Assembly (NCBI GenBank): GCA_001687465.1
Contig: LVLI01000336.1
Location: forward strand, 1-64,000
From: Halocafeteria seosinensis
Taxonomy: Eukaryota > Sar > Bigyra > Bicosoecida
Direction: 5' to 3'
Length of the DNA stretch: 64,000 bases
Shown: piece after piece, positions 1 to 64,000 of the stretch
Layout of the letters: each line of letters starts with the position of its first letter
Position numbering within the stretch: the stretch's first letter is position 1
Program-made: the position numbers and the translations under genes
The notes under the pieces: model-generated
The model's input: only the letters and a program-made list of their open reading frames with translations
The model's database searches: none
What the model was told of the DNA's origin: nothing

Positions 1-2044
1 GGGCCATGTTCTGTTGTGTCACGGCTGCGGGCAATGGGTCAGCTTCACCGCTCCTTTGTTNACGAAAACGCATTTTAAGCTCCTGGACAAGTTCGCCAAG
101 GAAGGTCCGGACAGAAGATGCAGTCTCAGGAACACTACACCGTACCCTTCTACCGTAGTGCCTTAGGCAACGGCAAAATTCAAGAGCATCCGTGCCACCG
201 TCCGAGATTTCTGCGATTACACCAGCCAAATGATCAGCAATTGCATACGCATTTGCCCTCCATGAGGATGCTTCATTCGTAGCAGTCCCTAATAGTCCTT
301 CCACCATGGCCCTACAGAGTAGCTCCAATACAGCATAGTCCACTCTGTCCGCGTCTATAAGAACTTTCTCTTCAGCCATAACACCATCTACGTCTAATTG
401 TACAATAGCGTTGATTAGAGGCTTCCACTGAGCAGACGCGACATCTCTTGTTGACTCATCAGCGGAAAGAGGTGACGATATGCTAGGCTTCCCAAGCTGA
501 TTCTCTGTTTGTTCACCAGAGTCATGCGTTTCCGTCGACATAGGCTTGATATTGAATTCACTCGCCTCCACAGCTTTAACCTTTGCCCGACGTAGTTTTT
601 TATAAACTAGCTGTGTCTCTTGGTAAGTAGGCCGTCCGGTGACGAAAGTTATCTTGCGAATCCGGTCATCAGTCGGGTGTAGGATACATCCTTCCACGTT
701 TTGAAAGTGTCGTAACAGGGAGTCCCGGGATTCGGGACCAAATGATTCATTCAGAAAAGTGCTCACCTCCTTCGGAAACTTGTTTGAGCTGTTCTTGGAG
801 TACGCTCTTTCAATAACAGAGCTCGGAGCTTGTCCACCCACCTGCTGGCCAAAGAGTATATTCATGTTCCTGCGAGAAGCCCCGATGAAAATTCTACCAC
901 AACATGCCAAAAGAGGACGAAGGGAAGCGAGTAATTCATGGATTTGAGTTGCCAGCAATATCTCATTGTTTCTCCGTATCTGTGCGCCCATGCTTGTCGC
1001 CTTTGCTCCTGTGGCATCCCTTGAAGATTGAGACCCTCCTTGCTTTTTCCTTGTTGTGTATTTATGCAGGGTTTTGTGAAACAGGGAAATGACTTCGGGG
1101 GTATCCTCTCGAGACAGTCTCTGCGTTACTGCCTCCAGGTCTTCTACTGAATCACTTCGTACGGTACCAAGTGTCTTTATGGCAGATAATGCATCTGCGC
1201 TTTGCCACGCTAAACTTCTTTTCGAAGAGTCAAACCTGCTGAGTACGGTACCGGAACGAGACCCGTTAGTCGTACTAGCCTGTGGACGGCTTCGATATGG
1301 AATTTTGTTTTCAAATACTGATAGGGCAAAATGCCCGCTCGAAAACAAAATAACGGCCCAAGTGTCCCGCTGCACCGGATGGCCACAAACCTCTCTGCCA
1401 ACAAATGCTTCCGGTGGTAATGATATCGCCGGGAGCACAGGGGATCCATTCCATTCGAGTGTGTCTACATGAGCGAAGTCTTGCCAAGATTGCGGCAACA
1501 ACGACTTCCACGTCTGTAGCAGCAGCACAGCGCTGCTGCGAGACGCACCCGAGACGCCATTACCACTATCATCGTGGGACTCCGAGGTTTGTGTTTGCCG
1601 CTCATGCTCGTGAGGTTTGATGGTAAATTCGGCAAGTGCGCTTCCTTTCCACAATTGGTCACATACGAATTTCACATGTTCCCGTTCCGAAAGGGTCGGA
1701 TTCCTGTCCTGCCACCAAACTTTTCCGTTACTTCCAGGACTCTTCAGGCAACTCCGAAAATCCTCTGTATACGTTCCATTAGCACTGTATATCTCCTCTT
1801 CATCATCATTATCCTCGCTGCTGCTCGTCGATTCATCCTCCTCCTCCTCTTTCACTTCCTGTGCCCCATTTGAAACATGGGACTGCTGCTGCTGACGGCG
1901 GATAGCACGTAGATGCTTTTCATCACGCCTACAATGCTCTCTATAGCTCTTTATCGTATCAAAATGCTCATTACAGCGGTGGCATGACACCCCTCCGCCA
2001 CCAGGAGGAAGGCTTTCGGAGGCTCCTATAGACGAGGCTGCCAT
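1..2044 (-). CDS. VMS1: Vms1/ANKZF1-type peptidyl-tRNA hydrolase (3' end off the left edge)
   Basis: A continuous reading frame starts at the ATG at 2044 and stays open to the left edge, so it is partial; an ambiguous base at position 61 could also make a stop codon there. Near the N terminus is a C2H2-type finger (CHRC...EHC...H). An acidic linker follows, then the VLRF1 release-factor-like domain. Its hallmark GGSQSSRD, with Gln about 339 at 1028-1030, and SMGAQIRRNNE are present, followed by the family block DDRIRKITFVTGRPTYQE. In yeast and animals this protein binds stalled 60S subunits and cleaves the nascent chain from tRNA through the GxxQ-type loop, working with Cdc48/p97 in ribosome quality control and at mitochondria. 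The catalytic Gln is kept, so activity is likely. The C-terminal 200 residues are helical in character; I see no ankyrin repeats or p97-binding motif in the visible part. Family assignment is firm; the C-terminal extent is unknown. Confidence 0.88.
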   Translation of the reverse strand, partial: MAASSIGASESLPPGGGGVSCHRCNEHFDTIKSYREHCRRDEKHLRAIRRQQQQSHVSNGAQEVKEEEEDESTSSSEDNDDEEEIYSANGTYTEDFRSCLKSPGSNGKVWWQDRNPTLSEREHVKFVCDQLWKGSALAEFTIKPHEHERQTQTSESHDDSGNGVSGASRSSAVLLLQTWKSLLPQSWQDFAHVDTLEWNGSPVLPAISLPPEAFVGREVCGHPVQRDTWAVILFSSGHFALSVFENKIPYRSRPQASTTNGSRSGTVLSRFDSSKRSLAWQSADALSAIKTLGTVRSDSVEDLEAVTQRLSREDTPEVISLFHKTLHKYTTRKKQGGSQSSRDATGAKATSMGAQIRRNNEILLATQIHELLASLRPLLACCGRIFIGASRRNMNILFGQQVGGQAPSSVIERAYSKNSSNKFPKEVSTFLNESFGPESRDSLLRHFQNVEGCILHPTDDRIRKITFVTGRPTYQETQLVYKKLRRAKVKAVEASEFNIKPMSTETHDSGEQTENQLGKPSISSPLSADESTRDVASAQWKPLINAIVQLDVDGVMAEEKVLIDADRVDYAVLELLCRAMVEGLLGTATNEASSWRANAYAIADHLAGVIAEISDGGTDALEFCRCLRHYGRRVRCSVPETASSVRTFLGELVQELKMRFRXQRSGEADPLPAAVTQQNMA

Positions 2045-2222
2045 CCTCTATGGTTTCCAGGTGTATTCAACACTAACAACAATCTAACCACTACAGTACA
2101 TGAAACTATCCTAGCCTACTATACACTACTAGTAACAATAGCGTGTGAAAACTTTCGTTCACAGACCCCAACTTCAACTTGGAAGCCATTTTCTCCTTCA
2201 TTCACATGCCACATGCAAGCAT
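2045..2222. promoter_or_regulatory. Promoter region of the Vms1 gene with the CCAAGTTGAAGTTGG motif
   Basis: This short gap lies between the Vms1 start (2044) and the stop of the phosphatase-like gene (2223). It holds CCAAGTTGAAGTTGG on the minus strand (2168-2182), about 125-138 bp upstream of the Vms1 ATG. The same 15-mer occurs at 30863-30877. A regulatory role is inference from its recurrence in promoters only. Confidence 0.35.
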
Positions 2223-2907
2223 TCACGATGATACCGTGGGGCCTCTACGGTTCTCGCGTTTCCACGTTTGGACAACGGGGCGTAGATCTTGAGTATCAGC
2301 AGGGATAGAGGTCAAAAAGTCCCGGAAAATCAACAATTCCCGGTCTTCACGGAGCTCACGAGGACTTGCATAGAACTCATTGCATACAATGCCATTTTCG
2401 GGTTGACCTGCCATGTACCCCGGGTTGTTATCTATGATGATGGTACGCTTTAAATCGCGCCCCAGTTTCCTCAAATCTTTGCCGTAGGGGAAATCGCCAC
2501 ACGAGAATCCAGAAACTCGCCATCGAATGTAATCCCGACTTTTATCTAGTCCATCCGCCACACCATTCACGTAGATGGGGTGTCCACTGCCCCACAATAC
2601 AATTTCAAACTTTTTACTAACTTCCCGCAAGAATTCATTTACGTGGGGACGAAACACAACCTGAAGCTGGCCGTCCAACAGGGAAACATCAGGCTTGACT
2701 TCCGTAAATCCCTGCAGCGATAGAAAGAAAAGAAGATTTCAAATCTGGGTAGACAAGTTGCCATTGCATTGCAAGATTCAATCAACATGAATAGCTTACC
2801 CCTGCATCTTCCGCATGGGCAAGAGTTTCATTAATATCTAGAACAAGTGTCCATTTATCCTTATCTTCAGGCCGTGGTGGAGGTAATGGTGTTTCTTGTC
2901 GAGACAT
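2223..2907 (-). CDS. FCP1/SCP-like (NIF) HAD phosphatase-fold protein with altered catalytic motif
   Basis: Two exons, 2907-2800 and 2711-2223, joined across an 88-nt GTAAGC...CTGCAG intron, give 198 residues. The fold follows the FCP1-homology pattern: motif I LVLDINETLAH (residues 21-31), the Thr/Ser-type segment FEIVLWGSG, then GRDLKRTIIIDNNP with the motif III-IV aspartate and a C-terminal block like that of SCP/Dullard enzymes (LLIFRDFLTSI). In this family DxDx(T/V) carries the nucleophile Asp and the general acid Asp two residues on. Here the second Asp is Asn (N26, codon 2830-2832), so the nucleophile is kept but the acid/base is lost. The product may be a weak or inactive phosphatase, or a binding protein as in TIM50, which also lost the motif. 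No signal peptide or TM is seen. It is small for FCP1 (no BRCT) and close to SCP core size. Divergent from the next gene. Confidence 0.75.
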
Positions 2908-3303
2908 GGCCAATCACAGTAAGAAGTGAAACTAATCGTATTCTCCACGTTGCCCCAGTTGGAGATACACACACACACACAAATGTGACAGATAGCCCAC
3001 CGGCCGTTGGAGATGGGAGCAAAATATCAATCCAATGAATTGTTGTACCCAAACTAACAATCACGTTCAGCGAGTTGCACTTGCACTTTTCCAAACTTCT
3101 TCGGCCGGCCGTTTGCGTGATCACTTCGATTATGTGATAGGATCCATCCACCAAGTGAAAAAAATAAGGGGTTTTCCATATCATTTTGTACCACATGTTG
3201 GTCCCTGCCAAACCCCCCGCTGGCCAGGCTACATATCCTCCATACTTCTGCATTGTTGGTTCTTAGCGTTCTTTGCGGTATACATTCACATTTATACAAT
3301 AGT
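2908..3303. promoter_or_regulatory. Divergent intergenic region with an (AC)7 microsatellite
   Basis: About 400 bp lie between two divergently oriented start codons (2907 minus, 3304 plus) and must hold both promoters. A short (AC)7 tract is at 2967-2980. Open frames here lack codon structure and family similarity. No clear TATA box was seen. Confidence 0.4.
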
Positions 3304-5667
3304 ATGGCGAACGAGACGACGACGGATTTGGGTGAATGGCGTCAAACAGCCGAATCTGTGCTGTTGGGACCAGAGGCTCCGACCCAAGACGGTACGTATT
3401 GTCTGTATACGAGCTGTTTTCTCCCCCTTTTACAGCATGTTTGCCCCCTCATTCAGATATCGCGAGTCAGATAGTACGGGAAGTTGAAGGACATGGAGGT
3501 GTCTTTGTGGATAAAAACAGGACAATCCGGGTGCAATTCGACCAGATTCCTCGCGCCATTTTGGAGTGTATACACGCTTGCTCTGGCGGTATGAACGTGC
3601 ATGAGCCTCTTTGCTATTGGATAAATCTACTGGCCAAGGTGCTGTACCGATCACCCCTGTCAAAAGCAGTCTTTGACTATGAGGACCTCTTCCGGCAAGT
3701 CCTGGAAGCCGTGGCGAACCATGTCAGTACTGAATTGCAGCAGTTCGAGGCAGATGATGAGCAAAAACAGCGGCGCAAGCTGGATTTGGCTATGTATGCG
3801 GCTCAGCTCATGACGTTTGCGGCTCCAATGATGACGGCGTACTCGTGGCGGACAACTACCGAGTGTATCTCAAACTTTGTGGGCGTCTGGACGCGAAGCA
3901 TTTTGCACATTGTGGAAGATGGAATGCAACAGGGCCCTACAAAGAAGATACCACCTCTATCCAACACTTTATGTGTTTTACGGAATTACTTTTCCTCGTT
4001 CAGTTCTCATGATCTACTGACGGAAACAGGTATGTCAACTCTGGACTCCGGTTCGGATCATTATAGTGCTGGGCAAACAACGTATTTGGCTTGCAGAAGA
4101 CGTTCGGCCGCTAGTGAAGCTGCTGAATTGCCTAGTGGAAAATTATTCTTCCAAGGAATCGGTAATCAGTGAGAGTGATTGCGCCTTAGTCATGTCCACA
4201 GTGACGGATGTTCTTTCCTCTGCCATCAAGGAAGTGCCCAAATTGCACGAGATCGACAAGGAGAGTCCCCCCAGATCGTTTACCTCAACCTTGGTCAATG
4301 ACCTTTCTTTTTCGAGTTATGTAAAGCATCTCGTCCTCGCAGGCAACCGTTCTGATACCCCCAAACAGGAAGATATTGATAGTGGTGTCGTTGATAACAT
4401 TTTGCGTCTGCAAATAGCTTGCAGTGGATATGTAGACGGGTTGGAACTGTGGCTGCAATTATTGAATGATCTGGTCCTCTCTTGGATGAAACTGTGTTCT
4501 TTGATACAGGTTACACACGTTGACGATATCTCAAATCTTTGTCGCGCTATAGATGCCTCATGTCGCTACTTTTGCTCCCTTGCGAGGTCGTGTGGGTTGC
4601 ACGGTTCTGTCATACCAGATTTCGACAACGCTGCATCGCTAATGAAATACACAGAGGAACTTCAGCGCTGGATTTCAGAAGTACCAGGACAGCTGAAGTC
4701 AATGTCTACCAAAAGCAAGGAAAAACAAACTGCAATGAAACGAAGCTTCAAAGCTTTTGCAGCGGTCGATCATGCGAAAAACGCACTTCAGCTGTGTATG
4801 TTGCTCAGTGATGCTACCTATGCTCCAGCAGAGCTATCAGAAATATTTGGGTGCTACAAGGGGGTATCAGCCTCTCCAATCGTCATCTCCCAACGTGCGG
4901 CAGCCACGGTATTGACACTTTTCATACTTCAGCAAAGAGCGCGGAATGATGGAAATTCAGAAATCCAAACGTTAGTATTGCGGTACACGGAGGAAGCTGA
5001 GCACCGTCTCAGTTGCTGTATGTCATCATTGGCGCGGTCATTTAAACAGTTTGACCGGTTTACCAAAGTCATGCAGAAACAGCTCCTAAAATGCCTTACC
5101 GTAGTATACGAGTCAATGTACCGCGTCTATGGTAAAGGGATAGAGGAACGTATCCTGCCGCTCCATTCGACCTGTGTATGGGAGATACAAAATTTCCCGG
5201 GGCTTTTTGAGGATAGTACAACCAGTGATGATGCAATGGATGGTACTCTAGTTAATTTATCTGCAAAAGCGTTGACTGCATCCTTATATGTTGGTGATGA
5301 AGATACCAGTCAAGCTGTCCAAGTTCACTTCGATAGGTTGGTAGAGGATCTATCAACAGGCGGAACACAGAAAACAGATGAAGAGGAGACCAATAAATCG
5401 AAGCGTGATTATGCCGTTCCAGTTCTCGTTACATACCTGGAAGAACTTCCAAGACAAGACATAAGTAATCCGAATTTACTAGTTCATGTGTTAAAATCAT
5501 TTGAAGGTTGGCTGTCCAATGTTTCCGTCGGCGGCATGCCCGAAGATGAGCAGATCTTGCTATTTGCAGTGGAAGAGTTTGTCAACCGGCTAAAGCAATT
5601 GCACGATAATGACATACACCTGGCTGCGTCAAGGTTGGAGTGCTACTTGAAAAAGCAAATGACATGA
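3304..5667 (+). CDS. Unrecognised helical protein, 743 aa
   Basis: Three exons (3304-3391, 3457-4029, 4097-5667) separated by introns of 65 and 67 nt with GTACGT/TTCAG and GTATGT/TTGCAG ends; both junctions preserve frame. The ATG at 3304 is the first in frame. The protein is soluble, mostly amphipathic helix with repeated Leu/Val heptad-like runs and many scattered Cys, and has no signal peptide or TM. The style suggests an alpha-solenoid (ARM/HEAT or exportin/nucleoporin-like), but I recognise no signature motif and do not assign a family. It ends 114 bp before the stop of the convergent giant gene, so the two 3' UTRs probably abut or overlap. Reality of the gene is well supported by the 523-codon last exon and the consistent phases; function is unknown. 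Confidence 0.7.
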
Positions 5668-5781
5668 GCACAGTATTGCCTAATGAAAGCGCGTAGCGAT
5701 TGATGGTTTTATCCGCAGATGAGGATAGGGTACTTTCGATGAGTCTATGTACCCGGGAGGTTGTTCCATTAGTCTTTAAAA

Positions 5782-8700
5782 CTAGGTCTGCTCTACAAAA
5801 CCACGGCGCCCTGGGCCTATGTTTAGCGCAACCTCCTCTATGGCTGTTTTGCTTTTTCCGATTCCAGTGAAGCCATTGTCATCCACTGAAACGGTTAGTG
5901 TGTGATTCCCCGGAGGACAGTTACGAGAGGATTCACATGTGTATGCGAGTTCTTGAAGCGCATAGTTCACGTCCGCCTGACTCCCGAGAAACTTCATTCG
6001 ATTATTTTCTATACCATTCCCGTTCGAGAAATGAAGCCCCCGTACACTGAACACGGATACCAAGCCTTGTGTCACGTTTACGGAGACAGTAAGATAACCT
6101 CCAAGCCCGATACCGAACGGACTAGTAATCATAGCCTGCAGAACATCAGGGTCCTGGATTCCGAGACCGAATATCGTGAATGGCTCATCCACAAATCCAA
6201 CAATCGGAAGAGCCGAGCTCGTAATAACCGGAACTTCGTTGACTGGAGCAATATATACATCAATAGTGGTATTTGCTAGCCCTTGGCCACCAAAACGCGC
6301 TGCAGCGCTATTGTCGTTGACAGAGATAAAAATTTTATCGCGTTTGTGAACTCCAGTCAGCGAGATATATCTAATTATTCTCAAAGCGCTGTTAATTTCC
6401 TCCAATGGGCCGTGCAGCGTTACGGTGCTTCCAACTCCGGAAGCTGGGTCGTATTCCAAAGCAGCGACAAACAATGGCTGCAGATTACAAGCGGAACAGC
6501 TGAGGGAAACGTCGAATGTAGAGTCCTTAGCTGTGTCGACGTCTTCTATAAACACTGAACGAGCGACCAAATCCCTGTAGTCCGAAGGGGCACGAGGCGA
6601 GGCCGTGTCAGCGGTACGTTCCGCTACCGATTTCAATGTCCCCGAAAATAAGAAACGCTCGTTCAATCTTACTAGGCTAGCATACTGGTACACTGAGAGT
6701 GCAGAGCTTTCTATACTAAATTGACCGTCCGTATACTCAAAAGCTGCGGATGCCTCTCCGAGAGCGGTATCAAAGATGAACAAGGAATACGGGGCCATCG
6801 CGTTTCTCTTACTTCTTTCATTCTGTGCAGCAAAAACGAGGAGTGGATTTCCACCTTTTTCGCAAGTATTGACCAATGTCAGCATTGTAGGGAAGGAACT
6901 TATTGCCCCTTGAGCAATATCTGCTACCATGCGTGTGTTGGATTCAGTACCGTCCGTTCTCCACAGTTCGGTACCATGAATGCCGTCTTCAGCGGAGAAG
7001 TAGACAGCCGCAGAATCCATTTGACTGTCCAGCTCCTGAAAAAAACGCGGAACCGACGAAGGAGTTCCTGGGAAGATGTCTTTCACTAACGTTGCTATTG
7101 AACCATTCAGTGAATACAATTCTCTACCGGTTTCCTCCGAATGTCCTGAGAAGAACGATATGCCGAATAAGGGAGAGTATGTAAGTTGTTGCGGATCCCT
7201 CGCTACCGTATCTAGACGTCTTGCAGCAAGGTTTTCGTGTGCATTGGCATCATCCAGGCCGATTTCCCAGAGCACCCGCTGATCTTCGCAATTAGAAGCA
7301 GAAAATACGAGGCGGTTAAATGCTCGGTCATAGACTATGTCCTCGGGGTTCGAAGAGCGTCTTCCATGACACACGTCGGCAAGCAATTGAATACTGCCGC
7401 CTGCTTCGAGCCGCCAAAGCTCTCTACCTGTATATGGTGAGTCTGCAGCAAACACAAGGAACTCAGTGGACTCTTGAGTTACGACCAGCAGATGTTTAGG
7501 GTCTGAGGACTTTAAACCAGGGTTTAGATCTGTTTCCCTGTTGACATTTCGCTCTTCGTCCATCGACCATAGCTCACGCCCCGCTCGTAAATAGCAGGAG
7601 GCTTGAGCCTTCCGACAAGAGTCTTCCGTATCGAAACCGTTTCGCGTCTTACCTCTCACACAGACTGCACCCGCAAATTCCCGAGATGGGCGATCATCAT
7701 GCCTTATGTCAGCAATGGATACTGACGCGGCATCGATGTATGCCCCATTTTCTCTTGAATCACTAAATCTAAACTTCCTTCGGAACCTCCCTTTAAATTG
7801 GAACCCGCTCCAACCACATTGACCGAAATATATCGGTTTCTCATTGAGAGTTCTCTTTACGCTTTCTAGTATCAGAGGCCATTCCTCTGTAGATGCCCAG
7901 TGGAAATCTGCAGGACAGTCATAGTTCCTCAGTATGTCCCACTGATCCAATCTACTTGCGACGAATGCTACTTCGACTGAACTATCTGGGAAAACCGAGT
8001 CTGTAAATCTCTGGCCTTGACACTCATCATCACGCAGAACCCAACTCGTATCGATCCCATCCGCCGCAAAGTACAGTTTGCTACCCCACTGCGCTAAGTA
8101 CGCAGGCGATGAGCTACGTATACCAGGCATAATGTCTTCAATTCTCACGGTACCTGTCTCTGAATGCTCCCAAAGTTCAATGTCAGCCTCTGAATCCGTC
8201 ACATTGCCGGCAGCGAAGAAAACTGAGTTGTCGAATGACACGAGGAACCGAGGGATACTTTTAAGTCGTTCAATACCCAGTTGAGCGGTTTGCAGCAGCT
8301 GCCATTTCTCTGATGTTAACGAACGAATACCTTCTTCCAAAATTAGTTCATTGGCACGTGGACAAACGTATGATGATAGCAAGCCCCATATCTCAGGCGA
8401 AGCAGAAGCAGAGACTGCCGCCGAACTGGCTGTCCACCAAAACTGAGGTATCGTGACTGTTGCACCTTCTCGGGATTTAAAACTTGATGCACCATCAAAG
8501 TTGGCTGCTGTCAAGATCACGGGGTCATCGTTCACTTCAAGCACATTTATTGGTAACTCAACTGTGTGGAATTCGGGAACACCTTCCCCAGTATGGCCGC
8601 CGTCATTGATGGTGATCCTTACAAAATCGTTTCCTGAGAAGTTTGGAATGCTTCTGTAAGCTAAGCAGCTTAAGAGAATCTGCGTGTCTTCGAGAGTCGC

Positions 8701-11700
8701 TCGAAATGTTACCATACTATCCGTAACATGTTGCCCAAACGCAACATCAATGTTGAGAGTAGTGGTTATTTCTCTTCTGCTGATGCTTTCCAGTAACGCT
8801 TTTTGTGGGGGGCCTACCGTCCGGTTGTTTAGTTCCGCGAAGAGGAGAATACAATGGCTACATACAATGGTCGTTTGTAGAGCTTCTGGTCCGAGATCAT
8901 TGATGTCTACATCTCGGACCAATATTCCTTGTAAGAGTTGGATTTCGTCCTCGAGAACGATTAGCGTTTCCACTGACATGGGGATGATTGACAACTGGTC
9001 ACCAAACCAGTCGGCTGGATCGCCACCTGTGGCCAATACTTCCCCAGGAAGTGTTACCACCGGTGCATCGTTTATCGGATGCACAAAGACTAGATATGTG
9101 AAAGTGTCGCTGGTCTGTGGGCCTTCGCCAAAGTTCCCTAGGTCATCAACAGTAACGGTGACGGTATCGGGACCCGCGTCAATGCTATTCCAATTCAAGT
9201 TGGGGCGATAGTTCAGTAACGTCAGGACTGATTTTACTACCGCGTAGGGCATCTTAACCGTAACGTTTGCGCCCGAGATGGAAGACGAGGTTCGCTGCTG
9301 TCTACCGGCATTGAATGATTCTTGAGCAAAGACTTGTTCACGCTCCCCACCGAGTCCAAAAGTATCGCTCAATTGAACAACACCCGGTTCACTCCGTTGC
9401 TTGGTGACCGTAGAACCGTTGATAATCAATGCTTCTACGACTGTGTTGATGAATAACGTTCCATGTTCAGCAGTAATGGTCAGTAACACCGTCGAACCAC
9501 GCAAGTCTACGGTGGGATGGTGCTCACTGGAGTTGAGTTCAGGAATGGGTTCTAGGTCTTCATCGAAAAGGGTAAGCTGCGGTAGCAGCACTTGAGAGTC
9601 CTCGTCGCCAATAATCATACCATTGATGAGATCCGAAGTATCCAGAAGACTCAAGGTTATAGGATCGTTCAGGGGAATCAGCTCAACCTCTATCACTTTA
9701 TAGGCAAAGAGCATCGCCGCTGGCGTTGATTCGTCGTTAGCTGAAGTAACGGTTATCGTAACATTGTCCATGCCAAACATCCCGTCCATAGACATATATG
9801 AAAGCCCCTCCAATAAATACATTGCGTTTGGAACATCCACTTCGACATGTATCAGCCTGTCTAGGATTCCTGTTCCCCGCAGCAGCCGGAAAGAGCTGGA
9901 AGTGTGCAAAGACAAGAGCCCCTTGAAGGAAGAAATTACTACCTCAAACGTTGAACGAAACGTAGGTAGTCCACCACTTGCCCGAATCTCTAGACCGCAA
10001 AGTCTCAAATCCTCTCTTTCCTTTACATGATAGGATAAAATGACAAGGTTAGATGGGTATTGAGGCAGGCTCGCGTTTGCACACTCCCTAGCCTTGCTGA
10101 GAGATGAAATAAGTGTAGGGGTGATTGCTGTTTCCGGAACTATTTGAATCGGGAATGCCTCTGTGTCCGTCATGGATACATTGTGGCGGGCACCCCCGCT
10201 CATGCTTGCTCCTTTATCGTCTGCATGCAGTGACAGTATATCCAGAAATGAGCTATTTCGTCCGCCGGCAGTCATGGGTTGGTATTGAGTTCGTGAGATT
10301 TGCCTATTAAGGTCTTCTATGCTTCCACTGAATTCGATACTTTTCGACCAACTATGGGGAAAGGAGGAGTTTCCATAGCTTATTCCAGGACTCTTGGCAA
10401 CCCGTATCGTCCCTGTGTCAACTTCCATCGAAACAAATACCGGGTTCAAACCTGCATCGTCGTCAGAAAGAGTGATGCCCCGCACTTTCACAGTGGACCC
10501 CTGCGGAACTGTTAAAACATCGACTGCAAAGCTCCACCGCGGTGCAAGATTGACATCGATTACATTAATTGGTATAGCAGAACTAACGATCCCTTTGTCG
10601 TCTAGTATGCTACTCCGACGTATTTCAGTCTCAGGAGCTCCTGCTGGTGCAAACTTGGAGGATGTAAAACCAGAGTCGTCTGTTGTCACGTTTATCCATT
10701 GTATACCTGTGGTATGCACATCTGGAATGTATACTATACCCGAGAGAGCTTGATTCATGGCTTCGATAGTCCCTACGGCTTCGATGAACGAAGTACGAAA
10801 GAAATGGTCCCTGGCGTAGTACTCCCCGAGGCTATTAGATACTCTTCGCCACGGCTCTCTTCTTCGACCAGACCCAACACCTAACAAATTAACCTCTGCA
10901 GGATTTGACATAAAATTCAGCTCTCTGCGCGTTAGACTGGATGTGGAGATGTCGTCACCTATAGACTCATCATTGTTCAGTGGCTGAAGCACTTCGCTAG
11001 AAGTAGCATTCTTCAGCGGGAAGTTTTTCTCGCGAGGAAATGTTAGGCCTTCAATGGTAGGAAAAAGTAACACACCGGTGCTGGCATTGAGAGTCACCGT
11101 AATGAGGCTTGAAGAAACGTCATTGACGTCGATATCGTCAATGGATAATTCCGTTATTGTCATAGATCCGTTTTTCTCTACACAGATTCCCTCAGTTCCG
11201 ATCAAAATCGTGGGATTGTCATTTACAGGGATTACCACGATCTGTAAGACCGCATGGATAATCAAGGGTCCACTTGCGGCGGACCCTCCAAGCAACATGT
11301 CACCTTCTTCAAAGCGATCCCCCCCTCCTAAGCCACTCCTTCCATGGTCGTTAGCACTTACTTCGATCTTATCGACGCCCATGTTGAGGAAGTTGGAATC
11401 ACTAGGGGGAGTGTACACCAACGATCTCAATACCAAATTGACATCTGGAAGTGGACCCACAAGAGTAACATTACCTGGAAATGCATGCTTCCACGCTGTA
11501 ACAGACACACTGCTTAGACTCTTCTGGAAGGTTACAGCCCCATGCAGTATTGCCACATTAACTGTGAGCACATTGAGGCTCTTGTTAGCAACAAGCGAAA
11601 GCTTTTCATTTCTCGGCAAATCCAAGTCGTCGAAGGCATCATCTAAGTCTACATCACTTATCACAATACCCAAAATCTCACTTGCAGTGTCTTCTGGTAC

Positions 11701-14700
11701 ATACCGCACCATATTTCCTGAGGATATCTCAGGTGGGTCGTTGACAGGTAGAACCGTGATTGGGAGAACGCGAATATCTCGCAGCGGATAAAGAACCGAT
11801 TGTCTCCACCCCAAAGACACATAACCTATCATAAGAATATCGAGAAGTTTAGGTTTGGATAGGACTGAGGAGAGTAACTCTATTTCTGCCTCTGATGCTA
11901 CTTCTGCAACTTCATCAAAAAATATTCGCTGAAGAGACGCCACGGAATAGTTTAGTCCTTTATCCACAAACCGTTCGTCGAAATGCAGACGGTCAATAAG
12001 CTGAAGCACATTCTTTTTCAGAGGACGCGGCAATGCCATCGAAAAAGTACTGTCGTCGCTGGAGAATTTCGGGTTTGCGGATCCCAACCTCTCTAGAAAC
12101 TCCGGTAACTCAGGATACTCAATTCTTGAAGAGCTGTTGGAGCCTGAAGAAGAATCGCCTATAGGACGAGTCCCTGTATTACCCAGGTCATCTACTTGAA
12201 ACACAATCTGGTCGTCCCCGCTATAATGCAAAGGAGGTCTGTAGATCAGTTGACTCAAGGCAAAATTTACTATCGCAAGCGATCCGCGCACCTTCAGCAC
12301 CTTATCAAGAATTCCATCGCCCAGTTCCATCATGGAAAACAGGGGCAACTCAATCCCTTCAAACCAGTTAGCCCCTAGTCCAACATATCCATGCTTCACT
12401 TCTACGGTCAGCTCTATCATATTTAGAGCATGCAGGTCGCCAGTTTCATTCCCGTTATCTCTAGGAGAGACCTTCGCTCCAGTGTAGTGGGGTGGACTTG
12501 CTCTCCAGTTGTCAGCGGCATCAACATCGCGCACACTTATGCCTCTAATAATGGTGACCTCATCTTCCCTCACCTTGAACGGTTGAGTTGAGTTAACCTG
12601 GTAAGACAAACGATCACCTGTCATACAGTCAATAATGCCAGTCTCCCCAGGCAATGTTAGCACTGGAGGGTCATTCACTGGAGCTACTTCGATCAGAATG
12701 AAGTCCAATGACGGATTTGCAAGTACGTTGCTTGAAGTGCTATTTATACCCGGAGGTTCAATGCTCTCCGGCGTTTGATGCACATCCCTGGGAAGGGCTG
12801 TTCTCAGTGAAAGTAACGTTTCCATTAGAGGACTTCCAAAAAACTGTCTAACAAACGCACTTGCTTTTGCTTCTTTCGTTACATTTTCCGCGCTGAAGTC
12901 CTCCAGAATCTCTTCTTCAGCCTCTATGGACCCATTTACGAGTGCTTCAATATACACCCCTATCAGTGGTTGGAGTTCGTTGTCACTCATCACAAGAAGG
13001 TACTCGTAACCAGTCGAGTTGACGAGATAGTTGTCATTCTGTGGCGGGTGGTAGACGATTTGATCCAACACTGAGTTGACAGCCGAGATTGTGCCGTTCA
13101 GTACGAAAAACCTGTCGTAGAGACCTGTTCCATATACGAGATTAACTTCCCCAACTAGTTTTTTGCTGACCGACACAAAACCGCGAAGGCACAGGACAGA
13201 GGCGTTTATGACAGGCTCCGGTACTGTACCAGCAATAAGCTGAGGGTCCAGAACTGATATCCCAGTTATCAAAGCTGAAGTATCTTCCAAGACTGATAAT
13301 ACTGTCGCCGGAACTTCGACGCGAGGAGCATCAAATGTTGGAAGTACATCAATGGCTATTACTTTCGTAGTAAGTTTAGCCAACTTCTCGGTGCCAACGT
13401 TTCCATTATCAGAAACAGTTACATTCACAAGCGCCCGCCCGAAGAATTGGATATTTCCACGGAAGGAGAGGGTAGGGAGAGCTTTGTTCAAACTGTGGAT
13501 TGAACCACGAAGAAGCAGCCTACTTGCACCAGGCGCAGAGGCAACATCCCGGTAGCCACTCTGGAAACTTTCACTCAGATCTTCCGTCAGGGCCTGTTGC
13601 GAAAACTGGAAGAAGTCGGTGGACCCCTGACTACTTACCAATAAGCCCTCCATTGAGGTTATTTGGAGGCTACCAACTTGACAAGAAATCTCCACGGTCA
13701 GTTGAAGGAAGGAATCCTCGGGACATATATCGGGATCTACCAGGAAGAGATCTTCGATTTGGTGCTGCTCATTTTCGCCGGCTGTTCGTGGAGTCCGTAC
13801 TCGGATTTCTGGTGCATTATTCACTGGCTCTATGTTCACAGCAATCGAGCCGAAAGAAGTACCAGTAGAATTCCTGTCTCCACCAACAGACCGAAGGAAC
13901 TTACGGAAAGCTGCGGAGGTGGGTAGGCGGTCTACTTCAGGATTAAGCAAGTCGCTGCCGGTTTGCCCCTTATCGTCTAAGAAAAAGAATATGTCATCCC
14001 TCCCATAATAGAACTGTGGAGCTTTGTACTGAATTCGTTTTAGAAACTTGTTTAGGCGTTGTATCGACCCTTTTAAGGTAAGTGCACTTCGGCACCCCCT
14101 GGATGTCCTGGGAGATAGACAATGGCGTTCGGTCTCAAAAGGGCAGCTTTCTCCCTCTCCTGCGACTGAGACGCTTCCTAGGTTAGCTTGCACAAACAAG
14201 TCTAATGGCTGTGCGCCACTGTCTTGGTCACTGACTGATATGTTTCCAAGTGCTGTGGTGAAATCTTCAAATACGGTGCGAGACAAACCGCCTAAGAATT
14301 CAATCTCTGGCTTCGTATTTAGCTGCACTGAATACAAGCTTACTCGCGTAGACGCATTTCTGCTGAACGTTTGGAGCTGTTCCAGGACTACTGTCGAGGA
14401 CGATAGTACAGTTGAGTAAAGAGGATCATCGGTTGCACCTGTGTATCCGAAGTCTGATAGTTGGATAGAGGCGATGCCTACGCCGGACCACCTTGGTTGA
14501 GGACGATAAACTAGAGTCGCCAGGGCATGCAGAACATTTTTAGGTGCACCATACACGAAAACCGAGTCGGGACCTTCATCTGCTCCAATGAGATGTGGCA
14601 TAGATAATGTCCGCCGACAGACCCTCCCAGTTGTTACACCACTACAAGAACCCACCTCACTCGAGAAAAGCGGAAAACGGTCATTCGTAGGTGCTTCCAA

Positions 14701-17700
14701 GTCCGTCCCTAAGTTACCTGTGTCGTCCTCTGCATTCCAGGCAAAGCGTCCCTTCAAAGTATCGGAAAGCCTCGTGACCTCAATCCTTGCGCCTTCGTGC
14801 TGTGGAGTTAAGAGGGTCGCATCAGGGGTAAGAATCCGTGAAGCGAGCTTATATTCTTCCAGGAATACAATATACCAGGTATGTGCACCGACAGCGTCTT
14901 CTGGTTGCCGAAATACCATAAGAGTTCCGATGTCAAGTGCTTCCGAACGAGCGCCAGCGAGTGCCGTTAGAATAAGCATCATGTCCTGCGGCTCTATAGA
15001 AGACGACAGAGGAGGTGTAACATCCTGGCCAAAACCTAGCGTGAATGTTCCACTGACTGGTTGAGGTGCTGCAACGCTCTCTGATATTCCGATTGCATTT
15101 TTGCCTTTCAACCTCGAGCCATCTACGGTTAGCAAGGGTAACCAATATGGGGCATCTGCAAAACGTATCGTATAGACCTGTTGTGACATGTTCGCCTCTT
15201 TTGTAGCTGATATCTTAATGGCTTGGAGCTGGCGGATGACATAAGGGTTGCGAATTGTCGATATCAGCTCTTTTAGAAGCAATCCAACGTGGTACTCCAG
15301 GGACTCCTCTTCTGGTACATACTGGCTTGCCGTGGAAATGTTCCATTCAAGGGGTTCGCTTTTCGTTACTATGGATCCTATGGAGAAACCAACGCTAAAC
15401 TGTCCCCTCAAGTTTGCGTGCGGTGTGTCTGATGGGTTGAAATCTGCCCTCAGTAATATCGTTTGGACTGTCGGGAACATTCGCTTTTTAGTGGTAACTG
15501 CATCCACACGGGGGGATCCGAACCCCTCCTGGTTCATCGTTGCCTCGATACCAACACCATCCCCAGTAAGGTCACTGCCCTCGGGGACAAGCAGAGGAAT
15601 GCCAGTAAACGGGGCGATAAATGTGATAAGCCATGTCCTGATATCATATCCATTCCGCATCTCTGGGGTATTAGCTACAACATGAACGGCTTCAATCGAA
15701 CTCAGAAGCTCTAACGCGTGCTTGAGCTCCTTCGATGAAGCATCTGGGGCCAACGCGACTGTCACGTCCTGGTCGAATGACAAGTTGAAACTACCCCCGA
15801 TTCTACTTCTGTTTTTCACTACAGAAGTTTCATACCCAGGTATCACGTCCGATTGATTCCACTGGAGGTCAGCAAATTCAAGTAATGGAATATCACAGGA
15901 ATTGGTCATACGTACGTTCCACTTCCACCCAAACTTCTTTTCATCTAAAGGTAGAATCGATTCCATAGTTACCCACAACATTAGACCAGGGTATAGTTTC
16001 TGTAAGCCCTCAATAGACTGAAGAAATGTTGTTCCACCATCTCCTGGAGACACTGTATACTCGTTAGCATGCGCGGCGAACGATACCTTCGATGACTTAA
16101 AGGGCCGATTACTGTCTTTGTTCTGCAATCTGAAACTCCCTTGAAGACTGGAAAACCGGCCCTGGCAAACGTGTATAGAATCGTTACATGGAATAAAAAC
16201 CGAAAACGACTGCTCCTCGTCCACAATAGGAGCGTAGATGGTGACATTCTGCACCGAAAACTTTGATACATGATGCATCCTAAGCTGCATCCCAAGAGTA
16301 TCATAAGCAGAACGATCAATATCTGGTATCGCTGGATTAATCATCTTCCCGAGTTGCATTACTTCGCCCTGGTATGCCACGCTGAGGAATTCCCCGGGAT
16401 ATATTTCACATTTACCAAAATGATGTTCCAACTCGTCCCCGCAACGCTGCTCAACGATAGTGGAGTTAACTTTATCAAGGGAGGGAGATGCCAAACCATT
16501 GAATGAAGGCGACAGATTTGTTGGAAGGACATCAATAATGGTACTGGAATAGACCATTTCCTGGTGCTGGTCGCATGAAATTTGGACTGCAAATACCTGC
16601 GGGCCATACTGTCCTGGCTCTGGAAAATATAACAGAGAAGAGAGGGTCAATTCCAGGTCCAGAGCTGTGGAAGCCATCGAATCCAAATGTATACAAGCGT
16701 CTTGACCGATCAAGCTACAATTTGTCTTCTCCGAGCTTCTGGCAAAGTGGTTGATCATAACCCCCTTTGTCACCTCTGCTTCTACGAGGCAAGTGCCCGA
16801 ATTGGGTGGGGAAAAGACAATGTGTTTGCCAATTTCTGATGTTTTTCCTTCCGTCGCTAAGAGTCTTTCGGGAATCCAAACTGCCATCGGTTCCTCAGCA
16901 CGAATTATGGAGAGGGTGGTCTCCTCAACGGAACTCTGTAGGTTCGTTCCATCTTGCCAGGCACTGACGGCAAGTGTGACCACTTGATCACATTCTTGGA
17001 AAGTTAGTTCTGCATCACTCAGAAATCTATTGAGCGCCGAAACTGTTCCCATGAGACAAAAACAATTGGAAGATTCGCAGGATGCAACTTTTAGCAGCAA
17101 GCACCCGTCGAACACTTGGACATCGGGAAGATGCAGTTCAAAGCTATCACCGCCTATGCCGTCAATTTTCACGACGTATTCATCACTTGCAGAGATTGGA
17201 GCCATGACAGTCGGTCCCCACGCATTCAAAGGAAATGCTTCCCCGCAACGTATGATGTGAGATCGGTTGCCTGTGCGGGAAACGCTAGGCCGACTATCCT
17301 GACGCAGTACCTTTGCAATAACGTGCCTCTCGCTTATAATGACACTTCGTTTGGTTTCTCCGCTTAAGTCGTCTAAGTCATCGTTTGACAACTGGAACTC
17401 CAACCGGAGGTATCTTTTGGGTGTCGTAGTTACCAAGGAGATTTCACTTTGTTGAAGAATTTCCTCGATACGAGACTGGTTGCCGCATAGTGTCCACTTT
17501 GTATCCGATATCTTCTTCCACGGATTTTGAGTCTCTGCAACTGCGTAGGCATCCAAACTACTAGTTCGGATCATGACGCTCGAGTCCATAGACACAGTGA
17601 GACAATATAACAAGGAAGAATCCACAGCATCTCCTTTGCAGAGATGAATTCCTACTGAAGTCTCCTTGTCACTGTCGGCAAGCGGCAAAGGCGACGTTTC

Positions 17701-20700
17701 CGCTTCCCAATTCACCTGCTTGAACAGCGATATGTCGTCGGTGGTGGACATTATCCAATCGACATAACAAAGCCTCACTAACGACGGTCGATCGAAGACG
17801 AACTCTTCAGCCAAAGAATCGGACAACGTCGTAGACGGGGACTGACATGTGTTTGGGAGGGATGCAGTCGTCCAATTTGCGGTTATGGCTAGAGTTAGAG
17901 CTCTGACGCCATGTGAGGGAACCACTTCAACGCACTGGAGAGCTTTCTGGGCAAACACAGCGTCGCCAACCAACCAATGCTCAGCGCGTGGCTCATCGAA
18001 TCGACTCAGGGGAATGGAAAACTTCATCCCTTCCGCGCAGTGAAGCCTGACAATCCCGTTTTGCGCGAAGATGGCTAGAGATACTTTACTACTTTCCAGT
18101 GCAGTAGAGTTCGATGGAGTAAAAACCTGATTATCGCTTGATCGACCAACCATCCGCAACTCTGGGTTAAAGTCTTTTAGGAAAATGCTTCTTGAAGAAA
18201 CAGTTTCTCTAAAACTTACACCCCAGCTTAGATCTAGACTCCAGTTCACGCGAGGTAAACGAAAGAAGGAGAGCTGTGTTCGCACCGAATCCACCTCGAG
18301 GATGATTCGAGCCCACTGTAGATATGGACTCAGCACGAATGTATGCTGCTGCAGAAGATGGTTCAAAACTTCTACTGTTCCTGAGTGACGGAGCAATGAG
18401 TTTGACCTCGTAGAATTGCGGACCGAAGGACTGCCAAGGGAACAATTAAAGCAGGTCAGTCGCATATCAAACACACGAGATTGAAAACAGCTCAGGGTTT
18501 CAATATGAGGCATGTCAATATGGGTTGCGTCGCAGACTGTTTGGTTATCTTCCGCTTGAGAAAAATGAACCCGTTTCGGGGCGTCGAGGCTTTCAATGCT
18601 GATTGTGGTTTCATTTGTCACTTCTAAATCTCCTCTCCGTAGACAAATGGTGGCGATGATTTCTGACACATTCCCGCATGCAATTAAAAGCGGTTCCGCT
18701 CGCACAACCAATGACCCTACTACAGTATTGAGCATATCAAGCGCACCCTTCAGGAAGAGCCGGGATGCTACTCTACCATCAAACATATGTAAAGAAGAAA
18801 CGTTCCTACCAGATTCGTTAGTGCCATGCACGACCACTCTGGGGAAGTGCAAATGATATTCAGCCTCTGGTAGCAGTTGGAAGAATGCCGAGGTGGTAGC
18901 TATCTCAAGAGAATATTCGGGCGAGTCAATTCCATCTGAAAACCAGGAATCATCTGTAAGATTCACATTGAAACGATCGCCAGCTTGCTGGGCAAAAATA
19001 CCCAGCTGAGCCGTAAAATTGTAGTTCAGTAAGACTTCCAGAGCACGTCCTAGATATTCACGCGATCTCCAGCATCCGAGCGTCCCAGTGCATGCAAACG
19101 CTTGTACTCTCACCCTATACTCTCTTGTCTTGCCAGTAACTGATGCGGAGAAGTAGATAGCAGGTATTGCGAGGGTTGAACATTGGGAATCAGTCGCACG
19201 TGGCTTCGGCCGCAGGAGGTGGACTCCAGAAGAACAAGTAACGTGCTCGAAGCCACCGAATTCAGCAATGCTAACGAGACCATTCAACGGTGTAACCTCT
19301 TGACAAACACAGCTGCTTGCAGTTAGACCTTCAACCCGCAGTGTTTGTTTGTGGGATGGAGAAAAAACAACTTCGTCGTTTCCCATCAAAGTTTTGTTCA
19401 GTTGATCGCCATCTACCGTGCTGGCCGTTACGTGGTCAAGCGAAGCAACAAAAGTTGGAGCCCCGTTTGTTGAGTTATCCTTCACCAAAAATACAGTGCA
19501 GTTCTTTGGTTGTGATCCATCATCCGTGGCCACACATAGTCGCACTGACGTTCTAGACTCCTTAGCAGACTTTACTAGCATGCTATAACATATTCCAGGG
19601 CCCAGTAGATCATTCAGCACAGCTGGTGTCAAGATGACCGTGGTGGAATCTGATACTCTTGCCATACCAGATTCATCAATAGCCGACGATAAATGCGTAA
19701 TAAACCCCAATTCTCGTCCACACCCTGGTTCTCTCTCAAATACATTGAACGTAGCTTCGGCATCGCCATCCAGCATATCTATCGTTAAAGAAATGGAAGC
19801 GCGATCCTTCTCCTTGCGGGTGGGAGACCTAGACCGAACAGAAAATCCGGTAACTCTGACGCCTTCTTTTAGATTCCCCTCTATAGTCGATCCGACTCCC
19901 GTGAAGACAGGTGTGTATCCCAAGTCTTCCCTGAGAACGGAGATGTTCTCGATAGCCGTCTCGTTAGCATCGGATATATTCACTTGGACATACGACTTGA
20001 TCACATGATCATCCAGGGTAATGTCGATTTTATTGAGACAATCATTCAATGTTGTGACATCGCCTTCGTAGAAGGACGGTTCTAAAAGTGTTGCACGGCA
20101 CTTGGGCAATGCCGCTACAACCCCTGAGGTATGGATTTGCAGTCTGAGCAACCCAGAGCTTTCTGTTGAAACACTGGCGCTTGTACTGGTCACCAAAGCG
20201 TGTGCAGATACTGTCACCACCCTTTCACTGTGAATCTGGATACGATGATATCTAGGCTGTACCTGAACTCGAATATGCTTCTCGGTCTCTAACACACCTC
20301 CTGAACCAGTGAAACCGTTATCAGAAACGTGAATCACAAGATCCACAGCCCCGCTAAACTGTGGATCAGGGACCCAAATCACAGAGCCCAACTTAGCGTT
20401 AAGTAGTGCGATTGGCGTGTTGAGGTGAATAACACTTCTGTTTTCTCCCTCGTTCCCTTCAAATCTTCCGTGATTTCCGATGATTGTCACGCTAATTCGA
20501 TTGCTTACGGAGAGTGCAGCATCAAAGTCGTCAATTTCGTAGTCATCGAAACGCAAAAAACTTCCTGGTTCCAGGACTACTAAGCTCGGTCCGGAGATCT
20601 TTGGTTCGCTATTCTTTGCCTTTACTCGGAAACACAACTCTGATGAAGTAACTGCAACCATGTCAGTGTCAACACACCTGACGGTAGAGTCTATCTGAGC

Positions 20701-23700
20701 TAGGCTTTCCAAATACGTTCCACCCCATGTGTTCTTTGCGCACAGGAGAGTTTGGAAACAATCCAGGCTAGCATTGTGGAGGTTGTTGATATACAAACCA
20801 GTATCAAGTATAGACTCGAGCGAGCTTGTATTTCCGGTTATAACCCAGTATCTTACGTTGCCCTGTTCCATCGTAATCGCATCCTCCTCAGGAAACAAGA
20901 GAGCTGCTTCCTTCGTGAGGCCTATATGCAATTCCAGTGTTGTTTGTCGCGGATTGTGCAATCGGGAATCGACAGATGCAACATCATCAAGCTCCGCGCT
21001 TACAGCCAACTGCGGGAAGAATCTGGAGAAGGTTCTCTCTAATGGCTCAAAATCGCCAGCCAGAGTGACGGAAAAATCCCCTGTCATCTTAGGTAAAACA
21101 AGCAGATTAATCGAGTTTGACAGGAGCTTGGAGTCGCCGTCTTGTATATTGTGTGCGGTCACTACAACTTGATCGGCCAAAGCTCCGGCTTGTTCTTTCT
21201 GCCATACGCTGCATTCTCCAATACACTCCATCCTGCTTATCCCTCCTAAAAAGTTTCTTTGCTCATGTGAGACGATAGTAATTGTCCACTGGCCTCTAGA
21301 CACTCCGTTTCGCTGCGCAACAACGTGAACCATGTGCAAGCTCCAAAATTTCTCCAGCTCCTCTTTCATCTCGTCGGCTCCGACGGTGCACGGCAAAGTA
21401 GCTGTAGTCTCTCCGAAGAGCTCCAATTGGAAGGGTATACTGGTGGAAATACATGCAATGTCCACTAGTGTCGGAAACAAGGCAGCCTTCCGCCCATTGT
21501 CGTCGACAGAGTGAAAACTGACGTGTTCGACCTCTCCTGTAACCGTTGTAAACGCCAGCCGAAATGTGTAAAGCCTCGGGGACTCCGCACATTGGATTGA
21601 CGCTTCTGTTAAGTTCCATGATGAAAATGCAGAAGTTGCGAGCTCTATTTCTGAGTTCAGGGTTTTCAGTGCGGTGCTGTTGCGACACAAGAGGGGAAGA
21701 TCCAAATTGAAGACCACCTGAGACGTTCCTTCTTGAGCTATCGTCAACAACGTAATATTCGAAGAGGTTTCTAAAGGAGCGACCCAGGAAAAAAGCTCAT
21801 CAACGCAGCATCGGCTCTTTACTGAAAATACCGAATGTTCCACATTCGTATCACTGAATGAGACAATGGAATGCCAGTTCGGTGGAGCCAAATAGCGTAG
21901 ATTCCTCAATAGAGTATTGATTGTATTGAGCGGGCCGGCTATAGGCAGGGTTCGTGTCGGCTGGCGTTCATCCACTTGAACGGTGCCCAGAACACATCGC
22001 ACCGTAACGTTCCAGTAGTTCAAGTGCTCCGGTTTAGTATCCGAATACAGCGATACCATATCCAGAATGTTATCCAATGGAAAAGGGTCAACAACGGCAG
22101 TAGACACTAATGGCGAACTTTCCACCGTCGTTTCGTTTCCACCACGTAGCACCTGATATTGTATTGAATAGGGGAATCCTTTGTCCTTGATGATTAACGC
22201 AGCGACCTTTGGTCGCCAATGCATATCAGTTTGTGCAGTGGCTCCTGCACTTAGATCTCCTATCGTAATGTTGACGTCGATCCCAGGATAGCGTTCAACT
22301 TTTCCTACAGCTGGCAAGTAGTACAACAAGCGAGCCGTGGGAAAGCTTGCCTCTGTCAAATACAGTCTAACAGCATGAGAAGTTGACCAGCCGGGGGGGA
22401 TGGAAAGACTAGGAGGAGCACCAGCGCTGGTAGTGGCTATGCTACTGACCCGAAATATATATCCGTAGTTCGAGTCGTCGTTAATAGTATACCTCTCAAC
22501 TCGAAGGGTACATGACCTCGAGCTGGCAAATACTCTCCCCTCGTCACCAATGGTAATGCGGGAATGGCTGTTGAAAGCCGATGCTAACCTCACAGCAGTC
22601 GATGATGGGTGCACTGTACTCTCAGCTCCTGTGTTGCAATCATACGTAGGAATACGCTCTGAGGGTTTCCACTTTCCTGGGCGGATGACTCTACTACTCC
22701 AGGCGGAAACATCGAAACCTGACACATGGAGCTCCATAATTGCAGGCTCGTCCGCAAGTAAGGCTTCCAAATCATCTTTATAGCTAACTTCCACAGACGT
22801 AAAATGCTGCAACAACTGAACACGGTAGTTATTCAAGGTATCCTCAATGTTACCAAGGTCGAAAGTACTTGTCGGAAAGAAAACTCTCCAAACAGCAGCC
22901 CGTAACTCCATCCACCTAGGCAAATTGTGCTCGGCATTCCAACACATTCTTGCATCGGCTGGAGTACTGCATATCTTCTCGTTTTCGATCACGAACTTCG
23001 TTACAATCGTATCTCCAAGCGGTAAGCATCCATCCTTCATCAGGCAATCATGTGACAGCTCGTTGAACTTGTCGAGCTTCAGCCTGACATCATTCGCCGA
23101 GTCTGATGGTCTGAGTTTGAACAGATGCCGTTCGTGGTGGTTTTGAGCGAGTGTAGCACCGACATTAACCGTGTTGTCTCTTGAAGCGGTCGACAATGTG
23201 CACTCCCCACTTTCTCCAATGCTTTCAAGGATTGACCGTTGGTTGGCCGAGCTAGTGATGGTAAACACTAACCTTTCTGGCGTGGCGGAAACTACTAACT
23301 CTGTGTGTTTTAGACTCTCAGTCATCCATGCCTTGATTTCCTCTGTGGTTGTTCCATTCCTAATTGTGAGTGTATTGTTAGAGTTCCGTAAGCGAAATAG
23401 TGTACAATCAGAATGGTGATGATATAACTGCAGCTCGTACAGCCGGCAGCTCGTGCAATTCAGAAAGGCAATCTCCAGCAGCCGAGACGAGAGTGTTTCC
23501 ATGGGTAACTGCTCCCTCTGCGTGACGGAGATGTTAGAGCACGAAAAAGAGGACAGTTCGAACGGCACAACATTGGATTTAGGCTGGTGGATTTCAAGCT
23601 CCTGCGTTTTCCGAACAGAGCTTTGCATTTCACAAGATGAGCCATCGGAACCATTACGAACCATCAGCGTCGTCGATTCAGGGATGCTTAATTGGAGAGT

Positions 23701-26700
23701 CCATACTCCTGTTCCTGTGGTAGTATTGAGCCAACGGAAGTGGGCGGAGCCGAACTTGTGCCTAGGCCCTAATTTTTCTAACGACCGAGCCATAGACCAA
23801 AGTGTGTACGATGTGAGCTCAACTTCTGCGGGAAATACGAGCGTAGCCGATCCGTGGTCACTCTCTATTCCCACAAGACATTGAGCTGCAATGTCGCCTC
23901 GGGTACGATGCACGGAAACAGTGACTGTTGAGTATGGGCGACATATGGAGAAACCAGACGCTGAATTCGTTTGAGAGAGCGATACATTGGAATCAAACGA
24001 CAACATTTTAAGTTTTTGGTACATATCTGCAGCACTCCCATTCCATCCTATTCTCAATGAGTCTACGAGTAAACCGACATCATCTCCTTCTTCATCGTCA
24101 GCTATGCAGTTTACCCTTTCAACGTGTATACCGTTCAATCGACGATTCAGCCTGCTCACGGCCATCTCGTAGGTATCATTTACCTCTCCGAACGCTATCG
24201 TGCTTTGAGATTCGGATAGAATGATTCCAGATTGGACAGTGAAATGAGCTGAGATGGCTTCGGTTGGTTTGTTGGTCTGGCCAAAGTCGATAACCGGCCA
24301 ATTCAACACTGGTGAAGTATTCGTTGCATTTGCCCAACTGACTGTAAAAGTATTCACGTCATATGGTTTAAGTAGTAACCGAATAAGTAGCGAATCACCC
24401 AGAGCCTCTGTTGAATCCCCAGAGAACGCGTTATCGCTAACACTGACGTTCAAATAGCTTGAGTTATCATAATGTTCCGGAAAGTAAAACATGAAGTTCG
24501 GCCAGCTAAGCATCCCATTAAGTGAGGTAATAGTGCCATTTATGCAAAGATCATTACCATGAAAGTATCCGTCTTTTGTAACCGGTTCTTCAAACATCCA
24601 AATACCTGAAACTAGTAAACGATCTAGAGCAACAGCAAAATGTACTTCGGCAGTTGTTCCAAAACATAGTGTCCAGTGCTCGAGATACTGTTGTTCTACA
24701 TCTACGTCATCAACCTGGATGCCAACAAGACTCGCCGCTTGAGCCTCCCCTACTAGAATGTCTTCAGGACCAGAGAGTAGCGGACGATCGTTGATCCATC
24801 GAATTTCGAGCAGAATCTGCACGTTCGAACAATGCTGCTCTAAGTCGTGTTGCCACTCTCTTTGCATCGAACAACCTCTAACGTGTACTTTAGGGGGAGC
24901 AGCTGTCGTTGCCGGGGTCCAACGCCTACCGCCTGAGTCGTGAAACCAGACGAAGTTGTCGTCCGGAACTATCCAAATATTCCTTAGTAAATCATTCAGT
25001 TCAGCTTCACGACTTTCACAAAGGACGATACTGCCATTAGTATGGCATAACGACTGGTTTTTAGGTTGTATAATTGTAGCTCCGGTCGGGTGTATTGCTA
25101 GTCGCCACCATTGATCGCCACTTACAGAATTCACTCTCACAATTCCAAATGGTGCAGCTTCGTCTTCTTCCAAGGAAAAGACATTCTGCTCCCCAAGTGA
25201 CCTAAGGCTTTCAGAAGATTCCATATCCACATAAAGCTCGCTCTTTCTCTTATTAGAAGCAACAGAGCGAATAGTTAGCGAAGGAAGCTGACGAATATCG
25301 CCGGAATCGCTTGCCAACCACCGGTAAATCATCGAGATGGTACCTTCCCTTTTTCCGCTCTCAATCGCCATTTTCAACGTCGACAAAGATGCGCTAACGT
25401 TGCTGAAAGTTCCAAAATATTCCATGACTGGGAACGAAATTTTGGTATCTGAAGCCCTGGTACCGGCTTCACACTCTCTCAGGAAGACGATGTTCGAGCT
25501 CCTAATTTCAACGGCCACAGGATGTTCAAGTAGAATAGGAGATGAAGCCTCAGGCAAGTGCAAGACCGGTCCTTCGAAAGACTCGTGTTCAGGTATCTCT
25601 AGGAACCTACGTGACGAGCCACGAATTAAAATTTCAGGAGTGACGAATTCAGGAGTAACAAAAATTGTCAATCGGTGGTGCGCTATAACTTTGCCACCCG
25701 ACAGGACTATAATGTCAACGTTATCCACCTCCGTTTCAACACGATAGTGTGCGTAACGCAAGCGTTGAAACCAACTTGATATCTCAGTCCCAGTTCCTTG
25801 GAAGACACCTTTCCTAGTCATGGTTAGTTGGCCACCAGGCTCATTGTCAGAAAACGTACTCCCTATTTCTCCTTTGGCGACAGCCCATTCAACAGTGAAC
25901 GTAGACGTGTACAGTGGGAATGTAACGTTAAGAGACAGTTCCTGGGGTATTTCGGACCCTTGAACTGTAGCTGTATCTGGAGCAAAGGTGATGTTGGTGT
26001 CCTGGGCTATGAACCTCCAGTGTACATCGATGGATGTTGATGCTGTAGCAACTGTAACACCAATAGTAGCACTCGCCTGAAGGGTGTCCGTCTTGTAAAA
26101 TGAGCACCCACAAATGACTGTACTTAAGAGTGCCGTATCCATCACTAATGACACATTCGTCCAACGGGAGTCGCTTGGTATTCTACTTCCTTCGTGAAGG
26201 GTACTGTGTTGAATAGTAACGCCTTGTAGTTTGGTACACCCAACGCTGGCATTGGTGACAGCAAAGGTCAAGACAGCAAGTGTCCGAATGGTTGGTCTGC
26301 GAACTGCAAGTTCCGAAATAGAACACGCGGAAATAGATGTCGATCCAGCAAAACCACTGTCGTCGATGCGGCTGAGGGATACTGACGAGTTAATTTGACC
26401 CCTTAGATGAAAGGAGACCATTTGTGTCGCACGCCCCAGCCACAGGGGTCTACTTTGCGGCATAATTGTTATCCAGTGATACTCCAAGGAGTTTTGGAAC
26501 GGGTTATTGATTAACCAATCCCTTCTTGAGTTGCAAGGAATATTACTGAGTTCGCTGACATATTGCTTCAGCTCATTAACTCTATGTTCTACACTGGGGC
26601 GGAAAAACAGCTGTGGGAGCTGGGAGATCACCACTGACAAGACGTCTGTTTCTTGGTGGGTTGGCAGTACACGGAATCCCTCTTTGAAAAAGATGTTGGC

Positions 26701-29700
26701 GCTGCTCGAGTTCAAAAGAATATTTACCTGGTGCAAATCGCAGCCACGAGGGCCTGAGAAGACAAATCCTAGGCTTTTGTCCGTCATTTCTACTTCCATC
26801 GACATCGTCTTGAGAGTGACCAAAAATGCTTTGTCTTTATCAAGCGAATCGAATTCTAAAAATCCGCTTTCCTGGGTTATTACATCCCACAGTCTGGCCG
26901 CTCCCTTCAAGGAGAAAGCAACGAGACCATGGTTACAGTAAATGCGCTGGTTCTTTGCTACCGACGTGCTGCTGAAATTAGCGTATTGTGCCATAAAGGA
27001 CAACATTGTTTCGTTTCGGGAGCAATCTGGACTGACGTAAAAGGAACGTAGTAGACGATTAACCGAGTTTGCCGCTGCGCCTACCGAGATTGCAGTTTCA
27101 CAATCGTTGTTCCTTTGCATTGCGCCACCCCAAAGACAGCCCCCTGCAGCTCGAATATGTACATTCAATGCCACAAAGTTCGAAGATGCATTAATGACAA
27201 CGCTATTGAGCTGCAAAGGCTCGTTGTGGTCTACCCATTGTTCTTCGGGAAGAACTATCTGTATTTCTTCGAAGTTAGGCTGGACTTCCCTCAAGGCATA
27301 GTCACAGTTACTTGCTAACTTTCCGAAGTGGCATAGTCCCAATTCAACATGGTAGAAGTGCTGTAACAGGGGGAGCGAAAATTGCGTCTGCTGAAGTACT
27401 TCTTCGCACTCGAACTGGTTGCAGAAAAACGTCAAGTGTTGCTGTGAGTTAATAGTCCCCGAGACATTAGTAACAAATACTCCAGAGGTAGCAAAAAGGA
27501 CGAATTGCTCTCGTTGATTCATCGGTATTATCCCTATAACACCCTCAGTGGACAACTGGTGTCTTTCGCCGTCCCCCAACGTTAGTGGCAGTATCGGTTG
27601 AGCATCTACGGACACCGTCGCCATCACTTCTATATCGATGTTTACCCTGTATTTGTTCTCTAGGGCCTTCTCCGCATAGTAGACCGAGATCTCTACAACT
27701 TTAGGAAATGACCCATTGTGCCAGTCGTCTGCTTGGAAACAGGGGAAGACTTCTGCAATTTGCCGTAGCTTCAGCACTGCTGCAGAGTCATTTAGATAAG
27801 TCTCCGAGCATACAAGGGAGGAAAGTCGGTTAAAATGGAAATTGGTCTGACTGACAACAGTCAGGACAATGACCGAGTCTAGAAGCGATTCGTGATCCGG
27901 TTTCAGCGAGAGCCCTTCCAGTCCTAATGTTGCCGTTTGCTGTAGTTTTAGTTGAAGTGTCAACAAATTCACGGGATGATTGGAGCATTCCTGACTTCCA
28001 CACAGACGTGACAAAGTCACAGGATACAGTGTAGTTGTAGAGGCGGAAAGAAAAAATCCATAATGCTCCACCTCAGGACGCATTGAAAAATTTAGAGATG
28101 ATCTCGAAATCACCTGCACAGTCTCCGAATGCTGATGGAGTACCAGACGCATCTCACTGAGCATGCCATTAACGTCCTCCAGAACTCCAGCCACTGTGTA
28201 GGCTTCAGAGAATGGAAAGAGTAACAGGGAGGTCGTCTCTCTGTCACTCCGTTTTGCAACCGTTTCGTATCTTTCTTTAGGCAACACTATCGAGGCACGA
28301 GTCACCGCCAGTGTGATTTCCACATACGTTTTCGTTGCCTCGGGCGCATACTGAAGTATGTCCAGGAAAAATTCACGGTCTGTAGCGGTAACAACTGGAA
28401 GACGCCGTGCACTCCAGTAGTCCTCCGCAACCAACAGTGTCTCGTTGAGGCGCAGCTTCGCGGCTATTGGACGGGCCGAGGGAAAAGAGACGCGCATAGG
28501 GAATTCCTTCGTCAGAACAGTCTGTATTGAGTTACCGCTCATCAACACTTTCAAAGAGGAGACTCCAGACCATTCAGAAGATGGTAGAATTGCTATCTTA
28601 GCCAAAGTGTCGTTAACAAATGCTAGATGTCCGGAGACAGAAATAGAGGGATTAAGTCCCTCGCTGCATAGCATTCCGGGAAATTGACAAGATTCGTGTT
28701 TACTCTCACGGCTTTTGTCTTCCATCGAAACGATCGTCGGAAAGCGTTCACTAATTCCCAAGATGCCGATAAACCCGCCAAGAGAGACCAGGACTTCGAA
28801 ACTCTCTTGTTCTCGCTTCGTGAGTGCGAGAGGATGGAGCTCAATATAACTCCCCAGGACAAAAGTAGGCTGTGTTTGGTTTAAGATAATTTCCCCTTGG
28901 GGGAAATTGCCCAACTTAAAGTCGACTAGCGGCTGCATCGGTTCCATTTCGAGGACCATAGACTGCCGATCAAGCAAGATGCCGTTGTCCGATCTCAGCT
29001 CAAACAGAATTTGTGGTACGGCAAAGCGAACACGCGGTTCATGTGGTTGGTAACTTAAATTTTGAAACGCCAAGTTGAGTTCTGAGCAGGGGCCGAAGAG
29101 CGTCAATGTCCCGAAATCTGATTTACTTCTTTTCACCCAATATGGCAGCACTGCGACGCGTGTTTCACCCGACGTTGCCGTTGCACTTACTTCGTAGCTT
29201 GTTTGGAATTTAGGCAGCAAATCGATGTTGCATGTTTCCTCCGAAATTTTTATCGGCGGTAGTGGAAGTTCCTCCACTCCCACTCTTAATTTATGAACTG
29301 CCAAGATGAGGCGTGGAGATGTCTCCATGGACGGGAAATACACTGAAAAAACTCGGTCCCCTTCTGCTGGTTCACATCTGTTTCGTTCGATCTCAACCGA
29401 CAAACTGAAGACGCATGACATAGACTCGTTCGTAACTAGCGACGATGCTTCAAACGATGATAAAGCATTCTTTACTGCGTCGAGAGAGCCGCTGCACCCC
29501 GTTGCAGTGCAACTCAGATCCGGCGAAGGGGATTGTAGGACAGAGACTGTGATTTCATTACACGAGCTCGAAATCGCAAACGCGGCCATATCGTTGTCTC
29601 TAAAGCGTCCGTGATCGTCTACCCGGGCTATAATCGAAACAGTTCCATTAACGGCGGTATAACGATTCCTATCTATGGACACGAGCAGATGTGGCTTATC

Positions 29701-30584
29701 TGCCCTTGTCGTGACGCCGAAAGCGGTGTGTCGGGAACCGCGGCAACCAACTCGAGAAGTCTCAAACTGAAGTTGAGCGCTACTGTTCCGGAAAGACGAT
29801 GGATGATACTGCAGCTCCCGAAGATGCCTAGAGAGAATACTGATACTCCCAAGTAGTGTCCCATTGAGAAAAAAGTTGTGACCAAGTGCCGTCGTCAAGT
29901 TCGTGCTGTGCTCATTCGGTATCAACGAGATGCTATATTGCTCGTCGGACGTTGAAATCTCCTCCAGGCTTGCCACGAGATAGGCAGGGGCTTCGCAAGT
30001 CGCTGGTGTTGCACTAAAAACTACCAACCGAGGGATAAAGCATGAGTCGACACGAATAGTTATTTCTGTAGAATCCGTCAAGTTGTTCCGCAAAGTATCC
30101 AACGTTACCCACAAAGTGACTGGAGTTATCAAGATGTCTGTGGGTGGTACAAACGTAACTTCTTCTATCTGTGTCGTGAGTTGAGCGGTATCTCCTATTA
30201 ACTTGAAATCTTGAGAGGCATCTTGATTCGACTGTAGAAGGTGACCAGCCGAGACTTGGAGTCTTAATAGCGCTGGGTGCCTCTTTACGAAGTCGGCTAT
30301 CGTTCTTGGAGGCTCTCGTAGCGAAAGCAACTCTGCATTTGCACGTATACACTCTTACCACAGTTCCTGTGGTGGTGCCATCGTCAATATTACATACCGT
30401 TGATCTTAAGTGGCGTGCTAGGAGTTGCAAGTTGCACACTACTATTAAAAACATGTAATCGGGGTTGAATCGGTTCCTCTGCCACTCCTGGAGTGCTTCG
30501 TGATACCAACACGAAGACAATATGGAAGATGAGAAACAACACTCCATGCTCCACATTGACGCCCCTTCGAAGAAGGAAATCCAT
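5782..30584 (-). CDS. Giant secreted cadherin-like/ELWxxDGT repeat protein, ~8,245 aa
   Basis: Exon 1 (30584-30398) encodes a short basic N terminus and a hydrophobic signal segment (LFLIFHIVFVLV). A 65-nt GTATGT...TGCAG intron leads into a single 24,551-nt exon (30332-5782) with no stop. The protein is built from repeated beta-sandwich units of roughly 100-150 residues. Each tends to end in an 'I...L..L.Y.P' line, then a D-x-G-x-x-G calcium-type turn (SDNGNVG, DDLGNTG, DDKGQTG, NDHGRSG, DDNGFTG), then a 'VNDPP'-like linker. Copies are clear in the C-terminal third and more eroded toward the N terminus. N-x-S/T sequons are abundant. Near residues 7420-7890 an ELWxxDGT-type propeller is embedded. 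There is no C-terminal TM or GPI-like tail, so a released or matrix-bound adhesin/coat protein is inferred. Cadherin-like units are known in bacterial and protist surface adhesins; orthology is not claimed. The lack of introns contrasts with neighbouring genes. Confidence 0.85.
6850..8260 (-). other. ELWxxDGT-type propeller segment, with an inserted cysteine-containing domain, inside the giant protein
   Basis: On the minus strand the giant ORF shows ELWEHSETG, GRELWSMDEE, GRELWRLEAGG, GRELYSLNG and GTELWRTDGT at intervals. Each is followed by a D/N-x-x-x-G and SS-x-P line (DIMPGIRSSSP, DLNPGLKSSDP, DIFPGTPSSVP, DIAQGAISSFP), which is the blade signature of ELWxxDGT repeats. Between the first and second blades, about 7640-7990, is an insert with YDCPADFHWAS, GQCGWSGFQF and RKFRFSDS that I do not recognise as part of the propeller. 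Cadherin-like units resume on both sides. Confidence 0.7.
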
Positions 30585-31094
30585 ATTTCTTGCGTCCCTC
30601 ACTCCTAAAGCGCCCTTGGTTTCCGATAGCCTTTAAGCTGTAGTCATCATGTTCATTGTTGTACCCCGTTGCACGTTATCGCCACTGTACCACGAGTCCA
30701 ACGCAGAATACTTGTCGCTTTTCCTCTTAAAGAGATAAAGAATTGACAACCCAATATGCATGCCCTCCTTGGAGTCAGAATGTAGCCCATACGGTGCGCT
30801 GTGAACGTGTGTGGACTCCAAAGTTGGCAAAGGGCCACGGAAACTCAACGCTTCACAACCCCCCAAGTTGAAGTTGGCGGAGCCAGGATGTGACATCCAG
30901 GATTATCTTGTCTGAGGGGAATACAGGGGAATCGGACATGGAATGGAAAAAGGGGGTTGTGTAGAATTGTATGGGGCAGCCGTGTGTGCTATCAGATGGA
31001 CTGAAGGAGCCTTTGCGAGGCTGGGATTGTTGCGAGGACATCTCAGATCAGCCGTATTGGGTTTATTGATACAATTCTGCGCGTAGAGAAAGGC
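30585..31094. promoter_or_regulatory. Divergent promoter region of the giant gene and C2-like gene 1
   Basis: About 510 bp between two divergent starts. CCAAGTTGAAGTTGG lies at 30863-30877, in sense orientation 218 bp upstream of the ATG at 31095. Short ORFs here show no family similarity or conserved splice structure. Confidence 0.4.
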
Positions 31095-32415
31095 ATGGCG
31101 AACCTACAGACGGGGCAATACGTGTTTACCGTCCGGATATCTGAATTGGCAGTGACTGATCTTGACCGTAAGGGTACTGCGAAGTTCCGATAGCGACCCC
31201 TTGTTTGAACTTCCTTGCCTTCATCTTGCGCAGTTGTAAACGGTGGTGATGCTATTAGGCTAACGGAAAGCGCTTCAGCTAGTAGTAAACCCATTGCTGG
31301 TGAATATAACAGGAGGGGCGTTATTCAAGTGGGCGATGATTGTCGGGTCCGGATCAGCCTCGGTGGGAAGACAAGCACAAGTAAGCAACGAGCAAGCTAC
31401 GCACGAACCTGTCGATTTTATCCAGAGACTCTTGCTTCGTTTCTGTTTGCCACAGCGGAAGAAGCACCGATATCCGCTGCGTCATGGTGGGGAGAAACGC
31501 ATTACTTCAGCAGATCACTCTACCTGAGAGTGTACTCCAAGGATGCGGCTAAAGATGACTTTATCAGACTGATGACTCAGGAGAAGCTGCGTTTGCAGGT
31601 GGAGTCGTACAAATCCTCATGCTGCAAAGGTACGATGGTTACCATTGGGGCTTGCAACTTAGACCTTTATACACTTGCCACCGGCCCTAAGAGGTATAAC
31701 AGAATTCCCCTTGAGTTAGGGAAATCTACTGGCGCAAGCATAAGTTTTAAATGCGAAGTATTTCAAGTGGTTACAGCTAAGTTAGAAATTTCAGATCTGG
31801 ACTTTTCCACTATAGAGGAATATGTCGATTGTAGAGAAGGATGCATTGGCTTGTCGGCATACTTCATTACGGAAGGTGGGGCTACACGAGGTGAAGCGAT
31901 AGCCAATTGGGGAGGCTCCCGACGTCGCCATGTAGAACCATTCAGTGTACATGCGACTTTCGAAGAATTTCAAACAGGGCATCTGAATCTGCAATTGTGT
32001 TATGATACCAACCGGAACTGGAATAGAAAAGGGGTTTTTGCTCGATCTACGATTAAAGGTGGAGATGTTATGTAGGTTGACAGAGCCGGTATTTTTGGGG
32101 GTTATGGCATCTTCCCTTATCTTCCTTCTATGCAGAAAGCCATGGAACCCCGATGTTCGGCTTGTGTCGACTTTAAAGAGCACGGTTACAGGTGGCTCAT
32201 ATGGTGCATTTCCTGCGCGGGTACGCTGCATCAATGGTCCGGTTTTCGCGCAGATGGTGGGTGTCCTTGGGGTTCTCATTTCTAACCACTGAATATCACA
32301 TACTTATCTAATGCAGTGTGAGGGAGAATACAGAGGCACAGACAGAATTATCCGGGGGAAATTTCTGCATGAAGATGTTCCATTCAAACCGCGATGCGCG
32401 GTGCAACCTGCTTGA
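31095..32415 (+). CDS. C2-like beta-sandwich protein, tandem copy 1, 376 aa
   Basis: Four exons (31095-31167, 31234-32071, 32136-32256, 32317-32415) with introns of 60-66 nt at exactly the same phases as the downstream paralogue. The N terminus (QYVFTVRISELAVTDLD) and the block ending VNLDLYTLATG-like (here CNLDLYTLATG) resemble the NT-C2/C2 fold, where a strand-rich domain with 'NL-x-x-Y' packs a lipid- or protein-binding sandwich. A second half (LEISDLDF..., then GGSYGAF...) looks like another beta domain. No Ca-binding Asp cluster, signal peptide or TM is evident. An insert after exon 1 (ESASASSKP) is absent from copy 2. The fold call is tentative, but the gene model is strong because of the paralogue. 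Expressed as an independent gene, 760 bp upstream of its twin. Confidence 0.7.
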
Positions 32416-33176
32416 GACTCCACACTCCATGAGACTGCGGTTTAAACATGTACGCATACGCCCAAGGAGGAGCGCACCCCAATAATATCGTACCATACGC
32501 CTAAGAAGAGGTGCACCACAATACTATGGAACCATTCGTCGTGGAACTAACAGGACAGATAAGGCGTCATCAACACTCGCAAAGGTACCCAAAATCGTCC
32601 GGGGTCCATTTTAGCAGGCTCGTGATAGGCTAGCTTTCTGTGAGTGGATGCGCCATAACTTGCTGATGCTCGAACGCTCCGGAGGAAGCTTCATACCTCA
32701 GGTAGTAGCGAAGAATGTATAGACGTATTGTGGGACTAAAGTAAGGCCCTCACTACTGAGCCACTGGTTCACTTCTAAGAAGCCATGCGGCTCGAACCCA
32801 CAATGCTCTATATGCTGGTGGAAGCACAATACCACACGTACGAGCAGGCTGGTTACGTATCCATTATTGACACGACTAGAAACCGCATCCAAAAAACAGG
32901 AACTGCGGCTCCGCCTCTCTGTCTTCGCGCGGTGAAGTGTGGGGTCAGCTTCACAAACCATGTGGAAGTGTCCGTCCCAACCATAGGCGCCACTAGGTGG
33001 CTACTGGCCTACTACTAGTAGGCTACTAGGTGGGTCATTGACATTCTCGTGTCGCAGAGCTTGCACTGTGCTGCCATGGCTGTTCTTCGGAGGAGAGGAG
33101 GAAGAGAAGCGAACAGGAGTGTGAGTTAGAGGATCTCGCATCTGCCAGCGCCAGCGTCTCTTCCAGGCATTATACG
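32416..33176. promoter_or_regulatory. Intergenic region with a 17-bp odd-centred palindrome
   Basis: About 760 bp between the tandem paralogues with no supported gene. GCCTACTA-C-TAGTAGGC at 33007-33023 is a perfect inverted repeat with a single central base, 154-170 bp upstream of the copy 2 ATG. A TTCGAG-containing stretch near 32790 on the minus strand superficially resembles a tRNA T-loop but does not fold. Confidence 0.35.
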
Positions 33177-34472
33177 ATGTCCACGGACGCCGATTCAGCC
33201 AATTACGGCTTCAAAGTGAGGCTTTCCAACATCAAGGTATCCAATCTGGAGGGTATGTTGAGTGAGGCAACAAGGTGGCGGGAGGTTTAGATTTCACCTC
33301 ATTGCGTCGTATGCAGTAGCCAAAGTTGACTCCAGGAAGGCCAAAGTAGTTCTCAAAGGGGAATACCGCTACCACCATGTCGAAGCTGGCGCAGATTGCC
33401 GGTTGACTCTCTCGCTTGGAATGACAAAGCGATCGAGTAAGTACGGAACTGAATTACGTGTGCCAGTGGCTCGACAACTGGTTTGGAATTTTTCTCTCGT
33501 GGCCACAGCGCAAGAGCAACCAATCACTGATCCAAGCTGGAGAGATGAAGTGCATGATTTCACTAAAACACTGCTTGTAAGAACTTCCATGGGTGATCCA
33601 CATCAGAAAGTCAAAACAGCTTTGCAAAGTGAAAGAATGTACGTGTCTTTGGATTCGTTCAAAGCTACATGCTGCGGTGGCGCGGTTGAGCAAGTGGGAC
33701 GGACGAATGTGGATCTGTATACTTTGGCTACTGGGCCTAAAGAATTCAAAAATATTAGTCTCAAATCAAGGCATTTCACGGCGGGAGAGGTCAGCTTCAC
33801 CTGCGAGGCAATTCAAGTTGTTGAGCCCGAACTAGAGATAACGGACATTGATATGTCAGCCCTGGGACCTTTCATGGCTTGTGGAGAAGATAATATAGGT
33901 ATATCTGCTTCATTCGTCACTAGTGGTTTTGCAACAAGAGGAGAAGCTCTTTCTAACTGGGGTGGGACTACTTCCCGGAGCACAGATCCTCTGCTGTTTA
34001 GAGCGGACTACGAAGAAATCCAAGGAGGCTATTTTATGTTCGATATTTTTTGCGACAACAACCAGAATTGGGACCCAAGTAAGATTGTTGCTCAGACGAA
34101 GGTTTCTGCGGGTGAAAACATGTAAGTTCAACTGCCGCTCTTCTTCGACAGCATGGATGGAATTGTGTTTGCCTTACTCCTCCGTCCAGAACGCCATGGA
34201 AAAAGGATGTCCACTTTGAGAGCGACTTAACCAGCCCGATTAGTGGTGGATCTTTTGGAGCTATGACAGGGAGGATCAAAATCAAGAATGGTCCTGAGTT
34301 TTGTCAAATGGTAAGTCTTCCGTCTCGTCGCTGTACGGCTACGCGAACTGGTTTGGATCTGAGATACCTACAGAAGGAGGGAGAATACGTTGGAGGGAAA
34401 GGGATTTTCGAAGGACAATACGTGCATGACGAGGTACCTTTCAAACCAGATTGTTTTGTACAGCTCAGATAG
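33177..34472 (+). CDS. C2-like beta-sandwich protein, tandem copy 2, 366 aa
   Basis: Exons 33177-33252, 33317-34121, 34190-34310 and 34374-34472, with introns of 64, 68 and 63 nt (GTATGT, GTAAGT, GTAAGT). Intron positions and phases match copy 1, and the last two exons have identical lengths (121 and 99 nt) in both genes. The proteins align end to end: YGFKVRLSNIKVSNLE pairs with YVFTVRISELAVTDLD, VDLYTLATGPKEF with LDLYTLATGPKRY, NWGGTTSRS with NWGGSRRRH, and VPFKPDCFVQ with VPFKPRCAVQ at the C terminus. This is a clear tandem duplication followed by substantial divergence. The same C2-like interpretation applies, with the same uncertainty. The function could be membrane or cytoskeleton adaptor work; that is inference from the fold only. 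Confidence 0.72.
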
Positions 34473-34962
34473 GTTGTATGGTATTCTCAGGTCCTGAAGG
34501 TATTCGCCCACTTATAATCGACTAACGAACAGAATCGAACCGACAAATCGCCTTGAGGCACAGCAAATTGTGCCCCACTTGGTGGTTAATATGCATCACA
34601 ACCTTAGCGAGTGCCCTCTCTGTCATTCAGCCATGCATGGGTCAGGTGTAACCGTAGTTTAGAGTTGACCGTATACGATAGTACACCAAATTCATTAAGC
34701 TCTTTCCCATTAATTCGCACATTGTCCTAAAAATGCTCCGTTTTACAACCGCCCTGCTTCTTATTCGGGCATTGGGAAGTGGGCACTCCAGTTGGCAACA
34801 AGCCACAGGGTTTGCCCGGGTTGGCGGTTGAAGAAGTTCTCAGTTACGCCGAATCTGCCAGCTAGAAGACAGTGTGTATTGTTTACCGTCACTTGTTGGT
34901 CGATCCCGTGTACTTTTACAACACTAACGTCGTCTGTATGTGCCGCTAGTGTAGAGGACACA
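34473..34962. promoter_or_regulatory. Intergenic region upstream of the CDPK-like kinase
   Basis: About 490 bp. The open frame continues upstream of the ATG at 34963 to 34792 but contains no earlier ATG, so this stretch is taken as 5' UTR and promoter. No repeat or RNA gene was seen. Confidence 0.35.
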
Positions 34963-37900
34963 ATGGCGTCTGAATCGTCAGCGTCGTCGATATCTGCCAC
35001 TCGCTGCGCACCAACACTGGTAAGCTCGCAACCCCCGGCGGCGGGAGTGAATGCCTCCTATACCGTGCCTCATTTGCGCGTGGAGGAGGGTGTAAACTTT
35101 AGTACCAGTGCTGAGAAACCTGTGGACGTCTCATCGGCATCGTCGTCATCTTCTTCATCGTCGTTTATACGGGGCCGGGAGGACTTGAAAACCCAGGACC
35201 TGACAAAAAGTGAGTCAGACGGCTCTTCTGATGCCCATACGACCGAGTTTTCCAACCCGAGCTCCCAGGAACACCACCATCATCATCGTGAAACTGACAG
35301 TGGGGTGGTGGAGGAAGAGCGACAGGGTGTGGAAGTGTGCCAGTACCCCGCCGTTGGAAGTGGAGTCAACCATTCAGGACGCCATGACACAGTGCAGGCG
35401 CCCCCACAGACTCAGAGTGCTTCCCCACACAACCGTCAGCCGATATTTGAACTGGTACACACGATTCAACGTGTGGCACAGTTCGAACATAATAAACGCA
35501 AAAGCGTTAAATCCGAGTATGATGTGGATGAATTCGGTACCGTGGTCGGAAAGTAAGTGGAACGAACAGATGCAGACAGTCAATTAGCCAACAGTGGCAG
35601 TAAGTAATTCTTGCTCTTTGGCTTCGCAGAGGAGCGTACTCGAAAGTATACAGAGCGTTCCACCGGAAAACCGGTGAAAAAGTTGCTGTGAAAATTCCAC
35701 AGGTAAGGGAAGAGTGTCCGCGAACAATTTGGCTTCTTGGTGAATTTTATCTCTTTCGTACTTGTTTGGACCGCAGCGTTTAGATATAGGCTACAACCAC
35801 AATAAAGTCACTGGTCTAGGATCAGTGATTACAAATCAGCTTCGCGAGTTGCGCCTTATGCGCAAAGTAAGGGAACTTCGGTAACCGCTGCGGCGTTAGA
35901 TTGCTCAATTGCATGTCCAAATTCTTGCCAATTCCACAGATGAAGAGTGAATTAGATTGCGCTCACTTGCTGCGCCTTCACGACGTATTTGATAACCTAG
36001 CCGAAATGGAGAATGGCACGGCATCCCATTACAAGATGTATATTGTAACAAATTACCTGTCGGGTATGTCATTAGATTTGGCGGCTTCCCAAAAGCGTTC
36101 GATGGGATTTTTTTTATTTCATTTCATTGTTTCTCTCTTAAACAATCCAGGAGGAGACTTGCTTACACGCTTAGTGAACTTACACAAGAAAGGAATGCGG
36201 TACTCGGAATGGAGGGCGGCGGCCAGTTTTTATGAGGTAGGACCACTTTTGTTAACAGCTCCAACACATCCATGGCGAATTCTCCTTCGTGCAGATTTGC
36301 CTCGGTATACAAGCGCTGCATACGGCCGATATTATTCATAGGGACATGAAACCTGAGAAGTGAGTGGTGTAAATTGGCAATTAGTTTGCCGTGTAGTACG
36401 ATAGTTTATTGCCAACGCGAATAACCATTCTTAGCAGTTTATTGCTTGATGAGGACGAGGATAACGGAAATGCGAGGATTGTTCTTGGTGATTTCGGATT
36501 TTCAGTGGTACGTATATTTATTCATTGAGGTCAAACGTAGCAAAATATGTTACTTGTCAAGGGTGCGATGTGCCTGCAGACCACGAAGCATTCGACAAAG
36601 GGGCGTTTCGTCGGCACACCAAACTATGCCGCTCCGGAAGTATGGCAAAGTCCTCCGATATACTCCAAAGCCGGGGACATATGGAGTGCTGGTGTCATTC
36701 TTTTCTTGATGCTCTCTGGAACCCACCCTTTTTGGGTCCCGAATTCGCACCATGTACCAAAGGAGGAGTCAAGGGTAAGATTTGGGCCGTTGTCCTCTTT
36801 GCAGGGACACAGAGGTTACTAACGAGGTTTCATTGCAGAAACACCTCAAAGCGTTAATTACGAACGGGCAGCTACATATGCCTGATGCCTATTGGAAAAA
36901 TATCAGTCAAACAGCGAAGGTGAGTCACAGGTAACTGCATTGTTTCCGCTGTAGGAGGAATCACACAACTCTCATACTGGACGCTTGTCTTACAGGACTT
37001 GGTCCAAAAGATGTTGACTGTAGACTACAAGAAGAGGCCCACCATTGAGGAAGTACTGGAGCACCCATGGCTTCATCAAACGGGCGTGGAGGAAGGTATT
37101 GAGTTGAGTGATACTGTCCACCGACTAGGAGAATTCAACGCCGGCAGGACATTGCGAGCAAGCGCCTGGGCAGTCGCATGGAGCCGTAGAATCACAGCAC
37201 TAAGAGCTGCGAAGCTGCGGCCATTGATGGGTGCTTTTTCAAGTACGTTGCTTCCACCGTGGATATTGTTCGTAAAATTCCCAGCTCTACCCGTGGTTTA
37301 AACTTTGTTACAGTCGATGAACGGACTGTACAAAAGCTGAGAGTCCTATTCGAAGGTGTTGCCAACGGTGGGGACCCTGAGGCGATCTTGAATGATTTGA
37401 GCGCTGTTTCGCCAGAGGCATTAGGAGACTCAAGAATCTTCGGTAAATCCGGCCCTCCGCAAAAATATCGAACAATCGGACGGAATCAGTTTATGGAGAT
37501 AATGAACTTATTGGGATTCAACCGCTTGCCTTTAGAGCGGATGTATGATGTTTTTGGTAAGTCTCAGAACACCCGAAATGCAAAGTGTGAGAATCCCATG
37601 TGCGTCCATTCTCATATGTTCTGTGGCGATCCAGATGCGGATAGTGATGGTCATCTAGACTATACGGAGTTTTTGTTTGGGCTAGCGCTGCTCAATAAGA
37701 AAGGAGAAAACACAATCAAGGCCTGTTTCGATATACTGGACAAAGATGGAACAGGCACCTTGACGCGCGATGAGATCTGTGCGCTGTTGAATGCTTCCGC
37801 CGCTGCAAATGGATTCCAAGGAGTAGAAAACGCGGAAGCTGCGGAATCGGATAGCGTTGATTCAGACGATATAGAAGAGCAAGTGGACGAGTAAGTAGCA

Positions 37901-38203
37901 CCTCTCCTGTGTGACTTGAGTTGGATGGCACTTATCCCTGGTCCTTCCTTCCACAGGATCGAGGAGATCTTTCAGATGCTGGATGTTAATAACGACGATA
38001 AAATAAGTTACGAAGAGTTCAAGCACGGGATACGTCAACGCCCGGAGTTGAGGAGGCTACTTCTCGAGCCGATAGTTAAGCCTGCCAACTCTCTAGGGGA
38101 CGCTGTACACAACATAACAAGTGCAAATGCTGAGACTGTTGATGTCCTCGAAGAAACATCTTGCGACCAGCCCCTAAAGCGTCAAAGAGTGCAGAGTGAA
38201 TGA
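34963..38203 (+). CDS. CDPK-like Ser/Thr kinase with three EF-hands, 789 aa
   Basis: Thirteen exons (34963-35552, 35630-35702, 35777-35866, 35940-36063, 36151-36236, 36295-36359, 36435-36507, 36580-36774, 36839-36919, 36996-37242, 37314-37556, 37635-37890, 37957-38203) add up to an in-frame 789 residues. A low-complexity N terminus (poly-Ser, EHHHHHRE) precedes a CAMK-type kinase domain: VVGKGAYSKV glycine loop, VAVKIP lysine, IHRDMKPEN catalytic loop, DFGFSV, GTPNYAAPE, DIWSAGV, and an HPWL-type end. The helix FNAGRTLRASAW resembles the CaMK/CDPK autoinhibitory junction. EF-hand loops DADSDGHLDYTE, DKDGTGTLTRDE and DVNNDDKISYEE follow. In CDPKs, calcium on the EF-hands releases autoinhibition. 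Three canonical EF-hands instead of four is a difference, though a degenerate one may lie before the first. There is no N-terminal Gly2, so no myristoylation is expected. Confidence 0.9.
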
Positions 38204-38223
38204 AATAGTTGCTTGCCGAATTT

Positions 38224-40080
38224 CTACTCATGTTTCGCCGAGGAGTGGCTGCGCACCGTTGGCTTGCGAGTGGCGAAGCCGAACCAATATGTCACGGCGG
38301 TGATGAAGCAGACACCAAATGCGACCCAGGGATAGACCACTTCTCTGGGAATCGGAACATTCCACCATTCTTCATATCCAAATTTGAACACAATAAGGCT
38401 TTCTAAAGTTAAGTTTGCTAAGAATAACCACGCGGACGCACCGAGTCTGCGAGGTGGTCTAGCCAACCGTTACTGCATGCCAATTCAAAGGAGCAGTTGG
38501 TGAAGACGTACCTTTTGCAGAGTGGGTCAGTGACGTAGTGATACCAATCACGAAGAGCTGTAAAGCCCATGAGCCAAAACAATACCATGCGGTAAATGTT
38601 CAGTTTGCTAGTTGTAGGCACCCATAGCAATGCTTTCAGAAAGAACGCGTTCAACTCAGTCGCTAAGAATAGCACAACCAAGAATGTAACAGCACAAAAT
38701 CGTTTAAAGTCGCTTAGGACCTGCGGATGGGCCAACGGAAGATTCTACGTTCTTGCTCGCATTCCTTCTACACAAGCATTCTCTTACCTTCCATTCGTAT
38801 TGGGTCCAGGATGCCGGAGTGAATTGTAGAAGTCCCCTAGATAGTTTGCCAGAAATAGAGGGAATTTCATGAATGCCATTCCACTGGAGGAGTTAGTGAT
38901 AAAGAGAGAGCTGTACTCGGCGACAACTTCCATATCTGCTTCCTGGGAACTTACATTGTATTCTCTAGAATTCAGCCAATGTAGTGTCCAGTGGGCGGCA
39001 ATAATCCCGATGGCATTACAGCCGAAAAAATCCAGCAACCACTGGAGGAGAAAGATGCTCTTCCGGTAACGATACCAGACCATGGATCCGTAAACGTGTG
39101 ATCAACTTACGTGATCCCACCAGCACTCGTTAAAGTTCGGCAGATAGTGGGTAAAGGAATATTCCATAATTTCGAAAAGAAAGCTAAGCAACCACGCAAG
39201 CCACGGATCTCGTATAACACATGCTTTGCCCCACCATCCAAGAATGTGAGCAGCCACGAACTCGTCGATTGCACCCTGAAGAAACAAAGCGGAATTTTCA
39301 ACATTCAGTATTTTACAAAAATATCGATGATTGCAGTGACCATAAACAATGACGCACCGTAACATTCTCCCAAGTGAATTCACAGTTTTCGCCGTAGGAG
39401 CGGTCCGGCAGCCTTTCTCCGGTAACATCTTCGTCAATAAACGTGAGATAGTGCCTCAAGTCTTCAATATTCTGTGGAGGAGAAAACCACGATACCGGTG
39501 TCAAACAAAGTGCTGTTCAATGGCGGTAAGCATTGACCAAGTAGTTCCGACTCACCTGGAAAAGAGAGAATGCGCATAGCAGCATATAGAAAAACGAGAT
39601 GCCATTGCTCAATCTCCAAAGAGCTGGGTGGGGTCTAATTAGCAGTGTGTCCCTGAAATATTCCATAGCAAAGACTAAGCCTATACCAACCGCTACCGTT
39701 ATTCCCGTTTTCGTGTTGGAAACCGTATCACCTTGGTCCTCCCGGTAGACAAACGCATACACTATCCCAGCCAAAACCAGCAGCAACGCCGACACTGTAT
39801 GAGGCGTTGTCAGAGGTTCCGAAGCGACGTAGGACGCCGGGTACGGGTAGCTATCTTGTTCCGGATATAAAAATTTCCGATCATGCGGTAGCACTTGCAC
39901 ATCCAATTTTCGTGCTCCATTGCGTGCCTTTTCCCATGTTCGTTCCATCTGGGTCGGCATGGCTGCGCGCCTGCCCGCACTCACGCTTCTGGAATGCGGT
40001 CTGGCTGCCGACCGGGTGGTCCTACGGGTACTACGACGGTTCGCAGGAGTCCTAGCGTTGGAATCAGAGTCTGTATCCAT
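38224..40080 (-). CDS. Phosphatidylserine synthase, base-exchange type (PSS1/PSS2 family), 478 aa
   Basis: Seven exons (40080-39556, 39471-39358, 39275-39111, 39059-38955, 38883-38788, 38720-38512, 38446-38224) join in frame. Family hallmarks run in order: [12 protein letters not shown], then a membrane segment with [15 protein letters not shown], the core [21 protein letters not shown], the block [10 protein letters not shown], and [14 protein letters not shown] after the GI-rich strand, with about nine hydrophobic helices in all. The enzyme sits in the ER membrane and swaps the head group of PC or PE for L-serine with calcium, making phosphatidylserine. The N terminus is an Arg/Ser-rich cytosolic tail. 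The length is typical of animal and plant PSS (about 420-480). It is convergent with the kinase gene (21 bp between the stops). Which phospholipid it prefers cannot be told from sequence alone. Confidence 0.93.
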
Positions 40081-41102
40081 CGTTAATCAAGCGTATTGAC
40101 CAAATGTCTGTTGGCAGATGGAGTTCCACGGTGTCAGCACTCTCCACAATCACGGCACAATTAAATATCCCGCCGATCGCACCACGTAAACAAGTCCACC
40201 TAGGTATAGAGCTACTGTTGGCACCTTAAATTCCACCAATTGTGATCGAAATACACGATGAAACGCTATGTATAATCGCCTGCTTGACTCAGCATTCAGA
40301 TGGTTGTGAAGCTCACAAGTACATGGCCGTACGGATTGTGCAAACACAAACGCCAGAAGTGTGCTCAGTCAGTGGTACAAGCAACAACCAATCCACACAA
40401 TATACTATCTTGTGGAGGGATCTGGGATCTGGGATCTGTATCCTGGTATACAAGGCCTGTGAGACCTTTGGCGACCTGCATAGCAACACGACAAACTTTT
40501 CTTTGCCTTATAACGGGCCGGCAGGGCTGGGCGTGGAGCGGGCGGTCGCCGCACCATGGTTGGGAAGAACCCGGCCGCTATCCATCTACTTTGGTCCTGC
40601 TTCAAAGAGGGACATTTTCTGGAGCTAGAGTATTGTAGGGTACTATCCTTGGTAGTGTATTTTCACCATTGCTTTCCAAGGGAATGGCGACTGTATTTGA
40701 AACAGGGGTAAGTGGAGAGCAATTCTTGTGTATGGGCCCAGAGGGCGCGGGGAGCCCCCTCAGGAAACAACAAAAGAGCTTGTCGTTCCGTGGCGCCCTT
40801 TGTCTCCCCTAGGAGAGCGACCCCAGCGAAGAGCTCGTGGTGCATCTCGTTTTCTTGGTGATAGAAGACGCACTGCTGCAAATATAACCCTATCTATGGG
40901 ACAAGGGAGGACATATGACCAATCTGTGTCATATCTTAGTTGGTACAGATGCTTTGAATATCGCCGTACCTGCCAAAGTTGAGGTTGATTTGCGGACGGC
41001 TATCCGTTTTGGAGTGGCTTTCCCCTTGGGGCTCCCCCAAAACCCCTTTTTGTGGTTTACCCATGTTCCTAAGTCTGTCCGAATTCGGCTCTGTTGAGCC
41101 TA
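40081..41102. promoter_or_regulatory. Divergent intergenic region between PSS and myosin genes
   Basis: About 1 kb with no supported gene. It contains a short ATCTGGG-type tandem near 40420-40440, complementary GC-rich blocks AGGGCGC/GCGCCCT about 50 bp apart near 40743-40800, and CAAAGTTGAGGTTGA near 40974-40988, which is a 12/15 match to the recurrent promoter motif and lies about 115-130 bp upstream of the probable myosin start. Confidence 0.35.
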
Positions 41103-44100
41103 ATGGAGACTCTAGTGGCGACCGTTGGTTAGTGTATGAAATGACTAAGACGTATATGATATTCTTCCGCAGACGTGGGTCTTAGCGCCCCATCCCGAGG
41201 AGGAGTATGTTGCTGGCAAAGTGACAGATACCTTCAGACCAGGTGAGCAAGGACATATCACCTTGGAAGATGGAAGCGTACGTACAGTCATTTCTGCTTG
41301 ATGTTTGGTCCGACTAGTGTCTTCATATTTGCCTCTTGTGCTGTGGCTTGCAGGAATACAAAATTTCATCCGCCTTGAGCAAGGATGTCTGCATGACAGA
41401 CGAGAAGTCCTTGGAACCGTACGAGAACATGATTAAGCTCAACAACTTGAATGAACCTCTTATTTTGCACAACCTGCGAAAGCGGTTCTACAAGGATCAA
41501 GTATACACCAGTATTAGTAGTATCCTTGTGGCCGTTAACCCATTCAAACTGTTGCCCCTCTACACGGCGGAGATGTTGGACCAGTACAAAGACGGAGGAT
41601 GGCGCAGCCAGCCACCGCACATTTACAGTGTCGCTGATAATGCTTATCACAGCATGCTGGCTGATAATTGTGATCAAGCGGTGGTCATTTCTGGAGAGTC
41701 CGGTGCCGGGAAAACGGAGACTATGAAGCTCGTATTACAGTTTTTAGCCGAAGTCAGTGGTCGAACGACCGGAAAGGCCAAAGAAGAGGAGTCCTTAGAA
41801 CAACAGATTTTGAAGTCGAATCCTATCATGGAAGCTTTTGGTAATGCGAAAACAACGAGAAACAATAACTCTTCCCGATTTGGAAAGTGGACGGAGATTT
41901 TATTCAACTCGACTGGATCTATTGTCGGAGGAAGCATTATCAACTATCTTCTTGAGAAGAGTAGGATCCCATTTCAAGCCAAGGATGAAAGAAATTACCA
42001 TGTGTTCTATCAAGTTCTAGCAGGGGCAGAATTGGATCCGGAATTCAGGAAGAAGCACATGTTCGGTGAACCTGAAGACTACCATTACTTAAATCAAAGC
42101 GGAGTTACAACGGTCGACACGATCAACGATGAGAAAGAATGGGAAGAACTGCTTACTGCCATGGACGTCCTGAACATGGACGAAAGTGAACGAAGTGCTA
42201 TATTTGAGTTGATAGCAGCTATTTTACATCTCGGTAACGTGGAATTCCAAGCGGATCCTAACGCGACTGAAGACGATGCATCCATGATTAAGACCAAAGA
42301 CGTATTGCAACGGGCTGCCCAGAAACTGCATGTTGAATCAGATGCCCTATCGGAGTGTATGTGCTACACGAAATTAAAAGTAGCAGGGAGCGTGACTCTC
42401 AAGCAGTATAAGGTCAAGGACTCGGCGAATGCCAGAGACGCGACGAGCAAGGCCTTGTACGGAAAGCTCTTTGACTGGCTAATTGAACGGATTAATGAAG
42501 TTCTAGGGGGCGCAGTAGTCAAACGCGAAGCGAAAAAGGAAACGATTCGAATGATTGGTGTTCTAGACATTTTCGGATTCGAAAGTTTCGAGACTAACTC
42601 CTTCGAACAACTTTGTATTAACTACTGCAACGAAAAGCTTCAATTCCACTTCAATGAACATATTTTCCGTTTAGAGCAGCAAGAATATGAGAGTGAAGGG
42701 ATTGACGTGTCTGCGATTCAGTTCTCTGACAACAAGCCTACGCTGGATCTTTTGGAGAATAAGAAAACGGGTATTTTTGCGATGATTGACGAAGAGATAA
42801 ATGTCCCTAAAGGTAGTGACCTGGGATTCCTTTCAAAAGCCATCAAACAGCACGAGAGTCATTCAAATTTCGCCAAGCCCAAACCAAAAGACCTGGATGC
42901 TGATAAGGTGTTCATCGTCTATCACTACGCCGGTAAAGTGAATTACAACGTTGTGAATTTCCTTGAAAAGAATAAAGATGCATTGCACGAGGACATTACC
43001 GATGTAGTCGCCAATTCTAGCAGCAAATTCGTTGCAGGGTTGATGACGCGAGCCGCCGTGGACCCTAGCGGCAAAGGGAAGAAGAAGCAACCCACATTGG
43101 GAACGCAGTTTAAGAAGAGCTTGAACATGCTTATGGATACATTGAATGCGTGTGCTCCCCATTTTGTGCGTTGCATGAAACCGAACCACCAGAAGAAAGG
43201 CGACTTTTTCGAGTCGCCAATGATGTTGGCGCAGCTGCGGTATGCCGGTTTGCTTGAAGTGTGCCGCATTCGTCAAATTGGTTATCCGGTGAGGAAGAGT
43301 TTTGGTGATTTCCTCTTCCGATACCGCTGTTTAGCATCTCGGCCGGTGAAAGATCACAAGGATCTCCTGGATGATTTATCCAAACAGGGTCTAGCTCAGC
43401 ATTTAGAATGGCAAGTAGGACATAGCAAAGTGTTCATGAGACAGCAACAGCTCGCTGATTTTGAGGAAGCTAGAGAGAAGGCGTTGAAAGAAGTAGTCAC
43501 CAAAATACAGAAGATCGGGCGGCGATTCATCGTGCGATGTGAAGCTGTTCGATGGAAAGAGATCATAGCAACCCTGAAGAAAGCCATTGAACAGAGAACT
43601 GAGGATGCGTTAGATAACGCACTGACCGATGTTCCTGAACTTCCACTAGGTGGTGAGCACTTGAAGATCGTTAAAGAAGCCAGAGCATTACGAGAGAGAC
43701 TGGAAGAAGAAGCAAGAGTCAAGAAATTGCTGGTAGACGCTATCTCTGCCCGCGATCTCGCTGACATACAGGCTGCTGTGGCTGAAGCCCAGAGCATTGA
43801 ATACGAGCCTGAAGAACTCAAGCAAGCTCAGGATCTTATCGCAGTTATCCAAAAAGAGAACGAATGCCTCCAAGCACTTGACACTGCCATAGCATCACGG
43901 GATCGCGAAGAACTGGCAAAGCGTCTCTCTGAAGGTGAAGAACTTGGTGAGCACGTTATTAACTCCGATACTTACAGGCAGGCGACAACCCTGAAGAAAA
44001 GGTTAGACGAAGAAGCAGCTGCTGTGGATGCATTGAGAGCGGCCATTGAGAAGCGAGAGTACGACGATCTTGCTAACGCCCTGGACAAAATGGAACAGAT

Positions 44101-47100
44101 GGGTATGACCCATGACCTCATGAAGGAGGGACAAGAACTTAAGGAGAAACTTGAGGCTGAGGCACAGGCAAAGAAGTCTCTGAGCGAAGCGATCGAGACG
44201 AGGAAGTTAGAAGCCGTCAAATCTGCAGTGCACCATGCAACCAAACTTGGTATGTCTAAGGATCTTCCTGAGTTGAAAGAGGCGATAACATTACAGGAAC
44301 GTCTCGAGAGTGAAATTGCAATCAACGATAAGTTGTTGAAGCTGGCAGATTCAGAGAAGATTTCCGATATTGAAAATGCCCTCGCCGAGGCTAACAACAT
44401 GGAACCACCTCTCACAGAGACGGCCCCTGAAATGGAAGGTGTATCAAAAGCGCAGAAGAGAGTCGAAACTCTCAAGGCTTGGGAGGAATCCAAAAAGGAA
44501 CTTGTCGACGCTTCCAACCAAGGCAAATACGATATTCTGTCTTCTGCCTTATCAAGAGCTGGTGACTTGAACTTACCTGAGTGCAAGGAACTTAGTGATG
44601 CTCGAGAAGCGATGGATAAACTCGGTGCTGTTGCCAAGATACTGAATGGGGTTATGGACGCAGTGCGAAACGGAGATATTGCTGAAATAGAGAATGCAAT
44701 CGCTGAGGCTGAAAATAAAGATTTAGGTAATGAACAGGCCGTGACGGATGCGAAGAAATCGCTGGAGAAGTTTAAGGAGGCCGATAAGATAAGTGAAGAA
44801 TTGAATACGCTTCTTGAAGAACCAGAGAAGTCGAAGTTACAGGAAGCGTTGCAACGAGGTGACGAAGTCGGTCTGTCGCATCGCTATCCCGAACAATATG
44901 ACAAGGCGACGAATGTATTGGCTGAACTATCCGAAGTTGACCGATTGATCGAGAGCATCGATGGCGCATTCAAGAACCGTGATGATGAGACACTACAACA
45001 AATACTAGATGACGCTAAGGAAAAGAACTTGAAGAGAGTTATTGAGTACGCAGAAAAATCAATTGAGGCAATGAACAATGAAAAGGACATAAACTCCAAG
45101 ATTGAGAAAGCCTTGGAAGAGAAGGACACGGCTACTCTCAAAGAACAAGTTGAGCGCGCTGATTCATTCGGCATACAGAACAGTACGGTAAAGAAAGCGC
45201 GTATTCAGGTTGACCGTGAACAGAACATGGATTCTGTGAAGAAGGAATTGAATACTGCCGTGGAGCAAAAGGACATGGAAGCATTGAATAAATTGCTGGG
45301 GCAAGCGATCGAATTGGGAATGGAGGGCGAAGAAGTTGATTCCGCGAAGCAACTCCGCGAACGGATGGCCCGAGACAAAGAGCTCGCGCAGGATCTAAGA
45401 GCAGCGATGAAAACACTGTCTAACAAGGCCGCTGGTAAACACGGTATCGAAGACGATGATATCTCTCCTCTCGACACGGCTATGGAAGAAGCTAAGGAAA
45501 AGGGGCTAGAAGACGATAGTCCCTACATGTTCGAAGCTGTGGAGTTACGACAAAAGATGATGAATATCTTGGAAGCGCAGCAGGCCATGGAGCACGCTCT
45601 AGAGGCTGGAAAATTACGTGAGCTTAAACGCGCCTTAGACAAGGCCGAAGACTTTGGCCTTGATAACCATCTCGTGAGGAAAGTTAGGAGCCGTATACGG
45701 GAGATGGAACGAGAACGAAGCCAGAAGGCTGTGGAGGAAGACTTTGAGGAAGAGGCACCGGCACTGGATGACGACGAAATGCGGAGGCAAAGAGAAGAAA
45801 AAATGGAGAAAGCGAAACAGAACAAATACCACTTTACGAAGTTTCCGAAAATTCGGAACCCTGATGATTTTGCCAAGGGTGTTATGTTGCATAAGCGCAA
45901 GATAAAGGCAATGCAACTGCGTTGGCAGCTGCAAGTAATTCCCCGATCTCTTCTTGATTTTCCTGGTAAGGAAGAATCCAAGATAGCGACGAGAATTCAC
46001 AAGAACCTGCTAGGTTATTGCGGGGATAAAACGATGAGCTTTCCTGCCACTCTTGCCCAAGATATTTTGCAAAAGGGTCTCGAAATGCCTGAATTGGTTG
46101 ATGAGATTTATATGCAGATTTGTAAACAGCTGACACACAATCCCCGACCGGAGAGTCAGATCCGTGCATGGCAAGTAATGTGTATGGCGGTCGGCACTTT
46201 CCCGCCCTCTCGGGACTTTGAAAACTATCTTCTCAATTTTATCCTGTATTACAAAGACGGGGCTGGAGCTATTGGTAACTACGCAAGGTATTCTCTTCGG
46301 CGTTTAGAGGGAATCCTCAACTCCGGACCCTCCGGATTCGTTCCATCGGTCGAGGAAATTTCTGCTTATAAAGAACGTCCTCCCATTTTAGCTACCATTG
46401 AATTGGTTGATGGAACCCCACTAACGGAAGATTTACCGATTACTCCTGATTTGAATGTAGGAAAAGTATTGGACATATGCACTCATTTCATGGAGTTACA
46501 AGATCCTCGTATGCAGTACTTTGGTATTTTTGTCGAAGATATTGATGATGATAAGGACCATGGTTTAGATGCCCTCACTGATGAACAGGCTACGGTTAAG
46601 AAGTTGCCCAAGACTCCTCGCCCGTTGCAAAATGAGAACTACATGGGTGACGTCGTTACAGTGAAAGTGAGGCAAAACCAGCCTTTCAAGTTCGTTTTTA
46701 AGAGGAAGATTTTCTTGAAGAACCAAGACGAACCGTCTGAAGATCCCATGTTTTGCCGTCTGGTCTACCTGCAAGCTGTAGATGAAGTTATAAAGGGTAA
46801 TATTCCCATCGACACAGAGGAGGAAGTAGCCACCATGGTAGCTCAGTTTATGGCGATTGAACTTGGGGAGGAAATGCCGGATAATGTGGATGGCCTAATT
46901 GACGAAGAAGATGGTCAGCTAGAGGAGTTTATTCCTGAACCGTGGCGTCCTGAGAAAGATATCCGAGAATGGGCGGAAGAAGTACTTAAGAGCCGTGATG
47001 ATGCTCTCGATATCGACCCGGAGCAGCTGCAAAATGATATAGTCGAGCAAGTCAAAGATCACCCGCTTTACGGTACTTGCTTCTTCTATGTAATGAAGCA

Positions 47101-47380
47101 TAAGTTCCCCGAGCATATGGCGGATTTCCCAGAAAAGCTTATACTCGCATTCAATAGCGAAGGGTTGCACTTTTTGGACATGAATAAGGAAACTTTGTCC
47201 TCGTTTGGATACGCTGACGTTTACCGCTGGGGTGGGTCCTCCACGCAGTTTTCCTTGATAATTTGGAACCCTGTAACCCAAGATACGGATGAAGTGTCCT
47301 TGTTCACCTCACAAGCAGCAGATATGGCAGCCCTGATTTTAGATTACATCAACGCCATTATGTCCACTACGGAAGCCTAA
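41103..47380 (+). CDS. MyTH4-FERM myosin with a helical-repeat tail, ~2,050 aa
   Basis: Exon 2 (41173-41277, APHPEEEYVAGKV, an SH3-like N-terminal piece) joins the 6-kb exon 41354-47380 across a GTACGT...TTGCAG intron. A tiny first exon at 41103-41123 is the best start found, but its GTTGGT donor is poor. The motor is complete: P-loop GESGAGKTE (about 41692), switch I NNNSSRFGK (about 41865), switch II DIFGFE (about 42566), the actin-binding region, and one IQ-like helix (KIQKIGRRFIVRCE, about 43505). The tail has about 14 repeats of about 50 residues (about 43570-45700), then a MyTH4 domain (about 45890-46330; LPQDILQKGLEMPELVDEIY-like) and a FERM domain (about 46380-47370). MyTH4-FERM tails in classes VII, X, XV and XXII bind microtubules and membrane or adhesion partners and work in filopodia-like protrusions. 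The class cannot be set by eye; the tail repeats are not the usual coiled coil. Confidence 0.93.
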
Positions 47381-47443
47381 TTAAGGGTCCATTATGTATC
47401 GATAACTATTCCGAAATAAACGCAACATAAGTAGTGTTTCCAA

Positions 47444-48711
47444 TTATTTTAGTTTTACATAAAGCACGATAGCGACTGCAATGCAAATAGCCAGTACTAC
47501 CGCGACCAAGCATATGAGCTTCTTGCTATAACTCTTTTGATATTTATCAGCCGACTCTAAATGCTCGACCCCCTTCTCCCCTTGCGTATGTGCCACTTCG
47601 ACGTTATTATCGGCGATGTCCAGATCCTCCCCTTGTCTATGGATTAGCGTATTGATATCCTTAAATGCTTGGTTGATTGAAGTTGCCGTTTGCTGGAGAG
47701 CCGCGCACACTCGTTTCCACCATGAGGCGCACCAAATTGTTAAGTTCTCTCAAGTTCACTTACTTCGATTTGCTCAATAGCACGGTTTCTCTCTTCAACA
47801 ATCGCGTCATGCAATTCCAGCTCCCCCTCTCTGCACAACAATCATGGCCATATTGCAGACACTGGTATGTACGCCGTGTTGGGACTCTCACGTACCCAAG
47901 TTCCTGCATCTGCCCCATCATCTGCTCCTGCCCTGATTCACTCCTTCCGTGATTCGAAGAACCAGGCTGACTGGCCGATAAGCTTTTTAATTGGGTCACT
48001 ATTTCCTCCCTGATCTTCTGGTATTCACGGGTTAAGTCTTCAAAGTTGTTGGCAAGGTCTGTCAACTCCTCATGGCGTTTTCTCTGTACGTGTACGAGGT
48101 TACAGTAAGTGAACCGGAGCAATTTTCATCCTTTCGCTTTCCAACCAAATTACTTGGAGACCGGGCGATTCTACGCCGGGTGAAAACTTTCCTCTTACTG
48201 AATGCCTTACCTGTGTTTCTTTATCCGAAGCATGGGTCAGGGGTGCCAGATCCCCCTTTAGTTCATCCGAAATTCTGTGAACCAGCTGTTCTCCCGAATC
48301 CAGACTCGTATTTCTGGGATATACGAAAACGATGACATTGTATACACATGTTTAATGCATACATCAGTTGATTTCCATGATGAATGAGCGAACTTACATC
48401 CTGTTAATCTCCTTATTTTGACTTGCCGAGGAGCTGTCACTCCCCACACTTTTGTTTGACTTTCTTAAGTGTTGGATGACGTTCTTAAATTGGCCCAAAT
48501 CACGGTGAATCGTGCGCACAACGCGTGTATATTCAGAAGACGATGACCCTCCCCCAGAATCTGCCGCTCCGCTGCCATTTAGAGTTTTGCCCCGTTTGGA
48601 TGCGCCTTTAACTTCATTGTCCAACAGCGGTTCGTGCACACCTGACCCAGTAGACTCTGAACCACCTCCTGTGGATGCATTGGCCTGCATACGGTTCTTA
48701 AATTTGCCCAT
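47444..48711 (-). CDS. Qa-SNARE (syntaxin, Pep12/Syntaxin-7-like), 306 aa
   Basis: Five exons (48711-48398, 48313-48211, 48083-47896, 47830-47764, 47692-47444) with strong GTAAGT/GTACGT donors keep frame. The N terminus is Ser/Gly-rich, then an Habc-like three-helix region (GQFKNVIQHL, ELTDLANNFEDLTREYQKI). The SNARE motif begins IVEERNRAIEQI and has its zero-layer Gln in FKDINTLIHRQGEDLDIADN, followed by a basic stretch and a C-terminal TM anchor (LICLVAVVLAICIAVAIVLY). As a Qa-SNARE it would sit on an acceptor membrane and pair with Qb, Qc and R-SNAREs for fusion. The endosomal/Pep12 subtype is a guess from the general pattern; a plasma-membrane syntaxin is possible. It ends 63 bp from the convergent myosin stop. 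Confidence 0.88.
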
Positions 48712-49221
48712 TATGGCCTAATAATGACGATATCCCTTGACAGACCGAACAATCAAATGTGCCACTTGGACAGGGACAAAACAGATAGATTCTGCCTTCT
48801 GTGGACAAGGAAAACAACGAGACCACTTCAAAATAAAATAAATGCTGTGTTCACTTGGTTGGGACTTCCATAACAATGCACCCTATACAATCTGAGTGAT
48901 GACAGCATTTTGGACTCCTTTTCCGCATGCAAGTTGAAGTTGAAGTTGTGTCCTACGTTCGAATCGAATTGATCTTCGCCCTGCTGGGAACTCCCAGTGG
49001 GAAGTCCGCACTGCTCTGAAGAGGCATGGACCCCCATTTTGGAGGTTCGGAAGTCATATAGGAGAGAATTTGGGTTGAAAGGACGGAGTGGTTTAATACA
49101 TAGTAGAGGATCGAAAATTCTAATTTTTCGAGAGTGCTGACACCAAGCAAGACTCTTGACGTTTGGTGGTGAGTGGTGTCCTCTCTGGACTGGACTGGAC
49201 TGGACTCACCATCTCACGACG
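48712..49221. promoter_or_regulatory. Divergent promoter region, syntaxin and acyltransferase
   Basis: 510 bp between divergent starts. CAAGTTGAAGTTG occurs at 48930-48942 and runs on into a further GAAGTTG copy. A (GGACT)-type short tandem lies at about 49187-49206, just before the acyltransferase ATG. No gene is supported. Confidence 0.35.
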
Positions 49222-51267
49222 ATGGCTACGGAAAACCTGCTCAATGGACGTAATGCACCCTTGGAGGGGCACCGGAAGCGTCGGTCTCCGTCTACGTCGA
49301 GAGGACGTACGAAAAACCTGGATAGGGTCGCTGATCATGCAAACCTTAACGGGGAGAGAACTGTCAACACACATGCTGGCGAAAGTATTGGAGGCATTCG
49401 ACAATACATGGACCTTGACAACCTGGATATGCTCCGATCGTTGCTCTGTTTGTGGATCCTTCTCTTCCATAGTCTCTGTTTCATCGCCAGTCACATGACC
49501 GACGCTGAAGGACACCGAATCTCCATGGTACGTCATCATCGCTGTCAAATCTGGATAGCATCGCATTGTCGTATTAGTAAATGTTGAATATACTCTGGGG
49601 GTTGGATGAATTTGCAGGGTGTAGCCTATGGAGGATATGTAGCAGTGGATGGTTTCCTCGTCCTCACGGGGTTCCTCGTTAGTATGCCGTACGTTTCCCG
49701 GAACTCGCGACTTAGTATGACAGGGAAGTCGTTGCCGGAAAGAGCGAAATTCATCGTAGATCAATACTTCAAGCGATTCACGCGCATCGTTCCTCCTCTG
49801 GTTGTGGCCCTTCTGCTGCATTGTTGCGTCGTATTTCCTTCAGGGACTCAAGAAATTGAAAGGCAACGACAGCTTTCAGGGCAAGTTGTGCTCCGCCGAC
49901 TCTTGGATGTACAGACACCTTTGATGTCAGGGAAACTAGGCAATGGTTGCGAAAATTCATGGGGGGCTCTACTCTTTGTAAACAACCTGCAGGCATTCGG
50001 AGGAACGTTGATGCATTTATGGAGTCTAGCTGTGCAGTATCAATTCTACCTCCAACTCCCAATTCTTCATGCCGTGTATGATCTGTCTCGTGGAAAGCGT
50101 TTCCTTTACGTGACATTGGCTATCACGAGCTTTGGATTGATATGTCGGGCTGCTTCTTTGCTGTACTTCCACTCATTCCCCGTCAACAGTCTCGTGCAGA
50201 GCCTCATGAATTTCAACGTCTACTCGTTTACGTTCAATCGCCTTCATTCCATTTGGATAGGGGGTCTCGCTGCTTGGACGATAGATAGGTATCCTGGAGC
50301 TCTCAGACAGTTACAGAAGAAGTCCCTAACAAGCGCGGTAGTTCATTTGCTCTTAATCGTTCTGAGCTCACTCTATGTGTACTGGAGCTGTTTCATTAGT
50401 GGCATTGGAGTACCTAGGAGTGTGTCGTACAATGCGTTGCTCCATGTCGGCTCCGTCGGAAGTGCTCTCGTATGGTGCTACGTTATCTGTTGGACCAGCA
50501 GTAAACGACAGTTTATCCCTTGGGTGTCGGAAGGCATTAGTTCAAACATGGGCTTGATAGTGAAGCATGGAATTTGGAAGAAGCTTGCGAAATTGTCTTA
50601 TCTCATTTTTCTCATTCACCCTACAGTTTTCATTCGACTGTATAGTGACCCATCTTTGCTGATGCCGCCTTCTAAACAAGATATTCCAACGCCAGTTATA
50701 ATTTTGCGAGAGGGGGTTTCCACAGTGTCAACCGTCACGCGCGCAATGCAAGAAGGCAGTCGCAACAGCACCGTTGGGAGCTTTGGTACTGACGCAGAGC
50801 CGCACGTTGCGCAGCTCAAACAAGGATTCCCGGCGTCCGCGACCGCATTTTTGGACGACGACGAACATGAATGGTTACAAGATCAATCCATTGCCAACAA
50901 TATGAGATCTACATGGAAAATGATTGAGCGACTTGAGCAACCCGCCCATTACGAAGGACCGACTATACCAGGAACATCAGGAATGTCGAGCGGACAATTT
51001 TTGATGTACTCCTGGGTAGCACTACTTGTCGTCATCTTTGCCAGTGAAATCCTGGAAACATTCGTCGTGGACCCCTTGACAAATTTGCTGCTCCAGTCCA
51101 AAGGGATAAAGTCGGGCATGTGGTACGTTGTTGCTGCACATTCGGTAATATGCATCGCTGCGTCAGTTGTCTGGCACGTTGGATGGCTGTGGACTGTCTT
51201 AAATCTGCCGGGTGACTTAGAATCAGATTCTCCGGTCGGTCAATTCCTGGAACCTGCAGCTTGGTGA
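49222..51267 (+). CDS. Acyltransferase-3 family integral membrane protein, 651 aa
   Basis: Two exons (49222-49527 and 49618-51267) with a 90-nt GTACGT...TTGCAG intron, junction ISM/GVAYGGY. After a basic 50-residue cytosolic N terminus comes the family opening NLDMLRSLLCLWILLFHSL, with the conserved His in TM1, then DGFLVLTGFLVS. Around ten hydrophobic helices follow, including YLIFLIHPTVFI near the end of the core. A soluble loop of about 130 residues precedes two C-terminal TMs (YSWVALLVVIFASEIL; VICIAASVVWHVGWLW). Members move acyl groups across or onto molecules at the membrane: bacterial OatA/OafB O-acetylate glycans, and animal NRF-6/NDG-4 act in lipid or drug transport. The substrate is unknown here. 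The large C-terminal loop resembles the eukaryotic NRF-6 layout more than bacterial enzymes. Confidence 0.85.
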
Positions 51268-51366
51268 ACACAATAGGACATAAACATTGGACACAACATG
51301 ATATTTAATGATCAGTCACTTGTCAATAGAATACTATAGATAAAAATTCGAATACACTTCCCTACT

Positions 51367-51486
51367 GTCAGCGGCCATACTACGTAGAGTACACCGGACT
51401 CCCATCAGAACTCCGTTAGTTAAGCTGCGTTAGGCTTGGTCAGTACTGAGGTGGGGGACCACTCGGGAAGCCCAGGTGCTGCTGAC
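51367..51486 (+). rRNA. 5S ribosomal RNA
   Basis: A 120-nt gene recognised by sequence. The terminal helix GTCAGC (51367-51372) pairs with GCTGAC (51481-51486). The 5' GGCCATAC block is followed by CATCAGAACTCCG, AGTTAAGCTGCG (box A, from 51418), TTGGTCAGTACTGAGGTGGG (box C region) and GGGAAGCCCAGGTGCTGC. This order is canonical for eukaryotic 5S rRNA. A run of seven Ts at 51491-51497 gives the Pol III stop. It is a single copy here, standing alone between two protein genes rather than in an array. Confidence 0.95.
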
Positions 51487-51490
51487 TTAA

Positions 51491-51497
51491 TTTTTTT
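51491..51497 (+). terminator. Pol III T-run terminator of the 5S gene
   Basis: Seven consecutive Ts begin 5 nt after the paired 3' end of the 5S gene, the expected RNA polymerase III termination signal. Confidence 0.8.
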
Positions 51498-52111
51498 GTT
51501 TTCTATTTTTGAACTATAAGTTGTCACACGGTCCATAGATTTATATGGATCATCATATGCCTCAATGCCGACAAGGTCCTGAATGTGCCACTTACCCTGG
51601 TGTCAGTTGCCATATTGCCCCATCAAGCAAGATCGGTCGTTTGTTTGGCTACTCGTGGCAGACCTTATCCAATGCCTGAACGTCTACCAATTGTGCATGG
51701 TATCTCTCAATTTACGGTATATAGCAACAAAAGCCTTTTGTAAAAGAGCGTACGATGACAACTCGACTACAATTCCATGTGCCGTATGCGCTTTCCAGGC
51801 GATCAATGCAATGAACAACACAGTATATGTCTTTTAGTCCCTGCGGTTTAGATGAATGAATATTATTCTATGTTCCTACCAATAGTGGGTGGATTCCTAG
51901 CATGGTCGGACTCGGTCGAGTTCGCAAGAAGGCGGTCGCACTCCCCGCGTCGCAACAGTTTCATTCCAGGCTTTATTACATACACCACGCATTCGAGTTG
52001 GCTGATCAATGCTACATGCCGGTGGGATGAGCATCTACCTATAAGCGACACCCGTGCGTGTGTGTAGTGGTGTGAATAGCTACCAATCCTCTTTTGGGGG
52101 GCGTTAGAATC
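51498..52111. other. Intergenic region, nothing recognised
   Basis: About 610 bp between the 5S terminator and the glycosyltransferase ATG. No tRNA, repeat or coding exon was found; it presumably holds the promoter of the next gene. Confidence 0.4.
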
Positions 52112-54369
52112 ATGGATGGACGCCTGGGGAAAGCTTCCTCTGGGCGTAATGGAGGCATAAAGGCAAAATCTCGAAAGGATGGTTCTTCCTTGTCGGGGAT
52201 GAAGAGCCGCACAATTCTCGTTGGAGTGATCATGTGTTTTGCATCCATGATGCTCTGTATGGTGGCGTTGAGCGACATGACGATGTTTTCGACAGATGAC
52301 AGCACTGTTTCGGGGGGACTTCGCAATGCAGATACTACTGCTAGTACAACTAATCGCATTCATGCAATTACATCCTACTTTAGGCAAGCCGGCGGGAGCG
52401 CCACGGCGGATGAACGAGAAATAGAGCAGAGTGGAAGTGATGGTTCCGCTACAGACACCGGGGAGGGTGGCTCAGATGAACATAAATCGCCATCGGTGGA
52501 GCAGCTAGACGACATTACTGGCCCGAAGACCAAGGAGGACCAAAAAGGTAAGAAGGAGCCTCCGGCTGAGAAGAAGGAAGAAGAGACGCGGGATGACAAG
52601 GGAATGCCCCTAGAAACTGCCGGCAACTCTCAAGAGGAGACAGACAAGACCGAGCAGGAAACTGGGGTGAAAGATAATAACAAGGGTGAGAAGGACCAAG
52701 ATTCAGTAAAAGCGAGTGAACAACAATCGGGGACAGATAATGACGGTGAGAAAGACCAGGAATCAGCAAAAACGAGTGAACGAACTGGGGCTGCCCAATC
52801 GGGTGAAGACAACAAGAGTGATAAGGAACAGGGTTCAACAAAACCGAGTGAACAAACGATAGAAAGTTCTGCATCCCTCGAATGGAGAAGTGGCCCTGTT
52901 AGGTGGATGCCATTCCCTTCGTCGAAGCTGAGTGCCGCCGAATACAAGGAGCTCATGAGACCGTCTAAGCGTTTAGCGGATGAGGCTCATATCGAGTATC
53001 ATAAGCTAGAAGCGCTGCACGAGTTGGCACAAGATGCAGATAAGTACCGTGCAAAATTACCTCCGAACGCCATATCGGAGAAGATGACCCTCCCCGAAGA
53101 TGTTCCGGTATCGTTCCACGTGAAAAGACATCATAATTTCTTGTGGGGTCGAAAGCAGTTTCGGCATAACCTAACCGAATGGGAGACGAAAACTTGTAAG
53201 GCGGAACGCGAGTACCATGTGCAGAAGGTCGAAGGGCTGAGCGATCGCTCTACGTTTGCAAGCTCCTCTGCCGAACTTGTGCAGCGATCATTTCAATTAT
53301 TGAATACTACGTACGAGGATGAGCTTGAAGAAGACATCTTTTCGCAGAAAGGACGAGTACTCGAATATCCCTTTTGTGACCTTCGCAAATGCCCCCAAGA
53401 ACGGTACCCTTTCATGTATTTTATTATACCTCACCGAAATCGAGTAACAAATCTGCTACGGTTGCTTTCCTCTGTGCGGAATGCTACGGCACGGTGTGAT
53501 GAGACCCCTCCCTGGTATCACTGCTTGTGTATGTACGTGAGTGATTACGACACCTTTTCAAAGACTCCCTTATCGGCAGATTTAGAGCATGTCTGGAGAG
53601 ACCGGGTGCGATTGATTTCGAGAGCTCCTGCCACCGCTCCCTGGATAAAAGCAAAGGTACATGTTGCTCAAATGGCGGTTGGATCTGGATGAATAAATGT
53701 ATGATTTAGTTTCCTGGATGTGTGTACGCAGACATATAACTCAGCACTACGATATATCCCAACGCCATCGACGAGGAGTCTCGTATTCCATATAGATGCG
53801 GACTTGGTCGCTATGAACACCACGTTTATAGATAACGGATTGGCGGCTACAATAGCAGGTACGCTGTGCTACTTTACCCGGTTCTGATCAACTAATTCGA
53901 CATGAACGTGCTGCAGGCAAGAGAGTGTCGTTTCCGATTGTTATGGGCACTCGGAGTCCTATCAAGAATGTGGACGAGCTCTTTGAGCACCATTTCAACG
54001 GTACTATATTTGATTCAAAGGTCAGCTGGATCCGTAAATGGGGAGTCGGTATGACATGGTTCTACCTCTACGATGACAATATTGGCTTCTTGTAAGTTCC
54101 CCTGCCGCATATCTTTCCCTTGAAATTCGTATTAGCGGCAATTTCTTCATGTATCCAGTGGTCCTTCTGTCAACAAGACAACTTGGGGTGGGGAAGACAA
54201 CCTCTTCTTTAGACAGTTTATAATACTGAGTAGAAAGAAGGAAACTCAAAGTCCAAGCAGATACACCGATAGGTCGCTTTGGCATATTTGGCATCCCCAG
54301 GTGATGAACTGGAAAAAGAGCAGAGATGGTTTGACGGTTAACAAAGCGAAACACCCTAGTGTAAGATAA
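52112..54369 (+). CDS. Type II membrane glycosyltransferase, chondroitin GalNAc-transferase-like, 685 aa
   Basis: Exons 52112-53656, 53732-53858, 53917-54091 and 54159-54369 join in frame. A short cytosolic tail, one TM (ILVGVIMCFASMMLCMVAL) and a long charged stem give type II Golgi topology. The stem has imperfect repeats of about 22 residues (EKDQDSVKASEQ, EKDQESAKTSER, DKEQGSTKPSEQ). The catalytic domain opens FIIPHRNRVTNLLRLLSSV, carries the metal-binding DxD in HIDADLV, and later WGGEDNLFFRQ and HIWHP. This combination (I/VP-x-R, DxD, WGxED, HxWH) is that of the beta-4-GalNAc/Gal-transferase and CHGN group, which add GalNAc or glucuronate-linked sugars with a UDP-sugar and Mn2+. The exact sugar is not predictable. 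The reading frame runs on past the first donor for 11 codons, so splicing is needed to retain the DxD. Confidence 0.85.
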
Positions 54370-54391
54370 ATTAGTTTAATAATAGCAACAT

Positions 54392-55053
54392 TTAACCGGG
54401 TCGTAAGGTCCCGTTTGGTATCATCGCCATAAGATCGATTCGCAATTTACTTAGAGTAACCCCCAATGCTCCTCCACAGTGATTCATGAGCTCCAATGTA
54501 ATTGACGTATTGGCTCTCCAGGACTTTAAATTGGCGCCACATACAATGAGATACTCCGATTTTAGACAGGGATGAAATAGCTGGTCGTTTGCTATAACGT
54601 TGGCGAGGATAGAACCCAGTAATCTGACATCAAACATTAGATGGAACTCAGGGCAGATAACCGAAAAATGACGACGAGTGCCATCATTTCTAAGCGAAAA
54701 CTGGCTCAGTTCTTGTGTGCCCAACAAGTGGCCGACCAATTCAATCAACTGACACAGTGTGTAACTACTTTGACTGGTACTGATCTAAGGACGAACCTCG
54801 TAAGCAATCAAGGCGTCATCACCAGCTATGTCGGGTAAAGCAGTAGTAGTAATGTATATTTTGTCCTACCAGCGAAGTGGAACTACGGTAAACGCTATAC
54901 AAGGTTTGGGGAAGACATTGCTTTAACATTCCTTCTGTCCGCACGAAGGGTGTTCCGTCTCCGGTGAGTAACGGACTCAGTCTTAGCTAGGGTGCTATCT
55001 ATAATGATGAGTTCTTTGGTCAAAGCGAATTGCAGACCGCATAACAAACTCAT
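54392..55053 (-). CDS. Possible small gene overlapping the FkbM stop codon, 192 aa if spliced
   Basis: An open frame of 118 codons (54748-54392) without its own ATG extends upstream through two candidate exons, 54865-54797 and 55053-54901. All join in phase 0 to an ATG at 55053 whose last two bases lie in the TGA of the FkbM gene (ATGA overlap). The two introns would be 35 and 48 nt, shorter than any other intron here, and one donor is GTATAG, so the model is weak. The last exon (LIELVGHLLGTQELSQFSLR...) reads like ordinary coding sequence. No family is recognised. It could be a real short gene with a different 5' end, a 3' remnant, or chance. Confidence 0.3.
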
Positions 55054-56389
55054 CTCCGAAAGCTACGCTTGCGTGCTGGTGAGGCCTTGTCTGAAGAAGC
55101 AACTTCCTTCGGAGCAGTGTGACCTTCACGGAGGATATACCCGCTATCATCCGCAGTCAGGGAGTCACTTGGCTCCCGAAGAGCATACAACATGCAAACT
55201 TCAGAAGAGATCTCCGAGCCGGTTTTGTCTTTACCGTCCTCGCGTTCAGTTGCGCGCCAATACACGTGGAAGCCCTTCTTCCTGAGAAAATCACGAATCT
55301 GATATACCCTTTCAAAGCTCTCCACTTCCAGTGCAACCTGTTCATCATACAGTGCACGTGCAAACGACAAAACCATATAGCGCGAACACTTAAGCTATGC
55401 ACACTTACCTGCTGGACAATGGGCCATTGATCATCATTAATTCCTTCGAGAACAGAGAATTCAGCTCCTTCGACATCGACCTGTGACACAATTGCACATA
55501 TCAACGAGGTTGTTGTTCCATAAACCAGCTATATCGCCCCTATAGATTTTCATACTTTTAGGAGATCGATCGTTTCTATTTTTTCCTCCTTGATAACATC
55601 ACCAAGTCTTCGTAGATGGCAGGGTACCTTTTCTTTGCGTGTTGCCCACCTCATCACCAGTTTCAACAAACATACATAAATAAAACGAGGGATGAATCGC
55701 AGCGCCGCCTGACTTCCTGTCAACACTGTAGCCATGTCTTGAGTCACTCTTTCCACTCTAGCATCAGCTAATTCATGACTGCTGGTTGACCAAATCGATG
55801 CATTCGGGTGGTGCTCGAAAACTACATCTGTCTCCTTGTCATTAAGACCGAATGGGAATCTGCATCTCCATAAACGCGTCGTGAATCAAGAAACTCGCCT
55901 GCACTCATGGGGCTGTACTTACGGTCTGATACGCCCATTGCCATACGCTTGCGCATTTTTCTCCAGTACTTCAAACGTGCTGGGAATTGGCTCGAACGCA
56001 TACACATCCGCTTCCCCTTCACATTCCCGATACACCCACATGGAGAACATACCAATGTTGGCGCCTGCGTCGATGACTGTGGAGCCTCGTCCCAACTTGA
56101 TTCCTCCGTCCCGGTAACTTGCCTTGTCAAAAATCTCTTCATAGAGCACATTTGTCTCAAAACCGGACCATGCGTAGATGAACATGCCGTTGGGGAGTTT
56201 ATGCGCCTTCTTTAAGTGTTTCTTCTCATCTTTCTTCGAGCCTATAAGGAGGTACAGCACCAATAGAGTGCTCAAAATGATCCCTGCCCAGAATAAAGGC
56301 CCATGCCCTTCTGAAGAAGAGCAACAACTAGCTGTAGCAGAGGTCTCGCCGACGGCCGTGGCGCCCGGAAATGACATTATCCACTGCAT
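55050..56389 (-). CDS. FkbM-family SAM-dependent methyltransferase with membrane anchor, 376 aa
   Basis: Four exons (56389-55923, 55859-55556, 55480-55409, 55337-55050) keep frame across introns of 63-75 nt. An N-terminal TM (LFWAGIILSTLLVLYLLIG) makes it a membrane protein, probably type II. The Rossmann SAM site is VIDAGANIGMFSMW with the acidic VYAFEPIPSTFEVL strand, and the FkbM end motif is VDVEGAEFSVLEGI. FkbM proteins methylate hydroxyls of polyketides, sugars or glycans; eukaryotic members such as METTL24-like proteins are often secretory-pathway anchored. The substrate is unknown. The tail after the domain is Ser/Lys-rich. Proximity to a GalNAc-T-like gene is suggestive of glycan work but is only positional. 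Confidence 0.88.
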
Positions 56390-56757
56390 ATTGACCTACC
56401 CGGGGCAAGGAGGGTAGGAAAACAACAATGCCCTGGTTAGTTAATACGCACTTATAGAAGGTCAAGAACCAACCCCGAAATGAGAGAGCAAAGTTAATTT
56501 TCTTGGTGCGGAATTTGCTGGAAGTTCGAATTTACGGTTTAAATCTCGATTACGCAAAACGATATTCATGCAAAGTGTGGTATGAGTTCAGATTAATGAG
56601 ATTCGACGGTTGTCTCCGCACCCACGACACGTTGAGTCACCAAGTGGAGAGCAAAGCGTGCTTCCCAATGTTTGTTATTATTAACTTGGGCTTGACGGGG
56701 AAGAGTTTTGGCTCGCTGTATACTCTCCTCATTGGCTACTACATCTGATAACAGAGT
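56390..56757. other. Intergenic region upstream of the FkbM gene
   Basis: About 370 bp between the Bet1-like stop and the FkbM ATG, both on the minus strand. A/T-richer than the genes; no motif or gene was recognised. Confidence 0.4.
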
Positions 56758-57579
56758 CTACCTTATAAATAACCAGTACACTAGTAAGAATGCGCCTACA
56801 ACAAACATGACGAGAATGCACATATGGCTCTGAGCTCCACTATTGAGCAAGCCATCCAAACTCCTCATGGTGGAGCCCAACATTCCCTCTGTTTGACCCA
56901 TATTATCCGACTGCGAAATTAAACACATGACAAGCAGCATACTTATCCTTAGACACATCGGAGACTTGTGTAATTAGCATACCATGCCGTCTAATAACCT
57001 ATTATGTTCTGCAACTTCGGATGAAACTTGCGTAGTAACCTGCATGTACACCCACCCATTCACGACCGTGCAATTCTTCCAAAGATACGCACGCATAGGT
57101 ACTCTTACGTTCTTGAGTTGCGTCACTTTGTTCTCTAAATCCGAGAGCATTCTATTATTATCCTCTTCGAAGATTCTGTTGGTTTCCTCATTACTACGCA
57201 CAGAGGCGCTGTTGGAGGAGCTATCGTGGCCACTCTGTCCCTGCACCACCAACGACTCCATAATACCACACACGGAGTATTCCATTTCTCGTGCACACAA
57301 ACCGAGCCTTACCCATCCTGAGGATCCATTGGAGTTGGTGTTATTGGTGCCAAATAAGGCCCTTCGTTCCTTGGAGCGATTACTCATTTTCTGCGCCGTC
57401 GAAGGGTTAGAGGGCGGTGCACGAGCAGTCTGTTGTCCTCTCGCTCCGAATCCGTATATTCGAGGAGGTCCAGACGCTTTGTTATCCCCTGGTAAGGGAG
57501 CTCCTCGTCCTGTAGTTTGCTCAGAGGCTGTGTTATTCACTGAATGAGTTTCTCCCGCGTTGGAGGTCCTATAGCGCAT
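56758..57579 (-). CDS. Bet1-like Qc-SNARE, 202 aa
   Basis: Exons 57579-57313, 57240-57109, 57039-56983 and 56910-56758 have consensus GTAAGG/GTAAGA/GTATGC donors. The SNARE helix starts ETNRIFEEDNNRMLSDLENK and continues VSSEVAEHNRLLDGM (the zero-layer Gln region lies in the next exon), then GMLGSTMRSLDGLL and a short linker before a C-terminal TM (MCILVMFVVGAFLLVYWLFI). This pattern (LGSTM...L followed at once by TM) is typical of Bet1, the ER-Golgi Qc-SNARE that pairs with Sed5, Bos1 and Sec22. The N-terminal extension of about 110 Gly/Ser/Pro-rich residues is longer than in yeast and human Bet1 (about 118-142 residues in total). Subtype Bet1 over Sft1 is a reasoned choice. Confidence 0.82.
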
Positions 57580-58703
57580 GACAACCCCACAATTACATTA
57601 AGAGGAAATGGATTATCGTCTGACTGATGATATTTATTTATCTACACCACACAAACATGCTCTTGACAATACAAATAAGCTGACCCCGTACTTCATTGAC
57701 CCCGTGCTTCAAGTGTGTAGAGGTTGGTTCATGCAGCATGAATCATGCTGCAGTCTACAGCAGCTACGCTAGACGCTCTTGGAGCCTATACAGAGGAGCA
57801 CCAAGAGATTTCAATTTATCCATACGACAATATACATGATTCTCCGTATCCACGCGGTGTATTCATCTTTCATGCATCCAACCATGGACGACTGACTGAT
57901 TCAATGGAACTCTACCAACACGACAGTCTAAGAATGGAGAACCCTTGTCATTGCATCGTATCCCCAAGAGCGATTGTCCTAATCCATACAGCAGCAGTAG
58001 CACCATCTTAAAGAGCGCTATGCCGTCATCTTGGAAGACAAGCAGAGAAAGGGCTTGATGATGCCACTGTCCTCAGAGGTATTCTCCCTCGCTGTCGATG
58101 CCGAATATTTCACTAATTGCTTTGGCGTATGCATATCTATCATCCACCATCGTCCTCTTCATCGCTTCCTAAACATAGTGCCGTCTGATCCTCCGAATGT
58201 GTTGTAAATGAGCTGGATTGGAACTTCCCGAGGGCTCCTCCGTACGTGGTCCAGCTACTGGACAGTCCTACAACAGCCGGCCTCCTTGCTCTGGCACCAT
58301 TGACAGACTGTATTTGCCTCCGTGTAGATCTGAATCGAATGAAAAACTACGGTATCAGATGCCTAGGGAGTTTCCGACGACCATGTAAACCTACCGCCCA
58401 AGAAGTCCCACCAGTCGATGTCCCCTACAAGTCCACATCCTCCCCAGAGTTACAAGTACATCCACGGGCTTTGTTGATTTTCTACCTACTAGTGTACGTA
58501 AAGGAGAAGTTAATTAAAGTGAACCTTGTTTCCATTTTGTGACACATAAGATACTGTCAACAACCCAACGATTTGATACCAAACTACGGTCAGCAGCACC
58601 TTGTTGGTGGCCAAGTTGATGGCCCAACGAACTCTTCCTACCCAGGGTTGTCTTTCCCTTCGATTGTGTCTTGAACATCAAGATAGAATTCATATCATAT
58701 CAA
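57580..58703. other. Intergenic region with a 21-bp palindrome, no supported gene
   Basis: About 1.1 kb. TGCAGCATGA, a central A, and its inverse complement form a perfect palindrome at 57732-57752, 153-173 bp upstream of the Bet1-like ATG. Short ORFs on the plus strand at 57745-58011 and 58246-58542 show no splice partners, domains or conserved pattern. Confidence 0.35.
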
Positions 58704-60499
58704 TTACTTGTTGTCCTCCTCTTTCTTCTCTTCCTTGGCCTTTGCTTTGGCTTCGATACCTTGCAAGTTCTTGGATGCCTTCTTGGCCCACTTATTGGCG
58801 AGCCAATCCTCTTTACCTGCTTTCTCAATGGAGAGCTTAAGTCTCCATCGGAAAAGAATATCATCCGTGACATGGCTATGCTCAGGGCGAACCATTCGTT
58901 CCAATGCTTCGGCAGCATAGCGTTTCGACCAGATGTTATCAGTGTCTTGCATAATCTTCAGTGTCTTCTTCGGAACTTCGTACTCTTCAAACGCTTTTGA
59001 GGGTCCATCGCCTGACTTTTTACATCGTTTAGTTATACCTTTTATTCCGAGAAGAGCAAACTTCTGTGCTTCTGGGTTATCTTCCATCTCCGCAAGTTTT
59101 AGCAACGCCGGTACAACTTCGTATTTCACCAATTCCTCAGAATCAAATGAGTGGTGGCTGATACTGCAGCAAAGGAACTTAGCTGCACTTTCATATGCTG
59201 GAAAGACCAAAGGCTGTTTCGCTTCACTATCCTTGTGAATGAACGATAGAATAAAACGTGGACCGCCAACTCCGTGTAAGACAGCAACGACAACAGGGTA
59301 AACCAGGCTTCCGACGTCACCGTGTTCGGCAAGATCCACGCCTTTCTCCCGGTAATGCCAGGCCAGTTGTGCCAGTATACCCAATACAGGCTGAATTATT
59401 GACGGCTCATTAGACATAAGGTTCCGGATAACTGTGCCACTGACTGATTTGTCTTCCATGCCTGAGTCATCGCACCCGGCACAAGATGAAACGAATAATG
59501 AACTCATTTGAACATTATTGTCCATACCTTGCGCTTCTGTTTGAGCAATATTACTTAGCGCCTGAAACGCTAAAGACTTTGCTTCTATAGAGCTGTGTTT
59601 ATTGGCTATAGAAACCAACGTGGGAATGATTTGGGATTGTGCCTCGACAGAATGCTTGATCCTGTATGATAGTCAAAATACAGTATTATGGGCATGCCAT
59701 CATCATCGTTATATACCATGGGTGTAACAACTTACTTGTCCCTTATCTCTTTTTGAGTAAAATGTGTCAGAGCAACCACAGCTTCCAGAGCACATCTGCA
59801 GATATTACCAAACCAAGAGCCGGAAATATTGATTTCTCAGTGCATATCGTCCAGGCACGGTGGGGTTTTTTTTTCCAGCAAGTCGAACGTACGTCTCAAT
59901 ATCTGCTTCTTCACCTTGGGAAGCGACAGTTGTCAACGCGTATAAGAAACCTTTATCCAAGAGCGCCGGTTTCAGGTCCGATTCTCGTGCTGAGGCGAGT
60001 ACCTGTAAGCGAACAAGCAAGCCAGCCAATCTCCCATATCAATCCACGCCATCTATAGGCGAAATCGTCTCCTAGAGGGACGTACCTCCCATAAATAGCG
60101 TCTATCTCGTGCAGCATTGAAGTCTTTCAGTCTCTGCAGAGCTTCCATCTGTTGTCTGCAGGTGCCAAACACGCTTCCAGTGGCACAGGCACGCGTAAAC
60201 TACAAGTTCAGAATCACGTACTGTTCATTTCGAAGGGGACTGGACATATTTGGACCCTGGGAAGCCTCATTATCCTCCTCTTCAGCTGCTGAAGCCACGC
60301 CCGTGGCGGTCAGGCCCAAGGCCATGACCATTATTTGTCCATAATGATTCAATGTTTCAGGTTTGTTGTCTTTATATGATGAGTTGTACCTAGCACAGCT
60401 CACAAGGGGGCTGGATAGGGGTAATAAGGCTCTGTTATGGCGTATAAAAGGCCCTCGTAGGGAGGAGATACTTCTCCTCCAAGAGACTTTTACGGACAT
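58704..60499 (-). CDS. ARM/HEAT-like repeat protein with organelle-type presequence, 491 aa
   Basis: Five exons (60499-60222, 60155-60086, 60002-59893, 59795-59736, 59661-58704) join in frame. The N terminus MSVKVSWRRSISSLRGPF is Arg/Ser-rich with no acidic residues, a mitochondrial-type presequence. The body is alpha-helical repeats with the ARM flavour (CALEAVVALTHFTQKEIRDK, EAKSLAFQALSNIA, AQKFALLGIKGIT, YAAEALERMV), ending in a Lys/Glu-rich coiled tail. ARM solenoids bind partners rather than catalyse reactions. I do not recognise a named family. A plastid target peptide is an alternative if the organism has a plastid. A 21-bp palindrome lies 212-232 bp upstream of the ATG. Confidence 0.75.
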
Positions 60500-61197
60500 T
60501 ATATGCCCTCCCTACGCTCTTTTCAAGCCTCTATACACAACATACATACACTACAGGGTAGCCGTGCATGTACCAAGTGAAAATGGAGTACTATTCACTA
60601 TCTAATCCACCGTGTACGTCTCATCTAGAGGGAGGAGAGACCGATGATTAAGACATTGACATACGGTATACGCGATAATATTCACTCATTACATCCGATG
60701 GCGCTTGTGGGGTTCATTCAGTGAATGAACCACCGAGTCGCGGAATGGAATATTAAATGTGCGTATGACACATGATCTCTGAGGTCTCGTCTCATTTGAA
60801 CCATTGTAAGAACTCACTCGGTCTGGTCTTATGTGACAACTTTCGGACAAACTGTCTTCAGATGTCACACTAGTGCTTCCATGTACCCACTAGTATTGCC
60901 AGATTCCCCAAACAGTTCGTATTGAGATTGCCAGAGCACAATCAGTTAGTTATTCAGTGGGAACTTAAGTTTCTGAAGTTCTAAGTCAAAAGCAGCACTT
61001 TCTACTTAACTTGATGTGTATTCTGTAACATTGCTTCACCACTGAGGCTTGACGACACGACATCGTCAATAATATGTATAACTTGAATAACTAGGGTATC
61101 CGAGGGATTGCAGACACCCGCTATGAAAATCTAACTAAAACTTCTGCTGTACAAATCTGTTTTCTGCAAAAGCTTATAGATCGAATCAACGTATTGA
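60500..61197. other. Intergenic region with a 21-bp palindrome
   Basis: About 700 bp between two minus-strand genes. GGTTCATTCA, a central G, and the inverse complement give a perfect palindrome at 60711-60731. No coding exon or RNA gene was found. Confidence 0.4.
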
Positions 61198-62876
61198 TCA
61201 CATGGACGGCACTGTTTCTGTGTTTTCTGGGACACTAATTCCGCCCTGCATACAAGTTTAAAAATACGGGCAACTTTAGTAAGAGTACAAACAGAAGTAC
61301 GGGTCCTGCGCGAACTTACTGGGGGCGCTTCTGAGGGGCAGTAGTGATCCGAAAATCTCCCAGCCTTCATTTTACTATTGAGTTGAGTACCAGGAAGGCC
61401 GGACCCACATTCGTCATTATCAGCTGTGTCGAAGATACCACCCACCCTGGATAAAGATTGACGATTCACTGATGGTTCACTTAGTGACGAGAAGCCCAAC
61501 GACGAGGAAGAGAGGTATTCCGCTGACGCAGGGAACGCCCGTGAAATACCGGGTGGGTATTTCCGTTCAGCATCTTCATCAATAATGATCTCTCCGTCTT
61601 TATATCGAAGAGAAGACATCGGGAAAGCTTCCGTAATCCAAGGATGATGAAGAACATCTAACATCGTGTATCTTTGCGAGGGATCTTTCACGATGAGACG
61701 GGAAATCAGATCCTTCGCTAGATCTGAGATGCCTTTCCAGACTTGTGAGTTGAAACTATAATTCGCTTCTTTGGCTCTTTTCTTAATTTCTAGAGCTGGC
61801 GACCTTCCAGAGGGATCAAACGGGTGATATCCAGATAGCAGAAGAAATATTAATACACCAAGGCTCCAACAGTCGAACGATGTGTCATACCCCGGTCTAT
61901 TCGGGTCATTCATTTCTGGAGCAGCATAAGCCCACGTTCCGCAAATTTTTTGCAGCTTGTGGTTTTTCCCTAAGATTTGACTCAAGCCGAAATCCGCTAT
62001 TTTAACGTCAGCAATGTACTTGTTCTCTGGAAACGGTAAAAATGTATAAATCAATCATGCTGTTCTGATGACGACACTGTGCACATAGGAAGACGAACCT
62101 GTGAGAAGTAAATTTTCTGGTTTTAGATCGCGATGAACGATGCCTCTACTGTGTAAATATGCAAGTCCTGAGGCAACTTGCTGAAAGATTGCACGAGCGT
62201 GGGCTTCAGGGAATCTTGTGCGGTTGACAAGCTGGCAGAAAATTTCCCCTCCACGCATACTGCGTTTAAAGAGCAAATGATAGTTTCTTCACAATAAAAT
62301 GACATACTTCTAGTGTCGTTACTTACAGTTCTAACACGAACGATACACTCTTCGAAGTCTTATAAGTCCCAAAGTAACTGACGACATGGGGATGAGATTT
62401 AATGTGCTCCATCACATTATTTTCCCGATTAATCGAAGTCGCCTTAGCTTTAAACCTGGGAACATCCATTAACACATGATAGAAAAGGGGAAAGAGAAAC
62501 GTTGCATACAAGACAAGAAGCACTTACCTCGAAATGTCCTTGACAGCAACTTCTTTACCCGTCCGTTTCTCACGACCCATATATACGGTGGCGAATGAGC
62601 CACTGCAGTCCAGAACAAGGTTGCAAACTAAACATTGGCTCCCAGACCCAAATCCTCGAACTTACTCTCCTAGATGGCAGAGGATGTCATAATCCCTCTC
62701 GACGCCCTTCTTTGTGCACTGTATGAACAAGTCCGCAACGCAGCTGATGTTCAACCAGGAGTGGCGCCGTGTTATTGCATCCTACTTACAGGGATATGCT
62801 GGACAGGTTCTTCGTCCGTATAATGCGAAACACGATTGACGTCATTTCCGATTAGAGTGGAGGCCTTGCAACCCAT
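61198..62876 (-). CDS. CAMK-type Ser/Thr kinase with MGC acylation signal, 419 aa
   Basis: Seven exons (62876-62790, 62718-62666, 62602-62528, 62455-62327, 62259-62099, 62026-61320, 61245-61198) splice in frame. The N terminus MGCKAS has Gly2 for N-myristoylation and Cys3 for palmitoylation, predicting membrane attachment. Kinase landmarks: [58 protein letters not shown], and HPWITE at the end. The Ser-rich tail has no EF-hands, so it is not a CDPK; CaMK, Chk2 or DAPK-like relatives are possible. The last intron (61319-61246, 74 nt, GTAAGT/TGCAG) shifts frame. If it is retained, translation reads to a stop at 61131-61133 with a different C terminus. Confidence 0.88.
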
Positions 62877-64000
62877 TGTTAAGGGATATTGGCCGTCCAA
62901 AGAATTGCTAGCGACCTGTCCCTTCCGGCTTTCGATTCCTCGCAGTCTATTCACTAACCACAGCTTCTTCCCCGGAAGTTCCGCATCATGGGCTTTCTAA
63001 CTTATTATATCTCGGTATGAGGACGTTTCATACGATTATGGGGGCTCGTTTGGAGGGTATCAAAGAGCGTAAAAAACGAGAGGCAGTCCAGGCATAACCG
63101 TCGTCGGTCAGAACAGCGTCGCTCAAAAACGTGGTTGTCCACCTTCCTTGATAGTAGATAGGCTCTCGAATTACCGTAATTTACTTATTGCGCTTCATGC
63201 ACTATCAACTCTGTCAAACAAAATGAACATGACGATAAAGCGCTGGTCGCAGTGACCGTCGCAAGCTAGGTTTCACCAACTGTTTCATCCGGTAATTCGC
63301 CGGCTCTTTCATGCAGCAACAACTCCGGAATTGACTCATTTAGTCAAGGAATGAGTCAAAGTAAGATGTACGGACGTTGCGCAAGAAGATATCCCTTGGA
63401 GCGTGGAGATCACCGGCAAAAGCTCGCTCTACTTTCAATTACAGGGCGCAGACATTGATAATTGGATGTGGGTAGTTTGCGTCACCATTGTTCTCTTGGT
63501 TCGGGAAGTTGGGACATGGCAACCAGTACATTACAAAAATCCCATGTGAGATTAACGAGCAAGCTGAACAGTCTGCCATAGGGTCGATACGTGCAGGCAT
63601 CTTTAGTCAGACTTCGCTCCTGGCTTCACTTCTTCACTACGCCGACTACCCGGTAATCGTTTCCATATGCATCTCGGCCCTTCAACGGTTCAAAAACAGC
63701 ACATGGAGTGAATTATTACGCCTATCAATCTTTGGTTGAAAACTACAGATTCTTGTCTACTTCTCATGCAAATCGAATTGCTACGTATCCACCGGCCCAA
63801 TGTGCAATTTCCCATAGCATGGCCTGGGAGTCTTTTTTAAGTCGCATGGCGACATGGTAAAGTTCGTGTGGAGGGGTTTCGAGACTTTTCGAGGCTAGAG
63901 GCTCTTCATTAGCTCCTTAACTACATGATACAGCCTGCATCGGATTGCAGGGCAACCTGACAGACTGGGGGCAGTTGCCGGTCGGTATCTTCCTCCTGCT
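62877..64000. other. Terminal intergenic region with an AP-1-like inverted repeat, no supported gene
   Basis: About 1.1 kb to the window edge. TTGACTCATT (63331-63340) and AATGAGTCAA (63350-63359) form perfect 10-bp inverted arms with a 9-bp spacer. An open frame at 63488-63739 on the plus strand has no ATG start or recognisable domain and could be part of a gene running past the edge. Confidence 0.35.

What the first reader, a model, noticed from the sequence alone, without database searches (positions are those of the whole stretch)
5782..30584. A ~8,245-residue secreted modular protein from a 24.5-kb intronless exon
Nearly 40% of the window is one reading frame with a signal peptide, cadherin-like repeats with D-x-G-x-x-G turns, dense N-glycosylation sequons and no membrane anchor. 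Neighbouring genes have introns every few hundred bases, while this gene has one, immediately after the signal peptide. That layout could reflect recent tandem expansion, a retroposed origin, or acquisition of a bacterial-type giant adhesin followed by fusion to a signal-peptide exon. A surface coat, scale or adhesion role is inferred.
Basis: partly seen in the sequence, partly recalled or inferred. Interest (0 to 1): 0.75.

Follow-up and report, generated by a model that had tools for sequence, protein, structure and literature searches.

The report
Giant secreted protein with lectin-like propeller
A single-celled stramenopile carries one huge gene for a secreted protein of about 8,245 amino acids, which proves to be a divergent member of an old, apparently undescribed family of giant eukaryotic proteins that also occurs in water moulds and probably works outside the cell.

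Summary
A stop-free frame of 8,190 codons lies on the minus strand; with a predicted 65-bp intron and a signal-peptide exon it gives 8,245 residues. The host is probably a stramenopile: the best named relative of its neighbouring myosin is from Cafeteria. The protein is not an oddity of this genome. It belongs to a family of giants found in two named oomycetes and nine unnamed sources, with a shared layout: diverged cadherin-like repeats, a block of a second repeat class, often 12 more cadherin-like repeats, an ELWxxDGT beta-propeller carrying an inserted four-cysteine domain, then usually two last repeats. The insert has 20 invariant columns in 12 sequences, is absent from the 12 bacterial-type hits, matches no Pfam family above chance, and is predicted confidently, with a weak C-type-lectin/link-like resemblance. 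Recent tandem expansion and retroposition are not supported: repeats share 18% identity on average, no DNA repeats were found, and the 3,000 codons searched have no paralogue. Recent bacterial transfer is unlikely; the ELWxxDGT propeller may be an old bacterial loan. A role as extracellular rod with a ligand-binding head is inferred, not shown.

The parts
30398..30584 (-). Exon 1, residues 1-62 plus one base; signal-peptide-like residues 1-35 (about 30480-30584)
   Evidence: ATG at 30584, hydrophobic core VLFLIFHIVFVLV, in-frame junction to exon 2; cleavage site judged by eye
30333..30397 (-). 65-bp GT-AG intron (predicted)
   Evidence: not verified by cDNA
5782..30332 (-). Exon 2, 24.5 kb uninterrupted, ends in TAG at 5782-5784
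15799..30332 (-). N-terminal part, residues about 63-4907: diverged cadherin-like ('a') repeats and one second-class ('b') repeat; much of it matches neither model
   Evidence: nine a hits (167-4539, three of them at i-E 0.004-0.009) and one b hit (3029-3095)
14773..15798 (-). Block of three second-class ('b') repeats, residues 4908-5249
   Evidence: hits 4908-4996, 5039-5148, 5156-5249; none in 21 controls at i-E <= 0.05
8395..14667 (-). Run of 12 cadherin-like ('a') repeats, residues 5285-7375 (the twelfth is a weak partial hit, i-E 0.006)
6634..8352 (-). ELWxxDGT beta-propeller, residues about 7390-7962, probably eight blades, with the Cys domain inserted
7651..8064 (-). Inserted four-cysteine domain, residues 7486-7623, weakly C-type-lectin/link-like
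5818..6615 (-). Two C-terminal cadherin-like repeats, residues 7969-8234, followed by 11 residues and the stop

Best explanation
The gene is the fast-evolving, probably single-copy member, in a Bigyra-like stramenopile, of an old eukaryotic family of giant secreted proteins. The signal peptide sends the 907-kDa chain into the secretory pathway. Dozens of cadherin-like and second-class repeats, with many N-glycosylation sequons, would form a long rod. Near the C-terminus an ELWxxDGT beta-propeller with a four-cysteine, lectin-like domain inserted in one blade would be the ligand-binding head, capped by two repeats. With no evident membrane anchor it would be held non-covalently in a cell coat or matrix, or stored in vesicles and secreted, and bind a glycan or glycoprotein of its own coat, of a surface or of prey. 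Shown here by computation: gene model, family membership, layout, propeller and insert. Inferred: splicing, rod shape, glycosylation, disulphides, location, ligand binding.
Confidence: 0.58

Rival explanations
1. Structural component of a secreted or displayed assembly (flagellar hair, cyst or scale coat, vesicle store) rather than an adhesin: the repeats polymerise or pack and the propeller-Cys head is an assembly contact.
For: No evident membrane anchor; the host and the two named relatives are stramenopiles, a group with tubular flagellar hairs (recalled); a giant vesicle glycoprotein of over 400 kDa, PnLpv, exists in Phytophthora zoospores (PMC3869178, passages).
Against: No sequence link to any known hair or vesicle protein was found or tested here; PnLpv's sequence was not compared. 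A conserved head looks more like a binding site than a packing contact (inference).
Confidence: 0.25
2. Recent acquisition of a bacterial giant adhesin, fused to a signal-peptide exon.
For: TIGR04534 and the tandem-95 type are chiefly bacterial (recalled; matches); 12 of 23 hits of the first search are bacterial in type; the only intron found follows the signal peptide.
Against: The insert and the second repeat class occur only in the eukaryotic-type members of the set; scans of prokaryotic genomes and of viral contigs gave no relative of the insert, but with one peptide pattern that the window's own copy does not match; GC3 of the gene by quarters (0.454-0.473) is close to that of three neighbours (0.457-0.513).
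Confidence: 0.05
3. Retroposed copy, or product of recent tandem expansion.
For: One very long exon.
Against: No tandem or direct DNA repeats found, repeat identity 18.4% on average, no second copy of the 2,998 codons searched, and relative P0009, 7,021 aa on a 21,676-bp contig, must also be nearly uninterrupted (arithmetic). About 5,300 N-terminal codons were not searched for paralogues (one search failed).
Confidence: 0.02
4. The propeller is an enzyme domain, and the protein a secreted giant enzyme.
For: Many structural neighbours of the propeller model are peptidases or glycosidases.
Against: They match the propeller fold only, at 6-17% identity; in the peptidases the catalytic domain lies outside the propeller (recalled); no catalytic family was found in the protein.
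Confidence: 0.05

Closest known systems
Giant hypothetical proteins of oomycetes: Nothophytophthora sp. BBJ28_00006860 (P0006, 5,473 aa) and Saprolegnia diclina SDRG_06940 (P0010, 6,567 aa)
   Same: Same insert domain, propeller and second repeat class, similar layout; signal-like N-termini by eye
   Different: Two insert domains each instead of one; identity to the window's protein 24-29% over the long matches; P0010 has 3 instead of 12 repeats before its first insert
Bacterial ELWxxDGT repeat proteins and tandem-95 repeat proteins (TIGR04534, NF012211)
   Same: Propeller repeat above the curated cut-off; the cadherin-like repeat model also hits 8 of the 12 bacterial-type proteins
   Different: No inserted Cys domain and no second repeat class in those 12
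True cadherins, including those reported from Pythium ultimum (PMC2926784, passages)
   Same: Long arrays of beta repeats in a stramenopile
   Different: No LDRE, no DxNDNxP; no Pfam cadherin model passed
Nonagonal cadherins of Stramenopiles (Fletcher et al. 2016, recalled; named in PMC7409359, passages)
   Same: Cadherin-type repeats in stramenopiles
   Different: Those are said to have nine membrane passes (recalled); here hydropathy shows a signal peptide and two doubtful internal windows
C-type-lectin-like and link domains (LYVE-1, Ly49, mannose receptor)
   Different: 2-14% identity in the rows shown; no such Pfam match

Membership tests
Eukaryotic propeller-insert giant family (defined here) | Four-Cys domain inserted in an ELWxxDGT propeller near the C-terminus | tested here: met
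Eukaryotic propeller-insert giant family (defined here) | Second repeat class, then a run of cadherin-like repeats, propeller, terminal repeats | tested here: met
   (12 repeats in the window's protein, one of them weak)
ELWxxDGT repeat protein (TIGR04534) | Curated score of 65 bits | tested here: met
   149 bits, E 2.8e-44
Tandem-95 repeat protein (NF012211) | Curated score of 90 bits | tested here: not met
   31.8 and 16.5 bits for the two halves; a distant match only
True cadherin | Calcium motifs LDRE and DxND(NxP) in EC repeats | tested here: not met
   LDRE 0, DxNDNxP 0, DxND 2
True cadherin | Pfam cadherin model above cut-off | tested here: not met
   Only Cadherin_4, a bacterial model, at 15 of 25.1 bits
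Nonagonal cadherin | Nine transmembrane passes (recalled) | tested here: not met
   Hydropathy of 19 residues: signal peptide and two internal places above 1.6, not nine (best 15 windows shown)
C-type-lectin-like fold (insert) | Structural match to solved members | tested here: inconclusive
C-type lectin with calcium-dependent sugar binding | Calcium and sugar site | not tested
   No site was assigned
Bacterial type-1-secreted giant adhesin | Secretion and retention modules at the termini | not tested
   Here a signal-peptide-like N-terminus is present

The most novel reading that the evidence does not exclude
Stramenopiles, and perhaps other protists, inherited from an early ancestor a giant secreted protein whose head is a new composite lectin: a separately evolved C-type-lectin-like domain grafted into one blade of an eight-bladed ELWxxDGT propeller. 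It would be an undescribed extracellular recognition or matrix system, kept as one huge exon in distant lineages, and in one subgroup carrying a decayed receiver-like domain outside the cell.
Probability: 0.33. Interest if true: 0.65.

Novelty: new variant of a known kind. Interest (0 to 1): 0.52.

Why it matters
Giant extracellular proteins of protists are easily missed by gene finders and domain libraries: this one, of 8,245 residues, passes no Pfam cut-off. The conserved head gives a sequence handle on a family present in at least two oomycetes and a Bigyra-like host, and a testable candidate for their cell coat or adhesion. The inserted domain looks like a new conserved extracellular domain.

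Tried and rejected
Rejected: recent tandem expansion, retroposition, recent bacterial fusion, true cadherin, nonagonal cadherin.

Led nowhere: species identification by 18S (not answered, a 20-base rRNA pattern, found nothing); Pfam for the insert and the second repeat (chance-level matches only); PDB sequences for the insert; scans of prokaryotic and viral contigs with the insert (7 and 4 pattern matches, none a relative; one peptide pattern, which the window's copy itself does not match, so weak evidence); a scan with the propeller alignment (no usable stretch); a search for shorter relatives (only P0024). The hit on contig C282 is a different protein.

Limits: the homologue searches use at most 100 words and a length band, so the family may well be larger. 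The nine unnamed members of the first search were called eukaryotic from their layout and insert, not from records. The repeat models were built from the family itself, so counts lean towards it; the controls are shuffled and reversed copies of the window's protein only. The propeller model has 130 of 634 residues under pLDDT 50.

Full report
What is there. The minus strand of the window holds a stop-free frame of 8,190 codons, 30354 to 5785. Its first Met is codon 256; an upstream exon, 30584-30398, ends in a GT donor, and after a 65-bp GT-AG intron the frame continues into the long exon, giving 8,245 residues without a stop, 906.6 kDa and pI 4.98. The N-terminus reads as a signal peptide. 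By hydropathy two internal places, near 6414 and 1456, also pass 1.6; the first is the end of a repeat. Sequons number 115 against 64.4 +/- 7.2 in 200 shuffles.

The host. The window is part of contig C244 (150,775 bases) of a 30.6-Mb assembly of 605 contigs. The neighbouring MyTH4-FERM myosin has 7,985 scored relatives, of which 120 are listed; the best named one is from Cafeteria roenbergensis (51% identity over 99%). Further named ones include the stramenopiles Triparma, Hondaea and Chrysophaeum, but also records under Durusdinium and Batrachochytrium, at 42-44% over 56-57%. Two unnamed proteins are closest, at 59%. I call the host a stramenopile, probably Bigyra; the species is not resolved.

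Introns. The myosin is one frame of 2,020 codons and four other frames have 682, 559, 548 and 538 (the last two match no Pfam family). In 20 stretches of 10 kb from other contigs there are 33 stop-free frames of at least 300 aa, 16 of at least 500 and 2 of at least 1,000, the longest 1,709. Long exons are normal here; this one is still far out.

Family. Of 23 proteins found with the C-terminal 2,991 residues, 11 carry a four-cysteine domain that also lies in the window's protein; the 12 others, bacterial in type by names or domains (P0021 is named Scytonema), do not. Two of the 11 are named: Nothophytophthora sp. (P0006) and Saprolegnia diclina (P0010), both with two copies of the domain. A second search for proteins of about 1,400-4,500 aa found one more, P0024 from EukProt. 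Matches to P0001, 2, 5, 6, 7, 8 and 13 run over 1,249-1,798 alignment columns of the C-terminal region, those to P0009, 10, 11 and 20 over 524-1,010.

Repeats. A model grown from one repeat of P0001 finds 20 to 23 copies in the window's protein at i-E <= 0.01, depending on the set searched, and none in 20 shuffles and one reversal, whose best is 0.03. It also hits 8 of the 12 bacterial-type proteins, so this repeat type is shared. A second class of about 87 residues occurs 4 times in the window's protein, in 12 of the 13 members scanned (the window's included; P0024, a shorter protein, has none) and in none of the 12 bacterial-type proteins. Between the last second-class repeat and the first insert there are exactly 12 cadherin-like repeats in 6 of the 12 proteins compared (window, P0001, 5, 8, 9, 11; in the window's one of the 12 is weak); P0002 has 8, P0006 14, P0007 11, P0010 3, P0013 10 and P0020 8. 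Copies within the window's protein are 18.4% identical on average, 32.7% at most (200 pairs), and no tandem or direct DNA repeats were found.

Tree. The region of propeller and insert was aligned for 15 rows. Each of the two oomycete copies pairs across species rather than within, with moderate support (92/93 and 83/87), which suggests a duplication before their split; P0007, 9, 11 and 20 form one clade (100/100). Most inner branches (8 of 12) are unresolved. The window's row has the longest branch, 3.57, and no supported place.

Copy number. The C-terminal 1,040 codons and the 1,958 before them have no second match in the assembly; the remaining N-terminal codons were not searched (one search was too long). 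A different protein with an ELWxxDGT stretch and leucine-rich-like repeats lies on C282.

Mechanism. I propose an extracellular glycosylated rod with a C-terminal ligand-binding head, held without membrane anchor in a coat or matrix. Family, layout and propeller are supported by computation; the lectin-like fold is weakly supported; location and ligand are inference. A structural role in flagellar hairs, cyst coats or vesicles is the main rival.

Literature. Searches for ELWxxDGT, giant protein with oomycete and cadherin (25), mastigoneme, stramenopile, cadherin and giant (58), the Saprolegnia locus tag and repeat names (59), C-type lectin with propeller, stramenopile and adhesion (82), nonagonal cadherin and Lpv (81) listed no paper that I recognise as describing this family; the library holds open-licence papers only, and I saw listings apart from three papers. 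From PMC2926784, PMC7409359 and PMC3869178 I saw passages. Fletcher et al. 2016 on nonagonal cadherins is recalled and seen only as a reference.

Noticed in passing
P0007 4117-4238, P0011 6804-6923, P0009 6550-6639, P0020 near 5362-5416: These relatives, one clade in the tree, carry a receiver-like (Response_reg) insertion after the propeller, in a giant secreted-type protein. Pfam gives 27.8 bits (P0007) and 25 bits (P0009), below the cut-off 30.2; a search with the P0007 piece gives i-E 8e-8, 0.0015 and, weakly, 0.036 for P0011, P0009 and P0020. By eye P0009 lacks the usual aspartate.
   Followed up: partly
L029 4055-7678, minus strand (contig C282): A second protein of the same genome, a frame of 1,208 aa, with an ELWxxDGT-type stretch (40.4 bits, under the cut-off 65) and C-terminal leucine-rich-like repeats (by eye and weak NCBIfam matches); no Cys insert.
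   Followed up: partly
P0002, from residues 4634 and 5376: A stretch of 227 residues occurs twice letter for letter, unlike the old divergence of the other repeats; recent duplication or assembly error.
   Followed up: partly
41318-47377, plus strand: MyTH4-FERM myosin of about 2,019 aa in a single frame; several full-length relatives lie on contigs of only 6.4-6.7 kb, so they too must be nearly intronless.
   Followed up: partly
51367-51487, plus strand: 5S rRNA gene, 97.7 bits, lying between protein-coding frames.
   Followed up: no
2-2047, minus strand: Frame matching Pfam bVLRF1 (126 bits), a release-factor-like domain, perhaps a Vms1/ANKZF1-type protein (the name Vms1 is recalled).
   Followed up: no
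P0009 near residue 466: Fibronectin type II domain (PF00040, precomputed) in a giant protist-type protein; the place is judged by eye.
   Followed up: no
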